DNA from: Nautilus pompilius
Lineage: Eukaryota; Mollusca; Cephalopoda; Nautilida; Nautilidae
Length of the DNA: 64,000 bases
Reading direction: 5' to 3'
Assembly: GCA_018389105.1 (NCBI GenBank)
Contig: JACATO010000052.1
Coordinates: 1,054,001-1,118,000 of the forward strand
The notes below the pieces were generated by a model. The model had not been told where the DNA came from and did no database searches. It was given only the letters and a program-made list of their open reading frames with translations. Made by a program: the position numbers and the translations under genes. Below, in pieces: positions 1-64,000 of the stretch (positions are counted from its first letter, which is position 1; every line of letters begins with the position of its first letter).

Positions 1-1512
1 GCCAGAAAGAATGTATGGGGGGGGCCTAGATTTTATCGATCGACGATCGTCAGGGGGTTAAAAAGCTTGCAGACGACCAACAACTGATGTCTATTTTAAG
101 TCAGGAGGCGGGCGGATAAGCTGAGGCACCGCCAATAAGTTATCCGCCTGACACTTCGCCTCGCCTCCTCTCGCCGATCCGCTCCGAAATCTGCACGCGA
201 CTCCTGTCCGTCTGTCCGTGTCTGTCCGTCTGTCTGTCACTAAGCTTTTAGGTACGGCGCCCAAGGTGGGTAACTTATTCCATACGTTTTTTTCTTCTTC
301 TTGCATTTGTATCATTAAACGATTCGCTGGCATCCGTCGGAGTCAGGTCTCGGATGGAGGAGGAGGTCCGAGATGGGGAAGCCCAAGAGAATTGCGTGCG
401 TGCGGTACAGTTTCCAAACCAAGAAAAGGGCAATAGGATGACAGATGAAGAAGAGCCAGACTTATTGTAATCCACAGGAACGATGCTAACTGGTCGGATA
501 GCCGAGATTCTGCAAATGATGGACATCGGTGCAGGTCTCCCTCCTCTTTGGTCACTTCTTTCTCCTCCGAGCGAAACTTTGGCCGCGATTCTGGTCACGT
601 GGCGACGCGGGCGCCTGCGGACCTCTGTTTCCGTCGTTGCAGAGGAGAGATCGATATTTGTGGGTGTCTTCGGTCGAATTAGGGTTCGCCGCCCGCCGCG
701 CCAGCCTAGATATTTGCGCTCGCCCGTGTTCAGGAAAGGAAAGGGAAGGAAAAAAAAAAAAAAATAAAAATTGTTCTGTTTTCTCCCCGTGCGGCTGAAG
801 TATTTGAGCCGGTTATAGCCGTAAGGCGTGGAGAGAGATTAACGGGCACCTGGCGTGCTTAGAACGGAGGCTCTGGCTGTACAGACAGATACTGATGTCG
901 TGTAAACCCGACCCTGTTACTCCTCGGCCGAATGAGCATCTTGGCCGTTTCTCCGGAGAAGAGAAAACAAAACAAAACAAAAAAAGGGGGAAGTAAGGAT
1001 GAGCAAATTCTTCACCGGTCGGGTGAGGAGAGGAGGAGAGAATGGAATCGGATGAGAATTTCTCTCTTTTTTAAAAAAAAAAAAAAAATCATACAGATAC
1101 GGACGGGACTGTGTACCTGTTTCTGGGTTAATGGTTCTGCTAGACCTCCTCGTGTGTTCCCTGACACCGGGTCACACCATCTACCTACCTATTCGCGAAG
1201 GGCTGCTATTATTATTATTAATGTATTTATTTACACTGTCCCAGATCTGTAGACTGTAATATCGAGGGAAATCACGAACGATGACGAAGTTCTAGCTGCC
1301 TAAAGGGAAGACAAAGGGGGGGGGGTAAATGTGTCATCCGTTCACAGAAGACCAAGAGCACAGATATATGTTCGATAAGCCAATAAGCGCGATGAGGGGG
1401 GGGGTTCTGAAGTCGAACCATTGGTGTAATTTCCGTTAGGCTTACATAATCAATAACGAGCTAGCTGGATGGCCAGCGAGTGAAAAATGACGAACTGATT
1501 GATTTTCAGAGC
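1..1512. other. Non-coding upstream region of the desaturase
   Basis: No gene recognised. The stretch is comparatively GC- and CpG-rich, with G-runs and A-runs. The open frames here are short, overlap on both strands and show no conserved motif. It probably holds the promoter and perhaps an untranslated first exon of the desaturase gene, but no TATA box or initiator could be assigned with confidence. Confidence 0.5.
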
Positions 1513-1601
1513 TGCTGTTTCTTATTTGGCAGGATTAGATGTTACCGAACTGCTGAGGAAGAGAGGATAAGCGTTCAGCATCCAGCCCCACCCGCCGCAC
1601 G
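1513..1601 (+). promoter_or_regulatory. Desaturase 5' leader with likely 3' splice site and uORF
   Basis: A pyrimidine-rich tract followed by a cag at 1530-1532 looks like a 3' splice acceptor, so the leader may be spliced to an upstream untranslated exon. Positions 1539-1556 form a five-codon upstream ORF (ATG to TGA) in the same frame as the desaturase but stopped before it. The main ATG at 1602 has A at -3 and G at +4, a strong animal start context. Both the splice site and translation of the uORF are inferred. Confidence 0.45.
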
Positions 1602-2705
1602 ATGGTATCCGTAGGAGGGGTGGAATGCCTGCCTTCCGGACAGAACGGAGGACACGGCGTCAGCGCCAGCAGCGATCGACAGGCCGCCGGCTTCGATCTG
1701 CCGACGATCGTGGACATCAAGAGAACCATCCCCCGCCACTGTTTCGAGCCCAGTCTGTCGCTGTCCCTGTACTACGTGCTGAAGGATTTGCTCATCGTCG
1801 CCGGACTGTATTTCTGCTGCGAGTGGCTGGCCTCGGCGACCGTGGGGGGCGGCTGGCCGTACTGGCTGCTGACCGCGGCCTACTGGCTCCTCCAGGGCAC
1901 GGTGTTGTTCAGCGTCTTCGTGCTGGGCCACGACTGCGGCCACGGCTCCTTCTCCGTGCACCCCGCCTTCAACGACCTGTGCGGCACCGTCCTGCACTCG
2001 GTGCTGCTCGTCCCCTACTACGCCTGGAAAATCTCCCACAGAAACCACCACAAGAACACCGGCAACTTCGAGAAGGACGAAGTGTTCTATCCCGTCCGAC
2101 AGGAGTACGAGAAGGAACGCATCCTCCTGCCCGGGTTCGGTCTGGGCTTCGGCTGGTTCATCTACCTGCTGCAGGGCTACTACCCTCGTCGCGTCTTTCA
2201 CTTCAACCCTCGCGACCCGCTCTTCCGGAAGCACTTCGTCGGCTGCACGTGCTCGCTGCTGGGCCTGGTCGTGTGGGTCAGCTGCCTCTGCCTCTACTGC
2301 GTCCACCGGGGCCTGGCCGCTCTCACTTACTACTACCTGGTCCCGGTTCTCGTCTACGCCAGTTGGCTCGTCATCTTCACCTTCTTGCACCACAACGACG
2401 TCGACACGCCGTGGTACGCCGACAAACAGTGGTGCTACGTCCGTGGCCAGCTCTCCAGCGTCGACCGCGACTACGGCTGGGCACACGGCCTCACCCACAA
2501 CATCGGCACCCACCAGGTGCACCACCTCTTCCCGCAGATTCCGCACTACTACCTGGAAGAGGCCACCATCCACTTCCGAAAGGCATTTCCCCACCTCGTG
2601 AGAGTCAACAACGACGCCATCATTCCGTCTTTCATCAGGATGTTCATAAAATTCAAGAACCAGTCCTTTGTAAGCAAGGATACACTAGTTCACGCTTACA
2701 AATAG
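1602..2705 (+). CDS. Methyl-end (omega-x) fatty acid desaturase, intronless
   Basis: This encodes a 367-residue integral membrane front of the PUFA pathway: a di-iron acyl desaturase expected in the endoplasmic reticulum, introducing double bonds towards the methyl end of C18-C22 fatty acids (delta-12/omega-3 type activity). The three histidine boxes are intact: HDCGH at residues 110-114, HRNHH at 146-150 and HQVHH at 304-308. The stretch after the third box (LFPQIPHYYLEEAT) and the preceding SSVDRDYGWAHGL segment are hallmarks of plant FAD2/FAD3, nematode FAT-1/FAT-2 and invertebrate omega-x desaturases, not of front-end (cytochrome b5 fusion) or stearoyl-CoA desaturases. Hydrophobic segments lie near residues 60-75, 83-108, 207-232 and 240-262. 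The start at 1602 has a strong context. The ORF is uninterrupted and very GC-rich at third codon positions, unlike the AT-rich RPL13A and parvin genes. Exact regioselectivity (delta-12 versus omega-3) cannot be read from sequence. Confidence 0.95.
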   Translation: MVSVGGVECLPSGQNGGHGVSASSDRQAAGFDLPTIVDIKRTIPRHCFEPSLSLSLYYVLKDLLIVAGLYFCCEWLASATVGGGWPYWLLTAAYWLLQGTVLFSVFVLGHDCGHGSFSVHPAFNDLCGTVLHSVLLVPYYAWKISHRNHHKNTGNFEKDEVFYPVRQEYEKERILLPGFGLGFGWFIYLLQGYYPRRVFHFNPRDPLFRKHFVGCTCSLLGLVVWVSCLCLYCVHRGLAALTYYYLVPVLVYASWLVIFTFLHHNDVDTPWYADKQWCYVRGQLSSVDRDYGWAHGLTHNIGTHQVHHLFPQIPHYYLEEATIHFRKAFPHLVRVNNDAIIPSFIRMFIKFKNQSFVSKDTLVHAYK

Positions 2706-2777
2706 CATTTAACATCACCCTTCTTTAGCAGCGCGCACGATGTCTTAAACCTTATTCTTTCTTACGCGGTTTCTCTT

Positions 2778-2783
2778 ATTAAA
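2778..2783 (+). terminator. Possible desaturase polyadenylation signal (ATTAAA)
   Basis: ATTAAA lies 73 bases after the desaturase stop codon, and an AATAAA follows near 3135. Either could direct 3' end formation. No transcript evidence is available. Confidence 0.35.
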
Positions 2784-5019
2784 TGTTTTTAAGGATATAT
2801 TCAGTGATGTGAAGGAGTAGGCTAGTAATCTACGTTGTGGACAGGGCGATTTGCTTACCACTTGAGGTCATCCTGGCTATTGCGTTTGTTGTGTACCTCA
2901 CTAAAATTTCTGCAGCTTACAGGGCTTTTTTCTCATTCATTGCACAATCTGGCCATTTAAACCGGCAATAGAAAACACGTGTTTATTGCAACGAAGAGAG
3001 TCACGTGACTTTCCTAAAAAAACTTTATAACGAAGTAGCGTCACTTAATATGGCGTAGATATTTTCGATTGATGCATTATTATTACTTCATATCTGAATA
3101 TTATTAGTATTGTTATACCGCTAATACTATTCGAAATAAAAGAAAAATTTCTGGTAACTTTCATCTTGTGGACACCTTTCCACCTTAATCTCCTCTTCTT
3201 CAGGGAGTTTTGAAATTATCAGAAAACTAACGGCCCCGTTCGCTTAGCCGTGACGTCACAAAAGGGGGTTTTTCTTACTAGCAACGTAAGAAGTTATTTC
3301 TAAAATATTACATTTTGTTTTTAAATTCTACTCGGACCAAAGTCAATAACTATTCCTTCTTATTAACTTTTCTCTTTCTTTTTCTTTTTTTACTCGCAAA
3401 ACCATCTTCGAGCCCGCGTGCTGAGGTTCGGTACTCTCGGTAATCCACGGGGGAACCTGGTGACGGTCACCTGTACTAGGGGGAAGCTAACCGTACACCT
3501 GTCGAAAAGAAAGTAACTGCTAAGTCTCTATTTTTTATTCAAATGCGGTAGAAAACGAGGGGGGGGACCCCACGCAGCGGCCGGATGGTGAGGAGAAACC
3601 GCGCCAGGGAAGTACCTAAACCGAGCTTGTACTGAACGGGCTTCGAACTAGCGGTCGAGTCCCCCACGAAATACGTGGCGAGCACAGGGTAAGCGGTGTT
3701 TGCAGTCGGTGCTCGTCCAGTCGTTCTCTCAGTTGTGTCGCAAGTTTCCATTGGTGGTCGTCTCCATTTTCCTGGTAGAGTCCGCGTTTCGAAAACCGAT
3801 CCTAGATGAGAGAAAACAACAACAACAACAACAACAACAACAAAAGATGGGGAAATAAATGTCAGTTTTTCGGTAGACTCGGGCGGACAAATAATTTCCG
3901 GAAAAACCAGCAACCATTCCACCGCTTCCGGGAAGCCCGACTGAAAGATAAGGGGCATAGATAAAACAGAGGTTGCACCGAAGTACAGCTGTTCACGCTG
4001 ACTAAACTTAGTTGTTTTTTTTATTTTTAATCTCGTGACACGACCCCCTAACTTCCGTACCTTCTCTCGTTGATGAATGTCACCAGTGCTGGGGTCCTCC
4101 TCCGCTTTTTCTTTCACCTGCGGATAGAAAAATGACAGCATTTTCCGGAGTGGATGGGAGGGGGGGTTTAGATTCTATTTATTAATGTTTCTCACAACTT
4201 ACCTGCGTAATTAGCTTTAAGGGGAATCTCAGCGAATGACCTTTTCCAAAGGTGTGTGTGGGCGACGCTGCAGCTCTGTTGTCAATGGAGATCACGTGAA
4301 GCTTTGTGTGCGTCATAGTTGTGCAAGCATAAAATAAGATTCTAATAATACCTTTGTTGTTTTTTTTTGTTATATGTGTTTTAAAAATACTAAAAGAAAG
4401 AGAGAAGAAGAAAAAAAAACGCACCTGAAGCCGGGAGATGGAGCGATAAACGGACTGGACTAAACCAAAAAAAGAAAACTTCCAATGTTTGCTTTATATT
4501 AAAGCCGACATTAAACCTAAGCGCGGCGACCAGTTCACTGGCATCCCGAGTATTTGTGTACTACGTCATCGAGTCATGCAGACTTTTCATAGTAGAAAAA
4601 GCACTGAAATGAAATTGCTGAATATATCCTTTTTTTTAAAAAAAAATAATTACATATATATATATATACTATATTATATGCACATAGTTAATTTGTATGG
4701 CGATACGTCTAAATGATGTATCGCAATACTTTTACTGCCATGTTTGAACTTTTCTGAAATAAGCCCACCTCGTCTTCAATTTACTTTATCTACTTCGGTG
4801 TTGGCAAAAGCAGTAAAACCGAAGAAAGAAAACCAGAAAAACGTACACAAAGTATAAGTTCAGTGATAGGAACCGGAACTTTTCTTCTTTTACGGACACC
4901 TCGTCTTTTATCTACTACGTGAAGCTAGGCGTGCGTAGAGCGTCACTAGGTCCGCTAGAAGACGTTCTGTTAAGTCCTAAAAAAAGTCAATGTTTCTTAA
5001 TTGCAATCTGGATGTTCTT

Positions 5020-5041
5020 TGTGTGTGTGTGTGTGTGTGTG
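5020..5041. repeat. (GT)n microsatellite
   Basis: About eleven GT dinucleotides in an uninterrupted run. Confidence 0.9.
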
Positions 5042-5890
5042 CGCGAAAGAGAGATGGGGAGAGAATTACTCGGTAGTTTTATGAAGACACGATAGCTATG
5101 AGAACTTTGAAACTCATACACAGAAAGTGGTACTGTCTGGACGGTCTCCAAGACAATGGAACGAACAGACTCGTGCACGATCACTTGGAGATTTCCACGA
5201 GATTATCCACCATTAGTACCAGCAGATTTATCCTCAGAGGATGAACTGCTTGGACATACGTCTTTCCCACTCTGCTCAGGAAACTGGACGAAGAAGAAAA
5301 AGGGGAGAAAAAAACAGCAAAATAAAATACTCAAAATTTCTGCGTAACATCGAATGGAACCTCCTAAATATTCAGTTACAGATGAACACGGAAGCATCGC
5401 ATCAAAACAGTTCGTTTATACCTTTTGTTGTTATTGTTGTTTATTCTCACACCACCTCCCCACTCTGGGCCGGAGACGAAATCACGTGTTTCACTTTCAC
5501 AGGTATATTTCGCGGCTCGTCAGGTGGAGGATGGACCTTAATTTAGCTTCCAACGCAAGAAAATTTAACAGTAAAGCAACAAAAAAAAACAACAACTTAC
5601 CATTTGGGCTGCGACAGGTTCCCGGTCTTCAGATGGGAAGACCAAGTAGACGATAAAGTGCGTTCTTGGGCGAACGATTATTATTATTTTTTTTTAAATA
5701 TTTAATTGTTTTATCCTTCCACAAATATTTGAAGCCCTCAAACAAACAAAACTAACAACAGCAACAACCAAAAGGACCAAAGTTGATAGCGCGCGCGTGA
5801 GATGTACGAAGCTGTCGCGTCACGTAAGGCAGCCATCAAAGAAAAAATTCCCTTGGTATCAGACTGACGACTCCCTAGAGGTAAACGGTA

Positions 5891-5918
5891 ATTATTATTA
5901 TTATTATTATTATTATTA

Positions 5919-5952
<34 letters not shown>
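5891..5952. repeat. (ATT)n microsatellite
   Basis: A run of about twenty ATT units with one interruption near its middle. Confidence 0.9.
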
Positions 5953-7245
5953 AGTAAAAGATTGAACTTACTCTTCTTTTCTCAAGGGTGACAATTGTCT
6001 CTTAGCTTTTCCTATCACATTGGCTGTAATAGTCTAGATGCTCTGTCCACTTACCCGCTTTTTAATCTTTAGCGGAAAAATAAAAAGAAATTAAAATTTT
6101 ATTCTTTTTCATTTAAATATTAATAAAGTAATAAAACAACAACAACAAAGTTCTTCTATTGCACGGGTGGCGGCACTTTGAATTGTTTTCTATATCCAAG
6201 CTCATTTTTAAACGGGATGGTTTTTTGCACGTCAAAAGATCTGCTTTCCGGGCCCCAGTCGCTGGTTGTTGCTCTTTTTCTTAAATTTCCCATCCTTTCG
6301 TTCAGAACCTAAATGTTGCTGTTGATCCCCCCCCCTCCCGAGTAGAGGTTGTGTCCATAGCAACGCATAGCAGCGCAGACTAACTAGCCCATTTGGTGTA
6401 GTTTCTCTAGGGCAAGGAAACCGGAAGTTCTCCTGGCTTAATCAGGAGTCCCTGTTTATTAGGGACAAACGGGAGTTTGTTAAAGATTATATTGAGAGTT
6501 TGTTTCTAAAGGAAAACATATTTTGTAGAAGTATTGGAGGTTTTTCTTATATTAACTAAAGTTTTGAGGAAAAAAAAAAAAACAACACACAAATCAGTTT
6601 TGCGTTTCTAAGAAACACAGGTGTAAAGAAAACAAAAAGTGGGGGGGGAGAGAACGTAATTAATTCTCCGTGACACTTTAAACGACTGTTTTGTATTTGA
6701 CAATAGATGGCGCTGCGTTGCGAAGGCCTTCCATTACTCCGCACTTCTGCGAGTGCTTGACGATCTCTGCCGAGAATTCTTTTTATCAACATAGGATGCA
6801 ATTTGGATTTTTCATAAGAAGGTGGTGGTAGGCTGTTAAGGCAGGTGCGATATACATTTATAATTAATTTCGCGCACTTTCCTATACCGCGGTAGTGCAA
6901 GGGATTTTACGACAACCGTAACTCTGTTCAAACTCAGTAAAACAAAAAAAAAATAATGCTCAGTTTTCGTATGAGCGACACAAAACACTTCAGCTTTAGG
7001 GGTTAGGCGACCCCTGTTTTTTAACAATTCGCTTTAACCACTTCTCTTTTCAGCTATACGCGTAGTTTATTTTCTGATTTGGGGCTGTGATTGAATTGTT
7101 ACGTTAAACTTTTTTCTTTTTTTTTTTTACACTGTTTTAAATTTTTGTAATTATACGTATGAGTTAATAAACACTTTTTCCTCTTAATTTACAATTGTTT
7201 TTGCTTATAGCAAAACTTCAACAACAACAACTGCACGCGATATTC

Positions 7246-7680
7246 CTACTTAACTTTGAACTGGGGAACCATCTTTTCCTTGAATGTGCTGCCCTCTTTG
7301 GGCAGAAGACCAGGCAGGCGCGCAGACAGCCATGTTTGGTAATCACCCATCCATACGCGGCCGCTGTTCGATAAGTGGGAAGACCTGGACTTGTCGGGAA
7401 TAATAATTTTTTTTCCAAAAGGGCGTGGAGGGAGCGCAGTAGCATCTTCGTCGGCCATTGTAGTCGGTGACTGACATCGGGAGAGTAAAGAAGGGGCGGT
7501 TCGTCTCCTGCCCCTCTTCCTTTGGACCTCATATTCTGGAGATAAAATCTGGTGGTTCTCAGGAATCATGTTCATATTCTGATACATCTGCAGCCGATTT
7601 TTTGAGGTTTTGGCTTCGCGTCTCGGAGACTTCCATTCTGTGGGCTTAGGGCGTCCAAGACGGTTATTAGCGGCTGTCAT
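7246..7680 (-). CDS. Unrecognised basic ORF, possible exon
   Basis: A 144-codon ATG-initiated frame on the minus strand. The frame stays open upstream to about 7863, giving roughly 205 codons in all. The protein is rich in Lys, Arg, Pro and Ser, with a C-terminal part (GRVWMGDYQTWLSARLPG) that looks more protein-like than the rest. I do not recognise it. No clear polyadenylation signal or splice partner was found, and a long chance frame in this GC-richer area is possible. It is listed because it is the best unexplained open frame between the desaturase and RPL13A. Confidence 0.2.
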   Translation of the reverse strand: MTAANNRLGRPKPTEWKSPRREAKTSKNRLQMYQNMNMIPENHQILSPEYEVQRKRGRRRTAPSLLSRCQSPTTMADEDATALPPRPFGKKIIIPDKSRSSHLSNSGRVWMGDYQTWLSARLPGLLPKEGSTFKEKMVPQFKVK

Positions 7681-8439
7681 GGGGCTTCTCTTTAACTGGG
7701 CAATCGCCCTCTTGTTTATCCTATGCCGTGGAGATTTGCCGCTGGTTTCTACTTTCCTCCCAATGCGCAGATGTGGCCCCTCGGTAGCTTGAAATCCCTG
7801 TGGTCCTTTCGTAAGTGACCGGAATGGTCTGTCTGGGTATCGGGGTTGTCTCTCTACTTATGCTAAATATTTACACGTCGGCAAAGACCTTAATTGATTA
7901 AAAACAAACCAAAAGGAGGTAGAAAGTTTATTACAATAACTTGGAGATCCTTGCTCTTGCTGACTAACCTTTGTTTGTTTGTCTCTAAATGGATTCAGTT
8001 ACTTTTCAAAGTGATTTTTCAGTGATGTAAGCGACTCGGAAACGAGACCCCGTCTCTATTTCGTTGAAAACCGGTTGTGGATTCAACGGTCTTAAGGGCC
8101 GAAGGCTGAAGACCAGAGCCCGGTTCCCTGTCGGCTCGGTTTGGAGAACTTCTTCAAATGGTTTTTCCTCGCATTCTCACCCACATAGAAAAAAAATCCA
8201 GGAAATCAGAATTTCCCGGGAGCCACACGGATTAGTATCGGCAACTTCTCCTGGCGGACAACCGCCGCATTACGGCCCCTCTCCCTTCTAGGCCACTGGC
8301 GTGCGAAAGAAACGAAGACGCCTAAGACATTTATAATTAACCAGTTGCATTCCTCGTTTGCGCTTAATTAAGCACGGAATTCCGATTTTATCCTATGGGA
8401 AATTCTATTTATTTATTTATGGAGAGAGAAGACTGCATT

Positions 8440-8467
8440 TTCTCTCTCTCTCTCTCTCTCTACTGAT

Positions 8468-8502
<35 letters not shown>

Positions 8503-8506
8503 CTCG
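8440..8506. repeat. (CT)n microsatellite pair
   Basis: Two CT runs separated by about twelve bases (tactgatgtcat). Confidence 0.85.
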
Positions 8507-9363
8507 ACTGATATAATCCTGGCTCGCGATCCTTTGGTCGGTAAGACGCTACGTTGAAAATGGCCCGACTCTGCTCGGTTTCGGTCGTTTTAGCCAAAAC
8601 AGTGAGTGAATAAATCAATCAATAAATCGATGAATAATCAATCATCAGTCATGGCCGGATAGATTCGTACCAGCGCATAATTTATCCGCGCTCTTTATAG
8701 AATTCAAAGTTTTCTCGTTAGACGTGATATACCGTGCGCTGGAGCCATTTAGAAATTAACCATGGCCGTCTTACCCGAACCCTCCCTGGCAGACACACCA
8801 GTTTCATCTGATTTACACCTGCGCACGCGAACTTTTATAATCGTCGCCAGCAGATCTGGAATTCAATCATGGCGCCTGGGCATCCTCCAGAATTGGTCGG
8901 GCTGTGATGGTTGTCTATAACGGTTTACAGAGAAACTGTCCGGAAATGAAATATTACGCGGCTCTCAAACGTCCTCTTGCTAGCAAATCCACTTCGTTAT
9001 GTGGTCTCTCCTTTGCCTGAAAACAGATGGTACGGAAAATCCGAGCAGCGTCAGTCAGGTTATTCGAGAGCGATCCTTTGCTCTTAATCTCGCTAATCTT
9101 GTCACCCTTTCTCTTGGTTTAAGGTAAAATCGGAAACAGTCGGTACATGCTCTCGAATTGTGAGCTTGTTTCCTCTTTTTTTTTAAATCCTCCCTTTATT
9201 TTTCAAAACCTCCGTATTAGATTTATTATTATTTGAATACGTCTAATTTTGAAATTGCATTGCTTCATTTAAATCGGAGAATTCTTGTTTCTCTTTCAAA
9301 TATTTCCATATTCTCCCTCTGTTTCTTTTCGAAAGAGGCAACGGCGAGAAGGTTGGTTAGCCG

Positions 9364-9512
9364 TCTCTCTCTCTCTCTCTCTCTCTCCATCTCTCGCTCT
9401 CTCTGTCTCATCTCTCATTCCTCTCTTTCTCCATCTCTCTCCTCTCTCTCTTTCGCTCCATCTCTCTCTCTCTCCTCTCTTTCTTTCTCCATCTCTCTCT
9501 CTCTCTCTCTCT
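9364..9512. repeat. Imperfect (CT)n microsatellite
   Basis: About 150 bases of CT-rich repeat interrupted by CATCTCTC, TTTC and GCTC variants. Confidence 0.85.
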
Positions 9513-11342
9513 TCACCCTCAACCACCAAAATTTAAAAAAAAATTCTTTGAAAGTATCATGTTTCGACCATAGGCCTCTAATCTTCAAGACGATTTAGCT
9601 AATTAGTGCTGACCGGGACGGGTTCGCTTCGGGTAAGGTGGTTACCGATCCGGTCGCTGGCAACGCCCACTGCTACTACTAAAGAGCCAAGTTACGTAGT
9701 ACCACGGTCAGATCAGACTGTTTGCAACCAAGTCGCAGATTAGCAGGCAGCGGATGCAGTGATTAATTGGTCTAACCACTCCCGGCTTTATCTCTCAGAA
9801 ATCCGACCGCGCACGCCATTTGAGTCGAACAATTAGCCGGCGTCGTAAATTGGCGCTGCCAGGTATAATTGGCTGACGGGTCAGCGTTGGCCATCGACAG
9901 ACGGGGTTTCGAGTGATAGAACTAGAAATAAAATCTGCTTCCAAAAATTACGGGGGAATTGGGAGGAATTATCTCCGTCTAGCCCCGTTTTAAACTTTCT
10001 TTTAGACAAACAAACAATAAATGGAATCGTAGCCGGTCGTTAACAGACGTCGATCTTGAAAAACCTCTGACCTCGCGTTCGCTATAAAAATTCGGCAGCT
10101 TAATTAATTAATTATTTTTTGTTTTGTTATTATTATTATTTTTTTTTAAAGAAAAAAAAAAGAAGAAATTTGTATTCCGTTACAAAATACTTACGGGCCG
10201 GGGACGGCGAATGGAAGAACTCGAGTTTGGACACGAACTGGTCTGTTATCATCTACGCTTTAAAATGTAATTGCCACCATTTTGTTGTTGTTGTTTGTTT
10301 GTTTGTTTTACTGGGGCTGGTAAGGTATTTCGGTTGCCTGGGGTCCGCTGAGCATTGCCCTAACATGCCCATGTTCACTCAGACCCGGTCCCATGTCGGC
10401 TAACTCGCCCGCGCCGTCACGGAGACGAATGCTTATCTCCAAACAGCAGAGCCCCACCCGACACAAACAAATGGGACCGATAGCAGAAATCAATTTTTGG
10501 GCAGAGTTGGCGATAAGCATTTCTCTCCCCACGCCAGTCTTGCGTGACCATAATGGCTCCCTGTATTTTCTTTTCTTTTTTTTTATAGTAGGAGCATAAA
10601 TAAGCGAAATGTGAACCAACAATCTTATTCATCTTATCTATTTTTCATGTACATATCGACCGTACGAGTAAATACGTTATCATGGACACCTAACCTGAAA
10701 TATTTATCCCCGTTTTCGAATAGATTTCACCGTGCCTGACGTAATGCTACCATTTAAGATGTGTACCTGGTAACTGGTGGAAATTTCCCCATCAGCTGTC
10801 TAGATCATTCTTTATTACTAAAAATATGCCATAAAATACTCAAGAAAACCTTGACCTAAGCGCGATATCTGCCACAGAAGTTCAGTTTTCTAGGAGCACT
10901 ATATTATAATCGTTTTTATGGATATTTGTGCATTCAATAATAACTAGAACTATTTAAATAAATAAATAAATAAATGGATTTTAATTTGAGCTATGTATAA
11001 TTTGTAATTTTTATGAATAATAGGATTTGTCATTTATTTGGCCTGTGAATGCTGATGTAGGTATTTAAACTAGTGAAAAGGGGTGAAAATCTTTGACGGT
11101 AGCATTTATAATTTGATTCGTTCTAGTTATTTCTGCTTCCTATTTATTAATGATTAGCACAAAAGTTTTAACTTTGACTATATTTCTTCTTCTTCTGCGC
11201 AATCGTCAAAAATATTTCTAAAATGGCTTGTAAAGGTTTTCCTAATTTAAAATTTACTTCAGCTTTTGTAAAAAAAAGGATCAATAGAGGAAGACCAAAG
11301 GATAGTTGTTAGAGTGCCGGTAATTCTTAATGAAACGCACAG

Positions 11343-11945
11343 ATTAAGCTATAGTTGACGTCATATGACGTATATATAAGGTTATAGTCGATGTCATATG
11401 TATAGATGAGGTTATAATCGATGTCATATGATACACATAAGAGATTATAATGGACGTCATATGACGTATAGATGAGTTATAATCGACGTCATGTGATGTA
11501 TAGATGAGGTTATAATCGATGTCATATGATGCACAAGAGATTATAATGGACGTCATATGACGTATAGATGAGTTATAATCGACGTCATGTGATGTATAGA
11601 TGAGGTTATAATCGATGTCATATGATGCACAAGAGATTATAATGGACGTCATATGACGTATAGATGAGTTATAATCGACGTCATATGATGTATAGACGAG
11701 GTTATAATCGATGTCATATGATGCACAAGAGATTATAAAGGACGTCATATGACGTATAGATGAGTTATAATCGACGTCATATGATGTATAGACGAGGTTA
11801 TAATCGATGTCATATGATGTATAGACGAGGTTATAATCGATGTCATATGATACACATAAGAGATTATAATGGACGTCATATGATGTATAGATGAGTTATA
11901 ATCGACGTCATATGATTTATAGATGAGGTTATAATTGATGTTATA
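11343..11945. repeat. GACGTCAT minisatellite, ~33-bp unit
   Basis: About 600 bases of tandem units of roughly 33 bp, each built as a GACGTC or GATGTC core followed by ATATG, then TATAGA(T/C)GAG and a TTATAATC tail. Groups of three variant units form a higher-order repeat of about 100 bp that recurs several times almost unchanged. The cores are partly palindromic (GACGTC, CATATG) and resemble CRE/ATF half or full sites. The long minus-strand open frame over the array is a by-product of the unit lacking stops in that frame. Confidence 0.9.
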
Positions 11946-14900
11946 TACCTTGAACTTCGATCCAAAGGTAGTGAAGTTAATATAGCGCCTCAGGTATTGG
12001 CCAAGTGCTACTTTGTCCGTAGTCAGGAAATCAAATCATGGAAAATCGGTGTCATTACACGAGTTCTACATTAAGAAATGTATTTATTTACTTCCAGGAA
12101 GAAGGAACAAAATCGTAATATCCTGTTTCATTTTTTCATTGTTCTGCTTCTTTGTCGTTTTTTTTTTTAAATATTTCTATTACTTTTCATTCTATTCATA
12201 CCTAGATTCTCAGCCTCTTCTATTTTGAAGCTCATTCTCAGCACATTTATTGTTATTATCACGCGATACATATTTCTATACAGTTCCGATAATCGATAGT
12301 ATCGCTGGGAGCCTGAAATAATTTTATTCTCTCCGCACTAAGCAGAGCTGATATCTCGGCTGCATCCTTGAAATACCCGTCTACCTCTGATCGTTACTCA
12401 GTGAGAAGTTTATTCAAAACTGATGTAACTGGTAAACCGATGCCATACGTTCTGAGAGTTTCTTCAGAACAAGAAGCACACACGTGCTCTACATAATGCC
12501 TACTGTGTACTAAACAAGACACAAGAAGCCGCGCTGCTGGAGAGATGGATGCGAGAACGACTGAACAAGTCCGGCCGGCAGCGCCATTAGGTTCGGAGCT
12601 ATCGATTTCCATTAGAACTACTCGACGAACCAGCGCAGACTGGAATCTACAATCGACAGCAGTCGAAATTGAAATCTAAATTTAGAACTCTGGAACATCC
12701 GGATTTCTGCGGGCAAGGGTGTTCCACAATGCCAAACGAACGGCCGTCTTACAACAGTTGCAAGTCACCCTGTTGGTATCTGCTCCCGTAGTAACGCGAT
12801 TTTGATTAACGGCGGTGAGTTCGCTCTCGTCGGGCCATAGAGCACCTTCAGCGCAATTAACGAAATCTCTGGATCAGCCTGGATTTAACCGGATAGTAGG
12901 CAAACCGCCACAATGATCCGGATGCGCGGTAAGGAGTGAGTGAACGACTCAATGTCCGCACCATGTCCCTAGCCAACGAAACTTCCCGATTTGCTCAGAA
13001 GGTCCAGCGGGTTTCGTCAGCAGCCGTCTGCACGAAGAAATCACCAACTCCATTAGCCAGTAGAAACCTAGCCCGACATTCTGGGAGAGACTACCATCCT
13101 TCTCATTAGATGGGGGTCTCGGCGGCCCTCAGCATTTTTCTTTTTGATCACAGCTGTTTCCTGTCCTGAATAAAATCCGTATAGCAGTCACATCCCGTTC
13201 GGTTCACTAAAGAGATTGTTGCTTGATATTTTTTTCTTTCCTACTTTGAATAACATAAAGCCAGAATGCAATTTTGCACGCCTCCATTTACTCTCAGTTT
13301 CTCGCTCTCTTTGTCCAATTTAGTGTCGTCGTTAGACCGGAATAGAGTAGGTCCAGCGGTGGCAGTTTCTAGTAATGGATGGTGCAAGACGGTGTCTTCT
13401 TGCAGAGATGTTCCTTTTAGGGTTGTAAATCGGTGGAATTCAGCTTCCCAGAAGAAACGCGCGAGTTCTTTTGAATGAGGGTGCATCACTGCGACAGATC
13501 AGTGCCCAGAGACAGGTCACATTCCTTGGAGAGATATGTAGCCAGAGGCCCACCGCACTGAAGGAAGTCTAACGAATGAATAAGTCCCGGATCATCGCTA
13601 GCATCGACGTGAAGGTCGACATGAAGGCGCATCGCTAAAAAGATGGCGATTGGTAAAAGTTAAGAGAAAAGGAATAATAGATTTTGTTGCCCAAAAAACC
13701 AGATTAACCGTATATTTACAAAGGTCCGTCATGTCAGAAACGGGGTGGAGGAAGGAAGTAACCGCGGCTGTCTCCTGTCACCGGACAGGGCTGATGATAA
13801 ATTAAGTGCCACAATGCCCAGATAATGGTGAGATTATTCATTGGATTTACATACAAAAAGTTAACACGTAATATTTTTTTGCTTTGGCATCCGTCCGTCC
13901 GTCCGTCCGTCTCGGGAGACGATGCGCCCGCTGAATGTATGGCGATGCTAGCCGCTCCAATCGTCAGTGTCCACCTTATCTTCATCTCCGGGAAAATCCA
14001 GCATCAGTCCGGGGACCTGAGACAGCCAGGGTCTGCCGAGCAATAAAATGTGAAACGTGACGCGGGTAGCAGTTTAGCGCACATATTGTTGTTGTTGTAC
14101 CGAGACAAACCTCGCAGGGGGGACGGAGAGCGGCTGGTCGGGCCCGGCCCCCAGACGCTAAAGGGGAGGAAGGAGGCGGCCGGGGCTGGGCCCTGGTGCC
14201 AAATCGGTTCGGCGCAACGTTCGTCAGATTTTGGTCCGATAACTCGATATCTTAACTGTTCACTTTTAATCACACATCGATTCCAGAATAAACCTGTAAA
14301 AAATAGGGTTTTTTTTTTTATTATTATGGTCGTTTAATAGCTTAAGTTATAAAATCCCTCCCCCCGCCTGTGTCCCCTGTCCGCACGCATATAATTCTCT
14401 TGGTTTGGGGGTCTAAAGGAAGACGTAGCTCAGCGCTCAGCCCGCTCTTCGGTTAACGTGAATGCCTTCAGTGCTTATGATAGTATGGGCCACGCGATGG
14501 ACTGCTAAGGGCGAGGGGCCCGGCTGCCCTTCGCCAACAGGCCGCCGCGTAATGATGAGTTCTGGTAAGGACTTCCGTGCTCCCCCTCCAGCTAGTATTC
14601 CGAGTAGGGGACACGGTCGACAACGACAGTGCGCGTAACGGATTGGAATGACGGAGGTTTTAGAACGAAGCTAAATTAAAAAAAAAAAAAAAAGATCTAT
14701 TTTTCTAGGGTGGCTAATAAAAGCTGATTAAATGTATGGCTGTCATAGTGCGGAAGAATTATAGGATCGCCGTTAGACGGCGGAGACCTATAAAACGTGC
14801 CTAGAGCCTGATCGATATTGTCTCAGCTAATTGGAGCAGCAGCAGCGATGGTACTTCCACACCCCCCCCTCTTCTGCGTAGAAAATCAATAGCATCTTTT

Positions 14901-15272
14901 TCTTCTTCGCTAAAACACGGGGGAGTCAGACAGACAGCTGCGCCAACATTCGAGAGGAGCAAAGACAGTTGCATCTCCGCTTATTCCCCGACTAATGGCG
15001 CGGTTTAATGATGATGTGACGAACCAAGACAGACTTCCACTGGAAGCATCTTAGCTGCCCCATCGACGGGCTTAAAGTGAGCGTGAAGGAAGTGGTGAGA
15101 GAATGTCACACACAAACTTCACAGTCACCTTCGCGGAGTTCTCGATACGCAGTTAGATTTCTCCACATCGATGAGGGTTTGAACCCCCAGACATTCGTGG
15201 GGTTCATGCAGCAGGTCTGACAGAATTAACATCTAATAAGTTTTATCTGACTTGGGTAAGTGTGTATTAGAG
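11946..15272. other. Intergenic region without recognised genes
   Basis: Unique, CpG-containing sequence with a short (GTCC)n run near 13890-13910 and homopolymers. No conserved coding or RNA gene seen on either strand. Confidence 0.45.
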
Positions 15273-15693
15273 ATATGACGTCAGTACTAGAGAGAGATGA
15301 CGCCAGTCCTAGAGAGAGATGACGCCAGTCCTAGAGAGATGACGTCAGTACTAGAGAGAGATGACGCCAGTCCTAGAGAGATGACGTCAGTACTAGAGAG
15401 AGATGACGCCAGTCCTAGAGAGATATGACGCCAGTCCTAGAGAGAGATGACGCCAGTCCTAGAGATGACGTCAGTCCTAGAGAGAGATGACGCCAGTCCT
15501 AGAGAGATGACGTCAGTCCTAGAGAGAGATGACGCCAGTCCTAGAGAGATGACGTCAGTACTAGAGAGATGACGCCAGTCCTAGAGAGATATGACGCCAG
15601 TCCTAGAGAGAGATGACGCCAGTCCTAGAGATGACGTCAGTCCTAGAGAGAGATGACGCCAGTCCTAGAGAGATGACGTCAGTACTAGAGAGA
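15273..15693. repeat. CRE-like minisatellite, ~21-bp unit
   Basis: About twenty tandem copies of a 19-23 bp unit of the form AGAGATGACG(T/C)CAGT(A/C)CTAG. Roughly eight units carry the perfect CRE palindrome TGACGTCA and the rest the one-base variant TGACGCCA. The two kinds are interspersed rather than blocked, and a longer higher-order segment is repeated once. There is no coding potential. Confidence 0.9.
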
Positions 15694-15926
15694 GAGGTGG
15701 GGACAAAAATTATTACAATTTTGCTGAGGCAAACGACGCTGACAATGCAAACAAGAGACCTTTGAAGTTGTTCATTACTGTTTTTGCCACCCGCCTTAGA
15801 CCTGGAACAGGTGTCGGTTTTTCACTTCCGAAAAGTCCGCCGCGTGCCCGTCCACGGAGGTGGGGAGGGGTCGGTGACCTGACCTAGAGGGTTCCACGTC
15901 TGACTGACTTTTCATCACCATACTAG

Positions 15927-15999
15927 GGACGTTCAAATGAAACCCGGCCAGGAAAACAACCGCCATAATCGGATAGGGCCGGGTTTCATCTGAACGTCC
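15927..15999. repeat. Short foldback (hairpin) repeat
   Basis: Two 23-base arms (15927-15949 and 15977-15999) are inverted complements with one mismatch, separated by a 27-base loop. The arm begins GGACGTTCAAATGAAACC. It resembles a minimal foldback MITE, but no target-site duplication could be fixed. Confidence 0.7.
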
Positions 16000-18900
16000 T
16001 TAATCAAGAGAAAACTATTTCTTGAAGAATCTAAGCAGAATAAAATGGATGGGCTACTTTGGTGTAACCAATGTGTCAAGAGGGGGAAATAGTCACAAAG
16101 CTATCAGCCCCTAAATTTCTACGAAATGAATTGAGGAGGAAGGCTGGAGGTTAGGGAAGGTTACAGAGACAAAGAATAAATTTAAAAAATTGAATTCTTT
16201 GATAAAAATGGAGTCGAACTTGATGACTTTACGCTGAGGTAATCTTTGGAATTTCGCAAAACAACAACAATAATAATAGATCTAAGTTCGACATCCAAAT
16301 GCGCCAGACGTCAAAATCATATGCAAAATATCAGGTTAAAAAAAAAATCTTAATACAACGAACGATGCGATAGATATCCGCCAGTTAGTGTGTATGGCTG
16401 CTGTTAATTATTGCAATACTTCCGGTTTCCTGCATATAGCAATGTCTGCGCATTGTCAGCACTTAAGATCGCTCGCAGTCTGCCCATAACGGGAGAACAG
16501 GAAGTAACCAGGAAAGCCTTCGAATGCGAGCTAACATAATATGCAATTAATGCAAATATTAAGTACCGTTATACTACGGGCAGATTGTGATCACCCGCTA
16601 TTCTTTCTTCATGTTCAGGTTATCATCTTTGCTACCTGTGCATCTCGCGCGGAGCCAGATGACGGCTTCTCTGAGATGAAAGCTACAAGTGTGGTCTGTA
16701 CCGACCCCGACGCTGGAATTCGCGATCACCCAAAAGAATCTATGAACACTGCTTGGTTTCCACCTCTCTCTTCAGCAGCTGTCTGGCATCACTCCACGCA
16801 ATCTTGTTCATCAGGAGGGGTGGTCGTCCACTGAGAAGCATAGTCGCCAAATGGGGATGGAAATCTTCGTATTTCAGATGAGTGAAGGGTAAGAGGCTAT
16901 GACAAGGCCAAACTGAGGCTGATTGGTTCCCACTCGAACTATCGTGCCACCCACCGGTTAGTAGGGGTCAGTCCCCTCCCCCAACTGAACGAGTTGCTGG
17001 CTTCTCTTGTTCTGGAAGTCCATTCACTAAGGTCCCTGCTGGTCGACTGGAAATGAAAATTTCTGTCAAAACTCAACCTAAAAAGGGTCAGGTTATTTAT
17101 ACTTAGTGCACCTGAGACTCATCCAAAGCTCCATTCGCTGTTTTTGAAACCTTTTGGTACAGAGGCTGCATTTTTGCTTGGGTATCTCTTAAGACAGACC
17201 TAACCCTCTGCCAAACATCTTTTTATACTCATAGCCTAAACATGTTGAATTGGCTAAAAATACAACTATTTGGCTTTAAACTTTGGTATTATTGTAATTT
17301 TGCTAAGGTACAATGACAGTGGTGAAATTTCATATGCAAGCACTAGATCTAATATTCTTTGTTCATCATGAATTTAGAATAATAAAACTGCTCCACTGGA
17401 AGCTAGTTAAATTAACTCAGGCTCAGAATGATTTTTGTAACCAGTTATATATTTTAATAGAGGTTTTGACAATTAAAAAAACATCCAAAGTAAATTAGTT
17501 AATTTAAAAATTCAATTTGCATGCATGCAATAAATTTTAGAAATAGTATTACAAAATTGCTACTATTCCATATGATCATGATTGTTTAATTACTTTTGAA
17601 AAATAACTAAGTCATTATAAAAGGAATCTCAGAAATGAGTTTCTAATTGCTTGCATCTTACTTTTATTTTGAAAGATACAGCTTCAAAAAACATCCATCT
17701 TAAAAGAAACAAGTTAAATATATTTCTATTTCTGATTAAGTTTCCACTCTCAGCAGCTCTGATAAATGTATGGTGGTTCTGCACAGACCCATAATTTTTC
17801 ACCTAACCAGTTTGTTTTTTTTAGTTGAGTTAATGGTTAAAGTCAGTACGGTGCATCATTTTAAAGGTGTTGGCCTTATCATGTGACTGAACATTTCTGC
17901 TGTTTGCTTGACAAAACAAGGTAACCAACATTTTGTTTTTTTCTGTCAATGGCTTATCAACCACAAATAATTAGGCACGTGTTCTTAAATCAAATCTGGA
18001 GACCAGTTCTTTTTGAAATAAAAAAATTACAAAATGCATAACATGCGCAATTATCAAAGACCGGTTTGTTTTGAAAGCTCTGGCAGTGCCCAAACAACTT
18101 CATAAACAGCTATTTCAGCTGACAGATTAGCAAAAAAAAAAAAAAAAAGTTTGTTTCAATGAAACCTAAAGTATAATTTGTAACCAGTTTGTTGTCTTTT
18201 GAGAGAAAAGAAAACATTTTCGTATAAGGGGATTTTTGAAAATCTATCAATTCTTATTTACCAAACACTTAGTATTAGCCATGCAAACTAAATGAAATTC
18301 ATACAAACCACAATTCCCAAATGGTTTATTTTAATGTTATAAAAATGATAGATTTCTTAGGCAACGAAAATTTCAGGTGAACACACTGGAAGATCCACAT
18401 CAGCAAATGCCAAAAGTCCTAAGTCAAGTCTGCTTTCTCTCACTTTGCAAATCCAAAACTTAATATAATGGCAGGATCTAATATAGGAATAGGAAAACTC
18501 AGCATAAAGTCAATGGTCCAGCAATTAAAGACAAGAATTGAAATTATAAACTCTGGGTGTTTCAAAGAATCAACTTCTCAATCACACAAATACTGCTATG
18601 ATAGGTGTCAGTAAAAAGAATTGGCAACAACTAGAGGATGTTCAGTGCTGCAGTCTCAAATACTGTTATGGAAGAAAATTTTTTTTTCAAAGTCTAGTGT
18701 GATTTCTTGTAATACCAACAACACATCAACAGAAATGAATTTCCAATTTGCAGACATCATACTATCAGGTTAATTTAAAAAAAAAAACATTCATTAAAAA
18801 ATAGTTAACACGTTATTGAAATTATCAAATAACATTTGCTAAACTAGTTTTACTTTTTATTTACTATAAAAATACTTCTGTGTTAAGCCCACAGACCCAA

Positions 18901-19211
18901 CAATTTGATGGGCACCACATTCTCCATATTCTTGATTTCTTATGACATTTGTTAAATTTTTGCAACAATTTCCAAAGGTGAAAGAGGGCATCCTGATTCT
19001 GGCACATTGGCCACAGAAACTTAAGGAAAATTATGCAATGCCCTTGAAACAAGCAAACTGCCAAGATAACTCATGCAGCAATGCATCAGTCAGCCACATA
19101 TTAACTTGATGTACTATATCCAATTTAAATAAAACTTTGCTCAAAATGTTATACCAGTCTCTATAATCAGACAAAAAACACACCAAAGTAAATTCCATTG
19201 TTGAATCCAGT

Positions 19212-19217
19212 TTTATT
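19212..19217 (-). terminator. RPL13A: RPL13A polyadenylation signal
   Basis: AATAAA on the minus strand 18 bases after the stop codon (TGA at 19238-19236), giving the short 3' UTR usual for ribosomal protein genes. Confidence 0.6.
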
Positions 19218-19235
19218 GTTTCTTTGTTAGTTTTA

Positions 19236-22200
19236 TCATCGACAACCATAACTTTCAATTACATCCTGGTACTCTTTTATTCTGCCAGAAACATTCTTTA
19301 TTGCCTCCTCCCGTAATCTCTGAAATGAAATCAGATCAGTCAACTGGCATCTAAACAACAAATACTAAGGCATTTAAAAATCTGATGCTTCTGAGGAAAT
19401 TAGGATTTTTCAGCATGAGAGGTAAGAAAATTATTTTTTTGGTTACCTACAATTATAAATTATCCAATATTCCATGAAAGTTAAACACCAAAGAATTATT
19501 AACAAGTGATAGTGTTCATCACTCTGGCTCCCTTTAAAGTACCAAAATAAAACCAAATTAAACTTGTAAATATCTTCCATATATGCTTTTAAATTAAGCA
19601 CAAAAGATGCAGCCTTAACTCGCTTTAGACAAATTGAAAAGATGTCAGAAAATGATAGATATCAGATTTTACCTAAACAAAAATGTCATTAAGACAAAAT
19701 TACTATTTAAAAAATGCTAATTGTATACATACAAGCAGTTGTTTCTTCTTTTTATAGTAAACACTTCCCTTTGCTTTTCTCTTTGCCTCCAACACTGAAA
19801 CCACTTTTTGGTATTTCCAACCCACTTCATGTGACAGTCTATTCAGATTGCAGTACTATAGGACAAAAACAAATGGTAATGTCATAAAAATCAAAAAAAA
19901 TTTTTAAGTGTATGGACAGACAGTTGGATTTCTTTATGGGCTTATAAAATGAAAGTGTCATTAAGTGACATGTCAGCAGTGTTTGTATAAACCATGCTCA
20001 TGAGGTAGAGAGACAAAAACAAAAAAAACAAAACAAAAATAATAATTAGGAAGTGTGGCATAATGGTAGTCTCCTCAGAGTTATGGTAGAAATCCAGTGG
20101 GCTGGCATTATTACAGACATCAATTTTCAAGTCACAAACTATAAAAATGCCACCACATTGATTAACCAGATTATTTGAACTCCAGTCAATGACCTCGCTC
20201 TCATTGTCTAATCAACTAAACGAAATACAAGGCATGGATGCTTGAAATCGTCACATCACCAGAATGAAAAAATTCACGGTCATATTCTATCACATACTGC
20301 GCGTACTATCAAAAGTACGGATGAAACTGACCATTAAATGATTTGTCAATGCCCAAGTGTTGTTTTGCCATAGCCAGTTTCAGGCATCCTGAATAAGAAA
20401 GGATAACTAATTTTGATCTTTGCCTCAAAGTAATAACTAGAAGCTACACATTTATATCTTTCTGAATTATTGCACTGAAATGTTAGGTTACTTAAAGCAG
20501 AATCTATTTATAAATGCAGTTCAACTAAAATCCATGAAAATATTTTGTTTTATTTATAAACCTATATTTAACGTATTTGCAGAGATATGAGCTGGAGTTT
20601 TGAGTTAAATTAGTGATAGACCTGAGGATACAAGATCAGGCTAAATGAATTAGAAAAATTTTTCTGTATTTGCTAATGATTAATATTTTCTTCCAGGTTT
20701 AAGAGGAAAAAGTAAAGCAATAGCACCAGTGTTAGTTTATGCACCTGGATAAAACAATCACCTTTTAAAATTATGAAAATAAAGCACTTCTTTTCAAGTA
20801 CATACTGTCTCAGCTGGTAGCACGTTGTGTTTTCATAAGCAGTCAACAGAAACTATAACCATAGACATTAGTAACCAATCAACTCAAAACCCTTAATATT
20901 TTGTACTGCAGTAGAATTGTTTCTAGTTTTATAACTTTTCCAACTATCAAAATTTATTCAAAACCTTTTTGGTGAGAAAATTAAAAGATGTCCTAAAAAT
21001 GTATAGAGCAAAATATTGCAAAGGAAATAAATTGTAATCCTGAATTGAACATAAACATCCAATCAATTTTTTTTTCCCTTTAAAATCTCACTGAACACTT
21101 CTCTCCCTTGGATGTTATTTCTGATATCGCATTATTTAATTTTCTAGAAGTTAAGTCCATTATCAACCATCTAATCAACTGTAACTTATAATTTTTTCTT
21201 TTCATATTGAAGATGAGCCAAACAGCTGATTATTCATGTTTGATTTGCTTCCATATAAGTACTGTCTCAGTTGGTAGTGCATGTTAATGTTTTTCATAAA
21301 AAACTCAACATTTGTGTAAGTTCTCATCACAGACAGTAATCAATCGTAGTTTTTCTTAAAGCACATTTGTAAAAGTTGGGCAAAACCAAATTACCAACAA
21401 CACTACATCAAAACTTGTAACATTTGGTAAGAGCAGAAAAATAAACATGAAGTACTAAGAACTTCATTTAGTCCAGAACTTAAGTTGCTAGTAATCTATA
21501 CTGGGTTTAATTTACTTCCAAAATGTTATTAAGAAAGCACCAAAGTTCTAGGGTTAACAATTTAACAACACTATATTAAATATTAGATCAGAATGACAAC
21601 AAAGTATAAAGTTTAGAAATTTAAGAAAAAAATAATAATCAAATTCAATAAAAATGTCAAGCAAAGGAATGATTAAAAAGCAGTAAAAACCACTTTAAAT
21701 ATTAAATTTCTGTCACCTATTAAGCTGTTTTTTTAATATTGATTCCTGCTAAGGTTGTTTCTTTTTAGCCAATTTAAAACAAGACTGCTGAAAAATAATC
21801 AGTACATTTTCTCAAATTCATTTTCTTTAGCATAAAAAACAACAGACCTTTCGACCTGGTTTCAAACGAATGATTCTGAGTGCAGATGGTATGACCATTA
21901 ACTTCTTCTTGTCATAAGGGGGAGGAACTCCCTCAAAGACTTGGAGTTTCTTCAATGCAATTTTACCCCGACGCACATTGTGAGGAAGCATGCCTTTAAA
22001 AGAAAATAAAAAACTATTTTCAATCAACATTTTTTTTTAAAAAAAGTACAAATATCCTTTTGTCCTTGCAATAGTTTTAATATAGTTTTATGGTGTAATC
22101 TGTTTTGATCACTGAAAGTCTATGGCAACCCCTTTTCAAGGTTATTTGTTTAGTATATAATTACATATTTGGTAAATTTCAAAATGTGCGGACTATTAGC

Positions 22201-25200
22201 TGTCTTTATTAGAAACCAGTTTACTTTTAGTGTAATTCGAATCTTCCAAAGTACCATACTATCAAATCCAGAAGTGAAGACAGATTCCTGAGATGTCTGT
22301 AGAAAGTCAAGATGATGATCATACTAGACTTATAGATTTGGTATTTAACTTTAAAAATTAATTAATCAGAAGAAAAATAGAAATATTAAAATTTTATTAA
22401 AGGTAGAAAAACTAACTTTTGTAATGTCAGATGATTAATAAACTAGCTTTCCATACCACCTCTTTCTCAAATGTTATAAAGTAGTTTTCTCTGTGAACCA
22501 ATTTATTAATCTGAGATGTTAACACTGAACCTAAACTGATGAAAGCCAGCACTTCAATAACCATACATTTTATAGTTGTGGGAAAACTTATTTCAACAAA
22601 TTATGAAAAATAAGTCCACTTTTTCTTTCTGTATCTTGCAATTATATTATAACCAACCATATTTTACAGCAGAAAATGAGTTAACTGATGATATTTATAA
22701 ATTGAAAGCCAAAGAATATATTTTGCTGCCATGTACTATTAACTTAAAACAAGTTACTAAAATATTATATAATGCTCCAGTATTCCATACTTCTAAGTAT
22801 ATAAATTTCTTAATTCAATGCAAGTTTTGTGTCACTAGAAAGTTTAAATAGGAAAAAAATTTTAGGGGAATAAACTTCAGAGGAAATTCATTGAGTTTTC
22901 AAGTAATTACATTTTCAAGAAAGAAAGAATTAGTACTTTCAAATACAGAGACTGCTCAAAATAAAATTCTACTGTCTGTTACTAATTGGCAGCTAATTAA
23001 TGACTATGCCACTTCTTGCCATAACTCTGTAGTCATTAATTTTTGTTGGGCCTTTAATTATGGCAAACAAAAATTATGCTTTAAACTGAAAAATGCACTA
23101 AGGGTCCTGATATGCTAAATACAGCAACACGATCTTTTTTTTTAAAAACCCTAATTAGTTCTACTAACATGGTGGTGGGAAACGCCAAAAATTAATTTCT
23201 GTAAGTAGAACACCAATAACTTTCTGAACCATAGCCTGTCTGAGAAATTAGCTGTTTGGGTCTCATAAAACAAATCTCCTGTGAACAAGACTAGAAAAAG
23301 AGAAGAAAGTGTCAACAAGTGCCTATAAGTAGTTACTACAAGCTGCTATATTGATTTTTTAAAGTTTGCTCAATGAATTGGTTATTGTTACTCCCCCATA
23401 CACCCAAAGAGAGACCAAAAGCCAGCTCTCCTTTAAATTAAAATTAACTCACCGCGAACAGTTCTCCAGAAGATTTTGCTTGGGGCTCTAAGATGGAAAG
23501 GACCCCTGGCTGGGTTAACATTGCATCTTTTCCTTAAATGATCCAAGTACTTCAAAAAAAAAAAAAAAAAAAAAGGGTTAGTTTCAACTGGAATGCCCAT
23601 ATCCACAAATACTGACAAAAAATATTTGATTTTGTTATAGAGTTAAAATTATAAAGAACTCTAAAAAATATTGCCATGCAAAGTGCATCTACTTTTAACA
23701 TGTCAATGGAATTGGTCTTCATTCATCATAATAATCACCAATCAGTAGTTAGCTCAGCCTACTGTCACTAACAATGAACAGACTGTAGAAAAGTAAAGTC
23801 AATTAATCCAAACATCTTATGTTTATAGAGTAATATCATTGTATTGATATAGATAACATTATTCACAAAAAAGGGATTGTCAACTTGCATATCAGCAGTT
23901 GTAAAGAAATAAGATAGACTTGAACAACTCTATGGGAAGACTCTGGCAGTATTAGTAAGAATTTATGTATAAACAATTTTCCAGAACCAAAATAATATCT
24001 TCTATATTCTATATCCACATGGCTTATTAACATACTATCCTCTTAGAAGAGGCATAAAAATCAGATTATTCCTTAATCATTTTAAATACTGTATTTCAAA
24101 ATGCATTTTGAAACAAAAAAAAAATTAAGTCAATGTCAGACTATATCACCTAGGAGTCCCAGTGTCTCAGATATTAACCCAAAATATTCTTGCACTCTCT
24201 TTTGAACAAATGTAGCTGTTCTTACCAAATCTTGTATACTGACTGCACTAGTTGATCAGAATGTCTTCCAAAAGTCTCTAGCACTCTTCCATCTGAAATT
24301 ATTAACCACTAAAATCGCATGAAGGCAGTCATGACGAGCATTTTTTTTCCTTTCTTTGGTACAGACATTTCAAGTCTAAATAGCTTCTAACATCTATCTT
24401 TCTAATACTTGGCTACCAATCTTAGCCTCTAAACAGTTTTGGTAAAAAAAGTATGCACATTTATAAGTTGAGACAGTGCCCAGACCTTTTGCTGACAGGA
24501 CTGATGACATACAATGATGAACTCCAGAAATATTTTCTTTAGACAATGGGCACAAATATTATAATATGGAAAATACATGAAATTGCTAAAGTTATCCATC
24601 ATGCTATCATTATTACACAACAATCAAATAATCATTTATTATTACTGGTGGAAGAATGACACTTACAGATTCAACAAAAAGCACCTCTGAGAGAAACAAG
24701 TCAACCACTCAAGTCATGATAAACAGTAGCGTGTCATAATTTACCAACCTCATTAAAAAATAACAATAATCAATCGTATACAGTGCTGAGAAATTTCAGG
24801 AATTTTTACATCCACATTCAATCTGCATCTGCTTTGATAAATGATGATCATATATGCACGTTTGCTATCGAGAGTATTGATAGTGGCATATACTTTGTCC
24901 TGTTTCTCAATTTTAATAACATGGGCAATCATAGTATCACACATCCCACACTCCACAGGCTCATAACACTTCAAAGGAACAGGCTGCTAACAAACTTCTA
25001 TTAGAACTTTCTGCTAGTATTCCTGTTTATCCAGTGAAGAAAATGTATAAAACCACGAATCTAGATTTAAAGTGATTGTGGCAAGATTAAAAAAATTTGA
25101 GAATATTGTGTACTATGTGGCTGCCATTGCACACAACTTGTAAAAGTGTAATTTTAAAAATTTTACTTTATATATTCCAATAATAGTTTATCGTTGTCAG

Positions 25201-28200
25201 CGAACAGTCTGTCTCGACTTGTGGCCAGTTACAAATTTATGATGAAATCCAATCCTTGAAAGTCTTGAGTTGTCAGTGTATGTCCAACTAAAAGGTTGCA
25301 GCATCATTTTGGATACCTTCTGCAACAACAGTGTAAGATAATACAGGTCAAGTGTCCTTTATCTGTACATTTGAAAAAACCTGAAATTCAAAGTTTTTTT
25401 AATGCACCATCACTTCCAATTTGCATGGGAAATCAGAACCAAGGCAACAAAATTCACCCCAATCTACGCCTGACCCGTAGCACAGGAAATCCAGTTGTTT
25501 ACCAGCATGGTTCATAGTCACTGGTTCTTACTTTAACCTGTGACTTTTGTGGTTATTCAGTGCATTTGTGCTACAGTGAACAAGTCAAAAAGACCATCAG
25601 ATACACTTATGGGTAACAGCAAGAAACTGAAGAGGAAGCATAATTCATTATCAACTGCTAAGCTGAGGTATTGCAAAAACTTGACTGTAGCGCACTTGTG
25701 AAAAGACTGAAAGAGAAGTATGGGTCAGGTATCACCATCATATATAATTTAAAGCAGAAGACCAATTATTGAAATTTTATAGTGAAAATGAATCTCAAAG
25801 TTAATGAATAATAGAAAACTCTGCATAGGTAGAAAAAAAAAAGAATGTAATAATCGTGTTAATACCTACTGTATGTATAACACTTGCAAATCGAAAGGAT
25901 CTGAATTCCAATAAGCAATTGGATAAAGGATACTTGACCCGTACCAGTTTCATTTTGTTGTGCCCATTCAGAGATGGTGAAGGTTGAGAATATAACTGAC
26001 AGTTACTTGGAGACCTGCAGTTAACTGCTTCATAATTTCACCGATACCACCACATGGGCTCTTCTTGCCATGACTAGTACCCAAAATATGCCACCCTGCT
26101 AATAGTCCATGATCATGCAAACAAATTGATAAAGCAGCTCCACCACTAAAACAGACTGCCCTTTTCACTATAGGTATTTTCTCCCTAGTGTATGCAAGCA
26201 TAGAAGCAATGAAAGCATGAACTGCTGCAATGTTAAGTTTCAAAGTCTAAAATTACACATGCTTAAACATTGAAGTTAGCCAGCTTTCTTGTAATACCTG
26301 TAAAGAAATGCAGCACGACTATCCTATTTTACTATCATCTTGATGACGTCCCCAAACTTACTGAACAATTACAGAATCGGTTAGCATATTCTCTCTAAAA
26401 TTGTGAAACGAAGCTGATTGTACCTTCGTGCTGCTGACAATGGCCATCAATTGCACCAAAAATTCTCTTCAAATTCATTAACTGATTCCTGCAGTGTCAC
26501 TCAAGTTGTTTTGTTTGGTACACAGTTTGCAAGAGACCATGTCTTCTGAGCGAAGTCTTTCCCTGGTCAGAATTCACGGTCAATGTCACATCCTACTTAT
26601 TAGATCCTCCTTGTCTGAATGACCAGGAATTACTGACATTAATATATTCTGATGCTGTCAACATATGCAAATACTTCCTCTGCTGCCTACTGTTATATAT
26701 CATTTAGATTTTAATTCTCAAAATGTAGAAAAGCTTATCTTATCTCATGCTGAGAAAATTCTGTCATTCTCTTTTTGATGCTCCAACCGACAGGGACAAG
26801 AGTTTATTTTCTCTTGCCTGATTAGTTTAACCACTCTGTAAACTTTAGATGTAGCTGTTTTTTCCAGTTCCCTAACCACTTTTCCCATATTCAATTCTAT
26901 TGTGTTTACCCATAGATTCAATGGAGAACCACCAAATAGTTTGGCACTGATGTTAATTAAATGTGTCTGCAACATTATCAAGTTAAAAATTTTCATCTAC
27001 TGGATTCACCTTGAGCTATAACAACAGGCTCAAAACCATCTCCACAGTGATAATTTTTAAGCTCAATGTAACATCATGGGCATAGCTTTAGGCCAAGAAT
27101 CAAGTTGTTTGCAGCTGCAGTTGATCCATCAATGACATGAAGAGAAAACTCTCAAACAGAAATAAGCTTTCTGCATCTTTTCCTTCACTTCCACACCATC
27201 TTGACACGACTTCATGATGTATCATCTTTCAAAAATACAAGCATTAACTATATGTAGGCTCTAATATTAGATATGCAATAACTACCTTTTAAAAGTTTTT
27301 CCTTCATAATTATTGCTACTACTATTTTAGCATCATTATTTTTTGTCTAAAAGGAAAAGTGCGTTGTTTCTCAAAATATGTCTATTACTACTAAACAAGT
27401 GAGATTCTCTGTTAACTCGATCATTCATATTTCAAACAGCTTATATTTATTTTCAACCTAACCTTAATTATAGGAAATAGGTTAGACATAAAAGATATAA
27501 ACAATGCTTACCTCAAACTTCTTTCTTGTGCTTTCTTTGTAAAGCATGAGCTTTTCTGCAAAACTCAGTTACTTACAAACTTAATTTGTTTTTGTTTGCT
27601 TTCTCTTAACTCTAATTCTAAAAATTTGTATTCATTGCAGCAAGTCCTAACATAAATGCAATTTGAACAATTATGAATGCAAGAACAAAAAATTGTATGT
27701 ACGAGAAACTGTCATATTGTTTGCATGCATTTTCAAAAAATCATTTAGCTATGGAATTTTAACAATATTAACACCTGCTCATGGGTCATCCAAGCCAACA
27801 AAATAAGGTATTTTACTCAATTCTTATCATGGTGCAAGTTTTTTGCCCAAAATCATTAGAGGCAAACATTAGTAGCCAAATATTACAGATAAAGGTTAGA
27901 AGATGTTTAGATTGAAATTACTGTACCAAAAAAAAAAAATAGTAAAAAATGTTTTAAATATGACTGACATGAGATTTTAGTGGTTAAAATCTTCAGATGG
28001 AAGTGTGCTAGAGACTTTTGAAAGACATTCTGATCAACTAGCAGTCAATATATCAAGTATGCAGAGAACAGATACATCTGTTCAAAAGGTAGCCCTTCAA
28101 AGTTGGCTTAAAAATTATCAGTGTCAAAGGAGTAGGTGTGAACATATAAATTTAAGTTAACTGACATAAATGACCTTACTTTCAATTTAAAAAAATATAA

Positions 28201-31200
28201 AATTCCTGCTTTAAGCCACACCCCAATGCCTAAACATTTAAGATAAAAATAAAAGCTTACATTTATTTCTGTAGAAATTTCCAGAGATGTTGATTTGTTC
28301 ACATCTTAGAACCACCACTCTTTGCCCTGAAAGTATAATTTTTTCACAAAATTGAGTTTATTTTAATGGTGTATTAAACTAGTAAATTATTACATACATA
28401 TTAAGAACTTGATGAACTTTAGCATTTAAGAAAATGGTATACTGTAATAGCTGTAAAGTTCCATAGCATGATTTCAAAGCTATCTTTCAGATCAATGTAC
28501 CAATTTTAAATACAAGTTAAGCTATTTAAGACAGCACAATGAGCCTTATAACTCATGTAATAATTGTTAGGTGAGAGATTGTTCCACGGCCTAGATAACA
28601 CATGCATAAGCCAAGTTTCTACAATCTTAGTAAAAAATAAAATAACAATGTAACCAATAAATTTAGTTTGAATAATTAAAAAGATATTTTTAATATTTAA
28701 TAGTCAAAAGTGTATTTGTAAAGATTTTTCATTTTACCTACATAGCCAGGTTTCTAATTAAAAAAAGAAAATGCAGTCTCAGAATAACAACTATCATTTT
28801 TAAAAATCAAACAATGTAGGTAAGAATGAAGCTCATCATTGAACTGCATTATAAATTAATTTGAGAGAAGGAAAGACGACGACTCACTAAGTTATGCAAG
28901 CAACTCAAATGGATTGATTTTCAAAGTATTACAATGTATGAAATGTTCCCTACTACAAACTTTGTTCTAAAATCAAAACTATAGTAAACAGAAAACCTTC
29001 TACACATTATTTTCATTGTAGATTTTTCAAGCAGAAAAGACAACTTACAACTGTAGTTATATACTGTAAAACCTGTCCTTACGGACACCACCTTAAAACG
29101 GACACCTGCTAAATACGGACATTGTTTAAATTCCCAAATTGCTTTCATAGAAAACAATAGCAAACTATCCTGTCAATAGTGGACACCTGTGTAATGCGGA
29201 TAGCTGACAGGCTTTGTAACAATAGGGTGTCAATTTCTATTCATTTTGACTTGTCTATTACGGACAGATGATTTTTGTTTTTCTCAATTAGTCACTTTTG
29301 ATTCAATCATCAATCAATCAGTCAACATCAGCAAACTCCATTATGTCTTCAGTCAAGCATAAGCGAACAGAACTTTCTATTCAACATAAAGTTGAACTCA
29401 TCAGAGCTGCAGATTCCAGAAAGATCAGCTGTCATCAACTAGCCGTCAAGTTTGGTGTTGGGAAGACTCAAGCCAGTACAATTCTACAAAAATCGAGAAA
29501 AGATTTTGCGAGAATACGAGTCAAACTGTGACGGAAACCAGAAGAGACTCTGTGTCCGCACTGAGTACTGCGATATCAACACACTGGTATGAGAGTGGTT
29601 TCAGAAGAAAGGGGCACAGTCAATTCCAATATCTGGCCCAATGATTCAAGAGCAGGCTCTCATCTATGCCGAAGAATTGAATAAACCAGACTTCAAGGCA
29701 TCAAATGACTGGCTGGACAGTTTTACCAAACGCCACAATGCGACATTTCATACCGTGAGTGGTGAAAGCGCCGATGTGTCAGAAGAAACGGTGGAGGCGT
29801 GGAAGGCAAGAATTCCTCAACTCATCGAAGGTTATTCACCCAAGGACATTTTTAATATGGATGAAACTGGGGTGTTTTATCGTGCACTACCAGACAAGAC
29901 CCACGCTATCAAAAATGAAGACTGTAAGGGCGGCAAGAAATCCAAAGAGTATCTAACAGCAGTTTTGTGTACCAATATGGACGGTAGTGAAAAACTAAAA
30001 CCTATCATTATTGGGAAATATGCAAAACCTCGATGTTTTGCCAACGTCAATGTCAACACTCTGCCCGTCACATACTGCAACAACAAAAAGGCCTGGATAA
30101 CTTCAGAACTTTTTATCGATTGGTTGAGAGATGTTGACAAAAAAAATGCAACATCAAAAATGGAAGATACTGATGCTTATCGACAACGCACCAACACACC
30201 CAGCCAATGCAGTACGATTGACTAACACAAAGATTATTTTTTTTCCACCCAACACCACTTCAAAACTTCAGCCATTAGACCAGGGGATTATTGCATCCAT
30301 GAAGAAACGGTACAGAAAACGACTTCTACGTGCAGTGTTATCAAAGCAGACGACGACAGCCAGACCGACTTCTATATCAAGATCTGTCAACGTCTTTGAT
30401 GCGTGTCAGTGGATCGGCCACTCATGGACTGAAGTCACCGCTCACACCGTATTAAGCTGTTTTCAGAAAGCAGGTTTTTTTCCTGTTGTTCATCCAATGT
30501 CACCAGGAGAAGGCTAATCTCTTGCAGATCAAGAATTAAACCAGCTTGTTTTGGCAACTGGTGAAACCCTTGGTATACCTAATGCAATGGGCATTGAGTT
30601 CGTCAATTTGGACGACGAAGTGCCGACATGCGATGATCTGCAGGAAGGATGGGAAAACAGATTTCTTCTAGAACTTCATGGTAAAAACGACGACGAAGAA
30701 AGCGACAATGACGACGAATCTATTCAAGACAAAGAGAATGAAGAACCCCAATTAGTGAAATCTACAAGTGAAGCACTGAAACTTATTGGAGAAATCAAGA
30801 AGTTTGCGCTACAGAAGACACCACAGATCATCGACAGTCTTGTCAGCATCGAAGAGAAATTACAAACAGTAATTGCCAATCGTTGTTAGCAAGCAAAACA
30901 ACAGACACCTGATAGTTTTTTCACTCATTAGATGAAAGGAGCTTTACATTTTGAATCACCCATTTCGGTATTTTTTGACATGATATGTATTTTTCATGAT
31001 ATGATATATTTTTTCAGCATTTTTCTACTGACATGTACAATGTGTTTATCAGAAAACAGTTTATTTCATCATTTATACATTTGAATACAATGTGTGTATA
31101 AAATGTGTTCTGTAATAATCTGTAAATAAAATAAATTTGGACTTAATTTACTTGTCAATTACAGACATTGGTTACATTCCCTTGGCTGTCCACAATAGAC

Positions 31201-34200
31201 AGGTTTTACAGTACCTACTTTTTAAACAAAAGAATTAACATTCTTTACAACCTACAAAAATTGCTTAGAATCTATTAAAGTCATAAAAACTTCAACCAAA
31301 GATAAATCTAAATGAAATATCTAAAATAGTGAGGGTTCAAAGAAAAGATTAACTGTTGCACCGTTTAAACTTATTCCGAAAAGTAAATTTGTCTTTGCTT
31401 TTAACATGCAGTCTCAGAATAACAACTATCATTTTAAAAATCAAACAATGTAGGTAAGAATGAAGCTCATCATTGAACTGCATTATAAATTAATTTTAAC
31501 TATAAAATGTAAGTCACTGGTTTTGTGAATCAATCAAATTGCAGGAACTTAATAAACCCACTAAATACTTCTAATACATACACTATATCAGTTTAATTTC
31601 TGCCCATGCTTTAATACCCAATTTAACCCCAAAAGTGTCCATTTTCTGCGTTCATAGATAATCCCAATAAAAATTCACCCTTCTTTAGGAATATTTCAGC
31701 ACATAATCTCTCAGAGAATCTTTGTAGGTAAAATAACTCTTCATCATTGCACTTAACTACTAAACTAGATGACCCGTGAACCCATAGGGTTCCCATTGTG
31801 ATAGCGGTTGATGACAAAAAGACGACACACAATTTTAATATTATCGAGTGATCAAACTTTAATTTTATGAAAAGTTGAGCATTTACATCAGGAGTCATTG
31901 TTTAATGAAACACGTGTTTAATCACAACATTCTTGGCAACCACGAAATTAAAACACCTTGTTGCTGCAGACTTGCCTATAACCTCCAGACGCCTCACGCT
32001 GTAGTCAAAATAACTGCCAAATCATAATGTGGCACCTAACCGCCAGATGGTTACTCCAGACAAAACAACCATTGGACGCCACAAAGTAGTCAAAATGACT
32101 GCCAAATCGTAATTTGGCAGGCTCGCTTAAGCAGCCATAGTAGCTTTGTTCTCGATTTCAGTCTACGTCACTGCTGTTGCCATTATTAGGATCCGCCTGG
32201 CGATTTCAGGATATTAAATTAGGACAAAGGACGCTCAGGCTGTATTCAAAATAACCGCTAGCCGCATTCTACATCACTGCTGTTGACCTATTAGGATAGG
32301 CCTTTCCTCATTTTCAACAAATTAGGACAAAGCATCTGCTAAATTCAAACACACGGTTTGCTAGTAATAATTACAAAAGCCTTAATAATTCCATTATTCG
32401 TTACCTGATTTAAACGAAACTTGCTACTGCACACTCCAGTCGGATGGTGAGTAAGGTGACCATAAAATTATAGCTCTTTCGTGCACTGTTTAGACAGAGT
32501 TTCAGGAACATACATACATACAAGATCAGAGTTTAGTAATATATAGATAGATGAAAACCAGCTAACTCATTTTGAATCATTTTCAGCCTACATCAAGGTT
32601 CTTTTCACCACCAGTCTGCACCAGCAAAATACAGATTGTTCATAATAGCTGCCTATTTTCTAATGTGCCTTCTTATCTACATATTTACAATGACCCCATC
32701 ATTCAAGAGATATTACTTTGTTTGGTAACACTTTAGAAAGTGCTTTTTGTTTGGTCATGTGATTCTTGCATTGCCCAGTATTTACCATATTAGGACTTTA
32801 CAACAATTTTTTCCCATGCATCACATTGATGGCAAGCTACACTATCAAGTTCAGGCTAGATGTCACAAACTATGCAAAATCTACAACTACTAAGGTGACA
32901 AAGAAATTTGGTGTAGGTAGAAAAAGAATTCAAGAATAAACATGATGAAAACTGATTATGAATCTTCCCAAGATAAGAAAGTGGCTAGGACAAAAGCTGC
33001 AAGATGTTAAAACAGATTAACTACTTTCAAACTGCTTCAACACCATACATAAAAGATGGAAGCAATCCACAAAATATAATGTGATGACTCAAAAAGTACT
33101 TCGTTGCTATCAGAAACATGGAAGGACAGCTCTCTATTTCAACATGTAGGGAAATACTACTAAGTACAAATCAGGGAAGAAACTCTTAATCAAAATAACT
33201 GAGCATGAAAAAGAGTCACATTGCTAAAAAATGATTAAAAACCATCTACCCGCTTCATTAATTCCCGCAGAAGTCAAGTCAGAACAAGCCTAGACAGTTA
33301 ATAAGGAAACACTACTGGCTGCAAAATGTGGGGTTAAAGGAGCATGGCAATAAAACAATGAGCCAGTAGTTGTGGGATAGCTGCAACTTTAGACTTTGCA
33401 AAAGCTTAGTATAACTGGCTGCTGTATTTTAGAATTGAAGCAAAACATTCAAGAGAAATGGGATATGTGGATAGTAAAGGAAAAGCACATTACACAGTGG
33501 CTGCATGAAAAAGAGCCACCATCACCACCACCACCACTTACTTCAGTGATCAAGTTTCATGACAAATGTACCAATGCTCTAGATAGCACACAACAAAGAA
33601 TTCGTTTTTCCAGGATAAGTGTCAGTGTGAAAGGCAGAAGCATACCATTTTAAGTCTAGTGATACAAATGTAAAACTAAGTGCAGTTAATGCATGTCCAT
33701 TCATGTTTGTCCCCCCCACCCCTTTCCAGGAATTTGCCCTTTTCAGATCACAATTTTCTTTCTTCATGCCTCATCCTTACTACATATCTTAGACTCTGGA
33801 TCACCTGCCCATGCCCCATGCACTTCTGATGTTAACATCAATAAATACACCTACTTTATAGCCTGTTAATGATTGCGTATCCAAACTTGTATCTACAATT
33901 GCCCCATAACTTACCTTTAGCAGAAGTCAGTTGGTATCAAGTATGTTCACTGTTACTTGGCTTGCACTATCATTGAGATATTTTCAGTAAAGTTCCTACT
34001 TAGCAATGTATTGACTGTTGCTATTCATAGGAAGGTTTGTTTAATTTTTTAGCAGACAGACTCTTTTGGCTTCAATAATTGTTCTCAAACAGCTTAAATG
34101 CCAAGGGACAATCAGCACCAATACAGTAATTTATAAAACGAAAAATCAGTAACATTCAATACACCAAATTTATAAATTTTCTCAAAAAAAAAAAAGAAGA

Positions 34201-36213
34201 ATGAATTCTATGCATCTAGGGTAAGTAACCTAAATGGATTTAATTTTCAGCATGCTACTATAAAATACACTGTCATGCAAAGTTATATAACTATTATTTA
34301 GAAATTAAAAATAAAATTTTAAGATTTACAATATAACATTCAAATGAATTATTTCACAGTGCAGTCTCTAGGTAGTCAGAGACTTCTTTTGTATCCAAAA
34401 TTCAATTTGTTTTAAAGATCAGAAGCCTTTAGTTTCCCTGTAGATCACTCAATAATATATAGAAAAACTGCATATTTCAAATCACCTTGGATTTTAAATC
34501 ACTAGTCTTACCTTGTAAAATCCATTTTGCAACTATAGTTGACAACCGTCCCAATAGATGTCCATGAGCATCAATTAATACATTCTGCATAATATAAAAG
34601 CAGAAGAATTAAAGTAGTTTATTTGTGGCAGAGTGAGTTCAGATTAAAATATAAAAACCATGTCATTCAAAACAAGAATGTAATTATGAACACATGCTAT
34701 GGTTACAATATATGTAATTACAAACTACTCTTAGGAGTTATTAGCTAATAAGCTCTATCACATGCATAAAGAGTTAACTATCTGTTAAATTAGGGAGGGA
34801 AAGTCAGTATAAAGCATGAAGGTGCAACAAGTTACTTTAAATTATGAAGCCACACCAGAAAACTTTTAAGAATCACTAAAGTAATTTTGGTTAATATTCT
34901 TTAGTGAACTATTAGACCCTACTGTTGTGGTAAACCATAATCTATAATTCAGCCAATAATAAAAATTAAAATATTTATAAAGTGTAACAGACATTAATCC
35001 AAATTTTGAATTTATCACAATTTTTTTTTTAAAAAATTGAAAATTTAAGTATACAAAAAAGATTTCCAATGTACAAGTTTGTAGTGTTTTTTTTTCCTTT
35101 TAAACATTTTGTTAGAGAAAAATGAAACTGGCAAATTGAGTGTCTCCGCTAAAATGCTAACATTTACAAAGCGCACTGCAGGTATATCTTTTAAAGAATG
35201 CAATAAGAGTTCTCTTCCTGCATTCTCTACATCTTCACGAAAACCAATACTTGTTTGATGCACATTTAAGAATCTATTTTGGTAAATAATTGTAATGCTG
35301 ACCTTTTTGTTTTTTGTTTTTTTTAAGATATAATTTTGTCCAGAGCAAACTTTTGAAACGATCTTGATAAGTGATGCAAAAAAAAAACAAAAAAAAAAAA
35401 AAAAACAAACACCACCACAAAAATAATTAACAAAATTAGTCGACCTTTCGTGTCAAAAAATCTAACGCCGCAACCACCAAGCTTGTAGTTAGATGACCCC
35501 ACCTAGCCGAATCATAGGCAACAATTTCATAGTTTTTGTCGGGTGTCTCCCCCCCCCCACAACCAACAAAAAACGAACACATTTTTCCTTTAAACTTTAG
35601 TGGGGAAAGAATTTTGTTTTATGTTAAAGTAAAACTTTTAGCCGATCGCACAATGACACTCGCACGGATGGATGGGGTAAGTTTTTCCTCTTTAATCCGA
35701 GGTAGTCAACTCGACAGAAGAATGACTAATTTAATAACATTTTAAAGGAGAAAATATCTCATCGGGATAACAGGGGGGGGTCAGACTAAACAAATCGCCA
35801 GTCTCCGTGCAACCGAGGAGTTCGGCCATTGCGGGAATTCCTACCGACGCGCTGCTATCACTTGGCACGCAGAAATTAATGAAAGCGAGAATACAAACGG
35901 AACCTAAAGCAGGACGTAAACCGTTTGTTCGGCAGCAATTCCCAACAAAGCTCCACCGCAATTATGAAACACGTATTCACCTACAAGGAGGCTGCCATTT
36001 TGAAAAATACGTAAAATTCTCAATCGAGCTCAAACCAAAAATTGTACCTTTTTCTCTTGCGTCTATTACCGGTGAAACAATGATACTTAGAAAGCATTAT
36101 CCCCTTTTTTCGCTTCTAATCTTGGAAAATTAGGCAAAAAAAGATTCTAGGAAAGCGAATACCAGAGCGGTTTATCCAAGCTACTACACACGCACCTTCT
36201 TGTCGAAGCCCAT
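19236..36213 (-). CDS. RPL13A: 60S ribosomal protein L13a (uL13), seven exons
   Basis: Large-subunit ribosomal protein uL13. Coding exons on the minus strand: 36213-36196, 34584-34512, 28326-28261, 23554-23453 (start uncertain), 21993-21848, 19855-19733 and 19319-19236. They join in phase to 612 bases and 203 residues, the usual length. Recognisable segments in order are [90 protein letters not shown] and a basic C-terminus ending ESYGCR. All introns have GT donors and, except intron 3, AG acceptors. At exon 4 the conserved NKLKYL reading needs the exon to begin TGAAG immediately after a T-run, with no AG. The gene spans 17 kb, long for a ribosomal protein gene because introns 2 and 3 are packed with transposons. 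The exon-1 context (A at -3, G at +4) supports the start. Introns host snoRNA candidates, as in vertebrate RPL13A. Confidence 0.93.
20803..20873 (-). ncRNA. Decayed box C/D snoRNA copy in RPL13A intron 5
   Basis: Aligns along its length with the better snoRNA candidate at 21260-21338. It shares the D box CTGA, the following GACAGTA arm, the CTACCAG guide region and an internal TTATGAAAA. The C box position reads TGGTTAT rather than TGATGA, and the 5' arm has extra bases, so the terminal stem is broken. It is likely a degenerate paralogue, though a divergent functional RNA cannot be excluded. Confidence 0.4.
21260..21338 (-). ncRNA. Box C/D snoRNA, U33-like, RPL13A intron 5
   Basis: On the minus strand a perfect 7-bp terminal stem (TACTGTC with GACAGTA) encloses a C box GTGATGA (21330-21324) and a D box CTGA (21270-21267). 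The overall size of 79 nt is typical of C/D snoRNAs. The guide just upstream of the D box (CAUGCACUACC) can pair with the conserved 18S rRNA stretch GGUGGUGCAUG with one G-U pair. By the D+5 rule it would direct 2'-O-methylation of the U there, the site I equate with human 18S Um1326 (yeast Um1269). In vertebrates that site is served by U33/SNORD33, which also lies in an RPL13A intron. The rRNA match is from memory and needs an alignment. Confidence 0.75.
21994..23452 (-). other. RPL13A: RPL13A intron 4
   Basis: AT-rich, CpG-poor intron. Short plus-strand open frames (22576-22851, 22891-23118) are Asn/Lys/Leu-rich and look like chance frames. No snoRNA motif pair or transposon recognised. Confidence 0.5.
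24199..24433. repeat. Interspersed repeat, copy A (inverted partner at 27.9-28.1 kb)
   Basis: About 235 bases match, in inverted orientation and at roughly 80 percent identity by eye, the segment 27855-28089 in the same RPL13A intron. Shared blocks include CTAGTTGATCAGAATGTCTT and TTTGGTACAG. It is probably two copies of an unnamed old repeat family. Confidence 0.7.
25344..25941 (+). mobile_element. Internally deleted pogo/Tigger-like transposon
   Basis: Terminal inverted repeats (CAGGTCAAGTGTCCTTTAT at the left; CGGGTCAAGTATCCTTTAT as the complement of the right) are flanked by TA on both sides. Inside, plus-strand sequence from about 25610 reads as a decayed CENP-B-type helix-turn-helix ([11 protein letters not shown], then a [12 protein letters not shown] segment), the N-terminus of Tigger transposases. 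The rest of the transposase is missing. It sits in RPL13A intron 3. Confidence 0.75.
25960..26996 (-). pseudogene. Decayed transposase of an unnamed family
   Basis: The minus-strand frame at 26243-25968 contains [19 protein letters not shown], which resembles the WHFxATSHGKGxCDGIGG signature of a transposase-like family common in invertebrate genomes. A second open piece (26996-26745) may belong to it, but I do not recognise it on its own. Stops and frameshifts are frequent. Family assignment is by memory of the motif only. Confidence 0.4.
27855..28089. repeat. Interspersed repeat, copy B (inverted relative to copy A)
   Basis: Inverted partner of 24199-24433, with about 3.4 kb between the two arms, wholly inside RPL13A intron 3. 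The two arms could pair in the pre-mRNA. Confidence 0.7.
28771..28849 (-). ncRNA. Box C/D snoRNA candidate, copy 1, RPL13A intron 2
   Basis: On the minus strand a 7-bp terminal stem (ATGCAGT with ACTGCAT) encloses C box TGATGA, an internal C'-like TGATAG preceded by a D'-like TTGA, and D box CTGA. The D guide (UUGUUAUU) complements the conserved 18S AAUAACAA stretch. An upstream segment UUCUUACCUA can pair with the 28S UGGGUAAGAA stretch, the region modified by U32 in vertebrates, but the D' box position fits that poorly. Copy 2 lies 2.6 kb away with one indel difference. Confidence 0.7.
29064..31211 (+). mobile_element. Near full-length pogo/Tigger transposon with broken transposase
   Basis: A 2148-bp element in RPL13A intron 2, antisense to the host gene. 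Perfect 14-bp inverted ends (CTGTAAAACCTGTC) are flanked by TA target duplications, with further GGACACC-type subterminal repeats. The transposase is in pieces. An N-terminal CENP-B-type helix-turn-helix lies at 29341-29510. A second DNA-binding part and the first catalytic Asp ([17 protein letters not shown]) lie in a frame open at 29641-30225. A shifted frame from about 30131 carries the second Asp ([11 protein letters not shown]) and third Asp ([14 protein letters not shown]). An acidic C-terminal tail ends at 30889. At least two frameshifts and two in-frame stops (near 29588 and at 30515) make it inactive. CpGs are still abundant compared with the host intron, so the insertion is fairly recent. 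Confidence 0.9.
29341..30889 (+). pseudogene. Tigger-type transposase, broken
   Basis: Coding remnant of the element at 29064-31211. Order of domains: CENP-B N-terminal HTH, Tc5/CENP-B type second HTH (around [18 protein letters not shown]), DDE/DDD catalytic core with all three acidic residues still visible, and an acidic C-terminal tail. The reading frame changes near 29510 and again near 30140, and stops occur near 29588 and at 30515-30517. Confidence 0.85.
31406..31483 (-). ncRNA. Box C/D snoRNA candidate, copy 2, RPL13A intron 2
   Basis: Second copy of the snoRNA at 28771-28849, differing by one base in a T/A run. Terminal stem, C, C'-like and D boxes are identical. The duplicated block extends only about 13 bases beyond the stem on one side (to 31496), so the duplication is almost exactly the RNA plus a short flank. 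A Tigger element lies between the copies. Confidence 0.7.
31764..32552 (+). repeat. Dispersed repeat beginning ACTAGATGACCCGTGAACCC
   Basis: The start motif, a CpG content above the host intron, internal duplicated segments (the CAAAAT(A/G)ACTGCCAAATC block and the AGGACAAAG block each occur twice) and an end with ACATACATACAT plus AGTAATATATAGATAGATG are typical of a widespread invertebrate repeat type. I cannot assign it to a named family. It lies in RPL13A intron 2. Confidence 0.5.
32847..32936 (+). pseudogene. HTH remnant of a pogo-like transposase
   Basis: A 30-codon plus-strand piece reading [11 protein letters not shown], then [13 protein letters not shown] and a stop. It looks like a Brinker/CENP-B-type helix-turn-helix of transposon origin. 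Following sequence to about 33.66 kb is degenerate and may be the rest of the element. Confidence 0.45.
34585..36195 (-). other. RPL13A: RPL13A intron 1
   Basis: CpG-rich near exon 1 and turning AT-rich and CpG-poor at about 35.4 kb. Contains A-rich runs. No snoRNA motif pair or transposon recognised. Confidence 0.5.
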
Positions 36214-36689
36214 GATGGCATAGAAAGGCAGAAATCTGCGGGGTCACTTCTACCGTGCCACGGAATACCGCCGGATGTTAATAGCGCCACAGCAAAGGGA
36301 CATTACTAGGGTCGGTGGATCAGCGCTTAAGAGATAAATGTTTAAAAAAAAATAATCATGCTTTACACTGCATCTCTCGTAGTTTAGAAAAATTATTGGT
36401 ACACGCACAAATAACTAAAGCAAAAAAAATATATATAAACATATTAAATTTTGGTGTTTGTTTAGTGCAATATTGAGCAAGGGGAAAAAAAGACAAAGTT
36501 ACAGACATCTCTTGGAAGCGAAAAGAATGGATACTGAATATTGATGTTTTTTTTTTAACACACCCGTCTTTTATCATTCAAATGGTAATTGGATCGTGAA
36601 AAAATATCGAATTTTTACGTTATTATTATAATTATATGTTTCTTCACACTTTCGAAAACTGATGGTTCTCGGGAATGTCTGCTAAATTA

Positions 36690-37450
36690 CGGTAGTAGCA
36701 TTCTTGGTTACCTTGGTGACTTGTTACCTGTCTGATAATTCTTGCTGTTCGAAGGAGAGCAGTTTTCTGAATCTACGAACTATTGGTAGCTTCTTAATCC
36801 GTTTTCAAAGATCTTTCGCGATAGCTCCTGTTGCGCCAATTACCCAATGGGATGATACAGTTGTCTTAAGATATCCACCTACGTTCTGTTTGTATAGATT
36901 GATATACTTTCTGACCTATTCTGCTTCCTTCTGTTTGGTGTTGCAGTCACTTGGAATTGCTACACCTATGAGTTGACAGATTTTTTCATCTGTGTCTTCT
37001 ATAATGATGGCTGGTCTATTACATGCGATTTTCCTGTTTGTGTGAACCTGTGCATCCCAAGTAACGGTTATATCTCTTTTTGTTGTCACATTTTTTAGTT
37101 TGTGTTCATATCAAACCGATACATGTATCAATTTCACTGTATTGGATTCCAGTTGGCATACAATGCTATATCACTGTGTCTAGTGATGTATTCCGTTAGT
37201 GCAAACACCCTACAGTCTCGAGCACCTGATGGCACAATCGACATAAATGATCTCTTTTTCTCTTAAAAAGAGTTTCTGTTCGTAATGTCACGTGGTGGTG
37301 GCTTAATCTTGAGCTGCCGCTTAAACTTCTGCTATCAAATCGTTTTTCCAACCAACTATAACTCTCTGCGATATCAATATCTTTCTTCTTCGTAAATACA
37401 TAAAGCAGACACCGCGACAATACTTTCTAAGTGTTTGTGTCCGCCTGTTA
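36690..37450 (-). pseudogene. LINE reverse-transcriptase C-terminal fossil
   Basis: Read on the minus strand, fragments in several frames match the C-terminal domain found after the reverse transcriptase in many invertebrate non-LTR elements. These are a CRLCHQ...ETV zinc-knuckle-like segment, TVTWDAQVHTNRKIACNRP, a DIAIP-like segment and a final VIGATGAIAKDL segment. The frame is broken by many stops. Plus-strand 37828-37900 (RLRGRPRKR) may be another LINE tail in the opposite orientation. Confidence 0.65.
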
Positions 37451-37659
37451 TTACTCGGTCGGTTAATGTACTCTTCAAGAATTCTTCGGTGTTACGTTTC
37501 TTCCGTCTTCTTTCCAAACACTTTCCGGATTAGCCTCAATCCACAACAGACGATAGACCTGGAGCCGGGCAGACGGTTTCTCGATGTGTTCCATTCCCGT
37601 ATATCCAGAGACGCTAGGTGCCGCTACAATTTCTATCATATAAAACCATATAAACAGAA

Positions 37660-37785
37660 TGAGAGAGAGAGAGAGAAGAGAGAGAAAGATGGAGAGAGAG
37701 AGAGAGAGATGTGTGAGAGAGAGAGAGAGAGAGATGGGGTGTGAGAGAGAGAGAGAGAGATGGAGAGAGAGATGGAGAGAGATGG
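37660..37785. repeat. (GA)n microsatellite
   Basis: About 125 bases of GA repeat with GATG and TGTG interruptions. Confidence 0.9.
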
Positions 37786-37997
37786 GAGACTTAAAAATTG
37801 GCCTATAAATGGACACCTAGAACTGAGCGATTAAGAGGTAGACCAAGGAAACGATAAACAGATACAATAAATGGCAACCTTAGAAATCAGAGAAAATTGA
37901 TGGCAAGACGTTAATGCAGCGTAAGCTGCCGCACGGTGATGGATGTTTTTGGATGAAGTTCATCTAAGTGGACAGCTTAACAATGAGCAGACAGATG

Positions 37998-38062
<65 letters not shown>
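37998..38062. repeat. (ATT)n microsatellite
   Basis: About twenty-one uninterrupted ATT units. Confidence 0.95.
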
Positions 38063-38486
38063 CGCACAACCCCTTTTCATATATCCAGATATTAACCGGC
38101 CAAAAAATAATGACAGATTACGAATAAAAGATAAGCTGACTGATAAATGATTAAATTCGACATTTACTCAGCTAATTTCAGATGAAGACTCATCGAGACT
38201 CAAGCTCGCTGCACGAGAACCTCGCAAAGATCGAAGAAGCTAAAGACTAATGAACGGCGGTTTTACACTAAGTCGCAGACTTCCCCTGATTCTGTGCCGA
38301 GCACCAGTTCCGATCTTCGTTCCATTCTCAGTTTCCGAGCCCCCCCCCCAACCCTCGGGGAAGAAAGCAGACGACGCAATCGGTGGGGGGGGGTGTGCCC
38401 CGTCTGACCTCGACCTTCATCGCCGCCGCTCCGCCTCCTCCCCCCCCCCCCACCACCACCAACACACACACAGGAAATCGCTGGAA

Positions 38487-41400
38487 ATGGCTTCGTCTGC
38501 GTCTACGCCGACTCTGCCGCCGAAAAAGAAAGAGGAATCGTTCCTCGAAAAGATCGGAACGTTGGCCAGGAAGAAGAAATCTAAGGAAGGTAAAAACCCG
38601 CGCTTGTGTGTGTGTTCGGTTAGGAGGACCACGTCTAGAGGGAGGGAGCCGGCCGGTCAGTTCGAGTTGACCCAGTCGGACAAGATGGAGGAGGGGGAGA
38701 CCAAATATGGGAGAAAAATTTCTTAAAAAATAGTTTCGTAGCAACAAGGGAGGGGGTTGTGTGGTTGTTTTTGTTTTGTTTTATTCACCCCCCCCAAACC
38801 CCCTCCTCCTCCTCCTCCTCTTCCCTTCTCCAGCCCCCGTTTCTTACACGAAATTACTGGCGTCGAACGAACGCTGATCACAGACAGACGGACGCACACA
38901 CACACACAAATAATTTGTAACTCGAAATGTTTCTTATTTGGCTACTGCCCGCACCTCTACCCACCCCCCCCACATATTTATTTAATTAATTTAGGAGGAG
39001 GGGGGGGGAATAAGGGAGCCAGAGGCTTCGCGACTGATAACGAAGAAGAAGAACCACTCACGGTCTGCCCGCCGCATTCTTAAAATGCCATCGACAGACG
39101 ATTACGTGTCGACTGAACAAAAACATCTCCCCCCCTTCGGACCGGTGGTACCTGTTGTTGGGTCCTGCAGTAACCTAAGGGTATATGTGGGGCCGCCACC
39201 GTGCCCGTGTTTTAGGAAGAGGAAAATTGTCTCTCCCTTTTTTTTTTTTTTAAATTTAAAATCAGGCCATCCATCCATCCATCCCAGCCTTTACGACTGA
39301 CTCCATCCAGCTCCGGCTCCATCCATGTTCTACTTTAAGGCACCGCCCTGAGGTTCGGTCTGCAGCTGCTCCCTCCATCTGTAGCCTGGTGATGTGATTG
39401 TATGGGGCTGGAAATGCACACTCACCACGCAGGACAAAGCCGTCTGTGAACCCTGTTTTGCGATCATCAAGATCTGCCATGGATCCCTTTATAAGACTTC
39501 CTGCCTCTCATGCTACACTGTGCTGTATTTGTTGTTAATTTATTTTATTTTATTTTATTTATCATAAAAATTCTCTCATTTCTAGTTACCGAGCTGCAGG
39601 AAGAAGGTAAACATGCCATAGAATCTCCTTCAAGCCCCACTGCTGTGCTGGATATTGGACCAGAGAACTACCTGCTGGGTGAGCATTGAGACAGGAGGGG
39701 GGGGGGGGAACCAGTATGGAAAACAAATGTTTGTGGTGCATAATTAAGCTGGAATAAAACTCCCATTAAGTTATTTAAAAATCTAAGCCTTACCCAACCT
39801 TGCATCCAGCTTTGTTAAAGTAGTTGGGAGAGAAAATATGCCTAATTCGTAAAAAAAAACTGAACACAAAGATAGCAAAACCTCAGTTTTTTAAAAAGCT
39901 GAAGGTGTTTTATTCACATTTAAAAATTATACTAGTTTTAGTTACTTGTATTTGACATCTAACAAATATATAACATTTTTCAGTTAGCCATTACTTTAAT
40001 AACATTAATATCAACAGGATCTTGAAATAACAGTAGTAATTTTTCTCTTTCATCATGTATAGTAATTAACTTATTTTCATACTGTATTATCTTATTTGCA
40101 TATTTTCAGTCCATGTCTATAATACTAAAGAGTTCTTATCTTGAAACAAAAATCCACAAGCAGTGTTTAAATTATTGAACTGATCAAAGTTCACTGTCTT
40201 TTATACAGTTAGTCTGAATTTTGTGTTTTGCTAGCCACCCGAAAAACTTAAACATGAATAGAGGTGCATATTAATTTTGTTCGTTAATGAAGTATTTTTT
40301 TTCTTTTACTAGTAAAATCAATTTACACCTCTATTCATATTTAATTTAATTTTTTTTTTTTGCCTTGATAGAAGTAAAGCAACTGGGTGTATAGTTAATT
40401 CAGACTTACTGACTAAGCTTCACTTTAGAGTTGTGACTTTTTTAGTTTGAATTTTGTCTTTGATTGCTTTGCTTAGTTAAAAAAAATTAAAAGAATTTTT
40501 TTTTTGAGGTATGGCTGCCATTTGTGTGTTGTTGTTTTTTTTGTTTCTTAAACTCTCTTATTATGTTTTGGGTTTATTTAACTCAACATTGTTTCCCATT
40601 AAGCTTAAAAGTTGCAAGATTTTAAAAAATCCTCTGATATTTTGTGACTTTTCTTAGTTTAGGATCATGAACATATTTAGTTTTTCTAGTACTGATCTTG
40701 TATACAAACATTATGACCTGAGACAATAGATATAACAAAAGTCTCAACATGATAATAGGATGGCTAAATTAAAATCTGTTTCTCCTGTTTTGAATCTGAA
40801 TTTCTTTTCTTGCTTTCAGAGGAAAATGAAGAACGATCGATGATTGATCCAGCATCTAGAGACGATCCAAAAGTGAAAGAGCTTATTCAGGTTTGTATCC
40901 AGTTTGAGAGTAATTATTTGAAAAATAGCAAATCTAAAGTTTAAAAGAAAATTATCTAAAATTTTAAAAAACAAAAAACTGACAAGGCCTAAGAGAAAAA
41001 AAAAAACAAGCAAACTGTTAAATAAAACTTTGCAATAATAATTAAATTGTATTGGTTTATAATGATAAATAGCACACAAAACCATTATGAGAAAGTAACA
41101 AATATTTCATTGCTACTTATTAGTTTATTATAATATTGTATAAGTCTAGGGATCACAAGGCTGCAATTTTACTATCATGTCATTTAAAAATTCTACAAGT
41201 CTGCTTTTTGCAGTGTGTAATCAGTATAACTTTATACACCATTTCTGCGGGGACATACTGCTTTGGTGGCACATTTGGATGAAAAGCTTTGTTACTGCCA
41301 CCACAAGTTCCTCTTAAACACAAACGAGGAAAAGGTGATGAAAAAGTACAAAAGAATGGAAACTGATTTTTATTAAAGGATACTACTAAAACCAAAGCAA

Positions 41401-44400
41401 AAATAATAATAATAAATTAATAATGAAAAAAAAAAACAGTTAAAAGTAAAAATGCTTTTAAAACTATTGCACTATAATATTATAAGCTTTGTCTTGATAT
41501 TCACAAATAAATACTGTTACATTTATTACACCTTTCCTAAATTAATAACATCTCAGTGCTGTCACTATATATTTGCATTTGCAGTATACTTATTTTTCAA
41601 TTTCTTCTAAATATATGGTAAACTTAGTGGAACAGTAAAAATATTAGCAACAAAAACAAAAAATCAAATTGTTGGAAAAAAGACAAAAGTTAAAATTATG
41701 CATATACATATATATATACATACCTGTTTTTTTTATAGTAATTTCTACAGAGTATTATTAACGGAAGATGAAATGAACATACCTTTTTAAATTGTCTGAT
41801 GTTTATTGCCACCTACATTTTTTAAAAAAAGTTTTGGTTATTTTCTATGGTTTTGGTTCTGTAAATAAGCAATACTGGACATGGGTGGTCCAAAGTTGGA
41901 ATTCTGGTTTGGACTGGCTCAGTTTGATGTACCCATGATTTTTTTCTCACTCTTAGTTGGTCATGTGGATTTCCTGCACACTCAAGTTTTCTCCCACATT
42001 TAAAAATGAATGATACTAGTAGTAGGGTTTCATTGTCTGGGCTGACACCTCTTCCATTCTGGGTTAGGCCTCTGTGGAAGTGTCTTGACCTGTAGACCTT
42101 ATTTTACATTAGAAAAGGAGGCTTCGTGCTTGCATTAGAGGTGTTGGCTGCTGCTAATGATGGAAGAATTATTATTATTATTAAAATTTTAGTACAAATT
42201 TCAAGGAAAGATGAAAATAATGAAAATACTCATTACACAACATAATTATGATGGTTATACATCATGGAATATGATTTGGCAAATTGTAGATAAGAATTTT
42301 CTTTGTTTACTGATGGTATCTAAGTTTACACGTGCTACTTCCTAGGTACTGCTGGACTGGATCAATGATGAACTGGCTGATCACAGAATTATTGTCAAGG
42401 ACATTGAGGAAGACTTGTTTGATGGGCAGATATTACAAAAATTAATAGGTAAGAATTTATTATTAATATTGAGATTTATGGGATTTTGCAAGGTTTTTAG
42501 CATTTGTTATTTAACTTCCAAAAGATGATTGTGGCTTCTAAAGATGAAGCTTGTTTTGTTTGTGACCATTCATATTTTGTAATAATCTTTTGAAACATAA
42601 ACAAAGAATCACTTGTAGTATTGTGTTTATCTGGAATGTTTCAGAGATATATTACATTTTCAAAATAATGTCTGCTGTAAAATTTAAAAACAAAAAAATA
42701 TAAACTCCTGCTGTCTTGAAAAAAAATTTTTCATTAGTTTGCAATGTGAAATAAAATACAGGTTGTGTACTGAATTTTCTATATCATCCTACAGCCAAGC
42801 GCATTTAACATGATCTCCAATTCCAAAGGATGCAAACGTTGCACCAGTGGGAGTGTTTAGCTTTTTAAAAAATTTTTTCTGATTATTCTGTTGTATTACC
42901 TTACCTGAAATTTCTAGTATGTACAAAGAGCGCATTTGAGTTGGTCATCTGTTTTGTTTGTGTGCAATGTCAATATTGAAATTGTTAAACAGGATTATTT
43001 TTAGGAAGATGCTGAAAATTCTTGTTTTGCTATTCAAAGCATTGGTAGAGCTTATTTAGAGTTTTTATTTCAGGTTTGGTCTTCTTGTTACAGATGTTGC
43101 TAAAAAGGGTTAAAGAATGATTTGGGCAAGGAAGAATTAGTTCAGAATATTAGTGCAGTTTGATGTACTAATCAATACATGTGAATTTAAATAAAGCACT
43201 TACAATTTTAAAAGGTTTGGAACATGTAAATAAATCTTGAATTGTTGTCATCTCAGGCTCACAGGGTACAAAGGACCATGAACTAAAACTCTATGAACGT
43301 AGTAGATTGGACATCTATAAGTGGTCTTTCAGTAATAGAGATGAATATATGGAATAGTCTTGTCTGGCAAAGTAGTAAAATTTGATAATATTAATTCCTT
43401 TGGATAGTTTGTTCAAAAGAACCGGGGAGGGGGGGGTTGCATGACATTCTGCTCTGCAAATTATTATAATTATCTATTATTCAGATTATTTGATTGTAAA
43501 ATTACAGAAGCTAAGTAATCTAAATGCTGAATATCAAAAAAAGAAAAGGTAAATGTTTTAAATTTTTTTTAAAAAGCTTGAAGTAAAGTAGACTGGTGCT
43601 GCAATTTTTGGGCTTTTTTTTTTCACAAAGAAAAGGGTTCAGTTAATTTTTTCCTCTCATTTTTAGAGTGTAGATTTGCTGATTAATTAATTGGTCAGTT
43701 ATTAGGCTTCATAACAGCAAATGGGAAACAGAAAGAACTGGAATATTGCTCCCTCTCTCTGTTTTCCACATTACACCAACTTTTATTATAGCACAAGCAG
43801 TGGCATCAATCTGGCTTGAAGTTTGGGAGGGGAGATGGTAAATCTCATAGGCATTCATTCAGTCACCGTACACATGTAGCCTATACCCACCCATGAGCAT
43901 GGGAAATTTTTCCCTCTTTCAACCCAGAATTAAGACTTGCACATAACAAGGTGAAACCCAAAACAAAGTAAAACAGGTCTAAAAACACAATTCAAAATTA
44001 AACACATTTATGAGACTAAAGTTTATCCAAAAAAAAAAAAATTTCTAATAAAATTGAAATCTTGAGAAGTTTAGTGTTAACTAATTAATACAGGTATATA
44101 TGAATCTCAATTAATACAAAAACTAAGTGAATTTAAAAGCTAAAATATTAAAAGCAATAGTGTTTTAGATTCAAAATCCAAAGGCTGTCAAAAATATAGT
44201 GAAAATTTCTTACCTGAAATCAAACTCCTAAAGATTTCTCTGTTAAACCAATGGAAATGTCTTTACAGTTTTCCTACTTTGAGAGATTTCTTTATTGCAA
44301 AGCTTGCATTTAGCTTCGATGGAATCTTTTTTTAAATCATAAGATAATTCCATACAGGTGGAAGTTCAGTTAGCTTGCTACAGTTTGAACTCTATAGCCA

Positions 44401-47400
44401 AGCAGCATCTGAACAAACTGACCAGCCCTAATATTCAATTTTCGGAATAACTACCGACCATAATATAGGTTTTATGGCGCTCATGATTAATTAACTATTG
44501 TAGCGTAGTGGCTAACAAAGGCCAGCTACAGTTGTTTACCTTTCCTATGGTGGCTCTTATCACAGTAACTCCTAACAGTGATCTCCTATACTGCTCATGG
44601 TCTCTAGGTATTGTTGCTAAGAGAAACAGGATCACAATGGCAGGTAATATTTTAAAGGACAATTACTTGTAATAGCAATTCCTGATCAGTCAACACATAA
44701 TTATTCATTCTTAGTGATGTTAAGCAAAAAGCAGTGGAGAGGCTTTCTGTGTCATGCAAATCAGACTTTAACACCACAGTGGTTGTTTACATTGAAATAT
44801 GCAAAATAATCAAAACAGTTTTAGATCAATTATTTTTTTTAATTGGCTAATAATAACACTGGTCAACAAAATTAAATGTATTATACTCATTATGAATGCA
44901 AACCAACTTTTTTAGACTAATTTTTTATGCTGATTTCAAAATTTCACTCTATTTGTATGCAGCACGTATCAGTTTTTCAGTAGATACATGCAAATATTTA
45001 CATATTTGTATATATGAAATCATTAACGTAATAAATAAGGACCTATTATTTTTAGAAAGTAAATGAGTTTATTGAGTTAAAAATCATCACTATCATTCTA
45101 CAAAGAGTGAATACACAAAAAATGGGTCAGACAAAACAGACAAAGTTAGAACAACAGAGTTAGAAACATTGGGATTTGGATTTCCTGCGGTATTCCTGAT
45201 CTGGTTGATCACGGTAAAGTGTCCAGCAGTAGTCAGCCAGCATACTGTCATTCCAGAAGCCTTGGTACCGTTTCTCCATAGCACTAATGTCCTGGTGAAA
45301 TCTTTCACCATGTTCATCAGATACTGCTCCAAGGTTATCTGCAAAGAACTCCAGATGGGAGTCCAAGAAGTGAACTTTCAGTGACATGCGACAACCCATT
45401 GCTGAGTAACATTTCAGAAGATTCTTGATGCCATCCTTGTAGTCCATTGCCTTCTTGTTGCCCAAGAAATTCTCACAGATCCAATTGAAAGCATTCCAGG
45501 CAGGCAGTTCCAGTTCATCCAGTGTTGTCTTGAAGTTGACATCTTTGAGTACCTCTATAATTTGGGGTCTGACAAAGATACCCTCTTTCAACTTCGCCTA
45601 TGTGATTTTGGGAAACTTTTCTACAATATACTCAAACCCTCTGGCATTTCTCTTTCCTAGTGTCTTTACAAATTGTTTTATCAGTCCAAGCTTTGTGCAA
45701 AGGAGGCAATAGGACATTACATGGATCTACAAGAGGTGTATTCTTGACGCTAGACAGTCCTGGCTGGTATGATGTTCTTGTCTGCCAGTTTGATTCCGAA
45801 TAATGTCTGTCAGTTGCCCGACTATCCCATAGACACAAGAAACAACAGTATTTTGTGAAACCTGACTGCATTCCCATTAACATTCCAATGACTTTTAAAT
45901 CTCCACATATTTTCCATGAGTATCTTTCATAGGCAATGGCATGAAGTAAAAGTTCCATATTCTCATCTTATTGAACCAGTCACGTAAGCCATTTGAGCAA
46001 GCTGAGCAGATAAAATGTGGTGCCCATAACTTGTCCTGATATCCAAGAGGACAGTCAAAGTATAGCTTATAAATCTTCTTGATCTCTGGTGTTATTGTAC
46101 GTTTTTGAGCTTTCACAATAAATTGTCCACAGACACAACAAAACACATCAGGAAGATTTCTACACTGTCTCGACATTGTTAACACTGTAAAACAAGTAAG
46201 GAAATAGATACAAACGGTTATACTTATATTGAATTTGAGATGATGAAATATTTCATCAGACCAATTATCACTGGACAATTTGAGATGTTGAAATACCTAT
46301 TTCATCAGACAAAACTCGATTGGTTAATTTAAGATGATGAAATATTGCATCTGAACTATGCAGCAATGAATAATGTAGTTTATTTTAAAGGTATGTTTCC
46401 ATGATGTAAATGAAATACATGCATACGCGTCATTAATTGGAATTTCTATATAATGCATGAGCTAAAACCAAAAAACTTTCTCATCTTGAAAACTGTACAT
46501 GATGTCAAAAAACTAATTGTATATTTGAAATCAGCATTAAAAACTACACTAAGTACATCCTTGACATATGCTTGATGAAAAATACTTGTTGACCAGTGAC
46601 TCTGCACTGATCATCTTTGATTTCAACCATCTTTTAAATATTTTTCAAAGTATATGCATCTGTATGTATCTTTATTTTTTTTTTCTTCTTTCATAAAAAC
46701 AATATATTTGCAGACTGTTGCAATATATCACAAGTTCTCAAATTTTATGTGAATAGTAATTAATTATTCATAGTGTTTTTATTTTTAAATTTTCATTTGC
46801 AAATATATTTTTGTTAAGATTTTGGGCAACTGGGTAAAATTTGGACACAAAGTTTCATGTACACATCTGTCCCATTAGTAAAGAGGGCAAGTCCTTTAGA
46901 CTTATTCATTTTCCTGCTTGTGATGATATTCTCTGAACAGAAATAAATTTTTGTCTTCTCAGAAGAAGCAGATAAAAAATTCTGTTATAAATTTTACTAA
47001 ATGACCAATTATCTCAGCAAATTAATTGGAAATTGGCAAATCCTAGTTTAGACAGAAACCCAGTGTATTTTTACTTAAGGAGTTTTATTCAAGCTGCAAA
47101 ATAAATTGGATGGATTATAATTTCAATTCATAAGGGAAAAACTTATCTGATTGATTTTTGTTTAATGTTAATTGTAGAAAAGCTGGCAAGAATCAAAGTT
47201 GAAGTTCCAGAAGTCACTCAGTCTGAGATTGGTCAAAAGCAAAAACTGCGTGTGGTGCTGGATGTTGTTAACCAGATTCTGAATGTGCCCTTGGCATGGA
47301 ATGAGAAGAAATGGAGTGTGGACAGTATGTTTCTATAAGCTACAAAATATTTCTTTATGAAACATTAACTTTGTCAGAAACTATGTCTTTGTTGATCAGT

Positions 47401-50400
47401 AAATCAGAAAATCTGTATGCACACACACACATATATATACTGTATATACAAGTGGAACTCAAAATCTACTCAATGTAATGCACTTACTATAAATACTTTG
47501 AGGACATTTTGGTAGGTTCTGTTGAGTTAAGTAAATATAGTTTGTGATCTTTTTCATGCTGTATCAGGTGCTCAGTTTTGTATGAAAGGAAAAAAGAAAA
47601 AGAGACTTGCTACAAATCTAAATAATTCAGTTGAATGAAGAAACATTTTTTGCACATGTTTGTAACAATAATTTTGTGCAGTAATATTCTTAGACTCAAA
47701 TGTGTCTGCTGTTTCTCTAAAACAGTTTCATTAGAAATATTGTTGTGTATTTAGAAAACAATTTTTTAAATCAAGAAAATGTACAAAATTTTGATTCTAT
47801 TTAATTGTGCATTACATTTTCTTTATTGAAATGCTTCTCATGAGATATAACTAGTTACATAACTGTTAGATACATGAGTATAAATAAAAAGGATTTTGGA
47901 TAAATCCATGACATAAATGAAAATGGCTGATTTACAGTCTGAAGTAAGTATAGCAGCTTCACTTTTATGTAATTGCAGTTATTTTATTATCAAGCAAGTT
48001 AATCATCTAGAATTTAGTCAGAAGAATTTATTATTGGAGTATTGCAATATATGCACATTATTATTATTATTATTATTATTTTATTATTATTTTATTATTA
48101 TTTTAAAATATATTTTTACAGGTATCCATTCCAAGAATTTAATAGCTATCCTGCATTTGTTAGTTGCTCTAGCTAGACACTACCGACCACCTATAATCCG
48201 ACTGCCTGAAAATGTCAGCATTTCTCTTGTGATTGTTCAGGTTTGTATGGATGGGTGTTATGCATTTTTTACTACTATTAATTTAAAATACTCAAATTGC
48301 AGAAGTTTTGTGATTTTGAAAAGTATGCTATTCATTAGCATTAGAATATGCACACAAAATTCAAATTATTTAAGTTTATGGCATATATCTTATAATTGTA
48401 AAATTCTGTAATGAGTGTTTATCTCTCACCCTCTACCATTTTGTATTAATTTGAAAAACTGTTTAAAAATTATTAATTTCTGAATCACCAATACTTAGAA
48501 AATAAAGGGCAATGATAGACCATGCTTTTATGGTATGCTTAATGACTATTGGCTATACACATTACATAGTTATAGTTTTATCATCAGTTGAGTTAATATC
48601 CTTTAATAATTGCAAAATGCTGATTTTTTAAAAAATTTTTTTAATATACTGAATAGTCCATGAAAAATTTTAGTGCAAAAGAATTTTAAAAGCACCTTTT
48701 TACTTTTTTTTTTTATAGAGGAAACAAAAATTTAAATTAAAATTTTCCAAAGGATGCAATAGAAGTAAAAAATATGTGATTTGGAAAAGTAAATAGGAAG
48801 TTTGGAGGCTTGAATGGTTTCATTTATTTCTAGAAACGTGATGGAGTTCTGTTGCCCAGAAGAGCACTGGAAGAAATTACTGGCATAAATGAGTGAGTTT
48901 TTAAGTGTGTAATTTTGTATAAATGTTAGTGAGATTACTTTCTTTAGATTATTCAACTCTCAGGTTTTTATATGTGAAGCAGATTTACAATATAGCTTTA
49001 CAAATGAGACTGATTTATTATTCTGTAAAATGAGTAACACAATTTTGCATTATGTGAAATGGACCAAAGAGAATTTTCTTCTTAATGTTGCTGGTTGAAT
49101 AATTGATGGTATTGCATTGAAATTATCACACTTTTTTTTTAATTTTTAAAATTTTCACAAACTGAATCAAAATAAAATTTTAGTGTTGTTTAATGAGAAA
49201 TAAATTATTTCAAAATTTTTCAAAATCAGTTCAGAGAAATGTTGCTGCAGTTGTTACAGCTTTTATAGTATAATTGTCGATTTTCACAAGTGCTTGATAA
49301 TTTGATATATATTTGTAGTTCAGGTAAAGAAAGTTTTGGACTGAGAACAAAAGTATTTGTTTTATTCAGTTAAGCAGTTTTCGCAACTCTTTCAAAATTT
49401 CATTGTAATCATCAAGGAAAATGATCACAGACTTTGAATTGATCATTTATTTACTCTACTTTCACCCAAGATGGTGTTTCTAAAGTAATTAGTTTTCAGT
49501 CTCTGTCAGAGAGAAGATTCTTTCTACCAGGTTTGTTTAATAAATTTTTTTGGTTCCTTTATAAAAATTGTTTCACTGTTAAATAAGATCTACAACTATG
49601 AATTTTTAGTTTAACTATCATTAGCAGGCTAGAAGTCTTCATGTCTTAAACAATTCCCCAGGAAAGAAAAATTCATATCAAAACAATTTTAAAAATTGAT
49701 TTACATTATTGCCAGCAATTGTTCCATTTATTATTCTTATTAATTTTTGTTTCTAATATCAAGCAAATTGTGCTGAGTCAATTATTAATTATAGGCCTTA
49801 GTATTAGTGACTGAAGATAATTGAAACATTTAGCTTAAACTCTAATTATTTCAAAAACCTTTATCGGATTACCTCTCATATGTCTAAAGCAAGATGAGGT
49901 AACTCTAATATTTTTACTTTTTTTTGCATATTCTAATTGCTGGAAACATAGTATTCTAATCTGTTGGAAAACATAAACAAATTTACAGGTGTGGGGAAAC
50001 AAAAAGACCAACTTTTAGTGAAATTAAGAGAGCAGTGGCAAAAATGTGATTCTTAGAAACTGTATATGTTACAGTATACACATTTAGTTTAAAGCTGTTA
50101 GAAGTGTATGATGTGTTTGTGGATGCAGATTAATGTTTGTATAAAAACTTACTTTAAAATAGTAATAAGAAGCTATTTTATGGCAAGCTTTTGGAAAATG
50201 ACCAATTTCTGAAGAGGCTCACAAAGGAAATCAAAATAGCAGCATAGGTAAAAAAAAAGAAGATAAAATGACAAATTGTCAACTATTTACTGACAGAAAA
50301 AGTATAGAAGTAGTTTTCATGCCAAAATATACCAGTCAGATTGTAGGTGAAGTAAATTCTTTTATCATAGGCAGTTAATGTATTGGAGGACTTTCTCATT

Positions 50401-53400
50401 ATTCTAAATTAAATATTGATTTGTCTTTTTATCCTTAAATTTGTTGTTGAAATTTTTAATCACCTTAGCAATTTTGAATCAAAAACATTTAAAATTATTT
50501 CCTTGTGTTTTTTGAAATTAATTAAATTAGTATTTTCTTTTTTTTTCTTGAGAAGTCAAAATTATGACTTAATTCAGCTTTAAATGTTTATTTTATTATT
50601 GCAATTAATTAAACTAAAAGCATTTTTAAGAAATACTTTAAAAAGAAAGAAAAATTAATCAAATAATTGAAATAATTCTTTTTATATTGTCTACTTTTGT
50701 GAGGACTAGTACTATTTGCTCAATTTAAGGAATGCTCTTGAAGATTCTCACTTCTTACAAGGGATTATTTATTTATTTTAGTTGGGTTTAGTTTAACATT
50801 TAAATTAATTATTGGATATTAGTTTGATTTTAATTATGCTTTAGTCGATAGTGCACGACTGGAAAATAGCTTCCAACTAATAGCTGTTGTTACTGTTGCC
50901 TCTTGATAAAGAAAAAAACTACGTCATATATTTTTGTTTTTACATTAGTTAACTAGAAAGTATAACCTGCCTTTAGAATGTTTTAAGAACGAGACTTTTT
51001 AATAAAAATCTGACAGAATTTTTTATTCTGCTCTAATATTATTAGCTATTTAAAAACTTTTCCTCTACAAACTATTTAGTTAATTTGAAGTACTTTCCTT
51101 AATTTCATGCTACTGATATGCTGCAGATGTGGAGGTTCCCTTCTGGCAGATTTCACTAATGAAAAATACCCAAGACACAGAAATTCAGACTATAACATTT
51201 ATTTTGTGATTAGTAATATTCTGAAGTATGAAGCTTATTGACAACTTTAAAAAATAAGTCTTTGATAAAATTGTATAAGTGATTAATATTTCATCTTAAA
51301 AAAAATCTACACATTTGTTGTTTTATCAGAATTTTGATATAATTAAGCAGATTTATCTAGTTTTGACCTGTCTGCTTTTCAGGATGTTTGATATTGGGTA
51401 AGAATTGCTTTTCCGCTGGTCATGTACCCCTTTTCCTGCCAGGTTTCTTTTTCATTCTTTCTGTTTTTTTTTTTTGCATGTCTGATTGGTCAATGGTGAC
51501 CACCACTTATTACATCATCAGTTACCCATGCTACCACCTCTCTTCTCATGTTTGATTCTCAACTGAGGCTTGACTTGTCTCATTGCTCTGTCCTGATCTT
51601 GAAACTACCCGAATTATCATGTTATTATCTGCTGCTTAGCAGCATATTGTATCAGACTGTAGAGGTGTGGAGAAAAACAAGTTAACTGTTTGTAAATTTA
51701 ACTGGCACTGAAATCATTACAAAAGCAAAAAGAAAAGGCAAACAATTGCTTGTATAGTCAAACATCTTTTTCTGGTGATATTGATATTAACAGTAATTAG
51801 TGATGCATTTTTTTTGTTTTTCAGGCTTTTATTTTTTAAAATCTTTTACATATTTTAACTCTTTACTCTTAGGTCCTTCAAAGCGGTGTTGATTTTTGGG
51901 TTATTTTTGTGGTTATTGGGTCAAAGAAAAGCAGTGGTTCAGACCATTTTATTTTATAATGTAAAACTTTCTGACCATTTTCTAAAATATTGGCATCCTT
52001 TTCAAGATTGGGTATACTCCAAAAGTGGCCTAGAGTATTTAATTTTCAAAATTCTAATGATTTGTAGTGCAAATAATGTGTGATTTTTGCAGCTTTAACA
52101 TTTATACTCGTCATGTAATGCTAGCACACAAAAATGTTTTGCTTAAAGATTGCTGTTTACATAAGGAAATTCTTAACTAAATATTTGATTATTTTTTTTA
52201 GATAGACTGACTTAATAGTCAATATTAACATTTTAGTTCATGGAAAGTGCTCTTCTAAATTTGTTCCTGTAAAAAGTAGAATTGGTTTAGGTAATGCTTT
52301 TCTTGGATCTCTGTTTTCTCTTTAAAAGTGCACATTACCTGGTATGCTTGGTGGATTTTTCTTTCTAAAAATTATTTTAAGATTTTTAAACTCAAAATTT
52401 ACACACACTTTCTATCTTGTTTTTTTTTAATATACAAATTTAATTGCTCAAACAAGAAATAAGAAAATGTTTAAAACTAAGTCTGCACACCAAAATGAAA
52501 TTAATTGAAAAGAAAAATATTGATATCAATGAGTTCAGGAAAGAAATGCAGAAAAGAGTTTTCTGTATATGTATTATCAAAAATATGCTTAATCAGTTTG
52601 TTTCTTTTTTGATGCTTGCATTTATTTTATTATTTCTGACTTCTTATGGAGTTGACATACTGTTTATCAGTCAAGGATAGATAATGCTTGAAAGATTTGT
52701 TACTACTACCTTGGTCTTATTACATCTCACTGAAAACTGTATTGATCAAACCGATGTTATGTATTGCATACTTGAATAACAAATTTTACAAGTCATTTTA
52801 GATATGTCTTTTCTTCTTTGTTTAAAGTAATGGATGGTTTAGCCTCCTCTTTTTTTTATTCATTGTCTAATTTAGTTTCAAAATTACAGAGACTACATTA
52901 CATGTCTTTCCCCCACTCTTTAAAAAAAAAATCTGTGTTTAATATAAATTTTGGAATTTTTTTTTCAAAATAAATATATTTTTTAAAAAAAACAGTATAT
53001 TATACTATTTTTAGATGATGTTTGCAGTTTGTTTTCTATCATAGCCCATAACAACTAGACATCTTGCTGCTTTATCCCATATCTGACCATGTTACCTATA
53101 CTAACTGTCACATCAATTGTTTGACTGTACATCTTCCTTTTTCAAGGCATGATTAGTTTATTAATCACTTCTGTGACATTTTTACTAACATCTAAGACTT
53201 TGAATTGAATAACCTTGAATTTATTTTAATTCATTTTTGTTGATGTCATTTTGGTGTCAGATTTTTGACATTTTTCTCTAGTATAATGTAGTGAGCATAT
53301 TAAATGTAGGTTAAGTATTGAAGTGCATACTTATTGTAGCTTTATAGCAAGCAGTTTGTTATTGTTTATAATGTGCAGTTTATGTAATCAGAAGTTGATT

Positions 53401-56400
53401 TTATGTTGTATGACATAGGGTTTTTCCTAAATATTTGAATTTCATGGTTTTTAAGAGTTTCCTATAATAAAAACAATAATAAACTGAAATTTATTCTGAA
53501 AATTCATCTGAGACCATAAAGTACAACTGTATGGCATTAAAGGTTTTATAAATTAGTTTAAATAAAGTGAAAAAGAATTTTTTCTTTGTTGCTGGCATTG
53601 AAAATTATTATGAAATTCATTCATTGTGGGAGAAATCCTAACTTTACAGTGCTAATATCAATAATATTGCATTGTTGTATGGATGATGGTTGTATTTAAT
53701 ATTGTGCTATAGTAGGCTAGAAGTCATTGTGTGCTGTGTATGTTGTATATTAGTTCGTGTGTACTTTTATTAAATTGAAGTGGGTAATTATACTGTGGCA
53801 TAATAGAATATTCTAATGAAGTATAATTCATGTCTTGCATAGTAGTGTTGTGTACTGAAGTAGTCATTTTTCAGATTCTGATGTAGTGCACTGCCATTTA
53901 CTTTTATTTCATGTAGCATGAGTTTAGAAAGTGTTATAGGTGCATTTACTATAGTGCACATCAAGTAATGTTTGTACTACAAATAGACATGAATCCTTCA
54001 TGAGTTTTATAAAACGTCTGTATCAGAGGACTGTAAAAAAGCAAACAATCTTAATCCACTTCATTTCATCAAAATAAATAAATAAAATACTTGTTCCAGT
54101 TATTATTAAACAACTTTTAGAGTATAATTCTACTACTTCTTAATCATATGCAATACTGTTTTTTTTAGAGAACTACACTAGATGATGTTTGATTTGCTGA
54201 GTGAATAGGTAAAATCAGTTTTATCTATTTTATTTGATTCTTTAATGTTTTATTTTTCAGAGACATTGGTGCAAAATCAGGTAAATTTTTTTTTAATTTC
54301 AGTAAAATTAACTTTGTAAAGGATGTGCTTATATTCTTAGCTAAGTGTAATTTTTTGCAAATATAAATGTTTTGGTGGGAAAGAACAAATTTCTTCAATT
54401 ACCTATCTATCTATTATGTTACTCTTTACAGTACCTAATTAGCTGGCTCTGAAGCCTGACTTTCTTTCATAACAACACTTCAGAAAACAGATGGTTTAAT
54501 AAGACTTTATGAAAACTGAGATCACAAACAAAGGTTAATCTGTTACACAGAAACAGTTGATGGAGTTGGAAATTGTGTTTTAGTATTTTCTTAGTGAGAA
54601 ATAAATAAAAAGTATGAGTCAGAGGTTGGGTATTTTAAAAAATGACATCATTTTTCAGTCTGTCTCCCACTCTCTTTCTTCTCTTTTCTTTAACCTTTGC
54701 ACTCAATTGGCTGGTAGGTTAATGTAGTACATGATGAGCAAGTTGTTCCTTGTGTTACGTATGGTTCAGTCCCAGATGAACTTATGATATGTTCACTGTC
54801 TAGCCAGTGGTGCCAGCTTTGCCTGGCTTTTTTCCCACCATTAATCCAAAGCACTTTAGTAGGTTTTTTCCCTGCTATAGTCTGTAGTTCTTGGCCTGCT
54901 TACATGCAAACATCACAATACCATGCATTTTTTGCACACTTGGCTTCAGTTAATTCCATGTAAACAAATAACAGCAAAATGTGTAGACCGTTATAATGCT
55001 AACTCTATCTCCTGAAAAATGAACAACAACGAAATATATAGGATGAAGTTCAGTCTGTATAATTTCTGTTTGCTAAGATAATTTATAAATTATTTTACAG
55101 ATAGAGATGCATTTGATACACTCTTTGACCATGCTCCTGATAAACTGAACCTAGTTAAAAAGGTAAGAACTACCCCCTACTGAAATTCAGAAGCTATATA
55201 TATTGCATTAAGTTTATAGTTACATATGGTATTAATTAAATAAACAAACTTTGGAAAAAAATTAAAAAGTTTTTTCATTTTCATTTTTTAAAATTTGTTA
55301 GGATTTTAACTCATATCTTTCACAATAGTAATAAAAAATCTTGTTCATTTTCCTGATATAAGGATTTTTAATAGGATAAATATAATATTAACAGAAAATA
55401 AGAAGTGTGTACAATTATAAATTTGACTATGAATTGCTAGTTTAGATCTAAAAAAGGGTGTTTTTGTATTTTAAAATTTATTTTTAGAATTTTATTAAAA
55501 AGTAAAGATTTTCTTTAATATAAAACAACAAAACAGAAATTTAAAAAAATTTAGATATAAATCAAGAGAGAATTGAAGTTTATTTTTTTCTGGATTTTTT
55601 TTTTTCTTGAATCATTCTATTAGACATATTTATGATTCTTGTTTCTAATATATGTCTAAAAGCATTAATTAATATATCTTGAGGGCTGATCATAAAGTTT
55701 GCAGAAATTTTTTTTTTTTAATTGTGCAACTGTTTAACAAGAATCATTATTGGCATGGAAAAATATTGTTGTAGTAACATAACACCCACAGCAGGATTTT
55801 TTAAATCTCACTAAGTTAGTTAATGTACACCAACTGATTTTAATAGAAGCATACCATGCAATTTCACCACCATAGTTACATTCTTACTCAGCAAGTGCTG
55901 TTGCTGGGTCTTCTGTTTCTTTATAGTGCTTAAATAATGTAATTTTGCAGGCTTTGCCCAAACAAAAGGTTTTCTAGAGACAAAGGTTTTGGAACATTGA
56001 TGCTTTGACATGAAGCATTTCTTCACCGAGGATGAAATTTTGCTTATTTAATTTTTGTTGTTGTTTTCAGACTCTTGTGACATTTGTTAACAAACACCTG
56101 ATGAAAGTTAATCTTGAAGTCTCAGATTTGGATAGTCAGGTAAAGTTGAAATCTTTTAATTGTGTTGATTTTAAAATGGTGGCTAAGTTATGCAACAAGT
56201 TATTAATACTATAATGTCAAATAACTGAGCTGTAAATATACTGGAAAATATTTTGTTGTCTCAAAGGCAGGTACTAGGATAAAGATAAAGGGAAAATAAA
56301 ATACAGTGAAGTCTCACTTAATACGATTAATCTGTGCCTGAAAAACAGTTAAGTAAAATATAATTTCCAATAAGAATACATGTAGGTAGGTAGTGATGCG

Positions 56401-59400
56401 AGCCGGTGGATGAAAAGAGAGAGAAAGAAATGAAAAGTAACATAACAATTAAGTATCATAAGCTCTAGGGGTCCACCGCACGATACACCATTAAGGTTTT
56501 AGGTTTGTTTTTTTTTTCGTCTTGGGAAATATAAGTTCTGTTTGGCATATTCCAGTATAATGACCACCTGTTTATGGCTATAACCACCATCAGCTATAAT
56601 TTGTACCAGTGGCGAGGCTACAGGGGGGGCAGGGGGGGGCGACCCCCCCTGGTCGGATTTTGGTACCGTCGGTCGGAAATTTACATGTTGGAAAAAAAAT
56701 GTTCTTCACTAGCGCTATTATTTCACAACTATCACATCATTGAATTAATTCACCTGCATCAAAATTTGTCTCCATTATAATGGTCCCCGATAATGCTATT
56801 ATGTACAGTACATTTTTTTTCCAACATGTAAATTTCCGACCGACGGTACCAAAATCCGACCAGGGGGGGTCGCCCCCCCTGCCCCCCCTGTAGCCTCGCC
56901 ACTGATTTGTACCAGCAAATTATGGAAACTTTTGGCTGCATTTTAATCGGCCATGACTGCTACTCCTGTCACTTTTATGTTGTGTAGATTAAACCACTTC
57001 TTAAAACGGAAAACCCATCCATGTCAGGCCTATTACAACTAATCTTGGTAGCACTCACTGATGTAGCACGCAGAACACTTGCTTTTATCTTATCCACATT
57101 TGAACGGATAGTCTGGCACATTGCTTCATTCAGCCCCATCACATGAAATATCCATTAGTCTTTCACCTTTCTTAATTGCTCAGTGACTTTCAATTTTACT
57201 TCCAAAGAGTAACTTTTTCATTTCATTTTCATTGCTGAAGCACTAATATTCTCTTTTTTTCTTTTTGGGCCCATTGTTATTAAGGGATAAAAACGCAATT
57301 TGGTAAGTGATGGCTCACTAGCTATCATGGAAGAATATCAAACACCGTCCCTCTTGCGGACTACTTTGTCTCGCGGTTGGATCATGTTACAATGAAACAT
57401 TGCTGTGTAAAGTTAATTTTATCCCCTACTTTGTAAATCGTGTGAAGGGAATTCGTGTTAAATGAGACTTTACTGTATAAAGATGCAAAAAAAGAAACTG
57501 AATGACACTTAACTTATTTTTATGAAAATAATAAAGACACTAATTTTTTTTGTTCATGTGATCTTGGTCAAGGTTAACTTTAATAGGTAATTGTCAGAAC
57601 AAAATCAAAACATATTGACACTTAAAAATTAATCTGCCCATTTTTAATGAATGAATAATAGAAAATAAAAGATCATTGTACTCATTAATAGATATATTTA
57701 ATAACAGTGTATTGTATCATGAAAATCTAGATAATTCTATTTAATAGGTTATAACTCACTATGAACCAGTAGTATTATCTTTCACTGTCAGTAATAAACT
57801 ATCTCTCTCCCTTTAATAATATACAAATAAAGGTACACTAAAATGTCACCTATAACATTGTTGGTTACCAGAAAACGACAGTGCCATCTACAAGATTTTT
57901 AGTATCGTAAATTCTGCCTTTTTAAAATTTACTTACCAAAGCAAATCACTTTACTTTTTGTTGTTCTGAATTTTTGTCAAAGGAGTTTTCACTCATTCCA
58001 CTTGATATGCTGATTTCACATCATTGCTTTCATCACTGGAACTTGAAGAACTTCACTTTTGTTTGAGCTTTTGAGGGTGCCACCCATAAGATTGTTGGTG
58101 TTTTTCAGTTTTTCTTTGTGGAGAGAGAGTATGGAGAGAGAGTATAGTATAGGTGGCATTTTAGTGTCTGTATATGACTGACTGTTTACTCAATATAAAT
58201 AATTTTAAATAATTTCTGTCATCGTTTTGTCTTCAATCTACATTTTATAATTAATCATTCACATACACTTTCCTAAATTCTATATCTGCTTATGTATTAA
58301 GTAATTGCCATTTTTAAAATAAATTTTTTCATTTTATTTTCTTATGCTGCTACCTTATGGAATATTTCAAGGGAGACAATTTTTAAAAAGGGGGGGTGTA
58401 TGTTTATAGATTAGCTAATTCTTACTTTATACCACTAGCCTAGAAGCACTGTATAGTAATTGTGTTGAATTGGTTGTATATTTAGGAAACAAATTTGTAA
58501 TACAAAACGTGCTGGTTTTGAGTGATAAAAATTTGTTTACTAAGGGATATGCTAATGAGGAAGGTACATAGCTTCTAAGGCTCAATCTGTGCTGAGTAAT
58601 ACAGTAATATTAATTTATTCCAGCACCAGGCCAAACTAGTGCAATTTATCACTGCCGTGTGGCACTGTGAACCAGTCACCTTCTCACATTTGCCGGTGAA
58701 CATTTGGATATTTAATACTCTGTGAAAACTTTTTATATTACTTATTTCTCCAATAAACATTCATCTCATGATATTGTCAAATAATATCTTTTCAACTAGC
58801 TGTGGAATGAACAGAAAGAGACTTTTGTTAACATTAGCACTGTACAACCATACTTCGTTTAGTCATACTGGTACTGTACATAAGGAAACCACCATCTGCT
58901 ACATGCAGTACTGTCTATTATGATTTATTATATATTACTATTATAGGTAAATTATGTCTGTTATTTAACTATTGCATATACTTGTGTATAAGTCAACCTT
59001 GCAGATAAGACAAGGCTAAATTATTGTAGAATATTGCTTATCTAACCTATAAGTCAAATAATTTTGGCCATTTGCTGAAATATTTATTATTTTCTAAATT
59101 ATGAGAAGTTGACATCATTTGTCACCCAATAACTGGTTCTATGGTGTATAATGCCACAAGTGCAAACAAGTTGACTGATACTTTTCCTTTAGTTTAAATA
59201 ATATTATATTCGATGGAATAATTAATTTATTTTTTAGTTTTTATATTTTCAGCTTCCAAGATAATGATCAATCATATGACTGTCTTGTTGATATAATATA
59301 ATATTTATTAATAATTTTAAAATACCATAATTTTTGTGATTTATCATAATGATTGATAATAACACTAAAAATGTCTACTATTTAAACTTCTATCTGAAAT

Positions 59401-62400
59401 TAGTAAAGGTATACAATATTTTCATATTCAGGTACTGGTAGTTATATTATTATGTAAGCTACCATAAATTAATATAATTCGAAACATACTGATAAATATC
59501 TAAAAAAATATAAAAATCAAACTATTTTGACATTGATCCTTTATTATCACTCATTTACTTAAACTTGGAGGTGACAGCAATGTGTTTGGGAAGTCAGGGA
59601 TTTGGTCGTCTTTTGCAGATAAGATTAGGCAAGATATTTTGACTATTTTGAGGAAAATTTCTCCAATTTATGGTATGTGGATATAAACAGCACATTAACT
59701 AATCTGGCACCTATGCATTCTTATACCTGCTGGATTAAAGGAATTATACTGTACAGTTTGACAGGTAGTGGGGTTACCCAAGGTGGTATACAGATGGCTA
59801 ACTAACTACCTTAATTCTTTCCTAGTCTGCAATGTCTCCATGAGAAGAGCAAAAAAAAAAAAAAATGAGTTAGAAAAAATTAGTGATGATGAAAAAAAAA
59901 TGCAGTTTCTCTCAAGTTGTAGTTCAATTATTATTCTTAAAATTATCTCAATTTTATGAGTAATATATTAACTCTATTTTTTAAAATAAATATTAAGCCT
60001 AGTGTTTATATGAATAATGCTTTTCAGTAAATGACTTGTATCCATCTAATGAAAGATTTTTTAATGGTACCCAGATACATTTTATTTAAAGTTATAAAGT
60101 TACTGAATTTACAATCTTGCCTGTTTTAATCTGTTTTCAGTTTCATGATGGGGTTTACTTACTGTTACTCACTGGATTGTTAGAAGGATATTTTATTCCC
60201 CTATACAGCTTTCACCTGACACCTACCACTTTTGATCAGAAGGTAAGGAGCTTTACATCATCTTGGTTTATGGAAGTATTCAGATTTTGAAATTTTAAAT
60301 GGCAGTAATAAAAATTTACTGATGTAAGTACATAACCTACCAGATGCTGAATTAAAATACTACTGCTTATTTAAGGGAGTCAGTAAATCACTTTCCTTCA
60401 TTAAGTAAACAATTTTGAAATGATATTACTAAAATAATTTTGGAAAAAAAATGAATGTAATGTTTGAGATCTATGTTCATTAATATTTGATCTTTTTTGT
60501 TAAATCACAGTGCACAAAGATAGACTTAACTGATGATATATTAACTGGATTATTGCTCTCATTATAACTAGAAGATAAAATTCTAGAGTTAAATCCTATT
60601 TTCAGAGACTTCCAGAATTTTTGATAGAGGTATTAAAAATATTAGCATAAGGACTTTAGATATCGCATGTGTGGAACCACAAATATTTATTCCTTTATAC
60701 CTTGCTCTATCATAAGTAACATAACATAATCCATTGATAATTTTAAATTAATTTTAGTCATTTTAAACAAGTGTTTTGTGCAACAAAATAAGATGCTGTG
60801 ATAGAGACATTATTCTAAAATTTTCAATTAGATCAGCAAAGGTGAGATTCTAAATATATATATCATTGAATTCTCATAAATTTTGTATATTATATTTGCC
60901 ACATTCCTTTAAGGGAATCAAAATTTTCATCTGTTACATATTTTCTATCTAAATCATTATAACAATTTCTTTTAATTGATTGATTAGGATTAATATTATA
61001 ATACTCACCAAAAACTGAAAGACCTTTTCTCCTAAATGTTGAATCTGTTATATGAATAAATTTTACAGATAATAGATTAGAAACTAATTTATCTTGACTA
61101 TCATCCATAAATTTGAATGAATCTAAACATTTATCAATTGGTTTATTGTTGCTAAATCTAATATAAACTTTCTTTTTAAATGAAAAGATATATATTTCAG
61201 CTATTTATGGTATAACAGAATTGATTTTGCAACAATTTTAAAAAGAGATGAGCAGCATAATTAGATAGATTATGAAATATAGCTTAAGATTTGGATATTT
61301 AAATTGTAAATCACACTCATTATGAGCTGCTTCTCTAAGTTTTCTAATAAAATGGCAATATCTTCTATTTTAAACTGATTTTCATAATATGACTGAGCAG
61401 GGTTTAAAAATATGTTTATCCAAGGAGTAAAAATCATCTCCAGGAAATTAAACAATATAAATATTATGAACTTTCTCTTTAATTTATATTGAAAAGTTTT
61501 GGTAAATTCTGAATCACTACATTGATATTAGCTCTGTAAATAAATGGATGAAATTGGTATTGGTGTACAATAGGAGACTAATGGTGCTAGTGGCTCTGTC
61601 CCACCATAGCAGCACTTGTGTAGCTGCGCAGAATAGGTGATGCAGCAAAAGTCTCTACCAGAACTCTTCATTTTTAGATGTGAGATGAAACTCATGTGGC
61701 CTGCTGATGAAGAAGAGTAAGAAAAACCATGGCAGAGAGATAGATCTTAGCTGGGCTGATCTCTGGGAATAGAAATTGGGAGGGCCCTCAACCTTAGCAG
61801 TCAAATAGTCTACCACTGGACTACTGTGCTGCTCAGATGAAATTTTTGTTGATTTTATTATCTTACAATATATTTTAATAGTTGTACTATTTTGTTAAGT
61901 GTTCTATTCTCAGTAGTTTGCTTTCAAAGTCTTTATAAATCTCAAATGGACTATTAAGCTTAACTAAGTTATTATTACATTTTAATGTTGTTAGATTTAG
62001 TTTGAAGCTTTGGTAAAATAGATCTGTTTTCCATGCATGTTAATTGATGAATTTTAAATTTATTTTCATTATTAAAATTAATCAGACAAATTTTACATAG
62101 AAAAGCTTTTGTGTAATGTTAACTCAGATCTAACTAATCTTGATAGATTTTCAAATTAAAGTTTAATGATAATTATTTTCATTCTTTAAAGAGGAAACCA
62201 ATGTCTCTTAGCTAATTGTGAGAGTATGAGGAATTACTTCCTTTTTTCTTCATACATATAAATATTAACATAAATATTATTATTAATCTCAGATTAAAAA
62301 TATGGTTTACAACAACAGGTTAAATTATTCCTATCATATCTAATGTTCATATCATATAGATTTTGAAAATCTATAAGGATATTGTTTTCAATTAACTGGA

Positions 62401-64000
62401 TAGATGTGCTAATATACATCAGAAACAACTTTTTTGATCTTCATTTTGAATGTTTAATAAACCATGCATTTTCTCTGTTTGTTATAATTTACTTTGAATG
62501 GTCTGTATATATCCACTTTCATAATAAGTTTAATAATTTGTTGAAATTTCCATTTACTAGATATGTGTATTGTAGATTCAGTATCATTATTTTATTAAAT
62601 GCATTAAAATTTAGGTTATCATACTAATCTTCTTTCATATCATATTTGAATAGTAGTTGCATACTTTCTTACCTATCTCAATATTTTTTTAATGAGACAA
62701 GTTTGCATTGATAGACAGTGCTATAAAATTGTGTTAATACTCTCTCTGCAGCGTTTCTTATGTGAAATTAATGGACAGGTGGGTTTTTAGTCTTATAGTT
62801 ATAAACTGTAATCACAATAGCTTGTTAAGTTATCATTTACAATGAGTTTTTTTACATAATTTTTAATGAAAGACCTGATTTAATTTTCTCTCTTTAATTT
62901 TATATCTTTAAGTCTTCATAAATGATGAGTTTAAAGGGGGATGATTTTATTAAAATTGCCTAATTATTTTTACATTTAATGAGCAATATTGATTTATTTT
63001 TCAGTAAACATAATTTAGCAGTTTCTTGACCTCTTATGTAATGTTGATAGTCTTAAACATCTGTTTTATTATTTTAAAATTTTATCATTTGTATTCATTT
63101 ACTGTATATTTAAAACAGTTTTAATTTTGTTGTAAAACAATGCCAATTAAAATATAATAATGTAAATGTTAAACAAAAAAGGGTACAGTGAGAAAGAGAA
63201 AAAAGCATTAATGATAGTGTTAGTCTATCAAATATTATTTTCAGAATGTTATAGCAAAAGTGTTCTGTTAACATTTTTACATCTAATTAAGAATAACATA
63301 TTGAGATATGTTCTATTTATATGTAAAAGTGTCATGCCTTCATAAAACTTGCTCAAAACATGTCTGAAATAACTTTCCTCTTGGAATTTCTTGTAAATAA
63401 GTCTACCTTCATTATGCATATTCTTAAACTCATCATATAAATCTGTAAAAAAAGTAAATCAATTTCTTAATGAAAATATTTAGCTATTTGATTGTAACCT
63501 GTTTGATTTTAACAAGATTTTTTTAAACCATCACTAGAAAAAGGGAAATAGTTCTTGATTCTTTATGCAACAGTTCTGTAAAACCTTATAAGGAACTGAT
63601 GTTAAGTTTTTCTTGATTGGTTTGAATACTTTTTCTTTAATCATTTGTTAACTGACTGTTAATAACTTAATTTAATAATTGTTTTATTATATATTTTGAT
63701 TATGAATGATATAGATAATTAATCTTTCTATTCATGAAATTAATTTGATTTTCTTGAAAGGCAACAGAGAATTTTCAGATTTTAAAAAGAAAAAAAACAT
63801 TTATCTCCCTTGTATTGTGTTTGTAAGCTATTCGGAAAAACTAGTAATACCTTCCCTTAGTCCTTCTAGTTATCTAGTAGTTGAAAAATAGAACTTAGTG
63901 AACTATTTTAACCAATAATAATGGATGTTAGTTATTCTGTATTTCTGTATGTTTATGCAACAACTAAGCAAGATGTAAGAATTTTCATTTTTCCAGATAA
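38487..64000 (+). CDS. parvin: Parvin (actopaxin/affixin family), 3' end beyond window
   Basis: Focal-adhesion adaptor of the ILK-PINCH-parvin complex, linking integrins to actin through two calponin-homology (CH) domains. Exons: 38487-38589, 39586-39678, 40820-40890, 42346-42448, 47178-47324, 48122-48240, 48834-48892, 54261-54280, 55101-55162, 56071-56139 and 60141-60242. They join in phase to 316 codons with consensus GT-AG sites, and two in-frame optional microexons are listed separately. Family landmarks are the basic N-terminus (SFLEKIGTLARKKKSKE), CH1 from VLLDWINDELADHRIIVKD through KNLIAILHLLVALARHYRPP, a linker, then CH2 with DAFDTLFDHAPDKLNLVKK, TFVNKHLMKVNLEV and GVYLLLLTGLLEGYF. 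A further exon probably begins at 63997 after TTTTTCCAG, and about 50 residues are missing. The chosen ATG has G at -3 and +4. The frame stays open upstream to 38250, but that part is low-complexity. Confidence 0.93.
41850..42185 (+). mobile_element. tRNA-derived SINE in parvin intron 3
   Basis: Contains a box-B-like AGTTGGAATTCTGG, a central region with TTTCCTGCACACTC and TTCTCCCACATTTAAAAATG, and an (ATT)n tail at 42170-42183. The central region shares short blocks with the repeat at 61565-61838. CpG sites appear decayed to TG/CA, indicating age. The tRNA head is degenerate and its parent is not identifiable. Confidence 0.6.
44867..46598 (-). mobile_element. TIR DNA transposon of unassigned superfamily
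   Basis: A 1732-bp element in parvin intron 4 with inverted ends starting CACTGGTCAACAA. The inverted similarity recurs about 75-95 bases in (TTTTTA(A/T)TGCTGATTTCAAA), so the terminal repeats are long and imperfect. It carries a broken minus-strand protein gene. No target-site duplication was clear by eye. Confidence 0.7.
45160..46176 (-). pseudogene. Broken transposon protein of the MSRxC / GERFHQD type
   Basis: The start at 46176 (MSRQCRNLPDVFCCVCGQF) opens a cysteine-rich N-terminal domain. A second frame (45958-45632) has a CFLCLWDSRA motif, and a third (45591-45160) has LKVHFLDSHLEFF, GERFHQDISAMEKRYQG and a DYCW motif. Together they match a large family of uncharacterised proteins in arthropods and other invertebrates that I believe are transposon-encoded. 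A middle segment between the first and second parts seems deleted, and frames shift twice. The function is unknown to me. Confidence 0.6.
48893..54260 (+). other. parvin: Parvin intron 7
   Basis: 5.4 kb of AT-rich, CpG-poor sequence between the exon ending CH1 and the 20-nt exon. Apart from the 15-nt microexon candidate at 51383-51397, no transposon, RNA gene or conserved coding sequence was recognised. The open frames at 51886-52083 and 52444-52680 look like chance frames. Confidence 0.5.
51383..51397 (+). CDS. parvin: Candidate 15-nt parvin microexon
   Basis: GATGTTTGATATTGG is bounded by a strong acceptor (CTGTCTGCTTTTCAG) and a consensus donor (GTAAGA). Its phase fits between exon 7 (ending GA) and the 20-nt exon (starting A). 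Inclusion changes E-D-I-G to E-M-F-D-I-G-D-I-G, adding five residues in the CH1-CH2 linker without shifting the frame. The last eight bases resemble the start of the next exon (GA(T/C)ATTGG), suggesting an origin by duplication. Use in transcripts is inferred. Confidence 0.55.
54261..54280 (+). CDS. parvin: 20-nt parvin exon
   Basis: AGACATTGGTGCAAAATCAG lies between TTTTTCAG and GTAAAT. It must be included: skipping it would join GA to ATAGAG and create an immediate TAG stop, whereas inclusion restores the conserved RDAFDTLFDHAPDKLN frame. It encodes most of the short linker between CH1 and CH2. Confidence 0.8.
54705..54960 (+). mobile_element. Possible tRNA-derived SINE in parvin intron
   Basis: A stretch reading GGCTGGTAGGTTAATGTAGT followed about 45 bases later by TATGGTTCAGTCCCA resembles tRNA promoter boxes A and B. 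The boundaries and family are uncertain, and no direct repeats were found. Confidence 0.3.
56305..57475 (-). mobile_element. Decayed pogo/Tigger-like element with nested hAT element
   Basis: Terminal inverted repeats CAGTGAAGTCTCACTTAATA at the left and, as the complement of the right, CAGTAAAGTCTCATTTAACA are flanked by TA. Between 56.95 and 57.28 kb the minus strand reads as a decayed transposase N-terminus (MGPKRKK start, then RLMDIS and an RSNVDKIKASV-type segment of CENP-B-like HTH). The catalytic part is absent. It sits in the parvin intron between 56139 and 60141. Confidence 0.75.
56607..56904. mobile_element. hAT-type foldback MITE nested in the pogo element
   Basis: A 298-bp element whose arms of about 95 bp are near-perfect inverted complements starting CAGTGGCGAGGCTAC, with G/C runs. 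It is flanked by the 8-bp direct repeat ATTTGTAC at 56599-56606 and 56905-56912. CAGTGGCG ends and an 8-bp duplication are diagnostic of hAT elements. The near identity of the arms implies a recent insertion. Confidence 0.88.
57835..58168. repeat. MITE-like inverted-terminal repeat element
   Basis: The left end ACACTAAAATGTCACCTATA is mirrored at the right by the complement of TATAGGTGGCATTTTAGTGT, one mismatch over 20 bases. The next internal block (ATAACATTGTTGG versus ATAAGATTGTTGG) occurs near both ends as a direct repeat. No coding remains, and the target duplication is unclear. Confidence 0.55.
60650..62570 (-). pseudogene. Protein-primed type B DNA polymerase fossil (Polinton/Maverick-like)
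   Basis: On the minus strand, in order and across several frames, short segments match the DNA_pol_B_2 polymerase of Polintons/Mavericks and adintovirus-like elements. They are an N-terminal LLNIQNEDQK and PYRFSK part (near 62450-62350), then an NLSRLV-SELT-HKSF part near 62130. After the SINE comes the zinc-motif remnant CHFIRKLREAAHNECDLQF (near 61360-61300), then FHNLSNYAAHLFLKLLQ, LDSFKFMDDSQDKLVSNL, a YNDLDRKYVTDENFDSLK part (60970-60900) and an ADLIENFR-like segment near 60830. Many frameshifts and stops are present, so it is dead. It is a fragment only, and no integrase, ATPase or capsid gene was seen nearby. Family identification rests on motif memory, but the order and spacing agree. 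Confidence 0.75.
61565..61838 (-). mobile_element. tRNA-derived SINE inserted in the polymerase fossil
   Basis: Read on the minus strand it begins GCACAGTAGTCCAGTGGTAG, a tRNA D-arm/box A type sequence, followed by a body with CCACATGAGTTTCATCTCACATCTAAAAATG. That body resembles the central part of the SINE at 41850-42185. It separates two parts of the older polymerase fossil. Confidence 0.65.
62752..62778 (+). CDS. parvin: Candidate 27-nt parvin microexon
   Basis: CGTTTCTTATGTGAAATTAATGGACAG between ACTCTCTCTGCAG and GTGGGT encodes nine residues (RFLCEINGQ). It is phase 0 at both ends, exactly the phase of the junction after FDQK. It would insert nine residues inside CH2 between its helical segments, where vertebrate parvins have none that I recall. 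It could be an alternative exon or a cryptic site. Confidence 0.45.
63249..63461 (-). other. Open coding-like fragment, unrecognised
   Basis: A minus-strand frame without an upstream ATG reads in a protein-like way (DLYDEFKNMHNEG, then a KKFQEESYFRHVLSKFYEG part) for about 70 codons in otherwise AT-rich intron sequence. It lies about 0.7 kb upstream of the polymerase fossil in the same orientation, so it may be another piece of that element. I cannot name it. Confidence 0.3.

Follow-up and report, generated by a model that had tools for sequence, protein, structure and literature searches.

A candidate 15-nt optional microexon in the CH1-CH2 linker of a Nautilus pompilius parvin gene

Does the parvin gene of Nautilus pompilius carry an optional exon of five codons in the linker that joins its two CH domains? 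The question is raised by a 15-nt block within the window, i.e. the whole 64-kb stretch of DNA analyzed here (contig JACATO010000052.1, positions 1,054,001 to 1,118,000), whose own numbering is used below. An earlier note had described this block as an in-frame cassette microexon of the CH1-CH2 linker, located beside a constitutive 20-nt exon. This description is backed by the linker of most homologues, which has the 19 residues of the skipped form, and by an octopus parvin with an insert at the aligned position. We consider that the block at 51383-51397 is a genuine optional (cassette) parvin microexon with a probability of about 0.72.

Eleven recognised exons on the plus strand encode a protein similar to animal parvins.

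38487-60242 (+): parvin gene as far as found
38487-38589, 39586-39678, 40820-40890, 42346-42448, 47178-47324, 48122-48240 (+): parvin exons 1-6
48834-48892, 54261-54280, 55101-55162, 56071-56139, 60141-60242 (+): parvin exons 7-11
48834-48892 (+): exon upstream of the block, ending in ...EEITGINE, with a weak donor (TGA/gtgagt, score 4.58)
54261-54280 (+): 20-nt exon (DIGAKS), taken as constitutive
55101-55162 (+): next exon, where the CH2 N-linker helix starts (DRDAFDTLFDHAPDKLNLVKK)

The CH domain profile PF00307 was matched with 75.9 bits over residues 88-194, and the CH2 part had no listed Pfam match. Alpha- or beta-parvin accounts for six of the seven PDB matches, five of which fall in the CH2 part, and the named proteins among the matches listed are mostly parvins. 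Judged by its sequence, the predicted protein has two CH domains of parvin type, as expected for a parvin gene. The last coding exon or exons, for the C-terminal part of CH2, were found neither in the rest of the window nor in the 40 kb beyond, and a genome search with an octopus parvin (P0077, described below) detected none elsewhere at E <= 0.001. Several open frames lie on the minus strand within a parvin intron (45096-46296); three of them were scanned and gave no Pfam match. An inverted repeat is present at 56607-56904, with arms at 56624-56705 and 56807-56888 that are 95% complementary, 101 nt apart and extend outwards.

The block is situated in the 5,368-nt intron between exons 48834-48892 and 54261-54280 and is in phase with both. 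Its coordinates, its bases and its phase were found to be those given in the earlier note.

51383-51397 (+): candidate 15-nt microexon GATGTTTGATATTGG, adding MFDIG, phase GA/../A
51369-51382 (+): microexon acceptor region tgtctgcttttcag, with TGC at -10 and the preceding AG at -24
51398-51403 (+): microexon donor gtaaga

In its context, cttttcag/GATGTTTGATATTGG/gtaaga, the block has the size of a microexon (3-27 nt), is flanked by AG and GT and has two splice sites whose scores fall within the range of the parvin gene itself. The reading frame is kept whether the block is included or not: inclusion gives the open spliced translation ...EEITGINE-MFDIG-DIGAKSDRDAFDTLF, and skipping gives ...EEITGINE-DIGAKSDRDAFDTLF, which is open as well. 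The junction would hence be INE-MFDIG-DIGAKSDRDAF if the block is spliced in and INE-DIGAKSDRDAF if it is left out, and the five added residues that had been predicted are indeed MFDIG. If the 20-nt exon is left out, the frame is lost whether the block is present or absent, which rules out that the block replaces this exon. A longer exon starting at the same acceptor can also be discarded, since a stop codon precedes the next GT 3' of the donor.

In order to evaluate the strength of the splice signals, sites were scored with generic frequencies blended with those of parvin's own sites, the latter being scored leave-one-out. The acceptor of the block (9.39) ranked fifth of 11 when placed with ten parvin acceptors (2.8-11.5), and its donor (9.05) fifth of 12 with eleven parvin donors (3.0-11.0). 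Both thus rank in the better-scoring half of the parvin sites. The signals had been called ideal; they are good, but with a fifth rank each this term is too strong. The block is the sole AG..GT pair of 3-27 nt in its intron with both sites this strong. The next best one, a 21-nt pair at 49510-49530 (+) in the same intron, has a sum 2.2 bits below that of the block.

Chance expectation was estimated from a further 220 kb of this genome, read on both strands, a set that may contain real exons. Six pairs reached the summed score of the block, two of them with a length divisible by three (3n) and none of 15 nt, and no pair passed both single-site thresholds. At this rate, 0.073 pairs with such a sum are expected in the intron of the block (0.024 with 3n length), and about 0.9 (0.3 with 3n length) if a whole strand of the 64-kb window is taken. 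Three were observed on the plus strand of the window (the block, the 20-nt exon and 18754-18768) and none on the minus strand. The pair at 18754-18768 (+) is also 15 nt long, has a similar summed strength and lies within no recognised gene. Because about 0.9 such pairs (0.3 with 3n length) are expected per window strand, the signals are suggestive but not conclusive, and on their own they leave the status of the block unsettled.

The end of the block had been said to echo the next exon. The likeness exists (GATATTGG and GACATTGG), yet an equally good match to the 20-nt exon is given by 483 of the 1,754 windows of the intron, so the likeness carries no significance and the block can be ruled out as a duplicate of this exon, the match being at chance level. 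A transposon origin was likewise rejected: the 401-base neighbourhood of the block (51200-51600) had a single match, itself, in the 727.6-Mb assembly of 2,558 contigs, in a search that skips very common words. Compared with 310 kb of the genome, the neighbourhood gave, besides itself, only matches of 18-20 bases (E 0.36).

Elsewhere in the window, a plus-strand region (29292-30886) contains reading frames in pieces, of which 29593-30222 matches HTH_Tnp_Tc5 and DDE_1; by its sequence it is a pogo/Tigger-like transposon. A 382-codon open frame at 1557-2702 (+) matches FA_desaturase with 107.5 bits. Three C/D snoRNAs, one SNORD33 and two copies of SNORD34, were detected on the minus strand above the Rfam gathering scores (21261-21337, 28772-28848 and 31407-31482). 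Their presence suggests that a snoRNA host gene may lie on this strand; in vertebrates, the host gene of SNORD33 and SNORD34 is RPL13A.

The sequence downstream of the block has the following features.

51475-51480 (+): TGCATG, an Rbfox-type motif 78 nt 3' of the microexon, sole copy in the 5,368-nt intron
51398-51697 (+): downstream flank of 300 nt, GC 0.39, with seven YGCY (MBNL-type) motifs

The GC content of this flank (0.39 vs an intron mean of 0.275) is reached by 1.4% of the 300-nt windows of the intron, and so is its number of YGCY motifs; the most GC-rich 300-nt window of the intron begins at 51373. The corresponding flanks of the eleven recognised exons range from 0.22 to 0.33, except that of exon 1, which is richer than the flank of the microexon (0.52). 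An RNA gene in the GC-rich flank was ruled out, as an Rfam scan of it gave no match at gathering score. TGCATG occurs 0.36 times per kb in the background (220 kb, both strands) and was found within 300 nt downstream of none of the eleven recognised parvin exons; no Rbfox motif is present in the 300 nt upstream of the microexon. The QKI-type motif ACTAAY is absent from the 300 nt downstream and occurs once upstream, at 228 nt. These motif tests, like the test of similarity between MFDIG and ELLDDG given below, were chosen after the data were seen.

Two known regulatory systems were compared with this arrangement. According to excerpts of PMC12064062, RBFOX2 bound in the downstream intron promotes inclusion, and the regulated microexon of Snap23 (neurons, muscle) is, like the parvin block, a very short in-frame cassette with an Rbfox motif in the downstream intron. 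In Snap23, however, the downstream intron has two motifs each for RBFOX2 and QKI and the upstream side has none, whereas the parvin block has a single TGCATG. This copy (51475-51480, at +78) places a (U)GCAUG in the nearby part of the intron downstream, as in Rbfox-promoted cassettes. The neuronal eMIC (SRRM-type) programme of flies and mammals, as presented in part of PMC8797185, also involves short in-frame exons with a TGC near the acceptor, and the parvin block has a UGC near its 3' splice site (TGC at -10). This feature is not discriminating, because the acceptors of two ordinary parvin exons (40820 and 42346) contain TGC too. In the same excerpts, the acceptors of fly eMIC exons are weak, their upstream donors strong and the zones free of AG long, unlike the parvin block with its strong acceptor, its weak upstream donor and an AG at -24. 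On account of these three differences, Rbfox-type control is preferred to an eMIC-like one. The TGCATG at 78 nt is compatible with such control and is no proof of it.

The linker was then compared among homologues. Three protein searches (1,617, 1,694 and 130 matches) yielded 270 different proteins among the matches listed, at most 120 per search; 25 of them were dropped from the linker count as their flanks were missing, leaving 245. All are cluster representatives, so other isoforms may be hidden behind them. Among the matches listed, the segment EEITG..RDAF has the 19 residues of the skipped form in 234 of the 245 homologues. Four of the 11 others are shorter (P0096, P0240, P0248 and P0256) and seven are longer: P0050, P0059 and P0090 (21), P0135 (22), P0139 (23), P0077 (27) and P0232 (38). 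In P0059, a single residue falls in the alignment gap at the position of the block. In the bird alpha-parvin models P0135 and P0139, other residues, which end in FS, take the place of those that the tiny exon encodes; these are perhaps gene predictions that missed the tiny exon.

The most informative homologue is P0077, alpha-parvin isoform X1 of Octopus sinensis (374 aa), which reads SSHE-ELLDDG-DMGARIG, with ELLDDG aligned where MFDIG would enter. P0090, isoform X2 of Argonauta hians (368 aa), reads SSHE-DMGARIG and has no insert. The two proteins differ in length by exactly six residues, X1 and X2 being from two species. P0050, the cluster nearest to both, also has no insert, which is hence found at the aligned position in one of three coleoid-like clusters; it was not seen in other molluscs among the matches listed, as far as cluster representatives tell. 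The octopus insert resembles the MFDIG predicted for Nautilus in its position and in its hydrophobic-hydrophobic-D-x-G pattern, and differs by its length (six residues vs five), by the rest of the linker, which is two residues longer, and by being available here as protein alone. When MFDIG was compared with ELLDDG less one residue, against open 15-mers of the parvin introns, an equal similarity was reached by 31 of 1,376 G-ending 15-mers and, when 15-mers of all kinds are taken, by 53 of 12,979; both counts include the block. For 15-mers followed by GT, it was reached by two of 703, the block among them. Homology between the block and ELLDDG is plausible on these grounds, and the block may well have its octopus counterpart there; ELLDDG itself would be encoded by a separate microexon. 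A protein search for transcript fragments returned none from Nautilus pompilius among the matches listed, the best full-coverage identity being 66%.

A parvin tree placed the sequence of the window inside molluscs (support 99/93). The best tree joined it with bivalves at a support of 66/32. Constrained to group with the three cephalopod rows, the sequence loses 0.41 log units (p 0.40), and constrained to group with gastropods 4.9 (p 0.07); the first placement is not rejected and the second barely escapes rejection. Few residues are shared with a single group: two are found in one or more cephalopod rows, four in one or more bivalve rows and none in gastropods, so that rare shared residues favour no mollusc group.

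How should the block be interpreted? Given the similar insert of six residues in an octopus parvin, placed at the matching point of the linker, the block is probably a genuine optional exon. The weak donor of the exon upstream and the lack of an insert in P0050 count against this reading. The block could also be a decoy: in a long AT-rich intron, an AG and a GT may stand at exon-like spacing by chance and be passed over by the spliceosome, in which case the octopus insert would have no relation to the block. The expectation of about 0.9 pairs of 3-27 nt this strong (0.3 with 3n length) per 64-kb strand, the similar 15-nt pair at 18754-18768 and the transcript-fragment search with no own-species match are in line with a decoy. 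We regard it as unlikely in view of the 0.024 pairs of 3n length expected in this very intron, of the octopus isoform insert at the aligned position and of a downstream flank that holds the intron's sole TGCATG. That the exon is constitutive, i.e. always included in this species, is very improbable: its two splice sites score higher than the parvin median, but the linker would exceed that of 234 of the 245 homologues, among the matches listed, by five residues, and the octopus insert belongs to an isoform X1 and is missing from the related Argonauta X2.

Within the optional-microexon reading, and with overlapping probabilities, the exon might be a lineage-specific gain in the same intron, independent of the octopus insert. 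The identical aligned position and the similar hydrophobic-hydrophobic-D-x-G make us doubt this variant, although five residues stand against six, the residue similarity is modest (31 of 1,376 G-ending 15-mers are as good) and the tree does not place the sequence with cephalopods. More tentatively than the optional microexon itself, we can also conceive of an old, cephalopod-wide parvin microexon that predates the nautiloid/coleoid split, is under Rbfox/MBNL-type control and tunes the CH1-CH2 tether of ILK-PINCH-parvin in muscle or nervous tissue, as a splice switch of integrin adhesion unknown in other animals; this broader reading is possible and short of probable.

If the block is an optional microexon, some transcripts would include it between the ...INE exon and the 20-nt exon and thereby add MFDIG to a flexible inter-CH linker; others would skip it and encode the standard animal linker. 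A Rbfox-type factor acting on the TGCATG 78 nt downstream would most likely promote inclusion in chosen tissues. The likely effect would be a longer tether between CH1 and the ILK- and paxillin-binding CH2. An AlphaFold2 model of octopus isoform X1 (mean pLDDT 81.5, 70 aligned sequences) is consistent with this location: the insert (230-235) overlaps a low-confidence stretch (231-244) between a strand that ends at 223 and a helix at 247-254. Its counterpart in human alpha-parvin is the N-linker helix (249-256), which, in the part of PMC2572193 consulted, helps to form the paxillin LD site. In the protein of the window, the last residue of MFDIG would lie nine residues ahead of the N-linker helix. 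The spacing of CH1 and CH2 or the access of partners may be affected. Altogether, we infer inclusion of the block in RNA, its regulator, its effect on the protein and its homology with the octopus insert.

No description of this exon had been known to the earlier note, and none was recognised in the parts consulted of the literature on parvin splicing, on the parvin linker and on mollusc, octopus or cephalopod microexons. Parvin, mollusc and octopus are absent from the consulted part of the main text of PMC8797185, the sole parvin match in that of PMC9839350 is an author's name, and no description of the parvin exon was recognised in that of PMC3561323. If real, the block would act as a splice switch within one of the core proteins of integrin adhesion, beside a paxillin-binding helix and in a linker whose length is otherwise nearly fixed (234 of 245 homologues, among the matches listed). 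It would also illustrate that exons this small, which are easily missed by gene finders, may be recovered from a genome sequence together with the isoform proteins of a relative.
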